42,654 nt of DNA from a bacterium. Lineage in GTDB: Bacteria > CAIWAD01. Below are positions 1 through 42,654 of the stretch, in pieces (position 1 is the first letter of the stretch; each line of letters starts with the position of its first letter). The notes under the pieces are model-generated. The model had not been told where the DNA came from. It was given only the letters and a program-made list of their open reading frames with translations, and made no database searches. The position numbers and the translations under genes are program-made. The DNA is taken from NCBI GenBank assembly GCA_030429345.1, contig JAUIFJ010000013.1, positions 77,812 through 120,465 of the forward strand, in the 5' to 3' direction.

Positions 1-2
1 GC

Positions 3-2288
3 CTGGAACCGGGCGCCCTGTTGCCCCTTGCCGAAGCCTTCGCCGACCTGCCTGCCGGACTGGATCTGGATCCCGGGCGGCTGGAGCTGGAGCTCGAGCT
101 GTCAGGACGCCTGGCGGAGGACGGCCTGCCCGCCCAGGCCGATCTGGAGCTGGATCAGAGCCTGCGGCTTCCTCGCCTGGGCCATCCGCTGGGCCGGCTG
201 GACAGCCTCGACCAGCAGCTGAGCCTGCGGGGGCAGGTGGATCTGAAAGATCCGCAGGCCAGCCGCGCCCTGCGGCTCGAGCTGGGGCTGCAGCTACAGC
301 AGGCAAGGCCGGACCTGGAGGCCCTGCTCGACAGCGCCCAACGGAGCCTGCTGCCGCCGGCCTTTCAGCAGGGCGCTTTCCGTCAGCTGGACTGGGTCAG
401 CAGCTGGCAAGCGGAGCAGCTCTTCGGGCCATCGCGCCTCAAGGGGGACCTGGCGCTGACCGGGCCGCTGGATCGGCCCTGGTACTTGAGCCTCGACGCT
501 GCCCTGCCGCCTCTCGAAGAGCTGCAGGCCGGCGAACTGCCCCAGGGGCGCGTCGATCTGGCGCTGGAAGAGCTGCCGCTGGCGGCCCTCGATCCGCGCC
601 TGCAGGGGGAGATCAGCCTGGGCGGCTGGACGCGCCTCGATGCCGATGGCCTGGCCCTCGAGCTGCAGGTCATGCCCACCCGCTGGAACCTGCAGCTGGA
701 GCCGGAAGCGACTCCGATCGAGATCCCTTTCTACGACCTGGTGCTGCGCGGCTCGCTGGAAGACCCGCTGGGAGAACGCTGGCAGGGGCAGCTCAGTTTG
801 CAGGCCAGTCCCTTTCCGGCGCTCGAGATGGACCTGGACCTGGATCCGGCGGGCGGAGGCAGCCTGGAAGCCTCCTTCCGCGAACTCAACCTGGCCCTGG
901 TGCAGCGCCGCCTGCCGGCGGAGCTGATCGTGCTCAACGAACTGCGCGGAAGCTTCGACTTGCTGGCCAGCGTCGCTCTCGACAGCAGCTGGATGCCCGC
1001 CCGCGCCGACCTGGCTTTCGACTTCGGCCAAATCCGCGCTCGCAGCGGTCGCCTGCTCGAAGTGGAACAGCTGCGCCTGGCCGGAGGCGGCAGCTGGACT
1101 CCGCAATCGGCAGAACTGGAAGGCTCGCTGTACATCGGGGAGGTCCGCAGCAGCGAATTGCCCGAAGCCATTCAGCGCGTGCACGCCTCCTGGAGTGCGG
1201 CCATGGATCCGGCCCTGCGCCTGGAAGCCCAGGCCCAGATTCCGACCCGCAACCTGCTGCTGGTGGTCGACGGCCATGCCGATTCCCTGGCGGCCCTGCC
1301 GCGCAGCCAGTGGACCCTGCAGGCCCTGCTCAACAATCCGGACCACCTGCTGGAACCCTGGCCGGGCCTGGCCCTGCAGGGCAATCTGGACGCCGGCGCC
1401 GTGCTCGATGTGGGCGACAGCCTGCAGACCCAGCTGCAGGCCTGGCTGGCCGGCAGCCTGCAGGAGCTGCGCTACGAGGAGCTGGTGCAGCTGCGCGATG
1501 CCCGGCTGGACCTGGCCCTGAGCCAGGCCCTCGACCTGCGGCAGGCGCCCTTCCTGAAAGCGGGCACCCTGCGCGAGCCGCCGGCGGACTGGAATCGGCC
1601 CCTGGCCTTCGGGCGTGGCACGCCCGGCGTGGGCAGCCTCAGTCCGCGGGGCTGGAGCCTCTGGATCGGCGAAGTGGAGGCCCAGGGCTGGAGCATGCAG
1701 GAGTTGGCCATGGACCTGCGCATGGCCGAAGGGCGCGTGGACTGCCCCCAGATGCAGGCCCGGGCCTACGGAGGCACGATTGCCGGCAGCTTCCACCTGG
1801 CGGTGCCGGAGGATCTGCTGGAACCGGAGTACGCCCTCGAACTGTGGGCCAGCGGGCTGGACAGCCGCCGTTTCCGTTTCCATCGCGAGGAGGAGGCCGG
1901 GCTTTTCGACAGGAAGCAGAGCGATCGCCTGGACCTGGTGATGAGCCTGGAAGGAGGCGGGATCGATCTCTCGGCCCTGGACCGCCTGCGCGGGAGAATC
2001 CGCCTGCCGGAACCGGGACGGCGGGTCACGCTCAACCTGCTTTACGCCCTGGATGAGCGCGGCAGCGATCCGACGATCCGCCGCATTCGCAAACTGCTGG
2101 AACTGCCCGGCTTCCGCTATTCGGTGGACGGGCTCGACTTCGACCTGGCGCATGGCTTCGTCAAGCCGCGGGTCGCCCTGCGGAAGAGCTTCCTCTCGCC
2201 CCTGCCGGATGTGGTGCTCCCCATGAGCCCCCTGCCGCTGGGTTTCATGGTGAAGACCTTCGCCCTGACGGAGAAGGAGCTGCCTTGA
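3..2288 (+). CDS. AsmA/TamB/YdbH-like envelope protein, 5' truncated
   Basis: The frame is open to the window edge, so the N-terminus (membrane anchor or signal) is missing; the TTG at 21 is probably not the start. About 761 residues are visible. They consist of alternating short strands of the form 'L-L-G-L-D/E', rich in Leu, Gly, Asp and Glu, with no transmembrane segment in the visible part. The last 120 residues carry 'DLSALDRLRGRIRLPEPGRR' and end 'PLPLGFMVKTFAL'. This low-complexity beta repeat is typical of the AsmA/TamB/YdbH repeating-beta-groove proteins, which bridge inner and outer membranes and are linked to phospholipid transport (family knowledge). A DUF1318/YdbL-like lipoprotein follows at 2560, which favours YdbH specifically because ydbH, ynbE and ydbL are neighbours in Enterobacteria. 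The family call is moderately sure; the YdbH subtype is inference. Confidence 0.62.
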   Translation: MEPGALLPLAEAFADLPAGLDLDPGRLELELELSGRLAEDGLPAQADLELDQSLRLPRLGHPLGRLDSLDQQLSLRGQVDLKDPQASRALRLELGLQLQQARPDLEALLDSAQRSLLPPAFQQGAFRQLDWVSSWQAEQLFGPSRLKGDLALTGPLDRPWYLSLDAALPPLEELQAGELPQGRVDLALEELPLAALDPRLQGEISLGGWTRLDADGLALELQVMPTRWNLQLEPEATPIEIPFYDLVLRGSLEDPLGERWQGQLSLQASPFPALEMDLDLDPAGGGSLEASFRELNLALVQRRLPAELIVLNELRGSFDLLASVALDSSWMPARADLAFDFGQIRARSGRLLEVEQLRLAGGGSWTPQSAELEGSLYIGEVRSSELPEAIQRVHASWSAAMDPALRLEAQAQIPTRNLLLVVDGHADSLAALPRSQWTLQALLNNPDHLLEPWPGLALQGNLDAGAVLDVGDSLQTQLQAWLAGSLQELRYEELVQLRDARLDLALSQALDLRQAPFLKAGTLREPPADWNRPLAFGRGTPGVGSLSPRGWSLWIGEVEAQGWSMQELAMDLRMAEGRVDCPQMQARAYGGTIAGSFHLAVPEDLLEPEYALELWASGLDSRRFRFHREEEAGLFDRKQSDRLDLVMSLEGGGIDLSALDRLRGRIRLPEPGRRVTLNLLYALDERGSDPTIRRIRKLLELPGFRYSVDGLDFDLAHGFVKPRVALRKSFLSPLPDVVLPMSPLPLGFMVKTFALTEKELP

Positions 2289-2296
2289 GGCGATGA

Positions 2297-2401
2297 CCCC
2301 ACCCGCCGATGGCAAGGGCGCGGGCTGGCCCCACCCGCCGATGGCAAGGGTACAGGCTGGCCCCACCCGCCGGTGGCAAGGGTACGGGCTCGCCCCACCC
2401 G
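2297..2401. repeat. 32 bp tandem repeat, three units plus a partial fourth
   Basis: Three consecutive 32 bp units start at 2297, 2329 and 2361. Each begins CCCCACCCGCCG and contains GGTGGCAAGGG or GATGGCAAGGG. A fourth unit breaks off at about 2401, where the first palindromic element begins. The units differ at a few positions only. The array starts 8 bp after the stop codon of the AsmA-like gene. The same core word recurs at 3262-3304 beside the other palindromic copies. Confidence 0.9.
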
Positions 2402-2403
2402 CT

Positions 2404-2542
2404 GTCATTCCGTGGCGAGACCACGGAATCCTTCGAGTGGGCCGCAGGCCGGAGGGTCGACAGGCTGTGTCGGATGGCTGAGAGTACCGGCGTTGCGGTC
2501 TGCGACGCGGACAAGGATCCCGTGGTCAAGCCACGGGATGAC
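2404..2542. repeat. Composite palindromic element, copy 1 (139 bp)
   Basis: The left end is a hairpin, ATTCCGTGG-CGAGA-CCACGGAAT. The right end is a hairpin, ATCCCGTGG-TCAAG-CCACGGGAT. The two ends are also inverted copies of each other (GTCATTCCGTGG against the reverse complement of CCACGGGATGAC). The middle contains GCCGCAGGCCGGAGGG and GCGGTCTGCGACGCGGACAA. It ends 17 bp before the start codon of the lipoprotein gene, so it lies within that gene's leader. It is a BIME- or MITE-like element with no coding capacity. Confidence 0.88.
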
Positions 2543-2559
2543 GTGGGAGAGGACCAACG

Positions 2560-3096
2560 ATGAAACAACTCATCCCCTTGCTGTTCATGGCTTTCGTGCT
2601 GGCCGGCTGTTCGATCCACGCGCCGGAGGTGCGGGTGACCGGTGAGCGCACGACCCTTGAACAGCAGATCCTGGGACAGTACCAGGAGCTGAGCCGCGAA
2701 CTCTGGGCCGTCGGTTCGACGCGTTCGCTGCCCGACAGCCTGGCGCCGGAGAGCGGCATCCAGAAGGTGGCGGAGGCGATCCGCGTGCGGCGCTTCTACC
2801 TGGATGACCGCCTGCGCTACCTGGCGCAGGGACGCATTGCCGAGGGCTATGACGGCCTGCTGAAGAAGCGCGAGGATCCGGCGATCCCGCCGCTGACCCC
2901 GCTGGAGCTGGGCAACTTCAACAATTTCTGGTATCCGGAACTGGGAGCCCGCAAAGTGATTCTCGACCGCCTGCGCCGGCTCAACCCGGGCCGCGAGGAA
3001 GAGGCGGTGCGCATCTTCGCCGGTATTCAAAGGGACGAGGCGCCTCCGGGTGCCTACATCGAGAACGAAAAGGGGCAGCTGGTGCCAAAGCGGTAG
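2560..3096 (+). CDS. Lipoprotein with DUF1318 (YdbL-like) C-terminus
   Basis: 178 residues. A signal peptide with a clear lipobox, LAGC (Cys at about residue 17), predicts a lipid-anchored envelope protein. The N-terminal mature part reads 'VRVTGERTTLEQQILGQY'. The C-terminus ends 'APPGAYIENEKGQLVPK', resembling the 'pGeyi...nGkWv.K' ending of YdbL/DUF1318 proteins as I remember them. YdbL is encoded beside the AsmA-like YdbH in Enterobacteria, and here the upstream neighbour is an AsmA-like gene, so the two probably act together in the periplasm. The ATG at 2560 is preceded by GGGAGAGGACC. The gene is boxed in by palindromic elements on both sides. Lipoprotein status is sure; the DUF1318 link rests on remembered motifs. 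Confidence 0.8.
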   Translation: MKQLIPLLFMAFVLAGCSIHAPEVRVTGERTTLEQQILGQYQELSRELWAVGSTRSLPDSLAPESGIQKVAEAIRVRRFYLDDRLRYLAQGRIAEGYDGLLKKREDPAIPPLTPLELGNFNNFWYPELGARKVILDRLRRLNPGREEEAVRIFAGIQRDEAPPGAYIENEKGQLVPKR

Positions 3097-3115
3097 GGAA
3101 GGCTCGCCCCCCGCT

Positions 3116-3253
3116 GTCATTCCGTGGCGAGACCACGGAATCCTTCGAGGGGGCCGCAGGCCGGAGGGCCTTCGGGCTGGGTCAGTGGACGGGATTGGCA
3201 GCGATGCGGTCTGCGACGCGGACAAGGATCCCGTGGTCAAGCCACGGGATGAC
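3116..3253. repeat. Composite palindromic element, copy 2 (138 bp)
   Basis: It has the same architecture as the copy at 2404: two terminal hairpins (ATTCCGTGG...CCACGGAAT and ATCCCGTGG...CCACGGGAT) flanking GGGCCGCAGGCCGGAGGG and GATGCGGTCTGCGACGCGG. It begins 20 bp after the lipoprotein stop codon. The identity with copy 3 continues past the right hairpin (ACGAACAGTGG), so copies 2 and 3 share a slightly longer duplicated block. Confidence 0.88.
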
Positions 3254-3260
3254 ACGAACA

Positions 3261-3319
3261 GTGGCAAGGGCGCGGGCTGACACGGAAGGTGGCAAGGGCG
3301 CGGGATGACCCCCTTCGCT
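3261..3319. repeat. Two diverged units of the 32 bp repeat between palindromic elements
   Basis: GTGGCAAGGGCGCGGGCTGAC and a near copy, GTGGCAAGGGCGCGGGATGAC, sit between palindromic copies 2 and 3. They match the core of the tandem array at 2297-2401. The tandem unit and the palindromic element therefore travel together, and the unit supplies the sequence directly before GCTGTCATTCC of copies 1 and 3. Confidence 0.7.
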
Positions 3320-3457
3320 GTCATTCCGTGGCGAGACCACGGAATCCTTCGAGGAGGCCGCAGGCCGGAGGGCCCATTGGATGGGTGAGTGGACGAGAAG
3401 TGCAGCGATGCGGTCTGCGACGCGGACAAGGATCCCGTGGTCAAGCCACGGGATGAC
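3320..3457. repeat. Composite palindromic element, copy 3 (138 bp)
   Basis: Third copy in the same orientation, with both terminal hairpins intact. It ends 24 bp before the GTG chosen as start of the giant CHAT gene, so it forms most of that gene's leader. It is open in the same frame as the CHAT gene and would encode 'VCDADKDPVVKPRDD' if translated. That is why a longer N-terminus can be drawn, but it is repeat-derived. Confidence 0.88.
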
Positions 3458-3481
3458 ACGAACAGTGGAAATATTATTGGT

Positions 3482-6400
3482 GTGAAACCCATTGCCAACC
3501 ATAGGCTTTTCCTGGCGTTTCTCATGCTTGCCGGCAGTCTGTCGGCCGCGCCGGTGGACTCCCTCTACAGTCCGCCGCCGCGGGCGTTGAGCGGGAGCCA
3601 GGCGGAGCAGGATCCGGCCTTGTCGCCGGACGGCCGCTACCTGGTCTACAGCCGCGAGGAGCGCGGCAACCGGGATCTCTGGATGCGGCGGGTCGATTCG
3701 GGCGTGCTCGGCGAACTGCCTCAGCGCCTGACCGAGCATGCCGCGCCCGACCTGCGGCCCCGCTGGTCTCCCGATGGGCGCTGGATCTACTTCCTCAGCA
3801 TGCGGGACGACGCCGCCGGCGACATCTGGCGTCTGCGACTGCACAGGCGCTGGGGATCGCTCAAGGCCGGAAAGGCCGAAGCGGTGCTGGTCCGTCCCGG
3901 AGCCCAGGACAATCCCTGTCCGCATGCAGACGGCAGCCTCTACTTCGACGAGACGGGCCCGGAGGGACCGCGCCTGATGGCTTTCGCCGCCGACAGCCTG
4001 CGGCGCATCGCCGAGCCGGCGCGCCTGCCGGTGGCCTGGGGCGACAGCCTGCTCTACCTGGCGCCCCGCGAGGACGGGCTCAGCGGCCTATACTGGTGGC
4101 ATAAAGGGGCGAAGGGCGAACTCTGGTCGCCGCCGGGCGGTGTGCTCGAAATGGCTGCCCTGGGCTCGGAGCGCATCTGGCTCTGCGGCCTGCCCTTCGC
4201 CGAGCAGAACCCCGCCGGCCCGACCCTGGTGCAGCAGGCCCTGCGGCGGGCAACCGAGTACCGCGGCGAAGCCGGCCTGTGGCTGCTCGACTTCCGCCAG
4301 TCGCCGCCGCTCGTCCTCAACCTGCTGCCGCCGGGCCGCGATCCGCGGCAGCTCAGTCTGGCGCAGACAGCCGACGCGGGCCCTCAGCTTGTGCTGACCG
4401 AAGGCCGCGGACGCAGCTCTCTGCGCCTGCAGGCTGCCAGCGGTTCCCTGCGGGATTCCCTTGAGGTGCAGGAGTTTCAGCTGCTGCTTGCGGCAGAAGG
4501 CGAAAGCCCGCGCCGGGAGTGGCTGCTGGAGCGCATGGCCAGCCAGTTCCCGGCTACGGTCGAAGGGGAAGAGGCGGCCCTGGCGGCCCTGAGACTGGCC
4601 ATGCGGCGCCCCCTGCTGCGGGGGGAGGATCTCCTTCATCGCTGTCGGCAGCTGATGCGGGAGCTGAGCCAGGGGGACCTGCGTACGCGCGCCTCCTTGC
4701 TGCTGCAGGTCCTGCGCCTGCGGGAAGAGGCGGATCCTCTTGCAGGGCAGGAGCTTGCCTCCGCGCTGGATGCCGAATGCCTCGCTCTGGCCCGGGCGGG
4801 ACAGACCGGGCCCGCCGCCGAAGGCTGGCTCGAACTGGGGCGCTGGCGGCTCTCGCGCGGCGAAAGGGCGGCCGCCCTGCGCGTCCTGCAGCAGGTCAGC
4901 GAACTCTGCCCCGGCGAGCCGGAGGAAGCGACGGCCTTGCTGCTGCGCCACTGGGCCTACCGGGAGCAGGGCAGCGCGGAAGCCGCCCGCGGCAGTCTGC
5001 GTGAGTTGGCGCAAGGCTTTCCGCAGCAGGCAGACCTGCTGAGTTCCTGGCAGGAAAGCCTTCGTGCTCAACTGGATGCGCTTCCTGCTTCCGTGGCCTT
5101 GGCCCATGTGCGCGACGAGCTGGCCGCGCTGGGAGGAGTGCCTGGAGTCGGCGAGGCCCTGCAGCTTGAACTGGCAAGGGCGGAAGCGCGCCTCCCTGAG
5201 GCCATGGACCTGGCCCTGAGCGACCTGGAGGGCCTGCGCCGCCAGTCGCTGGAAGGGCAGAGCGCCTTCAGCCGGCAGGTGCTGCTGCAGGCCCGCGAGG
5301 CCCGTGCCCGCTGGCTGATGCGCAGCGGCCGCGGCGACGAGGCCCTGCGCGAACTGGCCGGGGAGCTGCAGCTCCTGGGCGAGGCGGGCAGGCCCCTGGA
5401 GACCCTGCGTCTTTCCCTGCTGATGGAGCGCGCCGGGCGGGCCGCCCGTTCCGGCGACGCGGCCCTGGCCCTGGCCGACTACCAGCGCGTGTTGGCTTTG
5501 GACGGCGAAAACGTGGAAGCCCTTCGCGGCCTGGCGGAGGCCGCGGCGGCCGAAGGCCGCATCCTGGAAATAGCCGGCCCCTGGCTGGCGCGCGCCGAAT
5601 CGGACAGCGTGCGGGCCATCGACTACTACGCCGCCGGGCTCTTTCACAGTTGGCGCGCCGCCGAGGATCCGGCGGCCCTGCCCGAGTCCGACCACTGGCT
5701 GGCCCTGGCCCTGGGAGCGGCGCCGGACATGATCCGCGCCTACCAGACCCTGGCCTGGAACCTGGCCGAGGAGCGGAGGCAGATCCTGCAGCGCAAGACG
5801 GGCCTCAAGGGGCTGATCGACGAAGTGGGCCAGGGCAACCGCATCGTGCGCCGCTGGCTGCGCGACGTGCGCCAGATGGATCCCGAAGAGCTGCTCGACC
5901 GCGGCCTGGCCCTGCTGGAGCGGGCCCTGGAACTGGCCGCCGAAGAGGAGCCCGGCCTGCGGCCCGAACTGTTGCGCAACCTGGGCAACCTGCACTTCAC
6001 GCGCGGCGAGTTCGGCGCTCCGGCGGCCCGGGAAGCCTGGGACCGGGCGCTGGCCGAGGGACTCGACTTCCGGAACGAGGCCGATTTACTGGGCTTCCGC
6101 CACAAGCAGGGCCTGGTCCTGCAGTGGCTGGGCGAGGAGCAGGCGGCCCGCGAGGCCCTGCAGGAGGCGGAAAGTCTGGCCGGGCAGTTGGGACGTGGCA
6201 GCGAGCAGCGGGAACTGCTGGCGCGCCTGGGCCTGCTGGAAAGCCAGGCCGGCCGCTTCGCAACGGCTCGCAGCCACTACCAGCGGGCCTTCAGCCTGGA
6301 ACCGGATCCCGGTCAGCAGGGCATCCTGGCGCGCAACCTGGCCTGGTGCTCCCTGGAACTGGGCGACACGGAGCAGGCGCGAAGGGACCTGCGCCAAAGC

Positions 6401-9400
6401 GAGGAGCTGCTGGCCCAGGCCGACTGGCCGCTCCCCGTGCCCTCGAACTGGTTGAGGATCCAGCTTTTCGGCCTGCGCGTTCCGCTCTGGAATTTTCCCG
6501 GCCTGGGCACCGGCGAAGGCAAGCTGACCTGGAAGCCGCGCGACGAGGAGCTGCTGCGGGCTTCCCTGCAGGCGCGCATCGAGGAACGCGAAGGGCGAGG
6601 CGACCGCGCCCTGGCCAGCCTGCACGAGCGCCGCAAGAGCCTGCGCCGCGCCGGGGACAGTGTGGGCCGGGTGCAGCTCGACCTGGCGATTGGCGCCTGG
6701 CTGGCGCGCAGCGGGCAGCTGGAAGAGGCCGCCGAGCGCTTCCAGGTGGCTCGCGAAGAGGCCGCCGACGAGCTGCTCGGCATGGGACTGGAAGGACAGG
6801 CCGCAGTAGCGGAACTCTCGCTTCGCCTGCTGTCGAAAAATCCGGAAATGGATGTCCGGAAATGGGATCGCTATCTGAATCTGATCCAGAAGTTCCGAAG
6901 CCGCATGGCCGAGGGCGAGAGCCTGCCGCGGCGCACGGCGGTGCAGCTGCAGTGCCTGCGGGCGGAGGTCCTGCTCGAGCTGGGAGAGCTCAGCCTGCGC
7001 GATGGCCTGGTCGGGCCGGTGAGCCTCGACTATCGGGCCCAGGCCATGGCCGTGCTTGACAGCCTGGCCGCGGGGCAACTGGCTCCGGCCCTGCCCGCTC
7101 CCTCGGAGCTCGGGCAGATCGACCTGGGCCGGGCGCGGGTGCACCGCCTGCTCGGCGAAAGCAAATCCGCGGATCGCCTGGTCGAGGCCCTGCAGGCCGG
7201 GCCGGCCCCCGCCGTCGAGGAGCAGCTGGCACTGCTGGACCCCGCCGGCCTCGACAGCCTGCGCGCCCGCCTGGCCCGCGAACCGGAACTTTTCCACCAG
7301 CAGGACCCGGCCCGCATCGCCCGCATTCGGGGCGCCCTGCGAAACGGCCTGGATCTGGCCGAGCAGCAAGGGGATCGCGAGCGCTACCGGCAGCTGATGC
7401 ACTGGTGGCGCTGGTGGGAAGGCCGCCGCCCCTGGGGAGACCGCAGCCTGCGTTTGCCCCGCGAAAGCGACACCAACGCCTGGCAGAACCTGCTGGCGGA
7501 CCTGGAAGAGCTTCGACAAGTGCGAGAAGACAGTCGCCGGGCCGAAGCCGACCTGGCGCGCAGGCGCGCCGCGGGCGAGCTGCCGGACAGTTCCGTCGCC
7601 ATCGCCTTGCGGGCCGAGCGTGAGCGGCTGGAGGGCTGGGTGATCCAGGACCGGGAGCTCTTGCGCAAGGGCGAATCCACGCGCACCCTGATCGAGCCCG
7701 GGAATAGACGCCGATCCATTTCCCCGGGAGAGCCCTTGGACCCCCTGTCCATGCTGTATTTCAACAGCGACGCGTTCTGCCCGGTCGCTCTCTTTGATCC
7801 CGCAGAAGTCCCGCCGGCCGCCCACAGGATCTGTCTGCTTTATGGGGATGCCGGGGTCGGCAAGGAACTGGAGGCCAACCGGGTCACAGGAGGAGATTGG
7901 ATCAGCTGGATTGGCGAGGGACATCCGGATCCAAGGCTGCGCGTGTTGGGGCCGGAGGCCATGGGGAGTGCAGATCCCCGTCTCGATGGGCGGGTACTGG
8001 TCCTGGAAGCCACGCTGGAACTGGTCTGCGGGGACCCCGCGAGTTCCTGGTTCGACTTCGGAGAAGGCAGGCGCCTGGATCTGCGCGATCTGCTGCAGCG
8101 GCGCTGGTCCAGCGAAACCCTGGGGATTGCCGGCCTGCGACGGACAGGAGCCTTGTCCGAAGAAGGTCCGGCCTGGATTTTCCTCGAGTCCGTGCTGGCC
8201 AAGGCCGGTTTTCGCCGCTGGTGGTTGCCGGCGGAGAATGTCCGTCTTTCGGGAGAGAGATTCCTTGCCGCCAGTCTGAAAGAGTTGAAAGGAGGAGTCG
8301 ATCGCCCCGGAGACTACGTAGGGCTGGAAAGACCGCCGGATCCGGATCTGCAGTTCACGGAGCTGCAGATCTTCGGTCTTCCGCGGACAACTCCCGAAGA
8401 GCGCCTCGAACAGGGCCGGGCCGGCCTCGAGGAGGTGCTGGGCCTGGCCGTTGCCCAGTACCGTGAAAAGCGCTACGGCCGCGCCTGGGAGCATTTCCGC
8501 CGGGCCATCGACCTGGCGCAGAGATTGGGGGAAACGGCGACCGTCGTGCGGCTGCGCCCCTTGGCGGCGAAGAGCGCCGGCCGTGGAGATGGAGCTTCCG
8601 AACGAAGTCGCCATGCCCTTTCCGCCCTGCTGGAGCGTACGGCGCCTCTGCCCGGCCTGGAGCATGGGGAGGCGGCCTGGCCGCAGGCAGACGCGCCCTA
8701 CCTGGAAGAGCTGCTGCTGCTCGCCGACCGCGCGGGCCGCAGGGAGGTGGCCCGGGCCTGCCTCGCCGCCCTGGAAGAGGCCAACCCGCAAGGCATGAAG
8801 GCCCTGGGCGATCGTCGCGTCTCGCGGCTGAGCCAGGCCGGCGCGGTGCTCCCGGCGGCGGCCCTGGCCGAAGAGCTGGAGCTGATGCCGCAGGGCGAGG
8901 ATCCGCGGCGGGCGCTCTTCCTGGCCAAGACCTACCTGGACGGCGGCAGCCCGGATCTGGCCCTGACCGCCTTCCGCGCGCCCGTTGTCGCCTGGCAGGA
9001 GCTGCAGCCTCCCGCGCTGCTGGACAAGCTGGAGCTGGAAGCTGTCGCCGCCATGCGCCTGGGGCAGCTGTCCCTGGCCCGCCGGGGCCTTGAGCAGGCG
9101 GGAGAGCTGGCCGCCGGCATGCGTCCCGACAGCGCCCGCCAGGCCCTGTCCGGCCTGCGCCGCGCCGACCTGGCCTGGCAGGAAGGCCTGGCCAGCGGCG
9201 CTTTCCGTGAACTGGACGCTGTGCGCTCCCTGCTGCCCGCGAACCGTCCCGAGCTGCGGCTGCTCTGGGAAAACACCTCCGGCCTCGTGCGGCAGAGCCT
9301 GGGCGAGGGACCGGCGGCGCTGGCCCATTTCCGTCGTGCCCTTGCCGAAGCCCAGGGCCTGGGGGATGCGCGGGAAGAGAGCGCCGTGCGCAACAACCTG

Positions 9401-11230
9401 GCGCGCAGCCTGCTCGCGGAAGGGCATAGCGACATGGCCCTGCAGGAACTGCAGCTGGCCCGTGCCGCCGAGCAGCGGGCCGGCCTCTCCGGGGTGGTCA
9501 CGCGGCGCAACCTGGCCGAGGCCTGGCTCTCGCTGCCTGGGCGCGAAGCCCTGCGCCGGGCGCGAGAGCACCTGGACGAGGCGCGACTGCGGGCCGCCAA
9601 GGAGGCTTTGCGCCTGGAAGAGTTGCGCCTTTCGCTGCTGGCAAGCCGCCTGGAACGCCTCTCGGGGAATCCGGAGGCGGCCCGCGGGCATGCCGAATCG
9701 GCCCTGGCCCTGGCGCGGAAACTGGAGTGGCGCGAAGGGCTCTGGAAGAGCCATCTGCAGCTGGGTCTGGCCCTGGAAGAGGCACAGCAGCCCCTGGCCG
9801 CTCGCGAGCAGCTGGACCGCGCGGCCGCCGCCCTGGAAGAGCTGCGCCAGGCGCAGGCCGGCAGCCGCTTCCGCAGCGGCGTGCAAAGTGCCCAGGCAGA
9901 ACTGGTCGAGTCGCGGCTGAGGCTGGCGCTTCAGGCGAGGGAGCCGGAAGAGGCCCTGGTGCTGGCCGATCGCAGCCACGCCGTGGGCTTCGAGGACCTG
10001 CTGGCCTGGCGCGAACGAGGGAAGGAGCAGGATGCGGCCCTGCGCAGCCGCAGCGACAGCCTGCAGCTGGAATTCTCCCTGGCGAGGCAGGCCCTCGAGC
10101 GCGGGCGCGGCGGAAGCCGGAACGAGGAGCAGCGCCTGGCCCGCCTGCGCGCGGAACTGGAAGCCAGCCGTCTGGCCCTGCAAGCCGCGGAGCAAGGGCG
10201 CATGCCTGAACAGCCCGCGCGCACGGCCCCCCTTCTGCCCCGCTTGCGCGCCGCCCTGGGGCCACGCCAGGCCATTGTGTTCTACCAGCTGGGGCCGCGG
10301 GAAGGGCAGCTCTTCTGGCTGCGCGGCGACAGCCTGGGGCATCGCCGCCTGGAACTGGCGCCGGACTCCCTGGCCCGCCTGGCCGAGCGGCACCGCACCC
10401 GGACCCTGCAGCTGCTGAGCACCGAAGGCAGCGCGCGCCAGTTGGCCCAGGTGCTGATCGATCCTCTGCTGGAGCAGCTGGAGGGAGTCGACGAGCTGAT
10501 CCTGGTTCCCCATGGCGCCCTGCATCGCCTGCCCTTCGCCTCCCTGGAGCTCGAGCAGGGCCTGCTGATCGATCGCTTCGCCCTCAGCCAGCAGCCCAGC
10601 CTGGCCTTCTGGCTGCGCAGCCGCGAGCAGCAAGCGGTCGAAGGGCCTGGACGCGCCTGGTGCAACCCTCCTGGGGCGGAGCTGGATTTCGCCGTGCTCG
10701 AGTGCCAGGCGGCCCGCGCCAGCTGGCCCGGCCTGCGCATCCTGCAGGACGATGCGGCCAGCCGCAAGGCCGTTCTCGAGGACAGTGTCGCACGGGCGAT
10801 CCGCCATTTCAGCTGCCATGGCCTGCATGACCCGCAAAGTCCTGCCGCTTCCGGCCTGCTGCTGGGAGAAGGCGAAGAGGTGCGGCTGCTCGACGCGACG
10901 ACCATCAGCGCCCTCGAGCTGCCGACGGAACTGGTGGCCTTGAGCGCCTGTGACACGGGGCTCGGCCGCACCGTCTCAGGCGACGAGGTGGCCGGCCTGC
11001 CCCGCGCCTTTGCCCTGGCCGGTGCGCGCAGCGTCTTCAGCAGCCTCTGGAAAGTCGACGACCTGTCGACCGCGGTGCTGGTCAAGCACTTCTACCGCAA
11101 CCTGGCCGCCGGCCAGTCCCGCGCCGAGGCCCTGCGCCAGGCCCAGCGCACGGTCCGCGACGAACTGAATCCGCACCCTGTCTACTGGGCCGCCTTCACG
11201 CTCTGCGGTGTCACGGATTCAATGCCTTAG
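3482..11230 (+). CDS. Giant exported TolB-propeller/TPR/CHAT-protease protein
   Basis: 2,582 residues from GTG 3482, chosen because a classical signal peptide follows directly (MKPIANHRLFLAFLMLAGSL...AAP). Any start further upstream would lie inside a dispersed repeat. Residues about 40-340 hold TolB-like propeller repeats ('DPALSPDGRYLVYS', 'PRWSPDGRWIYF'). Leu/Ala/Arg-rich helical TPR-type repeats fill about 350-1390 and 1640-2240. The C-terminus (about 2250-2582) is a CHAT domain, the caspase-like peptidase of the HetF/TPR family, with His2446 in 'FSCHG' and Cys2490 in 'LSACDTG', then 'ARSVFSSLWKVDD' and 'YWAAFTLCG'. Residues about 1420-1632 look like a second, degenerate CHAT domain. CHAT proteases are mostly intracellular (family knowledge), so an exported one is unusual. 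Partner and substrate are unknown; it could act as a periplasmic or surface sensor-protease. Confidence 0.93.
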   Translation: MKPIANHRLFLAFLMLAGSLSAAPVDSLYSPPPRALSGSQAEQDPALSPDGRYLVYSREERGNRDLWMRRVDSGVLGELPQRLTEHAAPDLRPRWSPDGRWIYFLSMRDDAAGDIWRLRLHRRWGSLKAGKAEAVLVRPGAQDNPCPHADGSLYFDETGPEGPRLMAFAADSLRRIAEPARLPVAWGDSLLYLAPREDGLSGLYWWHKGAKGELWSPPGGVLEMAALGSERIWLCGLPFAEQNPAGPTLVQQALRRATEYRGEAGLWLLDFRQSPPLVLNLLPPGRDPRQLSLAQTADAGPQLVLTEGRGRSSLRLQAASGSLRDSLEVQEFQLLLAAEGESPRREWLLERMASQFPATVEGEEAALAALRLAMRRPLLRGEDLLHRCRQLMRELSQGDLRTRASLLLQVLRLREEADPLAGQELASALDAECLALARAGQTGPAAEGWLELGRWRLSRGERAAALRVLQQVSELCPGEPEEATALLLRHWAYREQGSAEAARGSLRELAQGFPQQADLLSSWQESLRAQLDALPASVALAHVRDELAALGGVPGVGEALQLELARAEARLPEAMDLALSDLEGLRRQSLEGQSAFSRQVLLQAREARARWLMRSGRGDEALRELAGELQLLGEAGRPLETLRLSLLMERAGRAARSGDAALALADYQRVLALDGENVEALRGLAEAAAAEGRILEIAGPWLARAESDSVRAIDYYAAGLFHSWRAAEDPAALPESDHWLALALGAAPDMIRAYQTLAWNLAEERRQILQRKTGLKGLIDEVGQGNRIVRRWLRDVRQMDPEELLDRGLALLERALELAAEEEPGLRPELLRNLGNLHFTRGEFGAPAAREAWDRALAEGLDFRNEADLLGFRHKQGLVLQWLGEEQAAREALQEAESLAGQLGRGSEQRELLARLGLLESQAGRFATARSHYQRAFSLEPDPGQQGILARNLAWCSLELGDTEQARRDLRQSEELLAQADWPLPVPSNWLRIQLFGLRVPLWNFPGLGTGEGKLTWKPRDEELLRASLQARIEEREGRGDRALASLHERRKSLRRAGDSVGRVQLDLAIGAWLARSGQLEEAAERFQVAREEAADELLGMGLEGQAAVAELSLRLLSKNPEMDVRKWDRYLNLIQKFRSRMAEGESLPRRTAVQLQCLRAEVLLELGELSLRDGLVGPVSLDYRAQAMAVLDSLAAGQLAPALPAPSELGQIDLGRARVHRLLGESKSADRLVEALQAGPAPAVEEQLALLDPAGLDSLRARLAREPELFHQQDPARIARIRGALRNGLDLAEQQGDRERYRQLMHWWRWWEGRRPWGDRSLRLPRESDTNAWQNLLADLEELRQVREDSRRAEADLARRRAAGELPDSSVAIALRAERERLEGWVIQDRELLRKGESTRTLIEPGNRRRSISPGEPLDPLSMLYFNSDAFCPVALFDPAEVPPAAHRICLLYGDAGVGKELEANRVTGGDWISWIGEGHPDPRLRVLGPEAMGSADPRLDGRVLVLEATLELVCGDPASSWFDFGEGRRLDLRDLLQRRWSSETLGIAGLRRTGALSEEGPAWIFLESVLAKAGFRRWWLPAENVRLSGERFLAASLKELKGGVDRPGDYVGLERPPDPDLQFTELQIFGLPRTTPEERLEQGRAGLEEVLGLAVAQYREKRYGRAWEHFRRAIDLAQRLGETATVVRLRPLAAKSAGRGDGASERSRHALSALLERTAPLPGLEHGEAAWPQADAPYLEELLLLADRAGRREVARACLAALEEANPQGMKALGDRRVSRLSQAGAVLPAAALAEELELMPQGEDPRRALFLAKTYLDGGSPDLALTAFRAPVVAWQELQPPALLDKLELEAVAAMRLGQLSLARRGLEQAGELAAGMRPDSARQALSGLRRADLAWQEGLASGAFRELDAVRSLLPANRPELRLLWENTSGLVRQSLGEGPAALAHFRRALAEAQGLGDAREESAVRNNLARSLLAEGHSDMALQELQLARAAEQRAGLSGVVTRRNLAEAWLSLPGREALRRAREHLDEARLRAAKEALRLEELRLSLLASRLERLSGNPEAARGHAESALALARKLEWREGLWKSHLQLGLALEEAQQPLAAREQLDRAAAALEELRQAQAGSRFRSGVQSAQAELVESRLRLALQAREPEEALVLADRSHAVGFEDLLAWRERGKEQDAALRSRSDSLQLEFSLARQALERGRGGSRNEEQRLARLRAELEASRLALQAAEQGRMPEQPARTAPLLPRLRAALGPRQAIVFYQLGPREGQLFWLRGDSLGHRRLELAPDSLARLAERHRTRTLQLLSTEGSARQLAQVLIDPLLEQLEGVDELILVPHGALHRLPFASLELEQGLLIDRFALSQQPSLAFWLRSREQQAVEGPGRAWCNPPGAELDFAVLECQAARASWPGLRILQDDAASRKAVLEDSVARAIRHFSCHGLHDPQSPAASGLLLGEGEEVRLLDATTISALELPTELVALSACDTGLGRTVSGDEVAGLPRAFALAGARSVFSSLWKVDDLSTAVLVKHFYRNLAAGQSRAEALRQAQRTVRDELNPHPVYWAAFTLCGVTDSMP

Positions 11231-11236
11231 AATCAA

Positions 11237-11379
11237 GAGCTCGCACGGAGAGCACGGAGGAAGAACGGAGTACACAGAGAAGACAACGGAAGGCGGGCTG
11301 CCGGAAAGGCAATTCCTTACGAGAGCAACCAGACTCTACTCCGTGCTCTCTGTCTTTTCTGTGTTCTCCGTGCGAGCTC
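11237..11379. repeat. Long imperfect inverted repeat, CACGGAG family
   Basis: The left arm starts GAGCTCGCACGGAGAGCACGG (about 11237). The right arm ends TTCTCCGTGCGAGCTC (11379). The arms are purine-rich and pyrimidine-rich imperfect complements about 45 bp long, with a spacer of about 50 bp. The structure ends 27 bp before the ATP-grasp start codon at 11407, so it lies in the leader and could form a cruciform or RNA hairpin. The left arm is repeated at 16816, after the end of the same gene block. Confidence 0.8.
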
Positions 11380-11406
11380 CTCTTCTTCGGATCAAAAGGA
11401 GAACAC

Positions 11407-12264
11407 ATGCCCACGCCGATTGCTTTTCTGTCGATGGAGGACACGAAGGACTTCGTGATCTATGACCACCTGGCTGTGCCGGCGCTGGAGCGGGCGGGCT
11501 TCGAGGTCGAGACGGTGCCCTGGACGGTCGAGAGGGACTGGAGCCGCTACGCGGCCGTCGTGATCCGCAGCCCCTGGGACTACATGAACCAGTCGGAGCG
11601 CTTCCTGCAGGTGCTCGAGGAGATCGATCGTCACACGCAGCTGCTCAACGGCTTCGCGACCGTGCGCTGGAACATCGACAAGGGCTACCTGGCCGAGCTG
11701 GGGGGCAAGGGACTGCCTGTGGTCGAGACCACCCTGGGACGCGGCGGCGGTCCGGGGGAGCAGGCGCTGTGGCGCAATGTGAGCCGCGACCGGCCCTGCG
11801 TGCTCAAGCCGCGCATCGGCGCCGGGGGCTTCGACACCTATGTATTGCGCGACGGATCCTTTCCCCGCGAGGCGGGAAAGGCCTTTGTCGACCGCGACTG
11901 GCTGCTGCAGCCGTTCCTGGACGCCGTGCAGGAGGACGGGGAGTATTCCCTCTTCTTTTTCGGCGGCGTATACAGCCACGCCGTGCGCAAGGTCCCGCGC
12001 AAGGGCGAATTCCGCAGCCAGGAGGAATACGGCAGCGCCCTTTCCGCTGTCACACCGCGGGCCGACATGCTGGATGCGGCGAAGCAGGTCCTGGACGCCT
12101 TGCCGGAGGCGGTTTTCCAGGCCCGCGTCGACCTGGTTCGTGCCGCCGATGACCGCCCCCTGCTGATGGAGCTGGAACTGATCGAACCCTCGCTCTACTT
12201 CCCCTACGACGAGACCTCGCCCGGGAACTTCGCCCGGGCCTTGAAGAGATGGTTGGGGGTGTAG
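11407..12264 (+). CDS. ATP-grasp ligase, DcsG/RimK-like
   Basis: 285 residues, cytoplasmic, with no signal peptide. The ATG follows AAAAGGAG with a 6-base gap. The N-terminal half has 'RSPWDYMNQSERFLQVLEEI' and 'VRWNIDKGYLAELGGKGLPV', which match my memory of DcsG-type ATP-grasp proteins (O-ureido-serine cyclo-ligase of cycloserine synthesis and relatives). The ATP-binding lysine lies in 'CVLKPRIGAGGFDTYVL'. The metal-binding acidic segment is 'LLMELELIEPSLYF' near the C-terminus. Enzymes of this fold join a carboxylate to an amine or thiol with ATP. The substrate cannot be read from sequence. A second ATP-grasp gene, a PqqD-like gene and a PLP enzyme lie downstream, so it probably works in the same pathway, but repeats and a 455 bp gap separate it from them and it may have its own transcript. 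Confidence 0.87.
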   Translation: MPTPIAFLSMEDTKDFVIYDHLAVPALERAGFEVETVPWTVERDWSRYAAVVIRSPWDYMNQSERFLQVLEEIDRHTQLLNGFATVRWNIDKGYLAELGGKGLPVVETTLGRGGGPGEQALWRNVSRDRPCVLKPRIGAGGFDTYVLRDGSFPREAGKAFVDRDWLLQPFLDAVQEDGEYSLFFFGGVYSHAVRKVPRKGEFRSQEEYGSALSAVTPRADMLDAAKQVLDALPEAVFQARVDLVRAADDRPLLMELELIEPSLYFPYDETSPGNFARALKRWLGV

Positions 12265-12267
12265 GAT

Positions 12268-12573
12268 TGCAGGTGAAACCTGCAGGTTTTATTGGTCGGC
12301 CGTTGCACGGCCGGTGGATCGAAAGAGGCGGCATGCGGACTGTTCCAATCAATCAGCCCTGCAAGGGCTGACCAAAAAGAGCTGCAGGTGCAACCTGCAG
12401 ATTCTGGTTATTGGTCGGCCGTTGCACGGCCGTTGAATTGAAAGTGGCGGCGTGCCGTCCGATTTAAATGAATCAGCCCTGCAAGGGCTGACCAAAAGAG
12501 CTGCAGGTGCAACCTGCAGATTCTGTGATGGTGCAACCTGCAGATTCTGTGAGGGTGTCCACTGCAGATTCGG
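12268..12573. repeat. Triple-palindrome repeat, two full units and a partial third
   Basis: Units start at about 12268, 12383 and 12501. Each full unit of 115-119 bp contains three short palindromes in fixed order: CTGCAGGTGCAACCTGCAG (weaker in unit 1), GGCCGTTGCACGGCC and CAGCCCTGCAAGGGCTG. The third unit stops after the first palindrome and becomes a short array of about 24 bp steps (TGCAACCTGCAGATTCTGTG). All the palindromes have TGCA-type centres. The array fills the region between the ATP-grasp gene and the barrel gene. The remaining 12574-12718 shows no further structure beyond GC-rich direct words. Confidence 0.85.
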
Positions 12574-12718
12574 AGTTCGATTTCCTTGCCGTGCAATATT
12601 CGGCAAGTCGTTCCGTTTCAGCATCACGACAGCGGATCTCCCGAAGGGGAGTTCCGCGGGCGGGGAGCCGATAAACGGACGCGGGAGCGTCCGGCGAGCC
12701 TTCAACGATCGCGTCTAC

Positions 12719-13582
12719 ATGAAACCACTCTTAGGCCAGCTGGCCGCCTTGATCCTGCTGATGGCTGTAACCAGCCCGGCGTGTGCCGCGCTCACCCAGG
12801 GAACCTACACCTGGTGGAGCCTGCTGGCCGGCGCCGAACTGAACCAGGCCCTCGACAACGACCCCTATTCCTTCCAGGATGCGGAAACGCGCACGGCAAG
12901 CCTGTACCTGTCGGGCGGCAAGGGAGCGCGCTGGGGGATCCTCGCTTTCAACGACATGCGCCTCAGCCAGGACTGGTGGACCTTCCGCGGCCGGCGCGGC
13001 ATGCTGCGGCTGCGCGAGGAAAGCGCGACGGGGCTGGCCCGCGGCCTGTGGGCCTTCTACAGCCAGGGCAGCCAGGACTGGGAGGGTCGCGGCCTGGGGC
13101 TGGAACTGGATGCGCCGCCCCTGGGCGCCTTCCGCAATGGCTTCGAACTGTCCTGGACCCGGCACGCCTGGCTCAACGAACAGGGCGTCCTGCCCGTGCA
13201 GGAGGACCAGCAGTCGGTGCGAGTCGGATTGTTCCTGACCCGGCAGACGGAGAAAAGCCGCCTTCGCCTGGCCGGATTCCGGCAGACCCTGGACGGGAAG
13301 ACCGAAAGCGCCTGGCAGCTGCGGGCCGGTCGGCGCTTCGGCCGCACCGGGATCACGGCGACATTGTTCCACGGACGACAGAGCCTGTGGCTCGATGCCG
13401 AAAGCCTGGTGCTGCACGACGGCAGCAGCCCGCTGGAAGGAGCGGCCTCCCTGTCCCTGCAGCGGCCCCTCAGCGGCAGTCTCACCCTGAGGCTGGGCGC
13501 GGGCTGGACCGGCTCGATGGATCACGAGAATCGCTGGCTCTTCCTGGGACTTGCCTGGAAGACGGCCTACTGGACTTTGTAG
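12719..13582 (+). CDS. Predicted outer-membrane beta-barrel protein
   Basis: 287 residues from ATG 12719. The frame is open further upstream, but that part runs through palindromic repeats, and a signal peptide starts exactly here (MKPLLGQLAALILLMAVTSP...ACA). The mature part is a run of amphipathic strands with alternating hydrophobic and polar residues and aromatic girdles (WWSLLAG, RLSQDWWTF, RGLWAFYSQ, RLRAG-type ends). It ends 'WLFLGLAWKTAYWTL', with aromatic residues at the terminus as in many BamA-assembled barrels. No strong ribosome binding site is visible. It lies 57 bp upstream of the small exported protein and probably shares its transcript. The specific family was not recognised; a channel or receptor role would be inference. 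Confidence 0.75.
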   Translation: MKPLLGQLAALILLMAVTSPACAALTQGTYTWWSLLAGAELNQALDNDPYSFQDAETRTASLYLSGGKGARWGILAFNDMRLSQDWWTFRGRRGMLRLREESATGLARGLWAFYSQGSQDWEGRGLGLELDAPPLGAFRNGFELSWTRHAWLNEQGVLPVQEDQQSVRVGLFLTRQTEKSRLRLAGFRQTLDGKTESAWQLRAGRRFGRTGITATLFHGRQSLWLDAESLVLHDGSSPLEGAASLSLQRPLSGSLTLRLGAGWTGSMDHENRWLFLGLAWKTAYWTL

Positions 13583-13639
13583 GACAAAAGACCCCATTGG
13601 ATGGCGACGGCCGGTAGCGGCCGGAAAAAGGAGAACGGG

Positions 13640-14050
13640 ATGAAACGGATCCTAAACGCCCTGGCCCTGCTGCTGTTTTCGCTGCAGGTCCTGCAGGCCC
13701 ACGAACTGAGCCTGCGCATGGAGTTCGAGAAGGGGCAGCCTCATCGCATCGTGATCCAGGCCGACCTGGAGGCGGAGGCCTGGCTGGGACTGTCCTGGTA
13801 CCCTTATGGTGTCACAGACGCCTATGCCGAGGGCGAGCACCAGGTGATCCGCCTGTCGCCAGGCGAGAACGAGCAGATCTTCCGCGTGCCCGCGCGCATG
13901 CTCGGCGGTTCCGTCGAGTGCGCGCTCTGGAAGGTGCGTGTTACAAGGGAGGAATGCCCCACCCAGTGCCAGTGGTGCACGGACAACGGCTTCCACCTGG
14001 AAAAGCAGCAGGGCTACCTCTACGGAAGCCTGGCGAAGGAGGCGGAATGA
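13640..14050 (+). CDS. Small exported Cys-rich-tail protein
   Basis: 136 residues from ATG 13640, preceded by AAAAGGAGAACGGG, a strong ribosome binding site that decides this start over one 39 bases upstream. A signal peptide (MKRILNALALLLFSLQVLQA) is followed by a beta-rich domain ('RIVIQADLEAEAWLGLSWYP', 'HQVIRLSPGENEQIFRVPA'). The tail has four cysteines, one in VECALW and three in EECPTQCQWC. The stop overlaps the PqqD-like start (ATGA). I do not recognise the family. Because it is translationally coupled to a peptide-recognition protein and ligases, it could be the substrate they modify or a periplasmic partner. It is larger than a typical RiPP precursor. Confidence 0.82.
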   Translation: MKRILNALALLLFSLQVLQAHELSLRMEFEKGQPHRIVIQADLEAEAWLGLSWYPYGVTDAYAEGEHQVIRLSPGENEQIFRVPARMLGGSVECALWKVRVTREECPTQCQWCTDNGFHLEKQQGYLYGSLAKEAE

Positions 14051-14304
14051 ATCCCCAGAGTCACCTGCAGCTGAGCCCCGAAGGCTTCCTCTTCGACCAC
14101 TACTCGGGCGCCAGCTTCACGCTCAACCGGAGCGGCGTGCGCATTCTCGAGCTGCTCATCGAGGGACTGGATCGCGAGAGCATCCTGCAGCGCCTGGAAA
14201 CCACCTGGCCCGAGGCCGGCCGCGAACGCCTGGCCGGGGACCTGGACGGCTTCCTGGCAAGGCTGGAAAGCCATCGCCTGCTGCGCGCCGGGGAGGCCTC
14301 GTGA
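14047..14304 (+). CDS. PqqD-like peptide-recognition (RRE) protein
   Basis: 85 residues. The pattern is that of PqqD/RRE domains: a short strand region ('GFLFDHYSGASFTLNRSGVR', equivalent to the 'l.d..tG....LN..G..IL' core) followed by helices ('ILELLIEGLDRESILQRLE', 'DLDGFLARLESHRLL'). Such domains bind the leader of a precursor peptide and present it to the modifying enzyme (family knowledge). The start is fixed by a 4-base ATGA overlap with the upstream gene. The stop overlaps the next start as GTGA. Free-standing PqqD-like proteins beside ATP-grasp enzymes suggest ATP-dependent peptide modification, but no classical short precursor gene is obvious next to it. Confidence 0.82.
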   Translation: MNPQSHLQLSPEGFLFDHYSGASFTLNRSGVRILELLIEGLDRESILQRLETTWPEAGRERLAGDLDGFLARLESHRLLRAGEAS

Positions 14305-15416
14305 ACGCGCCCCTGCCCCTGGACTGGAAGCGCGCGGCGATCGCCGTCAGCGGGCTCAACAGCGCCGACAACCCGGCCCCCGGAGTGCCGGTGGCGCGCA
14401 GCCTGCGCGAAGCGGGACACACGGGTCCATTGGTCGGCCTGGCCTACGACAGCCTGGACAGCGGCATCTACCGCGAAGGGCTCTTCGACCATGTATACAT
14501 GATGCCCTTTCCGAGCAGCGGCGCCGAAGCCGTGCTGCAGCGCCTGCTGCGCATCCGCGACGAGACGGGCCTGCAGGCGGTGATGCCGGCCCTGGACAGC
14601 GAAATGGACCTCTACGCCTCGCTGGAGGAGGTGCTGGAACGCGAAGGCATCCGCAGCCACCTGCCCCGCGCCGACAGCCTGGAGCTGCGCAGCAAGGCCC
14701 GCCTGGCGAGCTTCTGCGAGCAGCAGCGGATCCTGGTGCCGCCGACCCGTTCCGTATACGACCTGGCCGGACTGGAGAAGGCCTGGAAGGAGCTGGCGGA
14801 CCCGACGGGCCAGCAGCCCGTATACATCAAGGGCCAGTACTACGAGGCCGAGAAGGCGAGGACGATCGAAGAGGCGCGCGCCTCCTTCCGGTCGATCAGC
14901 CGGCGCTGGGGCCTGCCCATCGTGATGCAGCGCGGCCTGCCGGGACACGAGCTCAACATCTGCTGCCTGGGCGACGGCATGGGCGGCCTGGTGGGAGCGG
15001 TGGCGATGCGCAAGCTGGCCCTGACCGCCAAGGGCAAGGCCTGGGCCGGTGTGACCGTCGGCGAGCCGCTGCTCTACGACTTCGCCCGCCGCGTGATCCA
15101 CGCCTTGCGCTGGCGCGGTCCCTGCGAGCTCGAAGTGCTGCGCCACGAGCACACGGACCAGCTGCACCTGATCGAGATCAATCCCCGCTTTCCCGCCTGG
15201 TGCTCGCTCTGCGCGGGCGCCGGGGTCAACCTTCCCGCGGCCCATGCCTCGCTGGTCCTGGGCCAGGATCCGGGTGACCTGCCCGCCGCGAAGAGCGGCG
15301 TGATCTATACCCGCCTCAGCATCGACCAGGTCTGCGACCTGTCTACGCTGCAGGCCCTGAACACTGCCGGACAGATCCACTTTCCGCCGGCCCAGCCTCA
15401 AGGAGACCCGCGATGA
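14301..15416 (+). CDS. ATP-grasp ligase, carboxylate-amine type
   Basis: 371 residues from GTG 14301, chosen for the GTGA overlap with the PqqD-like stop and a GGGGAGG 7 bases upstream. The N-terminal domain starts 'AAIAVSGLNSADNPAPGVPV' and contains 'VMPALDSEMDLY'. The ATP-grasp core has 'PVYIKGQYYEAEKARTIEEA', 'MQRGLPGHELNICCLGDG' and the metal-binding 'HLIEINPRFPAW', the hallmark of the carbamoyl-phosphate-synthase/biotin-carboxylase-like branch. It probably activates a carboxylate as acyl phosphate and couples it to an amine. The stop overlaps the PLP-enzyme start by 4 bases. It is distinct in sequence type from the ligase at 11407, so the pathway would have two different ATP-dependent ligation steps. 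Confidence 0.88.
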   Translation: MNAPLPLDWKRAAIAVSGLNSADNPAPGVPVARSLREAGHTGPLVGLAYDSLDSGIYREGLFDHVYMMPFPSSGAEAVLQRLLRIRDETGLQAVMPALDSEMDLYASLEEVLEREGIRSHLPRADSLELRSKARLASFCEQQRILVPPTRSVYDLAGLEKAWKELADPTGQQPVYIKGQYYEAEKARTIEEARASFRSISRRWGLPIVMQRGLPGHELNICCLGDGMGGLVGAVAMRKLALTAKGKAWAGVTVGEPLLYDFARRVIHALRWRGPCELEVLRHEHTDQLHLIEINPRFPAWCSLCAGAGVNLPAAHASLVLGQDPGDLPAAKSGVIYTRLSIDQVCDLSTLQALNTAGQIHFPPAQPQGDPR

Positions 15417-16813
15417 GCGCCGAGCCCTACGAGACCCCGACCATTGTGAGACAACAGGCCGGCAGCAGCAATGTCTTCGGCAGCACGCCGAAGGAGAGCT
15501 TTCGCGCCCACGTGGCCGGCCTGCCCGTCGAGGAGCTGGTCGAGCGCTTCGGCAGCCCGCTCTTCGTGCTCTCCGAATCCGCGATCCGCGAGAAGGTGCG
15601 CGAGTTCCGCATGGCCTTCGAGTCGCGTTATCCCCGCGTGCACCTGGGCTGGTCCTACAAGACGCACTACCTGGCCGCCGTCTGCCAGGTGATGCACCAG
15701 GAAGGCAGCTGGGCCGAAGTGGTCAGCGGCCTGGAGTTCCGCCTGGCGCGGCAGCTCGGCGTGCCCGCGGACCGCATCGTGATCAACGGGCCGGACAAGG
15801 ACGAGCAGACCCTGCGCGCGGCCATTGCCGGCGGCTCGAGAATCCACATCGACAACCAGGAAGAGATCGCAAGACTGGAGCAGCTGGCCCGCGAGGCAGG
15901 CTTCGGCGGCGGCAAGCGCTTTCCCGTCGCGATCCGCGTCAACATGCAGCTCGACGCCCAGCACTGGGACCGCTTCGGCTTCAACCTGGAAAGCGGCCGG
16001 GCCCACCAGGTGGCGCGTCGTGTACACGAAAGCGACAGCCTCTGCCTCAAGGGCCTGCACTGCCACATCGGCACCTATGTAGACAATGTGGACATGTACC
16101 GCCGCGCGGCGGCCCGCCTGGTCGAATTCGCCGTCTGGATCCGCAAGGAGCTGGGCACCGGCCTGGACTGGTGGGACATGGGAGGCGGCTTTGCCACGCG
16201 CAACACGCTGCACTGGGCCTACCAGAACGCGGACGTGACCTGTCCCGGGCTCAACCGCTATGCCGAAGCGATCTGCGGCGAACTGCGCCAGCTGCCGCTG
16301 GAGAACGGGGAAGAGCTGCCCGAGCTCTTCTTCGAGTCCGGTCGCGCGCTGGTGGACGAATGCCAGGACGCCATCGTCACGGTGGTCAGCGAGCGCCGGC
16401 TGGGCAGCGGGGAGCGGGCCCTGGTGCTCAACGCGGGAGTCAACCTGCTGTCGAGCACCACCTGGTACCGCTACGAGGTCGCGCCCGCCCGTGATCCGGG
16501 AGCGACGGTGCTCGAGCAGACCACCCTGCTGGGCAATCTCTGCATGCAGATCGATGTCCTGCGCAGGGAAGTTCCCCTGCCCCCGCTGGTACGCGGCGAT
16601 CATCTGGTGATCCGCAATGTGGGCGCCTACAACCTGAGCCAGAGCACTCAGTTCATTCATGGCCGTCCGGCCGTGGTGCTGGTCGACGGCCAGGGGCAGC
16701 CGCATGTGGTACGCGAAGCCGAGGACGTGGAGGCCTTCCGCGGCCAGGACCGCCTGCCGCAGCACCTGCTCAGCGATGCCGGAAGTGATGCGGTGGAACG
16801 GTTCCGGGAATAG
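15413..16813 (+). CDS. Fold-III PLP enzyme, diaminopimelate/ornithine decarboxylase-like
   Basis: 466 residues. The PLP-binding lysine is Lys83 in 'GWSYKTHY'. Next come His218 in 'LHCHIGTY' and the glycine loop 'DMGGGFAT', which holds the PLP phosphate. The substrate-side motifs are 'FFESGRALV', Cys377 and Asp381 in 'GNLCMQIDVL', and 'GAYNLSQSTQF'. All are the standard landmarks of LysA-type decarboxylases, so it is probably catalytically competent. Normal LysA is about 420 residues; this one carries a 40-residue N-terminal extension. Its place at the end of an overlapping PqqD/ATP-grasp operon argues against housekeeping lysine synthesis and for a special amino acid, or for decarboxylation of a ligated product (inference). 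Confidence 0.9.
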   Translation: MSAEPYETPTIVRQQAGSSNVFGSTPKESFRAHVAGLPVEELVERFGSPLFVLSESAIREKVREFRMAFESRYPRVHLGWSYKTHYLAAVCQVMHQEGSWAEVVSGLEFRLARQLGVPADRIVINGPDKDEQTLRAAIAGGSRIHIDNQEEIARLEQLAREAGFGGGKRFPVAIRVNMQLDAQHWDRFGFNLESGRAHQVARRVHESDSLCLKGLHCHIGTYVDNVDMYRRAAARLVEFAVWIRKELGTGLDWWDMGGGFATRNTLHWAYQNADVTCPGLNRYAEAICGELRQLPLENGEELPELFFESGRALVDECQDAIVTVVSERRLGSGERALVLNAGVNLLSSTTWYRYEVAPARDPGATVLEQTTLLGNLCMQIDVLRREVPLPPLVRGDHLVIRNVGAYNLSQSTQFIHGRPAVVLVDGQGQPHVVREAEDVEAFRGQDRLPQHLLSDAGSDAVERFRE

Positions 16814-16815
16814 AA

Positions 16816-16863
16816 GAGCTCGCACGGAGGGCACGGAGGAAGAAGAGAGAGCACGGAGAGAAG
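16816..16863. repeat. CACGGAG-family repeat, single arm
   Basis: GAGCTCGCACGGAGGGCACG and the following GAGGAAGAAGAGAGAGCACGGAGAG closely match the left arm of the inverted repeat at 11237. It begins 3 bases after the PLP-enzyme stop. The pyrimidine-rich partner arm is absent. Together with the copy at 11237 it brackets the ATP-grasp block in direct orientation. Confidence 0.78.
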
Positions 16864-16945
16864 GGGTGGTCTGGTGATTCTCTGGGTGAATTGGGGAAAG
16901 AATGAACCAGCATCTGCGACCCTGCGTGATGCATAAGGATTCGAT

Positions 16946-19144
16946 GTGATCCAGAAAAGCGTGGACCGCCTGCTGACGGCGGCGGGAGTGGTGCTCTTCA
17001 CGGGGAGCCGGGGAAGCGGGATTCTTTTCCTGCTGGCCTTGCTGCTGGATCCCTGGCGCCTGGGCCTCGCGCTGGCCGGCGCCGTCTGCGGCATGGGAGT
17101 CGGCGCGCTGATGGCCCGCGAAAGGGTCTGGCAGGAGATCGGCTTTTTCGGCGGATCGGGCATGCTCAGCGCCCTGGCGCTGGCTGCCTACCTGGAACCG
17201 GCGCCCCAGCTGCTGCTGCTGGCTCCGCTGACAGCAGCCCTCTCGGCCCTGATCCTGCTGGCACTGGTTCCCCTGCTGGCGCCGAAGGACCTGCCCTTGC
17301 TGGCCCTGCCCTTCGTGCTCGCCGCCCTGCTGGCCCTGGGGGCCGCGCCGGCCTTCGGGCTGGAGCAGAGCCATCTGCACGGTGCGCGTTTCTGGCTGCT
17401 GCCGCAGCTGGGCGAGTTCAACACCTGGATGTCACACAGCCTGCCCCTGCCCTTCGCCGATGGCCTGTCCGCCTTCGGCAGCCTGCTTTTCTTTCCCGCG
17501 CCTCTCGCCGGCCTGCTGGTGCTGGGCGGTCTCATCATCGGAAGCCGGATCACGGCCCTGGCGATGCTTGCCGGCAGCCTGCTGAGCACGGGCCTGCTGC
17601 GCCTGCTGGTGGACGGCCCGATGAACGCCCAGCAGACCAGCCTGCTGGCTTTCAATGGCCTGCTGCTGGCCGCGGCCTTCTGCGGGATCTTCGTTGCCCT
17701 GACCCGGCAGGCGCTTGTCTACGGGGTCGCGGCCCTGCTGAGCGGCATCCTGGTGACGGCGACCCTGGATCACTTGCTGACTCCTTTCGGCCTGCCCGTG
17801 CTCGCCCTGCCTTTCTGCCTGGTGACGCTGGGCTTCCTGTTGCCGCTGAAGAGCGCCAGCGCGGCCCTGGAACGATGGAGAATCTGGGCGCCGCCCCTGC
17901 GGCTGATCGGCCGGGCCGAGGACAACCTGCGCGCCTTCGGCCGCTGGCAGCGGCAGCAGGATCGCCCGGAGCCCGTGCTGACCATGCCCCTGCACGGCAC
18001 CTGGACCGTGACACAGGGACCGCATGGGCCCTTGACGCACAACACGGAAACCGGCCGCCACGCCTGGGACTTCATGCTGCTCGACACGGCGGGACGCGGC
18101 GCGGGCGGACTGGGCAACACGCCGGAGGACTTCTTCGGTTTCGGCTGCCCGGTGCTCGCTCCGGCGGAAGGCCAGGTGATTGCCGTGGAGGGGCAACACG
18201 CCGACAATCCGGTGCACACGGCGAACACGGACCACCCCTGGGGCAACTGGATGATGATCCGCCACGCCTCCGGAACGGTCAGCCTGCTGGCGCACCTGCG
18301 CGCCGGCAGCCTGCGCGCGCTGCCGGGCCAGCATGTGCTCCGCGGGCAGGAAGTGGCCCAGCTGGGCAACACGGGCCGCAGCCCGGAGCCGCACCTGCAC
18401 CTGCAGCTCAACGACGGGCCCTGGCTGGCCTCGCACAGCCTGCCGGCGGTCTACGGCAGCTGGCTCTCGCTGAAGGATCCCGCCGCGCCCGTCTTCCATC
18501 CGGTGGGCCGTCCGCAGGAAGGCGATCGCGTCTGCACCCTGACGCACATGCACTGGCCCGACTGGAGCGCCTGCCACCCCTATTCGGTGCCCGGTCGCGT
18601 TTTCCGCTACCGGCGGGAAGGGCGCGGCGCGGCCCGCGAGATCGAGCTGCGTGTCACGGCGGGCCACTGGGGCCGCCTGCTGCTGGACGACGGCCTGCAG
18701 CGGGCCCTGGTGCTCTACTGGCCGGGCTGGATCCAGCTGCTGCCGCTGGAGGACGGGGACCCGGACGCCTGTGTGCTCTACGCCGAGGACAGCCTGGTCC
18801 AGCAGCTGCTGCTGCACCTGCCGGCCCTGCCGCTGATCGGGGTCGACGGCCTGCGCGTCGTCGACGATGTATACAGCCCCGGCCTGGCCGGGCGCGTCAA
18901 GAAGGCCTTCCGCCTGGAGGGGCGCGCCTCGCTGGCTCTCGCATTCCGCCGCAAGGAGGCAGCGGCACCCTTGTATTTCAACAGCCGGCTTTCCGCCGAT
19001 GGAACACAAGTGCGTTTCGCGGAAGGACGGATGGAAGACCTGAAAGGCCTCTGCCTCTTCCAGACCGGAGAAGACCGCAAAGGACTTCGCTGGACCCTGC
19101 TGGAGGACCAGGCTGCATTTCATTCAAGGTCGCTGGCGACCTAA
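16946..19144 (+). CDS. Urea-transporter-like membrane domain fused to M23 peptidase
   Basis: 732 residues from GTG 16946; an ATG two bases earlier runs straight into a stop. Residues 1 to about 320 form some 10 hydrophobic helices with urea-transporter signatures: 'LLAFNGLLLAAAFCGIF' (FNG-L), 'GLPVLALPFCLVTLGF' (the L-P-T/A-LPF word), and a matching first-half 'LLVLGGLIIGSRITALAML'. After a linker, residues about 365-500 are an M23/LytM metallopeptidase: His372 and Asp375 in 'GRHAWDF', His450 in 'SLLAHL', and 'PHLHLQL' with His483 and His485. The first zinc motif is H-x2-D rather than the usual H-x3-D. A further 230 residues of strands follow. The peptidase would face the periplasm or outside and could act on peptidoglycan. 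A weak solute-channel role for the membrane part is inference. Confidence 0.87.
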   Translation: MIQKSVDRLLTAAGVVLFTGSRGSGILFLLALLLDPWRLGLALAGAVCGMGVGALMARERVWQEIGFFGGSGMLSALALAAYLEPAPQLLLLAPLTAALSALILLALVPLLAPKDLPLLALPFVLAALLALGAAPAFGLEQSHLHGARFWLLPQLGEFNTWMSHSLPLPFADGLSAFGSLLFFPAPLAGLLVLGGLIIGSRITALAMLAGSLLSTGLLRLLVDGPMNAQQTSLLAFNGLLLAAAFCGIFVALTRQALVYGVAALLSGILVTATLDHLLTPFGLPVLALPFCLVTLGFLLPLKSASAALERWRIWAPPLRLIGRAEDNLRAFGRWQRQQDRPEPVLTMPLHGTWTVTQGPHGPLTHNTETGRHAWDFMLLDTAGRGAGGLGNTPEDFFGFGCPVLAPAEGQVIAVEGQHADNPVHTANTDHPWGNWMMIRHASGTVSLLAHLRAGSLRALPGQHVLRGQEVAQLGNTGRSPEPHLHLQLNDGPWLASHSLPAVYGSWLSLKDPAAPVFHPVGRPQEGDRVCTLTHMHWPDWSACHPYSVPGRVFRYRREGRGAAREIELRVTAGHWGRLLLDDGLQRALVLYWPGWIQLLPLEDGDPDACVLYAEDSLVQQLLLHLPALPLIGVDGLRVVDDVYSPGLAGRVKKAFRLEGRASLALAFRRKEAAAPLYFNSRLSADGTQVRFAEGRMEDLKGLCLFQTGEDRKGLRWTLLEDQAAFHSRSLAT

Positions 19145-19157
19145 GCAGGAGAATCAG

Positions 19158-20093
19158 ATGGTACCGAGGATCATCATCGCGCTGCTCTTCAGCGCAGGGT
19201 TTGCTGTGGCGCAGGTCAACCTGCGCTGGACCGTCGACCAGGGCAGCACCGAAACGGGCTGGCTCTGGGAAGACCTCAACGGGGATGGCCTGGCCGAGCT
19301 GATCAAGGAGGACGGCCTGGGAACGTCCTTCCTCGACGGGGACAACGACTATGCCAGCCTGTGGACAGTCGTCGATCCGGAGCCGGAGGACGACAGCTGG
19401 TTCTCCCTGGCCCATCGCGAGGGCAGCCTGGTGGTCTTCACGCGCGTCAATTCGACCAGCCAGACCAGCCAGATTCTCGTCTACAATCTGTACGGCAGCC
19501 AGCCGCTCTGGACCTCGACGACCCTGGCGGGCGTGCTCTACCGGGTCAGCCTGGGGGAGTTCAGCGGCAGCGGGAACACGGAAGTCGCCGCCGCCTGGAA
19601 CCGCCTCGACACGGTCTACCTGAGCGCCTTCGGCAGCTGGCGTCTTTCCAATGGAGCTGTCACACACGCCCCCGTGGAGGCCATCGGCTACCTGGCGGGT
19701 CCCTGGGGCGGAGCGGTGGAGAATGCATCGGAGGACCTGCTCTTCTGCAACCGCTACCTCTCCGACGGCAGCGCGATCCTCGAGTGCTACGGCCCGGCCA
19801 ACAGCGCCGTCGGCGATCCGGGCCCCGCGCGACCGGAGCGGATGGAACTCGCGGTGCGGCCGAACCCTTTCAACCCGAGCTGCCGCATTCGTCTCACGGC
19901 CGTGCCGCGGACGCCGATCAGCGTACGCGTACACGATCTGCGCGGCGCCCTGCGCAGGCAGTGGCAGCTGCCGGCAGGATACAGCGGAGAACTTCTCTGG
20001 GACGGGCGCGACCAGCAGGGCCGCGCCCTGGCCAGCGGCGTCTACGTGGTCGACATTCCAGGCGGACAGCAGCTGGTCACGCTAAGGAAATAG
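19158..20093 (+). CDS. Exported protein with T9SS type A sorting domain
   Basis: 311 residues. AGGAGAATCAG precedes ATG 19158. A signal peptide (MVPRIIIALLFSAGFAVAQ) is followed by a propeller-like segment with FG-GAP-type words ('LWEDLNGDGLAELIKED', 'EFSGSGNTEVAAAW') that may bind calcium. The C-terminal 80 residues are a sorting domain: 'VRPNPFNPSCRIRL', 'VHDLRGALRRQW', 'ALASGVYVVDIPGG', ending 'LVTLRK'. It should be exported across both membranes and anchored or released. It starts 13 bases after the transporter-peptidase fusion and probably shares its transcript. No enzyme motif was seen. The 276 bases after the stop hold no gene that I can support. Confidence 0.82.
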   Translation: MVPRIIIALLFSAGFAVAQVNLRWTVDQGSTETGWLWEDLNGDGLAELIKEDGLGTSFLDGDNDYASLWTVVDPEPEDDSWFSLAHREGSLVVFTRVNSTSQTSQILVYNLYGSQPLWTSTTLAGVLYRVSLGEFSGSGNTEVAAAWNRLDTVYLSAFGSWRLSNGAVTHAPVEAIGYLAGPWGGAVENASEDLLFCNRYLSDGSAILECYGPANSAVGDPGPARPERMELAVRPNPFNPSCRIRLTAVPRTPISVRVHDLRGALRRQWQLPAGYSGELLWDGRDQQGRALASGVYVVDIPGGQQLVTLRK

Positions 20094-20369
20094 CGCCGGT
20101 CTCACGGGCCCGCTCAGCCCGCTCCGCGCTCATCGTCCGTTGGCCGGAACCTGCCTTGCTTCCGTGCTCGACCTTTTGCACGATCCGTTGACCGCGGGGA
20201 AGGCGGCCTCATCCTTGCCGCGTCGGGTCAGGAAGCGCGAAGTGTGTCCTGCAGCACCCGGTAGTGACAGGATTTCCTTTTCTTGGCATTGCGGAAGCCG
20301 GAGCCAGTCCCGCGCTTCCTCGCTCCAGGCAAGACACAGCATCCATCCACCAATTCCGGGGAACCCCAC

Positions 20370-21503
20370 ATGTCGCCGCGCTTTCGTCTGCTTCTTCCGG
20401 CCCTGTTGGCCCTCTTCGTGGTCTTCGCCTGCGAGGACGAGGACGACAGTCCGTCCAACCAGGCACCGACCCTGGCCAGCGCTTCCTACGAGACCGACGA
20501 AATGACCCCCCTGCTCTTCGCGCTGGATCCCCATGACGCCGAACAGGATCCGGTGGTGATCGACGTCGTCGAGCAGCCGCAGAACGGCAGCATCGAGGGC
20601 GTGCAGCCGCCCCCATTCAGCAGCGAGCCCGGACAGTGGTTCCGCTACGAACCGGAAAGCGGCTTCACCGGTGAAGACACGGCCTGGCTGCAGCTCTGGG
20701 ACGGCAGCGACAGCAGCGCCGTGATCGGCCTGCTCTTCACGGTGCATCCGGTGAATACGGAAGAGGCCGCGGTGCTGCTGGGCGAGAACCTGGCCCTGCA
20801 CAGCGGCGGGCTGCTCGAGGACCTGGAGGTGATCAGCTCGCTGGCCTTCGTGCCGACGGGTCCGGGACCGCAGCCGAAGGGCGATCGCGTGGACGATGTC
20901 AGTTTCGACCCGGAGACCTGCATCTGGAGCGTGGGACAGTCCCGCCACAACCATGCCGTCATCGAAGGGGATACCCTGTCCTTCAACTATGACGAGGACT
21001 GGGATATCTGGATGCGGGACGAGATCGACAGCTGCGTCGTCTTCGCCGGTCCGGACCTGGTCTGGCTAGACAAGCAGCACCATTTCGAGGGCGAGACGCG
21101 CAACCGGCGCTTCCAGGGATCGAAGAGCGGTTATTCCGATTTGTGGATCGGCGACTTCAACGATGGCGTGCCTGGCATTCGCGCCAACGGCAGCATCACC
21201 CGGGAAGGCCAGGGCCAGGTCCTGCGCCGGGAGGACTGGATTGGTTTCCAGTTCGAGTTGAGCTTCGATTTGTCACACGTGGTCACGATCCAGCACCTGG
21301 GCCGTCGCCTGCCGGTCTCGGGGCAGGTGGCCTTCCACCTGCAGGCGACCCGCGACGGCATGAGCTACAGCCGCGAGGGTGTGATCGATTTCGGCAATCC
21401 CGCCGGCGGCGACGGCGACGGGGAAGAAGGCCGCATCCGCTTCGACGATGGCGAGGAGTGGGTCTTCGACACCTTCACGGGAAGCGTCAACAACCTGCAG
21501 TAG
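20370..21503 (+). CDS. Lipoprotein with cadherin/Ig-like N-terminal domain
   Basis: 377 residues from ATG 20370, chosen because the lipobox signal (LLALFVVFAC, Cys at about 21) follows. An earlier in-frame ATG at 20283 would bury it. After an acidic linker (CEDEDDSPSNQAPTL) comes a tandem-repeat-type Ig domain ('FALDPHDAEQDPVVIDVVEQ', 'YEPESGFTGEDTAWLQLWDG') typical of Cadherin-like/Big_9 domains of surface proteins. The remaining 270 residues are beta-rich, with Asp/Trp-rich words ('NYDEDWDIWMRDEID', 'DLWIGDFNDGVPG'), and were not recognised. No T9SS sorting domain is present, so it probably sits in a membrane leaflet. The function is unknown. Confidence 0.78.
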   Translation: MSPRFRLLLPALLALFVVFACEDEDDSPSNQAPTLASASYETDEMTPLLFALDPHDAEQDPVVIDVVEQPQNGSIEGVQPPPFSSEPGQWFRYEPESGFTGEDTAWLQLWDGSDSSAVIGLLFTVHPVNTEEAAVLLGENLALHSGGLLEDLEVISSLAFVPTGPGPQPKGDRVDDVSFDPETCIWSVGQSRHNHAVIEGDTLSFNYDEDWDIWMRDEIDSCVVFAGPDLVWLDKQHHFEGETRNRRFQGSKSGYSDLWIGDFNDGVPGIRANGSITREGQGQVLRREDWIGFQFELSFDLSHVVTIQHLGRRLPVSGQVAFHLQATRDGMSYSREGVIDFGNPAGGDGDGEEGRIRFDDGEEWVFDTFTGSVNNLQ

Positions 21504-21589
21504 GGGGCAGCGGTAAACCCTCGATTACCTTCCTGTCATCGGGCAGGGTTTCCTTGCCATGGGAGCAGTGCAGCCTTCAAGTGGCCGTT

Positions 21590-24082
21590 CTATTTCAGCA
21601 CCAGAATCTTCTGCGTCTGTCGCCTGTTTCCGACTTCGAGCAGCACCACATAGACGCCGCTCGCAAGGGTGTCTCCCTGCAGATGCACTTTGTGCTCGCC
21701 TGTGCTGCGCAAGCCTTCGTCCAGCACGGTGACCCGCTGTCCCAGCAGGTTGTAGAGTGCCAGTTTCACCTGCTGCGGAAAGGCAAGGACATAGCGAAGG
21801 GTCGTCTGTGAGTTGAACGGATTCGGGTAGGCAGATCGAAGTTGAAAGGCTGCCGGTCGACTCAGCGGTTGCTGCGGGCGCTGCAATGCGACCCAGCTGG
21901 TATCGATGTCGAGTGCATGGGGACCGCCCGTGAATCCCATGTCCGCACGAAGGTCTCCCTGGCTTGGCCAGTGTGCTGTTCCTGGTATTTCGGGATTCTC
22001 AAGGTCCTGCCACTCCGTTCCAGGATGCCCTGCATCCACGGCCGGCGACTGCGGGGAAAGCCAGGGACTGCCAAGAACCGGATCGAATGCCGGGTCCTCG
22101 TAGTAGATATTTCCTTCACCCGTATAGTCCTCATCGAGCAGGGTGTATCGAAGCAAGGGCGGCGGGTACTCGGCAATGCTGTGGACAGGATGCGTGAAGA
22201 ACTCGTACTCGTTGCCATAGAGGATCGAATTGTATACGGTCAAGCGTGGATCGTCGATGTCATTGGTCCAGAACAGGAACTGCGTGTTGTTGTCAACCAG
22301 GGTCAGGTTGCCGATTCGGGCCTGGTCGATCTTATGGATCCCCAGGGCGACCTGGAAGGGAGGAGACCAATAGGAGAAGGGGTAATTCATGTTCGCCTCC
22401 CAGGCGTCAACCCCTTCGATCCAGACATTCGTCATTTCCAGCGTGTCCACTTCAATGTAGGCACCCATTCGATGCGTGTCCTTGATGACCAGATTCCTCA
22501 CGCTTGCCCTGTCGGCGCCTATGAGGTCGATGCCACCATCATCGTTGTCCAGCAGGTGCACATTGCTGATTTCGTACCTCAATTGGCGAACTGGGTTGTC
22601 ACCACCGGATCTGAAGAAGCTCAATGTGCTGCCGATTTGCCGATTCCCTGCAAACGGGTCGCTTGGCGGGTTCTCGGGCACAGGATTCGTTTCTACGTTT
22701 CCCACGAAGAGACAATCTTCCATGCGAACCACGGCAGGCCATGTAAGTGTTTCCCAGGTTGAAATGCGTGCCACTCTACCGGTCTGAGCCCCCCTGCCAG
22801 TTTCAGGATTGTCATAGTCGTCGTGGTCTATGTGAATGTTGTTTCTGAAGACCATTCGTCGGAAAACCTGAGGCCCATACTCTACTGAAAGGTTGAGTAA
22901 ACTGCGAAAAGTCTCACCTCCACCAGCAGCAAGTAGTTGATTCCCCTCATGGAAAGGGAAGACGTAGGAAGTATTGTTCTGAACGATTGCATCTGAAATG
23001 TTTAGTTTACTAGTAGTGAATAATGCACCAAAGCAATTATCTACGCAATCATTTTGGGCTGGAGGCTCGACGCCAAACGTGTTGTCTTCAACAAGTAAAT
23101 GATTTAAAGTTCCAACTTCACGCGCACCCAGCTCAAACATTTGGGGAGAATTAGAAAAGTTGTTTAGCAGAGAAATCTGATTCATCTGTACAAAGTCACC
23201 ATTAATGACAATTAGCCTACTTGGAGAAACATAGTCTCCAAACATTGAGCAATTTTGAACTACCACATCTGATACTCGAGTATAGGAAGAATCATTACTT
23301 GTATTGCCAGAGCTTATAGTTAGAAGATCTCCATAGTCTCCAATTGCATTAGTTACTACAACATTTTCAGCTAGAAGGGTGTCATATGCTGTGAGAGCGA
23401 TGCCATTTCGATAGAACTCGAGGCTGTCGGAAACAAGATTGTTAATTGACACAAAGTTACCTAGGATCCTAATGGCATTCACTGGAACATGCGAGGAGAT
23501 TATCTTAAAAGCAGTGATAGAGATTGAGTCAGTTTCATAAACTGCGAAGTGATAATTTGTCGAGGAGTTTTGCTCAGTGTCGTAGTACAAATGTAGTCTG
23601 CATCGACTTGCAACTACTGATTCCAATCCGTGATCTGAACCAGTAGAGAATACAGATCCCCACCAAGTGCTTCTATTCAGCCTGAAAACAACATTGTTTA
23701 AGGTGAGTGAACATCGATGGCTCGTTTGAATCGCTCCTGCGACGTCATCGTTCCCTGCACCACGCTGAATTGTAAGGCCGGCAATGGTCAATTGATTACC
23801 TTCAGTTGTTCCAGTTGTGATCACTGGCCCTTGCCATGCTCCATCCAGGATAGTTTGATCCACGAACAGACTGTCGCCTGTCAAGTAGTCTTCTGAGCAG
23901 ATTGTCAGAGTGTGCGATGGGGTTTGGAGAAGTCCGACATAGGTTCCGGGCGAGACCAGTACTGTATCACCAGCAGCCGTAGCATCCAGGGCGGCTTGCA
24001 CGGACGCAAAGTCGAGCGGGACGCGTAGCACATCGGCTTGCAGGGTGGAGGCCAAGAGCAGGATCAGCAGAAAACGAGTCAT
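21590..24082 (-). CDS. Parallel beta-helix surface protein with T9SS sorting domain
   Basis: 830 residues. A signal peptide (MTRFLLILLLASTLQA) is followed by 'VPLDFASVQAALDATAAGDT' and 'VLVSPGTY', the standard N-cap of right-handed beta-helix (pectate-lyase-fold) surface proteins. A long series of short strands with Asn ladders follows ('LTIAGLTIQRGAG', 'LTLNNVVFRLN', 'NLTLVDNNTQFLFW'). The C-terminus has a sorting domain ('AYPNPFNSQTTLRY', 'LYNLLGQRV', 'TLASGVYVVLLEVG', ending 'KILVLK'). The stretch from about 22900 to 23750 (the middle third) is much richer in A and T than its neighbours and uses AT-ending codons freely. It may be an adhesin or polysaccharide-active protein; no catalytic residues were identified. 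It converges with the lipoprotein gene at 21503. Confidence 0.88.
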   Translation of the reverse strand: MTRFLLILLLASTLQADVLRVPLDFASVQAALDATAAGDTVLVSPGTYVGLLQTPSHTLTICSEDYLTGDSLFVDQTILDGAWQGPVITTGTTEGNQLTIAGLTIQRGAGNDDVAGAIQTSHRCSLTLNNVVFRLNRSTWWGSVFSTGSDHGLESVVASRCRLHLYYDTEQNSSTNYHFAVYETDSISITAFKIISSHVPVNAIRILGNFVSINNLVSDSLEFYRNGIALTAYDTLLAENVVVTNAIGDYGDLLTISSGNTSNDSSYTRVSDVVVQNCSMFGDYVSPSRLIVINGDFVQMNQISLLNNFSNSPQMFELGAREVGTLNHLLVEDNTFGVEPPAQNDCVDNCFGALFTTSKLNISDAIVQNNTSYVFPFHEGNQLLAAGGGETFRSLLNLSVEYGPQVFRRMVFRNNIHIDHDDYDNPETGRGAQTGRVARISTWETLTWPAVVRMEDCLFVGNVETNPVPENPPSDPFAGNRQIGSTLSFFRSGGDNPVRQLRYEISNVHLLDNDDGGIDLIGADRASVRNLVIKDTHRMGAYIEVDTLEMTNVWIEGVDAWEANMNYPFSYWSPPFQVALGIHKIDQARIGNLTLVDNNTQFLFWTNDIDDPRLTVYNSILYGNEYEFFTHPVHSIAEYPPPLLRYTLLDEDYTGEGNIYYEDPAFDPVLGSPWLSPQSPAVDAGHPGTEWQDLENPEIPGTAHWPSQGDLRADMGFTGGPHALDIDTSWVALQRPQQPLSRPAAFQLRSAYPNPFNSQTTLRYVLAFPQQVKLALYNLLGQRVTVLDEGLRSTGEHKVHLQGDTLASGVYVVLLEVGNRRQTQKILVLK

Positions 24083-24171
24083 CGGGTTCTCATTCGAGGA
24101 ATCAGTTTTCGGAGAATAGTATCAGCGGGTTCGCTGAACCAGACCCAGATCAAGTCTGAACAAGAAAAGCC

Positions 24172-27100
24172 TCAGGAGGAGGCACTCCCTTCGCAGGCCC
24201 GTGCCTGCTCTTCCCGCCCGGTGTCGCGAAACCAGTTGGCTGCCTCTTGCCGGAGCGCCTTGTCCGGTTCCTTCCCATTGCTGAGCCGCACCAGCGTGAG
24301 ACAGCATTCCGCCAGCATCTGCAGGTTCTGCTTTTCTTCGGCGAGTGTCACCGCCTCGCGCAGAGGCCGCAGGGCCTGTTCGCCTTCGCCGATCTCGGCC
24401 AGGATCTCCCCGTGGGTGCGCAGGCAGCCGATCAGCGGCAGGGGTTCGCGCAGGTCGCGCAGGCCGGCCTCGGCGCCCTGGACGTAGGCCAGGGCCTGGG
24501 GCAGACGCCGGCGACGGCGCTCCAGCTGGGCCAGATCGAGCAGGGCCAGGGTTTCCCCCCGCTTGTCCTTGAGCAGCGTGCGCAGCTCGCGGCTGGTGAG
24601 CAGGTGCTTTTCGGCGTCCTCCAGGCGTCCCTGCAGGAGGGCCAGGCGCCCCATGCTGCGCAGGACCACCGCCCTTCCGTGACGGTCATCCAGTTCCTCG
24701 AAGAGCTCCAGGCTCTGGGCATACTCCCGGCCGGCCTGCTCGAAGTCCTGCTGGCGCATGGCCGCGTCTCCGCTGCTGCGGCGCGAGGCGGCCTCCCCCT
24801 CGCGAAAGCCCAGGTCCCGGCAATGCTGGATCGCCTCCCGGTAGCAGGCGGCGGCTTCCTGTGTCCGACCCTCGCGCATGTGCTGATCGCCCAGGTTGTG
24901 CATGCAGGTGGCCTCGCCCCGCAGGTCCCCGAGCTGCCGGTAGAGCTGCAGCCCTTCGGCCAGATGCCTTGCGGCGACCTCCGCGCGCCCGAGGCGGCTT
25001 TCCACGCGGCCCAGCCCGGCCAGGCAGTCGGCTCGGGCCTGGGGGGATTCGGTCTCTTCCAGGAGATCAAGGGCCTCTCCGTAGCCGGTGGCGGCCTCCG
25101 GCAGCCGGCCGCGCAGACGCAGCAGGCGGGCTTCTTCGGCCAGCGAGGCGGCCACGACCAGCGGCTGTGCCAGCGTTCGAGCCTCGCGTCGGGCCTCTGC
25201 CAGCAGCGTGAGGGCGCGGTCGCCTTCTCCGGTCAGGGCCAGCAGCCGGGCGCGGGTCAGCTGCAGCTCGGGATGGCGCTCCGCCGGTAGTGCTTCTTCG
25301 GCGCGAGCGAGCATCTCCAGGGCCTGGCGCCAGTCGCCGCGGCCCTCGAGCAGCCGTCCCCGTTCGTGAAGCAACTCCGCGCGCAGGGTCGGGTCCCTTT
25401 CCCGTTCCAGGCGGGCGTCCAGGAGCTCGAGCCTCTTTGCCGTCGGCGTGGCGCCGTCACACAAGGTCCAGGCGCGTTCGAGCCACTCGCGGGCCTCTTC
25501 CGGCCGCTCGGCGGCGTGATACTGCAGGGCGATCCAGGCCGTCCAGTCCACCTCCGCCTCGTGCAGGTCCCGCGCCTCCTCGGCGGCAATGCCATGCAGC
25601 AGGCGGCGATTGTGACGCAACAGGCAGGCCAGGCCGGCTTCCGCGCTCAGCGAACTGGAGAAGACCAGGCCGTCGCCTTCGCCGCGGGCCAGCCAGCCCT
25701 CGGCGAGCAGGGAGTCGATCTCTTCCTGCGGGGCCTCGACGGCATCCAGCCGGCCCAGGCAATTGGCCAGCAACTCGCGGGGCAGGGGCGAGGCCAGCAC
25801 CGCGGCCATCTGCAGGCTGAGCTTGGTCGCCGGCGGCAGCAGGTCGATGCGGCTCAGGAGCAGCTGCTGCACTCCCTGGGGCAACACTTCCTCTTCCGGG
25901 CGGACCTCCAGGCGCCAGCGGCCCCTGGCTTTCGAGAGCAGGCCGCGCTGTTTCAGCCAGGCCACGTGCTCCATCAGCAGCCAGGGATTGCCTCCGCTTC
26001 GCGGCAGCAGCAATTCCTGCAGGCCGCGGGGCGGGCGTTCCGTTTCCAGCAGGTGGGCCAGCAGCTGTCGGCAGGAGGCGTCGTCCAGGGGCTCTAGCAG
26101 GATTTCGCCCTCCTTCGCCTCCCCGCCGCGCTCGAGCTGCAGCAGGACAAGCCTTCCCTGTGTTACGTCCGTGGAGAAGCTGTTGCAGACCTTGTCCAGG
26201 ATGCCGCGGGTCGAGGCGTCGGCCTGCTGCATGTCTTCCAGCAGCAGGACCAGCGGGTGGCCGGGTTCCCTTGCGGCGCAGGCCTCCAGCAGCTGGCGCA
26301 GGCCCAGCGTGATCCATTCCTCGAGCCGCTCGGCGCTCTGCGGCGTCGCCTGTCCCTGCTCGGGCGTCAGCCCGAGCAGCAGGCGGAATGTGGTACGAAC
26401 GCGAGGTTCCGCCTGCGGCAGCGCTTCGCGCAGGGCCACTTCCAGGGCGGAGCCCAGGGCATCGCCCTCCAGGGACTCGTCCAGCTGCAGGAGCGGCAGG
26501 AGCAGCGAACGCCAGAGCTCGCGGCCCCGTTCGAGGCCCGTCGCCGGACTGGCCGCGCAGACCCGACGCGCGGGCAGTTCCAGTCCGGCCAGGAACTCGC
26601 GGGCCAGGCGGCTCTTGCCGCAGCCGGCCTCGCCCTTGAGCGTGATCCGCAGCGGGCGCTCACCGGCTGTGTGCCACCGCTGCTTCAGTTGCTCCAGTGC
26701 GGCCTCGCGCCCCAGCAGCGGAGCACTGGCGCTTCGCGCGGTGCGCAGGCCGGGCAGGCGGGCCTCGCGCAGGACGCGGTAGACCTGGACCGGCTCGCTC
26801 TTGCCCTTCAGCGCGATCCTGCCGCGGTCCTCGACCTCGAAGCGTTCCTGCACCAGGGCCCGGGTCCCGGCGGTGATCAGGATGCTGTTGTCGGGAGCAT
26901 TGCTTTCCATGCGGCTGGCCACGTTGACCGCGTCGCCGTATACGGTGAAATCGCCCTCGCGCTTCTTGCCCACGCGGCCCGTCGTGACGACACCGCTGTT
27001 GACGCCGATGCGGATCTTGAGCTCCGTTCCCAGCAGGCGGTTTACCTCCGGCAGGTCGCGCAGCATCTTCAGCCCGGCCAGCAGGGCGTGCTCGGTGTCC

Positions 27101-27405
27101 TTCTCGCCGGCATTGCGGCTGCCGAAGAGCGCCATGATCAGGTCGCCCTCGTACTTGTCGATGTAGCCGCCGTATTTCTCGATGGAATTGGTGAAGACGG
27201 TTAGCACGCGATCGAGGATCTGCTGCACGTCCTCGCTGTGCAGGCGCTCGCCGAGGGCGGTGAAGCCCTTGAGGTCCATGAAAAGAATGCAGACGAAGCG
27301 GTTCTCGCCCTCGCGCAGGCGTTCGCCGGCGCTCTCGACGGGATTGAGAATGCGGCCCAGGTTCTCGAGCTCGTTGCCGAGCAGGCTGTCCAGCCCCGCG
27401 CTCAC
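24172..27405 (-). CDS. Class III nucleotide cyclase - AAA ATPase - TPR signalling protein
   Basis: 1,077 residues from a GTG (27403-27405) that overlaps the upstream stop codon as GTGA. The open frame continues upstream but there lies inside the dehydrogenase gene. Residues about 35-212 are a class III cyclase domain: metal aspartates Asp44 ('FMDLKGFT') and Asp88 ('YEGDLIMALFG'), Lys84 ('DKYEGD'), and Asn161/Arg165 ('VYGDAVNVASRM'). All catalytic residues are present, so it may make cAMP. Residues about 228-560 are an AAA/STAND-type ATPase with Walker A GEAGCGKS (258-265) and Walker B 'LVLLLEDMQQAD'. TPR repeats fill the rest ('EATCMHNLGDQHMREGRTQE'). There is no membrane segment. It ends the sthA-dehydrogenase operon. 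A short hairpin (24128-24140) lies downstream without a U tract. Confidence 0.92.
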   Translation of the reverse strand: MSAGLDSLLGNELENLGRILNPVESAGERLREGENRFVCILFMDLKGFTALGERLHSEDVQQILDRVLTVFTNSIEKYGGYIDKYEGDLIMALFGSRNAGEKDTEHALLAGLKMLRDLPEVNRLLGTELKIRIGVNSGVVTTGRVGKKREGDFTVYGDAVNVASRMESNAPDNSILITAGTRALVQERFEVEDRGRIALKGKSEPVQVYRVLREARLPGLRTARSASAPLLGREAALEQLKQRWHTAGERPLRITLKGEAGCGKSRLAREFLAGLELPARRVCAASPATGLERGRELWRSLLLPLLQLDESLEGDALGSALEVALREALPQAEPRVRTTFRLLLGLTPEQGQATPQSAERLEEWITLGLRQLLEACAAREPGHPLVLLLEDMQQADASTRGILDKVCNSFSTDVTQGRLVLLQLERGGEAKEGEILLEPLDDASCRQLLAHLLETERPPRGLQELLLPRSGGNPWLLMEHVAWLKQRGLLSKARGRWRLEVRPEEEVLPQGVQQLLLSRIDLLPPATKLSLQMAAVLASPLPRELLANCLGRLDAVEAPQEEIDSLLAEGWLARGEGDGLVFSSSLSAEAGLACLLRHNRRLLHGIAAEEARDLHEAEVDWTAWIALQYHAAERPEEAREWLERAWTLCDGATPTAKRLELLDARLERERDPTLRAELLHERGRLLEGRGDWRQALEMLARAEEALPAERHPELQLTRARLLALTGEGDRALTLLAEARREARTLAQPLVVAASLAEEARLLRLRGRLPEAATGYGEALDLLEETESPQARADCLAGLGRVESRLGRAEVAARHLAEGLQLYRQLGDLRGEATCMHNLGDQHMREGRTQEAAACYREAIQHCRDLGFREGEAASRRSSGDAAMRQQDFEQAGREYAQSLELFEELDDRHGRAVVLRSMGRLALLQGRLEDAEKHLLTSRELRTLLKDKRGETLALLDLAQLERRRRRLPQALAYVQGAEAGLRDLREPLPLIGCLRTHGEILAEIGEGEQALRPLREAVTLAEEKQNLQMLAECCLTLVRLSNGKEPDKALRQEAANWFRDTGREEQARACEGSASS

Positions 27406-28535
27406 GTTGCCGGCGTTTCCTCGATGCTGTGATCCAGCCGAATGCCGCGCTGCTCGAGCAGGGCCGTGATCCGCGCAAAGGCCGCCTGCTCGGCGCCCAC
27501 GTATTCCGGCGTGCTCAGGCCCTGGCGTCTGAAGAGGCCCTCGGCCAGCGCGCGCAGGGTGCAGGTGCAGGTGTAGCCCGTGGTGCGGGACATCGAACTG
27601 ACGCCCCTCGCGTCCCGCCGGTCGAAGAGATCCCAGCGCTCTGTCACACGTCGGCCCTTCTCTATCGAGGTGATCTCGACGCGCATCACGGTGCATTCGT
27701 CCTCGTCTTCCTCCAGCTTCCAGGCGGGCAGGAGAAGGGCGGCGGCCAGCTCCAGGGGCCGTACACGGGTCTCGCCGAGGGCAAGTGGTTCCGTGTCCAG
27801 GAAGCCGTCCTCCTTGAGGGCGCGCACGCGGTCGTAGTGCCCCGGATAGCGCAGGGTCTTCTCGACCATTTCCGGCAGGGGCATGGTTTCCAGCAGGCTG
27901 CGCAGGCCGTCCGTGTTGACCGCCTCCAGGCTGCCCAGCGGCGCGAGATCCACCAGCTCGCTTTCGCTGAGCGCGGGCAGCTCGATGTTCAGCCCGCCGC
28001 GACGCAGGCGCGCCGGGCGCGTATACTCCTCGAGCACGTCGATGGGGGAGAAGGGCGCCTTGTACTGCCAGGGCAGGCGGCGCTCCATGGGCAGGCCGCC
28101 GACCAGGCAGCGGTAGCTTTCCAGCCCGGGGCGTCCCCAGCGGGCGCCGAGCAGCATGTGGCTCAGGCCGGGGGCCACGCCGCAGTCGGTGATCACCTGC
28201 ACGCCGGCGGCCTCGGCGGCGTCGCTCAGCTGGAAAGGGTCCTCGGCGAAGAAGCTGATGTCGACACAGGGCCGCCCGGCCTGGATCACGGCGCGCAGGC
28301 TTTCAAGGCCCATGAAGCCGGGCACGGCGCCGACGACGGCGTCCGCTTCCGCGGCCAGGGAGCGCACGGTGTCGGGATCGGCAAGGTCGGCCACCCGCGT
28401 GGCAATGCCCTCCGCCTTCAGGGCGCCAAGGGCCTGCGGATCCCGGTCGACGGATGTCACACGGAAATCGCCGGCCAGGTCGCGGGCCATCGCCCGTCCC
28501 ACCATGCCGGCACCCAGGATGGTTACATTGCGCAT
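27402..28535 (-). CDS. Saccharopine/lysine dehydrogenase-like oxidoreductase
   Basis: 377 residues. The N-terminal Rossmann fold has GAGMVG (8-13) and an Asp after the second strand ('SVDRDPQAL') that favours NAD. Characteristic family words follow: 'FMGLESLRAVIQAGRPCVDI', 'ITDCGVAPGLSHMLLGA', 'CLVGGLPMERRLPWQYKAPF' and 'SPIDVLEEYTRPA'. This arrangement matches L-lysine 6-dehydrogenase and saccharopine-dehydrogenase-family proteins, which oxidise or form the epsilon-amine bond of lysine. The exact substrate is not certain. It starts 9 bases after the sthA stop, and its end overlaps the cyclase start. The neighbouring transhydrogenase-like gene could rebalance the NAD(P)H it makes (inference). 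Confidence 0.85.
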   Translation of the reverse strand: MRNVTILGAGMVGRAMARDLAGDFRVTSVDRDPQALGALKAEGIATRVADLADPDTVRSLAAEADAVVGAVPGFMGLESLRAVIQAGRPCVDISFFAEDPFQLSDAAEAAGVQVITDCGVAPGLSHMLLGARWGRPGLESYRCLVGGLPMERRLPWQYKAPFSPIDVLEEYTRPARLRRGGLNIELPALSESELVDLAPLGSLEAVNTDGLRSLLETMPLPEMVEKTLRYPGHYDRVRALKEDGFLDTEPLALGETRVRPLELAAALLLPAWKLEEDEDECTVMRVEITSIEKGRRVTERWDLFDRRDARGVSSMSRTTGYTCTCTLRALAEGLFRRQGLSTPEYVGAEQAAFARITALLEQRGIRLDHSIEETPAT

Positions 28536-28544
28536 GGTGTCTCC

Positions 28545-29954
28545 CTAGCGGCCGCGCAGGCGATTGAGGCCGTTGAAGGCCGCCACGCGATAGGCCTCCG
28601 CCATGCTCGGCGTGTTCAGCGGGGCGTTGATGAAGTACTCGATGGAATTGCCTTCCCTGCGGTCCATCAGCGCCTGTCCCACATGGACCAGGTCGGCGGC
28701 CTCCGAGCCGAAGCAGTGCACGCCCAGAAGGCTCAGGTTCTCGCGGTGGAAGAGCAGCTTGAGCAGGCCGGTGGTGCGGCCGGTGATGTGCGCCCGCGCC
28801 AGGTTGCGCATGCTGGCCTGGCCGACCTCGTAGGGCACGCCGTCCTCGGTCAACTGGGCCTCCGTGCGCCCCACGCAGCAGATCTCGGGCAGGGTGTAGA
28901 TCGCCGAGGGAATGTTTTCCACCAGCTGGCGGGGCGCCTCGCCGTCCATCAGGTGGCGCGCGGCGTAGCGGCCCTGGTTGTAGCTCGCGCTGGCCAGTCC
29001 CGGAGCGCCGACCACGTCGCCGACGGCGTAGATGTGTTCCTGGGTGGTCTGGTAGTGCTCGTTGACCTGGATCGCCCCCAGGATGCCGGTCTCGATGCCC
29101 AGTTCCTCCAGGCCCAGGCCCTCGCTGTTGGCGCGGCGGTTGCGCGCCCAGAGCAGGGCGTCACACAGAATGCGCTTGTTGCTGGCGGTCGTCAATTCCA
29201 CGTTCTCGTCGTTGGGCTGGATCTCCGTGATCTGTTCGCCGTGGCGCAGCAGCACGCCCTGCTCGCGGAAGTGGAAGGAAATGGCCTCGATGATCTCCTC
29301 GTCCAGGTGATCCAGCAGTTTCTCGCGCTCGTTCAAAAGGGTGACCTTGACCGAGAGGCTGCGGAAAATGCTGGCGTACTCGCAGGCGAAAGGCCCGCCG
29401 CCGACGATGGTGATGCTGCGCGGGGAATAGTCCATTTCGTGCAGGCTGCGCGTGTTGAGAATGCGCGGATGGCTGAAATCCAGTCCTTCCAGCGGATTGG
29501 GGCGTCCGCCGGTGGCGATGATGATCGCCCGGGCCGTCAACTCGCCCTGCTGCTGGCCCTTCTCGTCGTTGATGCTGATGCGGTGCGCGTCCAGGAAGCA
29601 GGCCCGCCCGCGATGGCGGCTGATGGCGTTGCGCTCATAGAAGGCGCTGCGCAGGTTGACCTGGCGCCGGACCACCTCTTTCGCCATCTGCAGCATGGAT
29701 GGCCAGTTGCGGTCTCCCTGGCGCCGGCCCCAGCCGGTGGTGCCGTTCTCCTGCATGCGCTGGACCACATGGCGCAGGGCCTTGCTGGGGATCATTCCGC
29801 TGTGCGTGCCCGCCCCGCCCACATCGGCCTGCTCTTCGACCATGGCCACGGCCAGCCCGCGCTTGGCCGCCTCCATGGCCGCTCCCTCGCCTCCCGGACC
29901 GGATCCGATCACGATCAGGTCGTAGGCGCTGTCTTTCCAGTCTCTGGTTTCCAT
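28545..29954 (-). CDS. sthA: Soluble pyridine nucleotide transhydrogenase
   Basis: 469 residues from the ATG at 29952-29954, which has GGGAG eight bases upstream; the open frame extends 17 codons further without a better site. The FAD motif is GSGPGG (17-22). The second nucleotide-binding motif is 'ITIVGGGPFACEYAS', and 'IYAVGDVVGAPGLASASYNQ' is the usual FAD-contact segment. The C-terminus 'PSMAEAYRVAAFNGLNRL' is nearly that of SthA, as is 'MIPSKALRHVV'. SthA passes hydride between NADPH and NAD in the cytoplasm. The redox-type cysteine region reads 'VGGAGTHSGMIPSKALR', where SthA proteins normally keep one Cys; here it is Gly, so no disulfide chemistry is possible. It is first gene of the operon with the lysine-dehydrogenase-like gene. 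Confidence 0.9.
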   Translation of the reverse strand: METRDWKDSAYDLIVIGSGPGGEGAAMEAAKRGLAVAMVEEQADVGGAGTHSGMIPSKALRHVVQRMQENGTTGWGRRQGDRNWPSMLQMAKEVVRRQVNLRSAFYERNAISRHRGRACFLDAHRISINDEKGQQQGELTARAIIIATGGRPNPLEGLDFSHPRILNTRSLHEMDYSPRSITIVGGGPFACEYASIFRSLSVKVTLLNEREKLLDHLDEEIIEAISFHFREQGVLLRHGEQITEIQPNDENVELTTASNKRILCDALLWARNRRANSEGLGLEELGIETGILGAIQVNEHYQTTQEHIYAVGDVVGAPGLASASYNQGRYAARHLMDGEAPRQLVENIPSAIYTLPEICCVGRTEAQLTEDGVPYEVGQASMRNLARAHITGRTTGLLKLLFHRENLSLLGVHCFGSEAADLVHVGQALMDRREGNSIEYFINAPLNTPSMAEAYRVAAFNGLNRLRGR

Positions 29955-30068
29955 GGGCGCATCTCCCGGGGGGACAGTCCAACTCGAATACCTGGCTCCG
30001 GACAAGGCGGAGAGAACTGCGCGCGGCGAAAGCCTTCGCCGCGCGCAGCTGGATTGGCTTCGTCGAAT

Positions 30069-30842
30069 CTACTGATTCTCCGCCATGCGGATCACGGAGA
30101 AGACGGCCCCGGCGGGATCCGTCAGCACGGCCATGCGGCCGACGCCGGGAATGTCCATTGCCGGGTGGCAGAGTTCGGCGCCCAGGCCCTGGGCCTTCTT
30201 GACGGCGGCGTCGCAGTCGGCGACGGTGAAGTAGGACATCCAGTGCGCGGGGGTTTCGCCCCATTCGGCGGTCATCTGGATCATGCCGCCGACCGCCGCC
30301 TCGCCGGCGTGGAACATGGTGTAGGTGCCCATTTCCCCCATGTCCTGTTCGCTGGTCGTCCAGCCGATGACTTCCGTATAGAAGGCCTTGGCGGCCGCGG
30401 CGTCCTTGCAGTTGATTTCGCTCCAGCAATGGCTGTGCAGGGGCGGAATGCCGCCATGGTTCTCCCCGTCGAGCCGGATGCAAGCGAACTGCGCCCCTTC
30501 CGGGTCCTGCAGCATGGCGAAGCGCCCCGTGCCGGGAATATCCGCGGGGCCGAAGAGCACCTGGCCGCCGGCTTTCTTCGCCCGCTCGGCGCAGGCGTCG
30601 GCGTCCTCCACGTAGACATAGGGCAGCCACTGGCTGCGGGACTGGCCCTGCATGGCGGCGCACAATCCGCCGATGCCCGCTTCGCCGTTCATCCAGACCG
30701 TGTAGGGCGGCTGGCCTTCCATGCCCATCTCGTGGGTGCCCCAGTCGAAGAGGGCGGTGTAGAAGGCCTTGGCCTTCGCCTCGTCCGTGCTTTGCAGTTC
30801 CATCCAGCAGAAGCCTTTGAGGGTGTACTTGTTCTCGGCCAT
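30069..30842 (-). CDS. Two-domain VOC (glyoxalase-fold) protein
   Basis: 257 residues from ATG 30840-30842, preceded by AAGGAGAACCCCGAC (strong ribosome binding site). The open frame runs 24 codons upstream with no signal. Two VOC domains are in tandem: residues about 7-122 ('FCWMELQSTDEAKAKAFYTA', 'YVYVEDADACAERAKKAGGQ', 'FAMLQDPEGAQFACIRL') and about 132-255 ('CWSEINCKDAAAAKAFYTEV', 'AVLTDPAGAVFSVIRM'). This is the CFP30B-like group often annotated as hydroxylase or bleomycin-resistance related. Substrate and metal use cannot be read from the sequence. It lies 114 bases upstream of sthA on the same strand and is probably separately expressed. Confidence 0.88.
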   Translation of the reverse strand: MAENKYTLKGFCWMELQSTDEAKAKAFYTALFDWGTHEMGMEGQPPYTVWMNGEAGIGGLCAAMQGQSRSQWLPYVYVEDADACAERAKKAGGQVLFGPADIPGTGRFAMLQDPEGAQFACIRLDGENHGGIPPLHSHCWSEINCKDAAAAKAFYTEVIGWTTSEQDMGEMGTYTMFHAGEAAVGGMIQMTAEWGETPAHWMSYFTVADCDAAVKKAQGLGAELCHPAMDIPGVGRMAVLTDPAGAVFSVIRMAENQ

Positions 30843-31224
30843 GTCGGGGTTCTCCTTGTTTGCTGTGTGCTTGTTCCTGTGCAAGAAGTCGATGTGGATT
30901 TCGATTCGGATCAACGGCGCTTACCGGAACAGGGGCCCGTCGCATGCCGGCGCTCGAAGTGCTCAGAATCCTTCCGTCCCGTAAAGGATTCCTGTCAGCC
31001 GGGACGATTCGTCCTTGCCGCTTCAAAGCTGCCTGGCTCTAAAACCTTGTTCTCAAAGCAAAAGATGGGCCGGGCCTGGGACAGAATGGGCGGCATGAAT
31101 TTTGCTTTCTTTCCCGTTCTGCCTCCAAGGCACGCTTGTCCATTACAGAACACGCTGATCCGCACCATCCACCGCCGTCGTCCCCGAAGTGGCCGCCGCG
31201 GATCGGCACAGCCCGGAAGGTCCC
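30843..31224. other. Divergent intergenic region with inverted repeats
   Basis: 382 bases without a gene, between the divergent VOC and metallopeptidase genes, so promoters for both should lie here. GAATCCTT (30966-30973) and AAGGATTC (30984-30991) form a perfect 8-base inverted repeat with a 10-base gap, a possible operator or hairpin. GTCCCG (30976-30981) can alternatively pair with CGGGAC (31000-31005). I could not find a convincing -35/-10 pair on either strand. Confidence 0.45.
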
Positions 31225-34200
31225 ATGTTCCGTTCCTTCATTCTGCTCCTGCTGCCCCTGCAGCTTGCCCTGGCCCACCCGGTCATCTGGCCCGATGTGG
31301 CCACACCCCGCGCCGAGTGGCGCATGAATCCCGGCAATCGCGCCGAAGCCACCCCCGAATGGCAGGACTTCCTGGTCCGCGAACCCGGCCTGGCCATCAT
31401 GGACTGGGACAAGCGCTTCCCCGCGCCTCACCGCGTCCTGGGAGGCGACCTGCTCCTGCCCGGCGGACCGATTCTGGATGCCGCCGACCTGGACGCAAGG
31501 CTGCGCACTTTCACGGATCAGCACAAGGACCTGCTGGCCGTCGATGGCAGCGGCCTGCACCTGGAGTACGCCGGCTTCCACGGCGGCGTGTGGTACGCGC
31601 ACTACCAGCAGCGCATCGGGGACACCGCGCTGCTGCATGCCGAAGTGACCTTCCGCGTCTCGCCTTCCGGGCGCGTGATGCTCTTCGGCAGCGATGCCGT
31701 CGGCGACGCGCCCCTGCACACGGCGCAGCTGGACCGGGCGGCGCAGGAGGCGTCCTTGTCCGCGCTGCTCAGCGACTCGCATGTCGAGCTCTTCTTCGAC
31801 TGGCAGGAGCGTCGCGCCCTGCCCCTGTACGACGAGCAGAGCCGCAGCTGGAGCGTGCATCCGGTCGATCGAGTGCGTGTGACGGACGCGATCGAGCATC
31901 ACGTGCAGTACATGACGCTCTCCGCCGTCGACGGCAGCGTGCTCGAGAGCCGCAACGGCATCTGCCACATCACCATCAGCGGCAACCTGCAGGTGCTGGC
32001 CGACGAACACGAACCCTCCGATCCCGACGAGCCCCTTCCCATGGCGCACGCCTGGATCACGGTCGAGGGCGTGCAGACGACCACCGACATCAACGGCGAT
32101 TTCACGGTCGAGGTGCCGGGCGCCGGTCCCTGGACGGTCAGCGGCTCCTTCCGCGGCGACTACGCCAACGTCAACCGCGAGGACGGCAGCGACAACACCT
32201 TCGCCCTGGTGATGGAGGAGGACGGCGAGCAGCTGCTGATCACTTCCGGCCAGATCCAGGAGCGCGATGCCTACGTGCACACGACCCGCGTGCACAACTG
32301 GATCAAGGCCATGGACCCGAGCTTCACCGGCCTGGACGAGGACCTGCCGGTCAACATCAACATCAACCAGACCTGCAACGCCTTCTGGAACGGCAGCTCG
32401 ATCAACTTCTTCGTCGAGGGCGGCGGCTGCCCGAACACGGCGCGCGTCGCCGGCGTGGTGTATCACGAGTACGGCCACGGCCTCAACGACCGCCAGTTCA
32501 TCCAGGCCGGCTCGGGCTTCGGCATGGAGAACGGCGCCATGCACGAGGGCCTGGCCGATGTGACCTCGATCTACCTGCAGGACGAGAGCTTCGTCGCCCC
32601 CGGCTGGAACATCCGCAACCTGAACAACTCGCAGCGCTACCCGGAAGACATCGTCAACCAGGTGCATTCCGACGGCCGCATCATCGGCGGCGCCATGTAC
32701 GACACGCGCCAGCTGCTGGACCTGGAGACGGTCAGCCACCTGTATCACTTCGCCCGCTGGGGCCGTCCCGACGACCCCGAGCAGGGCCGCGCCTTCTTCG
32801 AGTACTTCCTCGAGCTGCTGGTCGCCGACGACGACAACGGCGACCTGAGCGACCAGACCCCGCACTATGCCGAGATCAACCAGGCCTTCAACGAGCACGG
32901 CATCGGCAGCGACCTGGCCTGGACCGTGACACAGTTCCAGGTGGCGGGCGCCGAGCTGATCGTCACGCCCGACGAGGCCATCGACCTGGTCTTCAGTGTC
33001 GACGCTCCCGACTGGGTCGGCGTAGACGGCGTGAGCCTCCACTGGCGCGTGGAAGGCGAGGAGGACTTCAACGAGGTCGAGGCCCAGCTGCTGGAGGGCG
33101 ACTGGGTGGCCAGCCTGCCGGCCCAGCCCCTGGACACCTGGGTCGAGTATTACGGCGTCCTGAGCAATTCCGGCCAGGTCGACATCACCACCCCCAACGG
33201 CGCGCCCGAGCAGACCTTCCGCGTCTACTTCGGCTACGGCAGCGTGCAGCGCCTGGACTTCGAGAGCGAGTCCGCCGAGCTGAGCGCCCAGTGGCCCTGG
33301 GAGTGGGGCATTCCCTTCGACGGCCCCGGCGAAGCCCACAGCGGCGACAATCTCTGGGGCACCAACCTGAGCGGAAACTACGGCGACATGCAGGACGTGG
33401 CGCTGGTCTTCCCGGAACGGCAGGTCTCCGGCGGCGGTCCCGCCGCCCTGCGCTTCATGCACTGGCACGAGCTCGAGTCCGGATGGGATGGCGGCAACGT
33501 GGAAATCTCCGTCAACGGAGGAGACTGGATGCCTGTGCCCCCCGCGGGAGGCTACGACTTCACCACGCCCGACAACAGCGCCCGCCCGAACACGGACTGC
33601 TTCACCGGCCAGCGCGGCTGGAGCCTGGCCTCCTTCGACCTGGGACCCTGGGTGCAGGGCGGCGACTGGGTCAGCGTGAGACTGAACCTGATCACCGACT
33701 CGGCCGTCACCAGTTCGGGGTGGTACATCGACGACATGGAGTTCGTCGGTTTCGCCGGCGAGTCGGATTTCGTGCACGAGCCCCTGCCGGACACGGAGGA
33801 CACGAGCCAGATGGACTTCCTGGTCGAGGCCCTGCTCAATGCGCCGCTGCCGCCTGAAGCGGTCACGCTCTACTGGAGGGTGGACGAGGGCGAAACCCTC
33901 AGCCAGGCGATGAACCCGGGCGAAGGAAACAGTTACAGCAGCGTGATCCCCGGCCCCTTCGACGAGCAGACCGTGTATTACCGCATGGAGGCCACCGGCG
34001 CCGGCGGCTATTTCGACCAGTCGCCCCCCTTCGAGGGAGAGTGGCACAGCTTCCTGGTCGGCGAGGACCGGGAGGATCCGCTGGCGAGCTGGATCACGGC
34101 GCCCGCCGGCCTGGTCGGCAACAGCGCCTACTGGAACCTGAGCGTCGAGGCGACGGACAACCTGGGCGTGTCCGCTGTCGGCGTTTACATGCGCAGCGGC

Positions 34201-35130
34201 GGCGACTGGGAGCCGGCCGGCGAGCTTGCCCTGGACGGCAACGGCCTCTGGAGCGGCATTGTCGACCTGGAAAGCCTGACGCAGGAACTGGAGCTGAAGG
34301 CCGTGGCCGTCGATGCGGGCACCCTGGCCAACACGGGCGAGACCGCCATCATCGGGTTGACGCCCGCCGCAGGGTATCACGAGGACTTCAACCGGGAAAG
34401 CCTGCAGGGCTGGGAACTTGAAGGCGAGTGGCAGACCTCGACCACCATCGCCCATGAAGGCAGCCATTCGCTGGCCTTCGGCGCGCCGGGCGAGGTGCCG
34501 GTGGATGTGATCCAGAACGCCACCTTCGCCCAGGACTTCGACCTGCGCGCCCTGCCCGATGGGCAGGTCCCCGTGATCCAGTTCAACCTGCTGATGAACC
34601 TGGAGAACGGGGACGACTGGCTCCGCGTCCAGCTCAGCGAAGACCGGGAAGAGTGGACCACGGTCTGGGAAGCCACGGGCTTCGTCGGCGGCTGGGCCGA
34701 GCAGGAGATCGCCCTGGGCGAGTGGGAGGGCGTGGCCGGTGTCGCCCTGCGTTTCCAGGCCGAGACCGACGGCGACAACGACAACGGCGGCAGCACCCTC
34801 TGCCTGGTCGACGACCTGCACCTGCAGACGACCTCCGTCGGCTTCGATGGCAACGCGCTGCTGCCGGAGGCCTTCCGCCTGAGCGGCGCCTGGCCCAATC
34901 CCTTCAATCCGACGACCACCGTGGCCTTCGAGCTGCCCCGCCAGGCGGCGGTCGGGCTGCATCTCTACAACCTGGCCGGCCAGCGCGTGCTGACCCTGCT
35001 GGAAGAGGACCTGCCCGCCGGGACGCATCGTGTCACACTGGACGGCGCCGGCCTGGCCAGCGGCGTCTACATTGTCGATATGCAGGCACCCGGCGCGAGA
35101 GACCAGTTGAAGGTCCTGCTGCTCAAGTAG
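31225..35130 (+). CDS. Secreted zinc metallopeptidase (M36/M4-like) with T9SS sorting domain
   Basis: 1,301 residues from ATG 31225, with GGAAGG close upstream; an earlier in-frame ATG at 31189 would precede the signal peptide (MFRSFILLLLPLQLALA). The first 250 residues resemble an FTP-type propeptide ('GGVWYAHYQQRIGDTALLHA'). The zinc site is His414-Glu415-x2-His418 in 'VVYHEYGHGLND', with Glu441 in 'GAMHEGLADVTS' as third ligand, placing it among gluzincins near fungalysin/thermolysin. Then come beta-sandwich modules ('DMEFVGFAGESDF', 'TTIAHEGSHSLAF') and the sorting domain ('AWPNPFNPTTTVAF', 'LASGVYIVDMQ', ending 'LKVLLLK'). It would degrade extracellular protein. A strong terminator follows 26 bases after the stop. 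Confidence 0.92.
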   Translation: MFRSFILLLLPLQLALAHPVIWPDVATPRAEWRMNPGNRAEATPEWQDFLVREPGLAIMDWDKRFPAPHRVLGGDLLLPGGPILDAADLDARLRTFTDQHKDLLAVDGSGLHLEYAGFHGGVWYAHYQQRIGDTALLHAEVTFRVSPSGRVMLFGSDAVGDAPLHTAQLDRAAQEASLSALLSDSHVELFFDWQERRALPLYDEQSRSWSVHPVDRVRVTDAIEHHVQYMTLSAVDGSVLESRNGICHITISGNLQVLADEHEPSDPDEPLPMAHAWITVEGVQTTTDINGDFTVEVPGAGPWTVSGSFRGDYANVNREDGSDNTFALVMEEDGEQLLITSGQIQERDAYVHTTRVHNWIKAMDPSFTGLDEDLPVNININQTCNAFWNGSSINFFVEGGGCPNTARVAGVVYHEYGHGLNDRQFIQAGSGFGMENGAMHEGLADVTSIYLQDESFVAPGWNIRNLNNSQRYPEDIVNQVHSDGRIIGGAMYDTRQLLDLETVSHLYHFARWGRPDDPEQGRAFFEYFLELLVADDDNGDLSDQTPHYAEINQAFNEHGIGSDLAWTVTQFQVAGAELIVTPDEAIDLVFSVDAPDWVGVDGVSLHWRVEGEEDFNEVEAQLLEGDWVASLPAQPLDTWVEYYGVLSNSGQVDITTPNGAPEQTFRVYFGYGSVQRLDFESESAELSAQWPWEWGIPFDGPGEAHSGDNLWGTNLSGNYGDMQDVALVFPERQVSGGGPAALRFMHWHELESGWDGGNVEISVNGGDWMPVPPAGGYDFTTPDNSARPNTDCFTGQRGWSLASFDLGPWVQGGDWVSVRLNLITDSAVTSSGWYIDDMEFVGFAGESDFVHEPLPDTEDTSQMDFLVEALLNAPLPPEAVTLYWRVDEGETLSQAMNPGEGNSYSSVIPGPFDEQTVYYRMEATGAGGYFDQSPPFEGEWHSFLVGEDREDPLASWITAPAGLVGNSAYWNLSVEATDNLGVSAVGVYMRSGGDWEPAGELALDGNGLWSGIVDLESLTQELELKAVAVDAGTLANTGETAIIGLTPAAGYHEDFNRESLQGWELEGEWQTSTTIAHEGSHSLAFGAPGEVPVDVIQNATFAQDFDLRALPDGQVPVIQFNLLMNLENGDDWLRVQLSEDREEWTTVWEATGFVGGWAEQEIALGEWEGVAGVALRFQAETDGDNDNGGSTLCLVDDLHLQTTSVGFDGNALLPEAFRLSGAWPNPFNPTTTVAFELPRQAAVGLHLYNLAGQRVLTLLEEDLPAGTHRVTLDGAGLASGVYIVDMQAPGARDQLKVLLLK

Positions 35131-35156
35131 CGGACCGGGATCCAGTACCCAGTCAA

Positions 35157-35189
35157 CCGGGAGCGTGATGCGTCACGCTCCCGGTTTTT
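35157..35189 (+). terminator. Rho-independent terminator after the metallopeptidase gene
   Basis: A perfect 12 bp stem, CCGGGAGCGTGA (35157-35168) with TCACGCTCCCGG (35173-35184), a TGCG loop, then TTTTT. It lies between the metallopeptidase stop (35130) and the ATG at 35204, so the next gene needs its own promoter downstream or depends on read-through. Confidence 0.92.
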
Positions 35190-35203
35190 CCTATGGAGCC
35201 CCC

Positions 35204-37798
35204 ATGTATCCTCGTTTCGTGCTACTGCTTTCCGCCGGCATCCTGCTTTTCCTGCTGCTGGCGGGCCTCTCCCTTGAACAGGACGAGCGGGACGCGCCGC
35301 GTCGGCCGCAGCCGCTGACCCCGCATCTGCTGCGCCAGGACGGACTGGAGGCCCAGGACCGCCGGCAGATCAAGCGCGAACGCAAGGACTACAAGAGGCA
35401 GCGGGAAGCCTGGAAGGAGCAGCTGCATCGCTGCGCTCCGGACACGGACTGGCGCGAGCGGGACCGCGAGGCGAGGCGCAGGCTGCAGCGCGAACGGGCG
35501 CAGGCGCCGGCTCCGACCTTGCGGGACAACGGCCGGGAGGTGCTGGGCAGCTGGCAGGAACGGGGCAGCAGCAACCAGGCGGGCCGCATGCACCTGGCCG
35601 CCCTGGCGGGGGAGGATGTGCTCTACGCCGCCAGCAGCGGAGGCATTGTCTGGCGCGGGGACCTTGATGGCGCCGCCTGGCAGTCGCTCAACGACGGGCA
35701 GCGTTTTGCGGACATCCAGGGACTGGCCTGGCTGCCGGGCGATGAGTTGCAGGCGGCGCGTCTGCTCGTCCTGCACAAGGGCGACTCCATGCTGGCCTGG
35801 CGAGACGAGGATCAGGGGAATTGGCAGCTGGCTTCCGGGCTCGAGGGGCCTGTCGGCTGGGGCTGGCCCCTGCGCCTGGCCTGTCCGGGCGGCGACGACG
35901 TGCTGCTTCTGGCCGCCGAATGGGATCACACGGACTGGGAGGCCGACGCGGGATTGTATCACTCGGCCGATCGTGGCCAGAGTTTCCAGCGCGTCGCCTG
36001 GCTGGACGAGGATCCGGCGCGGGTCGATCTGTGGTACGTCGAAGGGGCCGGGAGCGGGCTGCTCGCCGTCGGCAACGAGCTCTTCTCGCTGCAGGCCGAC
36101 GGTTCGACGACTCCCCTGGCGACGATTCCGGCCGTACACGGAGAGGATGCGGTCAACGGCACCTTGATCGATGCCACGGCGCAAGGACAGGCGGCTCTCT
36201 GCGTGGCGCTCTCCGGCGCCAGCGAGATCTACCGCGGCAACCTGGACGGCAGCGGCTGGGTGCACGGCGGCAGCGCGCCCCTGACCGCCTTCATGCGCAA
36301 CAGCTTCTGCGTCGACAGGCTGGAGCCGAACCGCTTCTACCTGGGAGGTGTCGACGCCTGGATCACGGAAGACGGCGGCAGTTCCTGGAACCGTGTCAAC
36401 AACTGGTGGGAGTACTACGACGACATCGAGAACAAATTGCATGCCGACATTCCGGGCATCCAGTCGCTGGTCGACACGGAGGGCGAGGGGCTGTGGATCA
36501 TCAGCACCGATGGCGGCACCTACACCAGTCGCGACGGCCTGGAGAGTGTGCGCAATATCAGCCTGCAGGGGCTGCGCATCGGCCAGTACTACGGCAGCTA
36601 CAGTCACCAGGCCTTTCCGGACATCGTCTACGCCGGCGCCCAGGACCAGGGCTTCCAGCGCTCGATCGGGGAGGAGCAGGGCCTCTACGCCTTCGAGCAG
36701 ACGATCAGCGGCGACTACGCCCAGCTTGTCTCCGGCGACGGCGGCTGGTCCCTGTGGTGCGTCTATCCCGGTTTCGTGATGCATTATCCGGACGCCGTCT
36801 CGGGCAGCCAGGCGCTGTTCTGGGATTTCACCCAGAGCGGACACTACTGGCTGCCGCCCCTGCTGGCCGATCCGCTTGATCCGGACCGCATCTGGCTCGG
36901 CGGCGGTGGCAGCGACGGACAGAGCCGGCTCTTCAGCATTCGTGACACGGGCGGAAGCCTGCAGGCGGAAGAGGAGGACTTCGTCTTTTCCGCGGACTCG
37001 CCGATCGCCGCCATGGCCCTTTCGCCCATGGACCCGCTAAGGCGCTACCTGATCACGGGAGACGAGGTCTTCTTCACCAGCTCCGACGGGGGCGGGAACT
37101 GGCAGGTGACGGAGGGCTTCAACGGACCGCAGGGGCACTACTTCCACGGCTCGGACATCGTCGCCTCGCCGGTCGAGGAGGGGCGGCTCTGGATCTGCGG
37201 CAGCGGCTACGATAATCCGCCCGTATACACCAGCGCGGATCACGGGCAGACCTTCCAGCCCTTCTCGGTGGGCCTGCCCAACACCCTTGTCTACGCGATG
37301 GCGCTCAGCGACGACGGGCAGTGGCTCTTCGCCGCCAGCGAGCTGGGACCTTTCGCCTGGGACGGCGATGAGCAGAGCTGGCAGGACCTGGCCGGCAGCG
37401 AGGCGCCGGACCAGGTCTACTGGAATGTGGAATGGGTCGAGGGCCTGCAGAGCGCACGCTTCGTGACCTATGGCCGGGGCATCTGGGATTTCGCGCTGCA
37501 GGAAACCGGTCTCGCCGAGACGCGGTCGACACGCCCCGCGCAGCCCGGCTTTCGGGCATTGCCCAATCCGGCCAATCCGGGCACGCGCTTCCAGTTCACG
37601 GTGGAGGTGGCCGGGCGAACCCTGATCGAGGTCTTCGATCTGCGCGGCGCGAAAGTGGTGACGGTGCTGGATGCTGACATGCCGGCCGGCGAGCACCAGC
37701 TGGGCTTCAGCGGCGAAGGGCTGGCTTCCGGGCTCTACATTGCACGGCTGGAGACTCCGCAGGGCGTAGCCAGCCTGCGCCTGAGCCTCGTCAAGTAG
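35204..37798 (+). CDS. Exported BNR/propeller repeat protein with T9SS sorting domain
   Basis: 864 residues from ATG 35204, with GGAG 5 bases upstream. A hydrophobic N-terminal segment (FVLLLSAGILLFLLLAGLSL) acts as signal or anchor. A highly charged Arg/Glu/Gln helical stretch (residues about 30-110) may be a coiled coil. The body holds BNR/sortilin-type propeller repeats: 'VWRGDLDGAAWQSLND', 'ITEDGGSSWNRVNNW', 'FTSSDGGGNWQVTEGF', 'TSADHGQTFQPFSVGLPN'. The end is a sorting domain ('LPNPANPGTRFQF', 'LASGLYIARLE', ending 'LSLVK'). Such repeats occur in sialidases, xyloglucanases and non-enzymatic surface proteins. No catalytic residue could be assigned. It starts just after the terminator at 35189, with the gene in the same orientation as its neighbours. 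The 274 bases after its stop hold no gene. Confidence 0.87.
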   Translation: MYPRFVLLLSAGILLFLLLAGLSLEQDERDAPRRPQPLTPHLLRQDGLEAQDRRQIKRERKDYKRQREAWKEQLHRCAPDTDWRERDREARRRLQRERAQAPAPTLRDNGREVLGSWQERGSSNQAGRMHLAALAGEDVLYAASSGGIVWRGDLDGAAWQSLNDGQRFADIQGLAWLPGDELQAARLLVLHKGDSMLAWRDEDQGNWQLASGLEGPVGWGWPLRLACPGGDDVLLLAAEWDHTDWEADAGLYHSADRGQSFQRVAWLDEDPARVDLWYVEGAGSGLLAVGNELFSLQADGSTTPLATIPAVHGEDAVNGTLIDATAQGQAALCVALSGASEIYRGNLDGSGWVHGGSAPLTAFMRNSFCVDRLEPNRFYLGGVDAWITEDGGSSWNRVNNWWEYYDDIENKLHADIPGIQSLVDTEGEGLWIISTDGGTYTSRDGLESVRNISLQGLRIGQYYGSYSHQAFPDIVYAGAQDQGFQRSIGEEQGLYAFEQTISGDYAQLVSGDGGWSLWCVYPGFVMHYPDAVSGSQALFWDFTQSGHYWLPPLLADPLDPDRIWLGGGGSDGQSRLFSIRDTGGSLQAEEEDFVFSADSPIAAMALSPMDPLRRYLITGDEVFFTSSDGGGNWQVTEGFNGPQGHYFHGSDIVASPVEEGRLWICGSGYDNPPVYTSADHGQTFQPFSVGLPNTLVYAMALSDDGQWLFAASELGPFAWDGDEQSWQDLAGSEAPDQVYWNVEWVEGLQSARFVTYGRGIWDFALQETGLAETRSTRPAQPGFRALPNPANPGTRFQFTVEVAGRTLIEVFDLRGAKVVTVLDADMPAGEHQLGFSGEGLASGLYIARLETPQGVASLRLSLVK

Positions 37799-38027
37799 AA
37801 CCTGGAGGAGGCGTGCTTCATTCGTGGATCCTGTGTTGAACGCGCCCCGGGGTGTCCTCTTGATTGTCCAGGCTGCTGGATGGATCGTGAACTCTTTTCC
37901 TTCGTCTGCCGAAGTGGACAAATGTGCGCCCGAAGTACTGTGACCCGGGGTTCCGCCTGGTTCACCAGGAACCGTGAGACAACCCCATCGTTCACTCCCC
38001 GGGCGGGAGGGGGGTGGCGGGTGGGTA

Positions 38028-38039
38028 CTCTCTAGAGAG
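38028..38039. promoter_or_regulatory. Perfect 12 bp palindrome upstream of alkaline phosphatase
   Basis: CTCTCTAGAGAG is a perfect palindrome 33 bases upstream of the phosphatase ATG, followed by AGTTATACGG, which could hold a -10-like hexamer. Position and symmetry fit an operator, but no regulator is encoded nearby and only one copy was seen. Confidence 0.3.
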
Positions 38040-38072
38040 AGTTATACGGGTACATCAATTGTGGGGAGTTCC

Positions 38073-39206
38073 ATGTCAAGCCAATCAGACACTGAGCAAG
38101 GCCTGTTGAATCACGGCAAGCGCCTCTTGCTGCCGTCGACAAGGACTCTGCTCGGACTGCTCCTCTTTCTTTTCACGAACCCTGCCCAGGCCGGCCGAAC
38201 AACGATCCTGATGATCGGCGACGGCATGGGGCCGGCGCAACTGGAATACATTCGCCAGCACGAGCCTGCAGGCGGCCTGGCCCGACTTCCCGTCATCGCC
38301 CTGCTGGAAACCGCGAGCGCCGATTCCCGTGTCACCGACAGCGCCGCGGCGGCCACGGCGCTGGCCACGGGGCATGTGACACGGAACGGGCGCCTTTCCC
38401 TCTCGGCGGAAGGGGACACGCTGGCCACGGTGCTGGAACGGGCGCGCGAAGGCGGCATGGCAACCGGGCTGGTGGCAACCGCCGCCCTGACCCATGCCAC
38501 GCCGGCCGCTTTCGCCTGCCACGCGGAAAGCCGCTACCTGGAGGACGACCTGGCAGTTCAGCTGATTGCCGCCCGCGTGGATCTGCTGCTGGGCTATGGC
38601 CTGGGCGATTTCCTGCCTCGTTCCCTGGAAGGCAGCCTGCGGGAAGACGAGCTGGATCTGAGGCCGCAGCTGAAGGCTTTCTATGGTTCGACTGCAGCGA
38701 ACGAGCGCTCCTTCCGGGGTCTGCGGAGCCTGCCGGCCCTGGCCCTTCTGGAGAGAGGCCAGCCGGGTCGCGCCCCGCGCCCGGGTCCGGATCTGGCCGA
38801 GCTGACGGCCAAAGCCCTGGAGCTGCTGGAGGCGGACGGCCGGGACTTCTTCCTGATGATCGAAGGCAGCCAGATCGACTGGGCCGGCCATGGCCGCGAC
38901 GCCAGCTGGCTGCTGGCCGAACTGCGCGATTTCGACCGCGCGGTGGCCGTGGCGCACGACTATACACTGGACCATCCCGATGTCCTGCTGCTGGTCACCG
39001 CGGATCACGAGACCGGCGGCCTCAGCCTGCACGAGAACAGGACCGCCCCCCTGGCGCCGGCCCTGCCGGTCTTCAGCCATGACCAGCACACCGCCGTGTC
39101 CGTTCCCCTGCTGGCTGCGGGGGAAGGCAATGCCTGGCTTTCCGGTCTCAGGCATTTGAAGGATCTGGGTGCGGCGTTGGAGCAACGGCTTCAGGCCGGG
39201 CCCTGA
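38073..39206 (+). CDS. Exported alkaline phosphatase (PhoA superfamily)
   Basis: 377 residues from ATG 38073, with GGGGAG 5 bases upstream. A signal segment ('RTLLGLLLFLFTNPAQA') lies about 30 residues in, after a polar start. The metal and catalytic motifs are intact: Asp50 in 'MIGDGMG', the phosphorylated Ser90 in 'VTDSAAAATALATG', 'MIEGSQIDWAGHG', 'LVTADHETGGLS', and His in 'DQHTAVSVP'. It should hydrolyse phosphomonoesters in the periplasm or outside. At 377 residues it is shorter than E. coli PhoA (about 470), and the crown region is small. No T9SS sorting domain is present. A palindrome at 38028 may be involved in control. The stop codon lies within a terminator-like stem. Confidence 0.93.
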   Translation: MSSQSDTEQGLLNHGKRLLLPSTRTLLGLLLFLFTNPAQAGRTTILMIGDGMGPAQLEYIRQHEPAGGLARLPVIALLETASADSRVTDSAAAATALATGHVTRNGRLSLSAEGDTLATVLERAREGGMATGLVATAALTHATPAAFACHAESRYLEDDLAVQLIAARVDLLLGYGLGDFLPRSLEGSLREDELDLRPQLKAFYGSTAANERSFRGLRSLPALALLERGQPGRAPRPGPDLAELTAKALELLEADGRDFFLMIEGSQIDWAGHGRDASWLLAELRDFDRAVAVAHDYTLDHPDVLLLVTADHETGGLSLHENRTAPLAPALPVFSHDQHTAVSVPLLAAGEGNAWLSGLRHLKDLGAALEQRLQAGP

Positions 39207-39215
39207 AGCCGTTGC
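39182..39215 (+). terminator. 14 bp stem-loop overlapping the phosphatase stop codon
   Basis: GCAACGGCTTCAGG (39182-39195) pairs perfectly with CCTGAAGCCGTTGC (39202-39215) across a CCGGGC loop. The TGA stop (39204-39206) lies in the right arm. No U tract follows directly (CAGTCGGAAATTCTT), so it may be a weak terminator or an RNA-stabilising 3' end. Confidence 0.5.
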
Positions 39216-39299
39216 CAGTCGGAAATTCTTCCCTTCCATTCCCCGTTTCAGCTTTGTATAGTCTGTCAGGCCCCGACATTTCAACCTGACGGAAAACCT

Positions 39300-42200
39300 A
39301 TGCGACTGACGACTCTCCTGGCACTCTGCCTGGCCGGACCGGCCTCGGCCCAGCTCTACACGACCTACCACTGGCACATGCAGCAGCCGATCTACTGGCC
39401 GGCGCAGAGCCAGATCGAGCCCGGACGCTATGAGACGGCCTGGGAGTCGATCCAGCGCCGCAACGGCGGTGCGGCCAACCCGGAAAACAATGTGGAGCAG
39501 ATCTTCACCGTGCCCGACCGCCAAGCGGCCTACCAGTGGGGGCCGCGGCAATCCATCGGGCTGATGAACGGCGTCGACAGCGGCGCCCAGGTCAGCTTTT
39601 CCGGCTGCCTTGCGGAGAACGTGGAGAGCCTGGGTTCGCGCAACTCCTACGGCTACAGTTCGAACTGGGAAGCGGACTATGTGCAGGCGCGCAACTGGAC
39701 GACCAGCGGCGGGCATCCGCGGCTGGACCTGGTGCTCTTCCCCTACCACCACTGCATTGCTCCGCTGGTCGACGAGAACGCCCTGCGCAAGGAGATCCAG
39801 ATCGCCAAGCTGTCCTACCAGCGGCACTGGGGCGCGACGCCCGGCCTCTCCCAGGGCTTCTTCCCGCCGGAGATGGCCTTCAGTCCGCGCATCATCCAGG
39901 TGCTGGCGGAGGAGGGGATCGAGTGGAGTTTCGTCTCCAACAGCCATCTCTCGCGGGCCTGCGAGAACTTTCCCCTGGTGCTGGGCAGCGGGGGCGAGAA
40001 CTGCACCCCGCCCAACCGGGCCGATGTGCTCAATCCTCCTTCCTCGCAGTGGCACAGCCAGAGCATCAGCCGCGGCTGCACTCCGACGAACGCCGTGCCC
40101 TTCTCGTATACGCCGCACTACGCGCGCCACGTGGATCCGCATACCGGAGCCGAGTCGCGCATCATCGTCGTGCCCGTCGCCATGGCGATGAGCTGGGTAG
40201 ACGGGGCGCAGAGCTATTCGACCGGGGACATCCAGGGCATCGCTCCCTACAATGATCCGGCGCGTCCGATGCTGATCAGCCTGGCGCACGACGGGGACAA
40301 TTTCTACGCCGGCGGCTGGAGCTATTACAATGAGAGCGTGCCCAACTTCACCGCCGATGCCCTTTCCCAGGGGTATACGCCGACCGTCGTCCAGCAGTAC
40401 CTGGAGGATCACCCGGTTCCCTGGAACGATGTGGTCCACGTGGAAGATGGCGCCTGGGTCAATGCCGACGGGGATTTCGGCTCGCCGGACTTCATCAACT
40501 GGAACTGGCCGCTGGTGGGACTCGAGGGCTCCTTCGACATTCCCGGCGGCTGGGCCGAGGACGAGCGCAACTGGGCCGTGATCACCGCGGCGCAGAATAT
40601 CGTCGAAACCGCCGAGCAGGTCTCCGGCGGCGTCGATGTATCACGCATCGAGAACCCCCTGCTGCCGGGCACGACGGATGCCGAACGGGCCTGGCACCAC
40701 TTCCTGCCCTCGCTGACCAGCGGCTACATGTATTACGGCGCCTCCCTCGACATGGAGGTCAAGGCCACCGTGGCCTGCAACCGGGCCATCGAACTGGCGC
40801 AGCCGGTGATCGATGCCGGAGGCGCGGACCAGACCGCGCCGACCATCTGGGCCCCGCAGCAGTTGCCTCACAATCCCGGCGAGATCGATTTCGGCCCCCT
40901 CTGGGGCTACCAGCAGGTCCAGAGCCCGCGGGACTTCCATGTCTGGACCTTCGTCCACGACGCCAGCGGCCTGGCCGAAGTGAATTTCCGCTACCGCATC
41001 GACGCGGATGGCGTGAATCCGCTGAACAGCGACCAGAACGAGACCCTGGCCGGCGGTCCGGAAGTCGGAGCCTGGCGCACGCTGCCGATGAACTCCCGCG
41101 CCTTTCCCACGGGGAACTTCTTCAACAGCGGCGAGATCGAATTCTTCGTGCTGCCGACGCAGATTGCCGACCAGTACTGGATCCACGTCAATGAGGACGA
41201 GCTGGTTGCCGAAGGCGGCCTGCTGATCGACTACTATATCGAGGCCACGGATGTACACGGCAACCAGAAGATCAGTCCGCTGCTGCACACCTGGATCGGG
41301 GAGGGCGGAGGCAGCGGCGGCTCGAACCCCGGAGATCGGGCACAGTGGCATCCTGCCGATCCCCAGGCCGGCGACACCCTTGAGGTCCTGTATCACCCCG
41401 GGAGTGTCCTGCCGCAGGCCGACCCGCCCTACATCCACATCGGTCACAGCAACTGGCAGGGCGTGATCCAGCCGGATCCCGCCATGGCGCCCGGTGACAG
41501 CGCCGGCTGGTGGCGCTATCGCTACGGCATTCCGCAGACGGCCACGGCGGTCAATTTCGTTTTCAATGACGGCAACGGGAACTGGGACAACAACAGCGGC
41601 CAGGACTGGTGGATCACGGTGGAAGGAACGGCACAGGGCTGGCAGGCCGATGGCCAGCTCGACGCCGCGGCTAGCCTGGTGGCCGAACACGAGGGCCTGG
41701 CGCTCTACGCGGGCTGGCAGGAGCCGCAGCTGTACATCGCCATTGCGCCCCTGGGCGATGTGGACGGAGATCTCTTCCTCTTCGTCGGAGAAGAGGGCGC
41801 GGGGACGAGCAGCGCCCCCTGGTCCAAGTCCGGGCAGGTTCCCGCCTGGCTGGCCTATCTGGCCCGCGAAGTAGACAACGGCTGGAGCGGCTGGTTCGAC
41901 GCCGCATCGGCCCAGCTGGCCAGCGGCGAGGTGCTGGAAGGGATTCTTGACCTGCAGGCCGAAACGGGCAGCCTGCCCGCCGGTGTATACCTCTCAGCAG
42001 GCATGTATGAGTCAGCGGATGAAGGAAGCCTGACGGGGCAGCTGCCCGCCGGAAATGGCGACGGGGACATCCAGCACGGCGAGCTCTTCTGGTTTCCCCT
42101 GCAGCAGGGGAGCGGGGAAGCAGCCCCGATCAGCGACTTGTCGATCCAGTTCCTGGCCGGCTACCATCTCCTGCTGGAGTGGAGCCCTGTGACACAGGAC

Positions 42201-42440
42201 ACGGAAGGTCAGCCGATCGGGATCTCGCACTATGAAGTGTTCATCCAGGGAGATCCCTGGGCCGGGCAGGAGGCCTGGGTGCACCTGGCCGACACATCGA
42301 CCAACGCCTGGCTGCATTCGGGCGGCGCAGCCTTTGCCGGCGAACTGTTCTACCAGGTTCGGGCGGTGGCTGCACAGCCAGTAGCCAATCGTGAGCGGAC
42401 CCAAAGCGATCGTCCAGGTGTGATCCGTATTACGAAGTAG
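39300..42440 (+). CDS. Secreted GH57-type glycosidase with CBM25 starch-binding domain
   Basis: 1,046 residues with a signal peptide (MRLTTLLALCLAGPASA). Mature GH57 landmarks follow: 'YHWHMQQPIYWP' (His24, His26), 'GFFPPEMAFSP' with Glu191 as likely nucleophile, and 'ISLAHDGDNFYAGG' (Asp331/Asp333), the DGEN-type region. GH57 enzymes are alpha-amylases, branching enzymes or pullulanases (family knowledge). Residues about 690-777 are a CBM25-like module: 'YIHIGHSNWQGVIQPDP', 'AVNFVFNDGNGNWDNNSGQD', 'WWITVEG'. The C-terminus is Fn3-like ('ISHYEVFIQGDPW', 'FYQVRAVAA'), and no sorting domain is present. Most GH57 enzymes known to me are cytoplasmic, so an exported one with a raw-starch-binding module suggests extracellular alpha-glucan use. 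Spacing to the phosphatase is 93 bases. Confidence 0.88.
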   Translation: MRLTTLLALCLAGPASAQLYTTYHWHMQQPIYWPAQSQIEPGRYETAWESIQRRNGGAANPENNVEQIFTVPDRQAAYQWGPRQSIGLMNGVDSGAQVSFSGCLAENVESLGSRNSYGYSSNWEADYVQARNWTTSGGHPRLDLVLFPYHHCIAPLVDENALRKEIQIAKLSYQRHWGATPGLSQGFFPPEMAFSPRIIQVLAEEGIEWSFVSNSHLSRACENFPLVLGSGGENCTPPNRADVLNPPSSQWHSQSISRGCTPTNAVPFSYTPHYARHVDPHTGAESRIIVVPVAMAMSWVDGAQSYSTGDIQGIAPYNDPARPMLISLAHDGDNFYAGGWSYYNESVPNFTADALSQGYTPTVVQQYLEDHPVPWNDVVHVEDGAWVNADGDFGSPDFINWNWPLVGLEGSFDIPGGWAEDERNWAVITAAQNIVETAEQVSGGVDVSRIENPLLPGTTDAERAWHHFLPSLTSGYMYYGASLDMEVKATVACNRAIELAQPVIDAGGADQTAPTIWAPQQLPHNPGEIDFGPLWGYQQVQSPRDFHVWTFVHDASGLAEVNFRYRIDADGVNPLNSDQNETLAGGPEVGAWRTLPMNSRAFPTGNFFNSGEIEFFVLPTQIADQYWIHVNEDELVAEGGLLIDYYIEATDVHGNQKISPLLHTWIGEGGGSGGSNPGDRAQWHPADPQAGDTLEVLYHPGSVLPQADPPYIHIGHSNWQGVIQPDPAMAPGDSAGWWRYRYGIPQTATAVNFVFNDGNGNWDNNSGQDWWITVEGTAQGWQADGQLDAAASLVAEHEGLALYAGWQEPQLYIAIAPLGDVDGDLFLFVGEEGAGTSSAPWSKSGQVPAWLAYLAREVDNGWSGWFDAASAQLASGEVLEGILDLQAETGSLPAGVYLSAGMYESADEGSLTGQLPAGNGDGDIQHGELFWFPLQQGSGEAAPISDLSIQFLAGYHLLLEWSPVTQDTEGQPIGISHYEVFIQGDPWAGQEAWVHLADTSTNAWLHSGGAAFAGELFYQVRAVAAQPVANRERTQSDRPGVIRITK

Positions 42441-42537
42441 AGTTTGCGCAGACCGGTAGCCTGATGTCAATGGATTTTTCGATTCATTCTTCGACGAGCC
42501 TATAGTCTTGTAGTTCAACAGATCAGAATGCTGCAAA

Positions 42538-42576
42538 CCGTCCCTGGCTTCGTGTGAAACACGAAGCCAAGGACGG
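42538..42576. repeat. Long hairpin, 18 bp stem with one mismatch
   Basis: The left arm is CCGTCCCTGGCTTCGTGT (42538-42555), the loop GAA, and the right arm ACACGAAGCCAAGGACGG (42559-42576). The only mismatch is C42544 against A42570. The right arm runs directly into the 12 bp repeat array, whose unit repeats GCCAAGGACGG of that arm. With no U tract it is not a typical terminator. Confidence 0.85.
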
Positions 42577-42654
42577 TGCCAAGGACGGTGCCAAGGACGG
42601 TGCCAAGGACGGTGCCAAGGACGGTGCCAAGGACGGTGCCAAGGACGGTGCCAA
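42571..42654. repeat. 12 bp minisatellite, seven perfect units to the window edge
   Basis: GGACGGTGCCAA is repeated seven times without a single change, and the window ends in the array, so its true length is unknown. The unit overlaps the right arm of the adjacent hairpin and probably arose from it by slippage. In one + strand frame the array would encode repeated Lys-Asp-Gly-Ala, but no convincing start or ribosome binding site precedes it. Confidence 0.95.

Follow-up and report, generated by a model that had tools for sequence, protein, structure and literature searches.

A Conserved RRE, Ligase and Decarboxylase Operon

The window analysed here, a stretch of 42,654 nucleotides, contains an operon that encodes in succession a PqqD-like RRE protein, an ATP-grasp ligase, a fold-III PLP decarboxylase and a fusion of a urea-transporter (UT) channel with an M23 metallopeptidase. 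The explanation that we consider best, and to which we give a somewhat better than even chance, is that of a biosynthetic operon in which the RRE docks the ligase and the decarboxylase and whose product passes through the envelope.

All genes named in the original prediction were found to be intact open reading frames at the positions predicted, and the 4-base overlaps that it had reported were read in the sequence at 14047–14050 (ATGA), 14301–14304 (GTGA) and 15413–15416 (ATGA). The PqqD-like RRE adaptor (14047..14304; 85 aa), the ATP-grasp ligase (14301..15416) and the PLP enzyme (15413..16813) are translationally coupled over positions 14047–16813; the operon extends past 16813, where the next gene (16946..19144) encodes the UT::M23 fusion. 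These genes, as well as all other genes of the window discussed below, are located on the + strand. Profile searches agreed with the three protein families called previously from the sequence, matching PF05402 for the PqqD-like protein (E = 1.2e-9, over the gathering score), PF15632 (ATPgrasp_Ter) for the ligase (E = 3.8e-10, also over the gathering score), and PF02784 and PF00278 for the PLP enzyme (E = 1e-31 and 7e-10, respectively). Upstream of the PqqD-like gene are a gene for a predicted outer-membrane barrel of 287 aa (12719..13582), called on the character of the sequence and its conserved position, and a gene for an exported protein with the Cys motif CxxxCxWCxxxGYHLE (13640..14050), whose signal peptide was read from the sequence; neither of these two proteins had a Pfam match in the domain search.

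Recurrence of the Gene Order across Bacteria

Orthologues of the ligase were identified in three genomes of the same family and in two distant genomes (51% and 41% identity). A single ATP-grasp sequence used as query against genome contigs gave no matches; an alignment of six ATP-grasp sequences recovered at least 521 relatives in genome contigs. The best 80 of these at least 521 relatives come from at least 10 phyla and include Cloacimonadota, Myxococcota, Ignavibacteria/Chlorobi, Bacteroidota, Planctomycetota, Gemmatimonadota, Acidobacteriota, Calditrichota, Neomarinimicrobiota and Gammaproteobacteria, among others. Of 290 genomes sampled, mostly with a single representative per family, 16 have the ligase, suggesting that the system is patchy but broad in its distribution.

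A total of 93 loci were examined after removal of duplicates. The PqqD, ATP-grasp and PLP genes were found on the same strand and in this order in 87 of the 93, and 77 of the 93 also had a UT domain downstream; the recurrence of the gene order, which the original prediction had proposed as a check, thus spans many phyla. Most loci without the full order reached, or came close to, the end of the contig or locus. Only one locus (L013) lacked a UT gene despite ample room, and two (L020 and L051) had no linked PqqD gene despite room, with a PqqD protein encoded elsewhere in the genome (77 and 97 bits, respectively). The commonest junction spacing across the loci is an exact −4 overlap, which, together with the conserved gene order, suggests that the arrangement is more than chance. 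No RRE-PLP or RRE-ligase fusions were found among the ORFs of the loci, and no PADLOC match linked the operon to anti-phage defence.

A TPR protein of the periplasm and proteins with a barrel or TPR-barrel are frequent neighbours of the operon; the TPR protein, an outer-membrane barrel or both are often located downstream of it. The barrel has a conserved upstream position in the three same-family genomes, and similar barrels are located downstream of the operon in Ignavibacteria and in one other locus (L014). These TPR and outer-membrane parts had been missed previously, as had the UT::M23 fusion and the PLP enzyme's own N-terminal tail as a putative motif-bearing partner of the RRE.

The PqqD-like Protein and the Leader-like Tail of the Decarboxylase

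The 85-residue PqqD-like protein is predicted to adopt a β3-α3 structure (pLDDT 87.7), and the best Foldseek matches of this single-chain model are TbiB1 and lasso B1, both of which were solved with a leader peptide bound. Its description as an RRE-like domain in the original prediction is thus borne out by the predicted structure, which is an RRE fold closest to those of lasso RREs. The residues of LppB that hold its YxxP leader (N33, D70, F74, M78 and L83; PMC13381572) can be matched by spacing with N27, D65, F69, L73 and L78 of the PqqD-like protein, except for a one-residue insertion unique to the copy in the window. Among 81 PqqD-like sequences, the Asn is conserved in 79, the Asp in 78, the aromatic residue in 78, the first Leu in 76 and the last Leu in 58. 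The protein also scored 34.9 with the HPr-rel-A PqqD model TIGR04353 (cut-off 35); the HPr-rel-A system, like the operon described here, has a PqqD-like protein without a radical SAM, but no HprK-related kinase was recognised among the recurrent neighbours of the operon, unlike in that system. The discrete lasso RREs (TbiB1 and FusB1) and LppB have the RRE fold and the ligand motif YxxPx[LIV] in common with the system found here. However, while the lasso and LppB systems carry the motif on the precursor peptide, here it is found on an enzyme, and neither a lasso cyclase nor a leader protease or a kinase was seen among the recurrent neighbours.

The enzyme that carries the motif is the PLP decarboxylase, whose leader-like N-terminal tail in the window comprises residues 6–23 (15428..15481; YETPTIVRQQAGSSNVFG) and is proposed as the docking peptide of the RRE. 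The tail has the consensus YERPxIVRHxxGxMNKFG, with [YW]xxPx[ILVM] present at the N-terminus of 81 of 81 PLP homologues; the tail motif was also identified in 10 further loci, one of which (G144) lacks NKFG. Mean pairwise identity was 52.9% for the tail, 51.5% for the folded domain and 25.9% for the linker. The tail is predicted to be unstructured (pLDDT 46–63, as compared to about 92 for the whole model) and is conserved nonetheless, which makes it look like a docking peptide. The motif [Y/W]xxPx[L/V/I/F/A] is known from experiments to be the ligand motif of such discrete RREs (PMC13381572; PMC12710340), and the LPP leader consensus YxxPxVLxHQxIxFETxxS (PMC13381572) closely resembles the tail. 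From these likenesses in sequence and predicted fold, we infer that the RRE binds the tail of the PLP enzyme. Co-variation neither supports nor excludes such binding; the tail and PqqD gave a partial r of 0.16, with 13 of 66 control stretches higher, and the tail and the ATP-grasp ligase gave 0.365, barely over all 66 controls (top control, 0.358), and no argument is built here on either value. No convincing copy of the tail motif was found on other ORFs of the loci, where there were two weak pattern matches, and the only significant match to the tail as query in 15 genomes was the PLP enzyme of the operon.

That no separate motif-bearing precursor was found in the loci or in these 15 genomes would also fit a reading in which the enzyme carries a ribosomal precursor as its tail, with a RiPP core fused to it; this tail would be presented by the RRE, modified at NKFG by the ATP-grasp ligase and cut by the M23 domain. 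Consistent with this reading, another conserved block (GxMNKFG) lies behind the leader-like motif, and in G144, a single case, a UT protein without M23 occurs together with a tail that keeps YEKPTI but has lost NKFG. However, G144 has kept both ligase and decarboxylase without NKFG; the near-invariant Lys of this block is replaced by Val in the window (NVFG) and by Gly in L047; and one tail per enzyme molecule would give a poor yield of product. We regard a fused precursor as unlikely.

The cargo of the RRE could instead be an unlinked precursor peptide or protein with another motif, in which case the PLP tail would mimic a leader or serve as an additional ligand. Precursors are the normal clients of RREs (PMC12710340), and the exported Cys protein might be the cargo in some lineages; in G300, the RRE gene adjoins the gene for this protein, away from the ligase and PLP genes. 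Homologues of the exported Cys protein, however, were found at only about 12 of the loci (sometimes duplicated), its sequence showed no YxxP leader motif, and no other widely conserved gene lies beside the RRE, leaving this reading a small share of the probability. The exported Cys protein is a lineage accessory, and the role of general substrate or carrier given to it in the original prediction is not supported by its distribution.

A PLP Decarboxylase Distinct from LysA

The PLP enzyme, a member of the alanine-racemase (AR) fold, has K83 (the PLP lysine) and C377 (the catalytic cysteine) in 65 of 65 sequences, and R311 is also invariant. In the tree of PLP enzymes, it is separated from LysA at 100/100 support, which settles against a close grouping with housekeeping LysA, a point that had been raised with the original prediction. 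The LysA curated model gave 210.7 bits (cut-off 297.9), and the LysA substrate motifs CE[ST]xD and RPxxY, both of which are present in the true LysA of the hosts, are absent; the 65 sequences have CM[NQA]ID and no Arg instead. A separate LysA over the cut-off was identified in 8 of 10 host genomes tested, while G001–G003 and G011 had no other LysA-family match. Replacement of LysA by this enzyme was considered and rejected on the tree split and the separate LysA in these 8 of 10 hosts.

The N-citrylornithine decarboxylase FslC/FigC is the nearest known enzyme by sequence, tree and fold, with a long branch, and among solved structures it is also the closest (30% identity; target TM 0.90); the FslC/FigC curated model gave 220.8 bits (cut-off 500). 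The two enzymes share CMQxD/CMNxD and the catalytic Lys and Tyr. In FigC, His357 and Arg387 were proposed by docking to contact citrate (PMC7857480); these residues correspond to I380 and Q410 here, in 65 of 65 sequences, suggesting that the acceptor side of the pocket may be neutral and that the enzyme probably acts on an amino acid joined by an amide bond to a neutral partner. The replacement by invariant Ile and Gln also speaks against a rhizoferrin-type siderophore or other metal-carrier pathway, in which the ligase and an amide decarboxylase would be combined with export and uptake parts. Such a pathway would be consistent with FslC/FigC as the nearest solved relative in both sequence and fold and with the barrel that adjoins the operon; however, the recurrent neighbours include no recognised NIS synthetase or TonB-dependent receptor, and we consider such a pathway improbable.

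The ATP-Grasp Ligase and the UT::M23 Fusion

The ligase is CarB/PylC/ATPgrasp_Ter-like, with CarB-like proteins as its nearest solved relatives. The EINPR motif and the ATP-binding lysines are conserved; the protein has an NPRF motif, and E292, K132 and K177 are invariant in six sequences. The gene downstream of the PLP gene encodes a UT domain (about 16964–17845; PF03253, E = 4e-44) and an M23 domain (about 18143–18412; PF01551, E = 2e-14). The UT channel domain is complete, matches dvUT-type structures (215 bits) and is shared in full with known urea transporters, from which the fused M23 peptidase sets the protein apart. Near the operon, no urease genes were recognised. The Zn ligands and catalytic His of the M23 domain (H365, D375, H450, H483 and H485) are conserved at 98–100% in 70 homologues. 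In UT proteins of known structure both ends are cytosolic; the same topology here would place the M23 domain in the cytosol. Taken with the TPR and barrel proteins, the fusion, with its complete channel and its conserved Zn ligands, suggests a passage across the envelope.

The relatives of the M23 domain include ShyA, DipM and lysostaphin, and known M23 enzymes cut peptidoglycan. One may therefore think of a role in peptidoglycan or cell-wall metabolism, with a LysA-like decarboxylase acting alongside an M23 endopeptidase, and with stem peptides recycled or edited by the ligase; LysA itself belongs among the AR-fold PLP enzymes, and most of the host phyla named above have two membranes. This role would, however, leave the UT channel and the RRE without a function, and the lack of LysA substrate residues (no CESxD, no RPxxY) and the separate true LysA in most hosts tested also argue against it, so that we give it very little weight.

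Proposed Pathway and Comparison with Known Systems

In the reading that we prefer, with the RRE docking ligase and decarboxylase, the RRE would bind the PLP decarboxylase by its YxxPxI tail in the cytosol, as sequence and fold suggest, and would bring decarboxylase and ATP-grasp ligase together. In an ATP-dependent step, the ligase would form an amide between an amino acid and an acceptor, and the FslC-like decarboxylase would then strip the alpha-carboxyl of the joined amino acid; both steps are proposed from the enzyme families. The product would be processed by the M23 domain; judging from gene content, the UT channel may be its way across the inner membrane, with the TPR protein and the barrel serving for the periplasm and outer membrane. 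The cytosolic side expected for the M23 domain from known UT proteins counts against this reading, as does the Val in place of the near-invariant Lys in the window's own tail.

ATP-dependent addition of an amino acid followed by decarboxylation had already been suggested in the original prediction; while the exported protein as its general substrate or carrier was not supported, the logic of ligase then decarboxylase fits, by analogy, the relatives FslC/FigC and BtrK. In the FigA/FigC pair, a ligase makes an amino-acid amide that an AR-fold PLP enzyme decarboxylates (PMC7857480). This rhizoferrin pathway (FslA/FslC, i.e., FigA/FigC) uses an NIS ligase, whereas the operon has an ATP-grasp ligase and, in addition, the RRE, the tail and the UT::M23 fusion. 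BtrJ of butirosin biosynthesis is an ATP-grasp ligase, and the BtrI/BtrJ/BtrK set thus combines an ATP-grasp enzyme with an AR-fold PLP decarboxylase that acts on a protein-attached amino acid, as reflected in the database name of BtrK, L-glutamyl-[BtrI acyl-carrier protein] decarboxylase. BtrK is more distant from the PLP enzyme than FslC is, and the butirosin carrier is an acyl carrier protein, whereas the operon has an RRE without a phosphopantetheine site; no recurrent carrier-protein neighbour was recognised.

None of the curated families that score above cut-off gives the system a name, and no account of the operon turned up in the open-licence literature searched by component names. Together with the conserved gene order across phyla and the lack of a known product, this suggests that the operon probably makes a metabolite that nobody has described. 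Each part has precedents, and there is a substantial chance that the system deserves a class of its own. The chances appear evenly balanced that it represents RRE-guided biosynthesis with a leader built permanently into a folded enzyme, in which the RRE would be the adaptor that assembles the two enzymes, ligase and decarboxylase, of a trans-envelope pathway to a widely distributed metabolite. RREs are the standard marker in mining for ribosomal peptides; if this reading is true, a widespread RRE with its ligand motif on an enzyme would extend the role of RREs to the assembly of multi-enzyme pathways and would account for some of the PqqD-like genes without a precursor.

Neighbouring Genes

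The original prediction had placed a DcsG-like ATP-grasp gene (11407..12264) and the barrel before the operon and had counted two ATP-grasp ligases in one system. The first gene is DcsG-related (NF058666, 181 bits, far below the cut-off of 360), and the position of the barrel is conserved; however, the DcsG-like gene had no match in the three same-family genomes, and about 450 bp of repeats lie between it and the next gene. We judged it to be a neighbour outside the system, which leaves the operon with a single ATP-grasp ligase. At the other end, the UT::M23 gene is followed by a gene for an exported protein with a FlgD-Ig/sorting tail (19158..20093), an accessory whose homologues adjoin the operon in 21 loci.

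Variant Operons and LysA in Host Genomes

A variant operon in G144 (locus L156, 4967–9935) contains two ATP-grasp genes in tandem; its urea-transporter channel (UT) is encoded without the M23 peptidase, and the N-terminal tail of its PLP enzyme has kept YEKPTI and lost NKFG. The system in G300 (L166) is split over two contigs: the genes for the exported Cys protein and the PqqD-like RRE are grouped with one for an exported repeat protein on one contig, and the ligase, PLP, and UT genes are located on the other. Two Planctomycetota loci (L028 and L051) encode the exported Cys protein as repeated domains inside a single protein, upstream of the ligase. In four near-complete genomes (G001, G002, G003, and G011), a search for the LysA family (DAP decarboxylase) found the operon PLP enzyme and no other member; lysine auxotrophy or an alternative route is possible in these organisms.

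Repeats and a Large ORF in the Window

A 46-nt AAGAGCTCGCACGGAG repeat is present on both sides of the block (11235–11280 and 16814–16859), with an inverted copy at 11346–11383; it appears to belong to the dispersed repeats of the host genome. Repeat units of 32 nt and 48 nt were found at 12260–12550; these include a CTGCAGGTgcAACCTGCAG stem-loop, and several score as terminator-like on either strand. An ORF of 2613 aa was located at 3389–11230; by eye, its sequence reads like a beta-propeller start followed by a long TPR region and a putative C-terminal CHAT-type protease domain, the latter containing HFSCHG and, further on, SACDTG.
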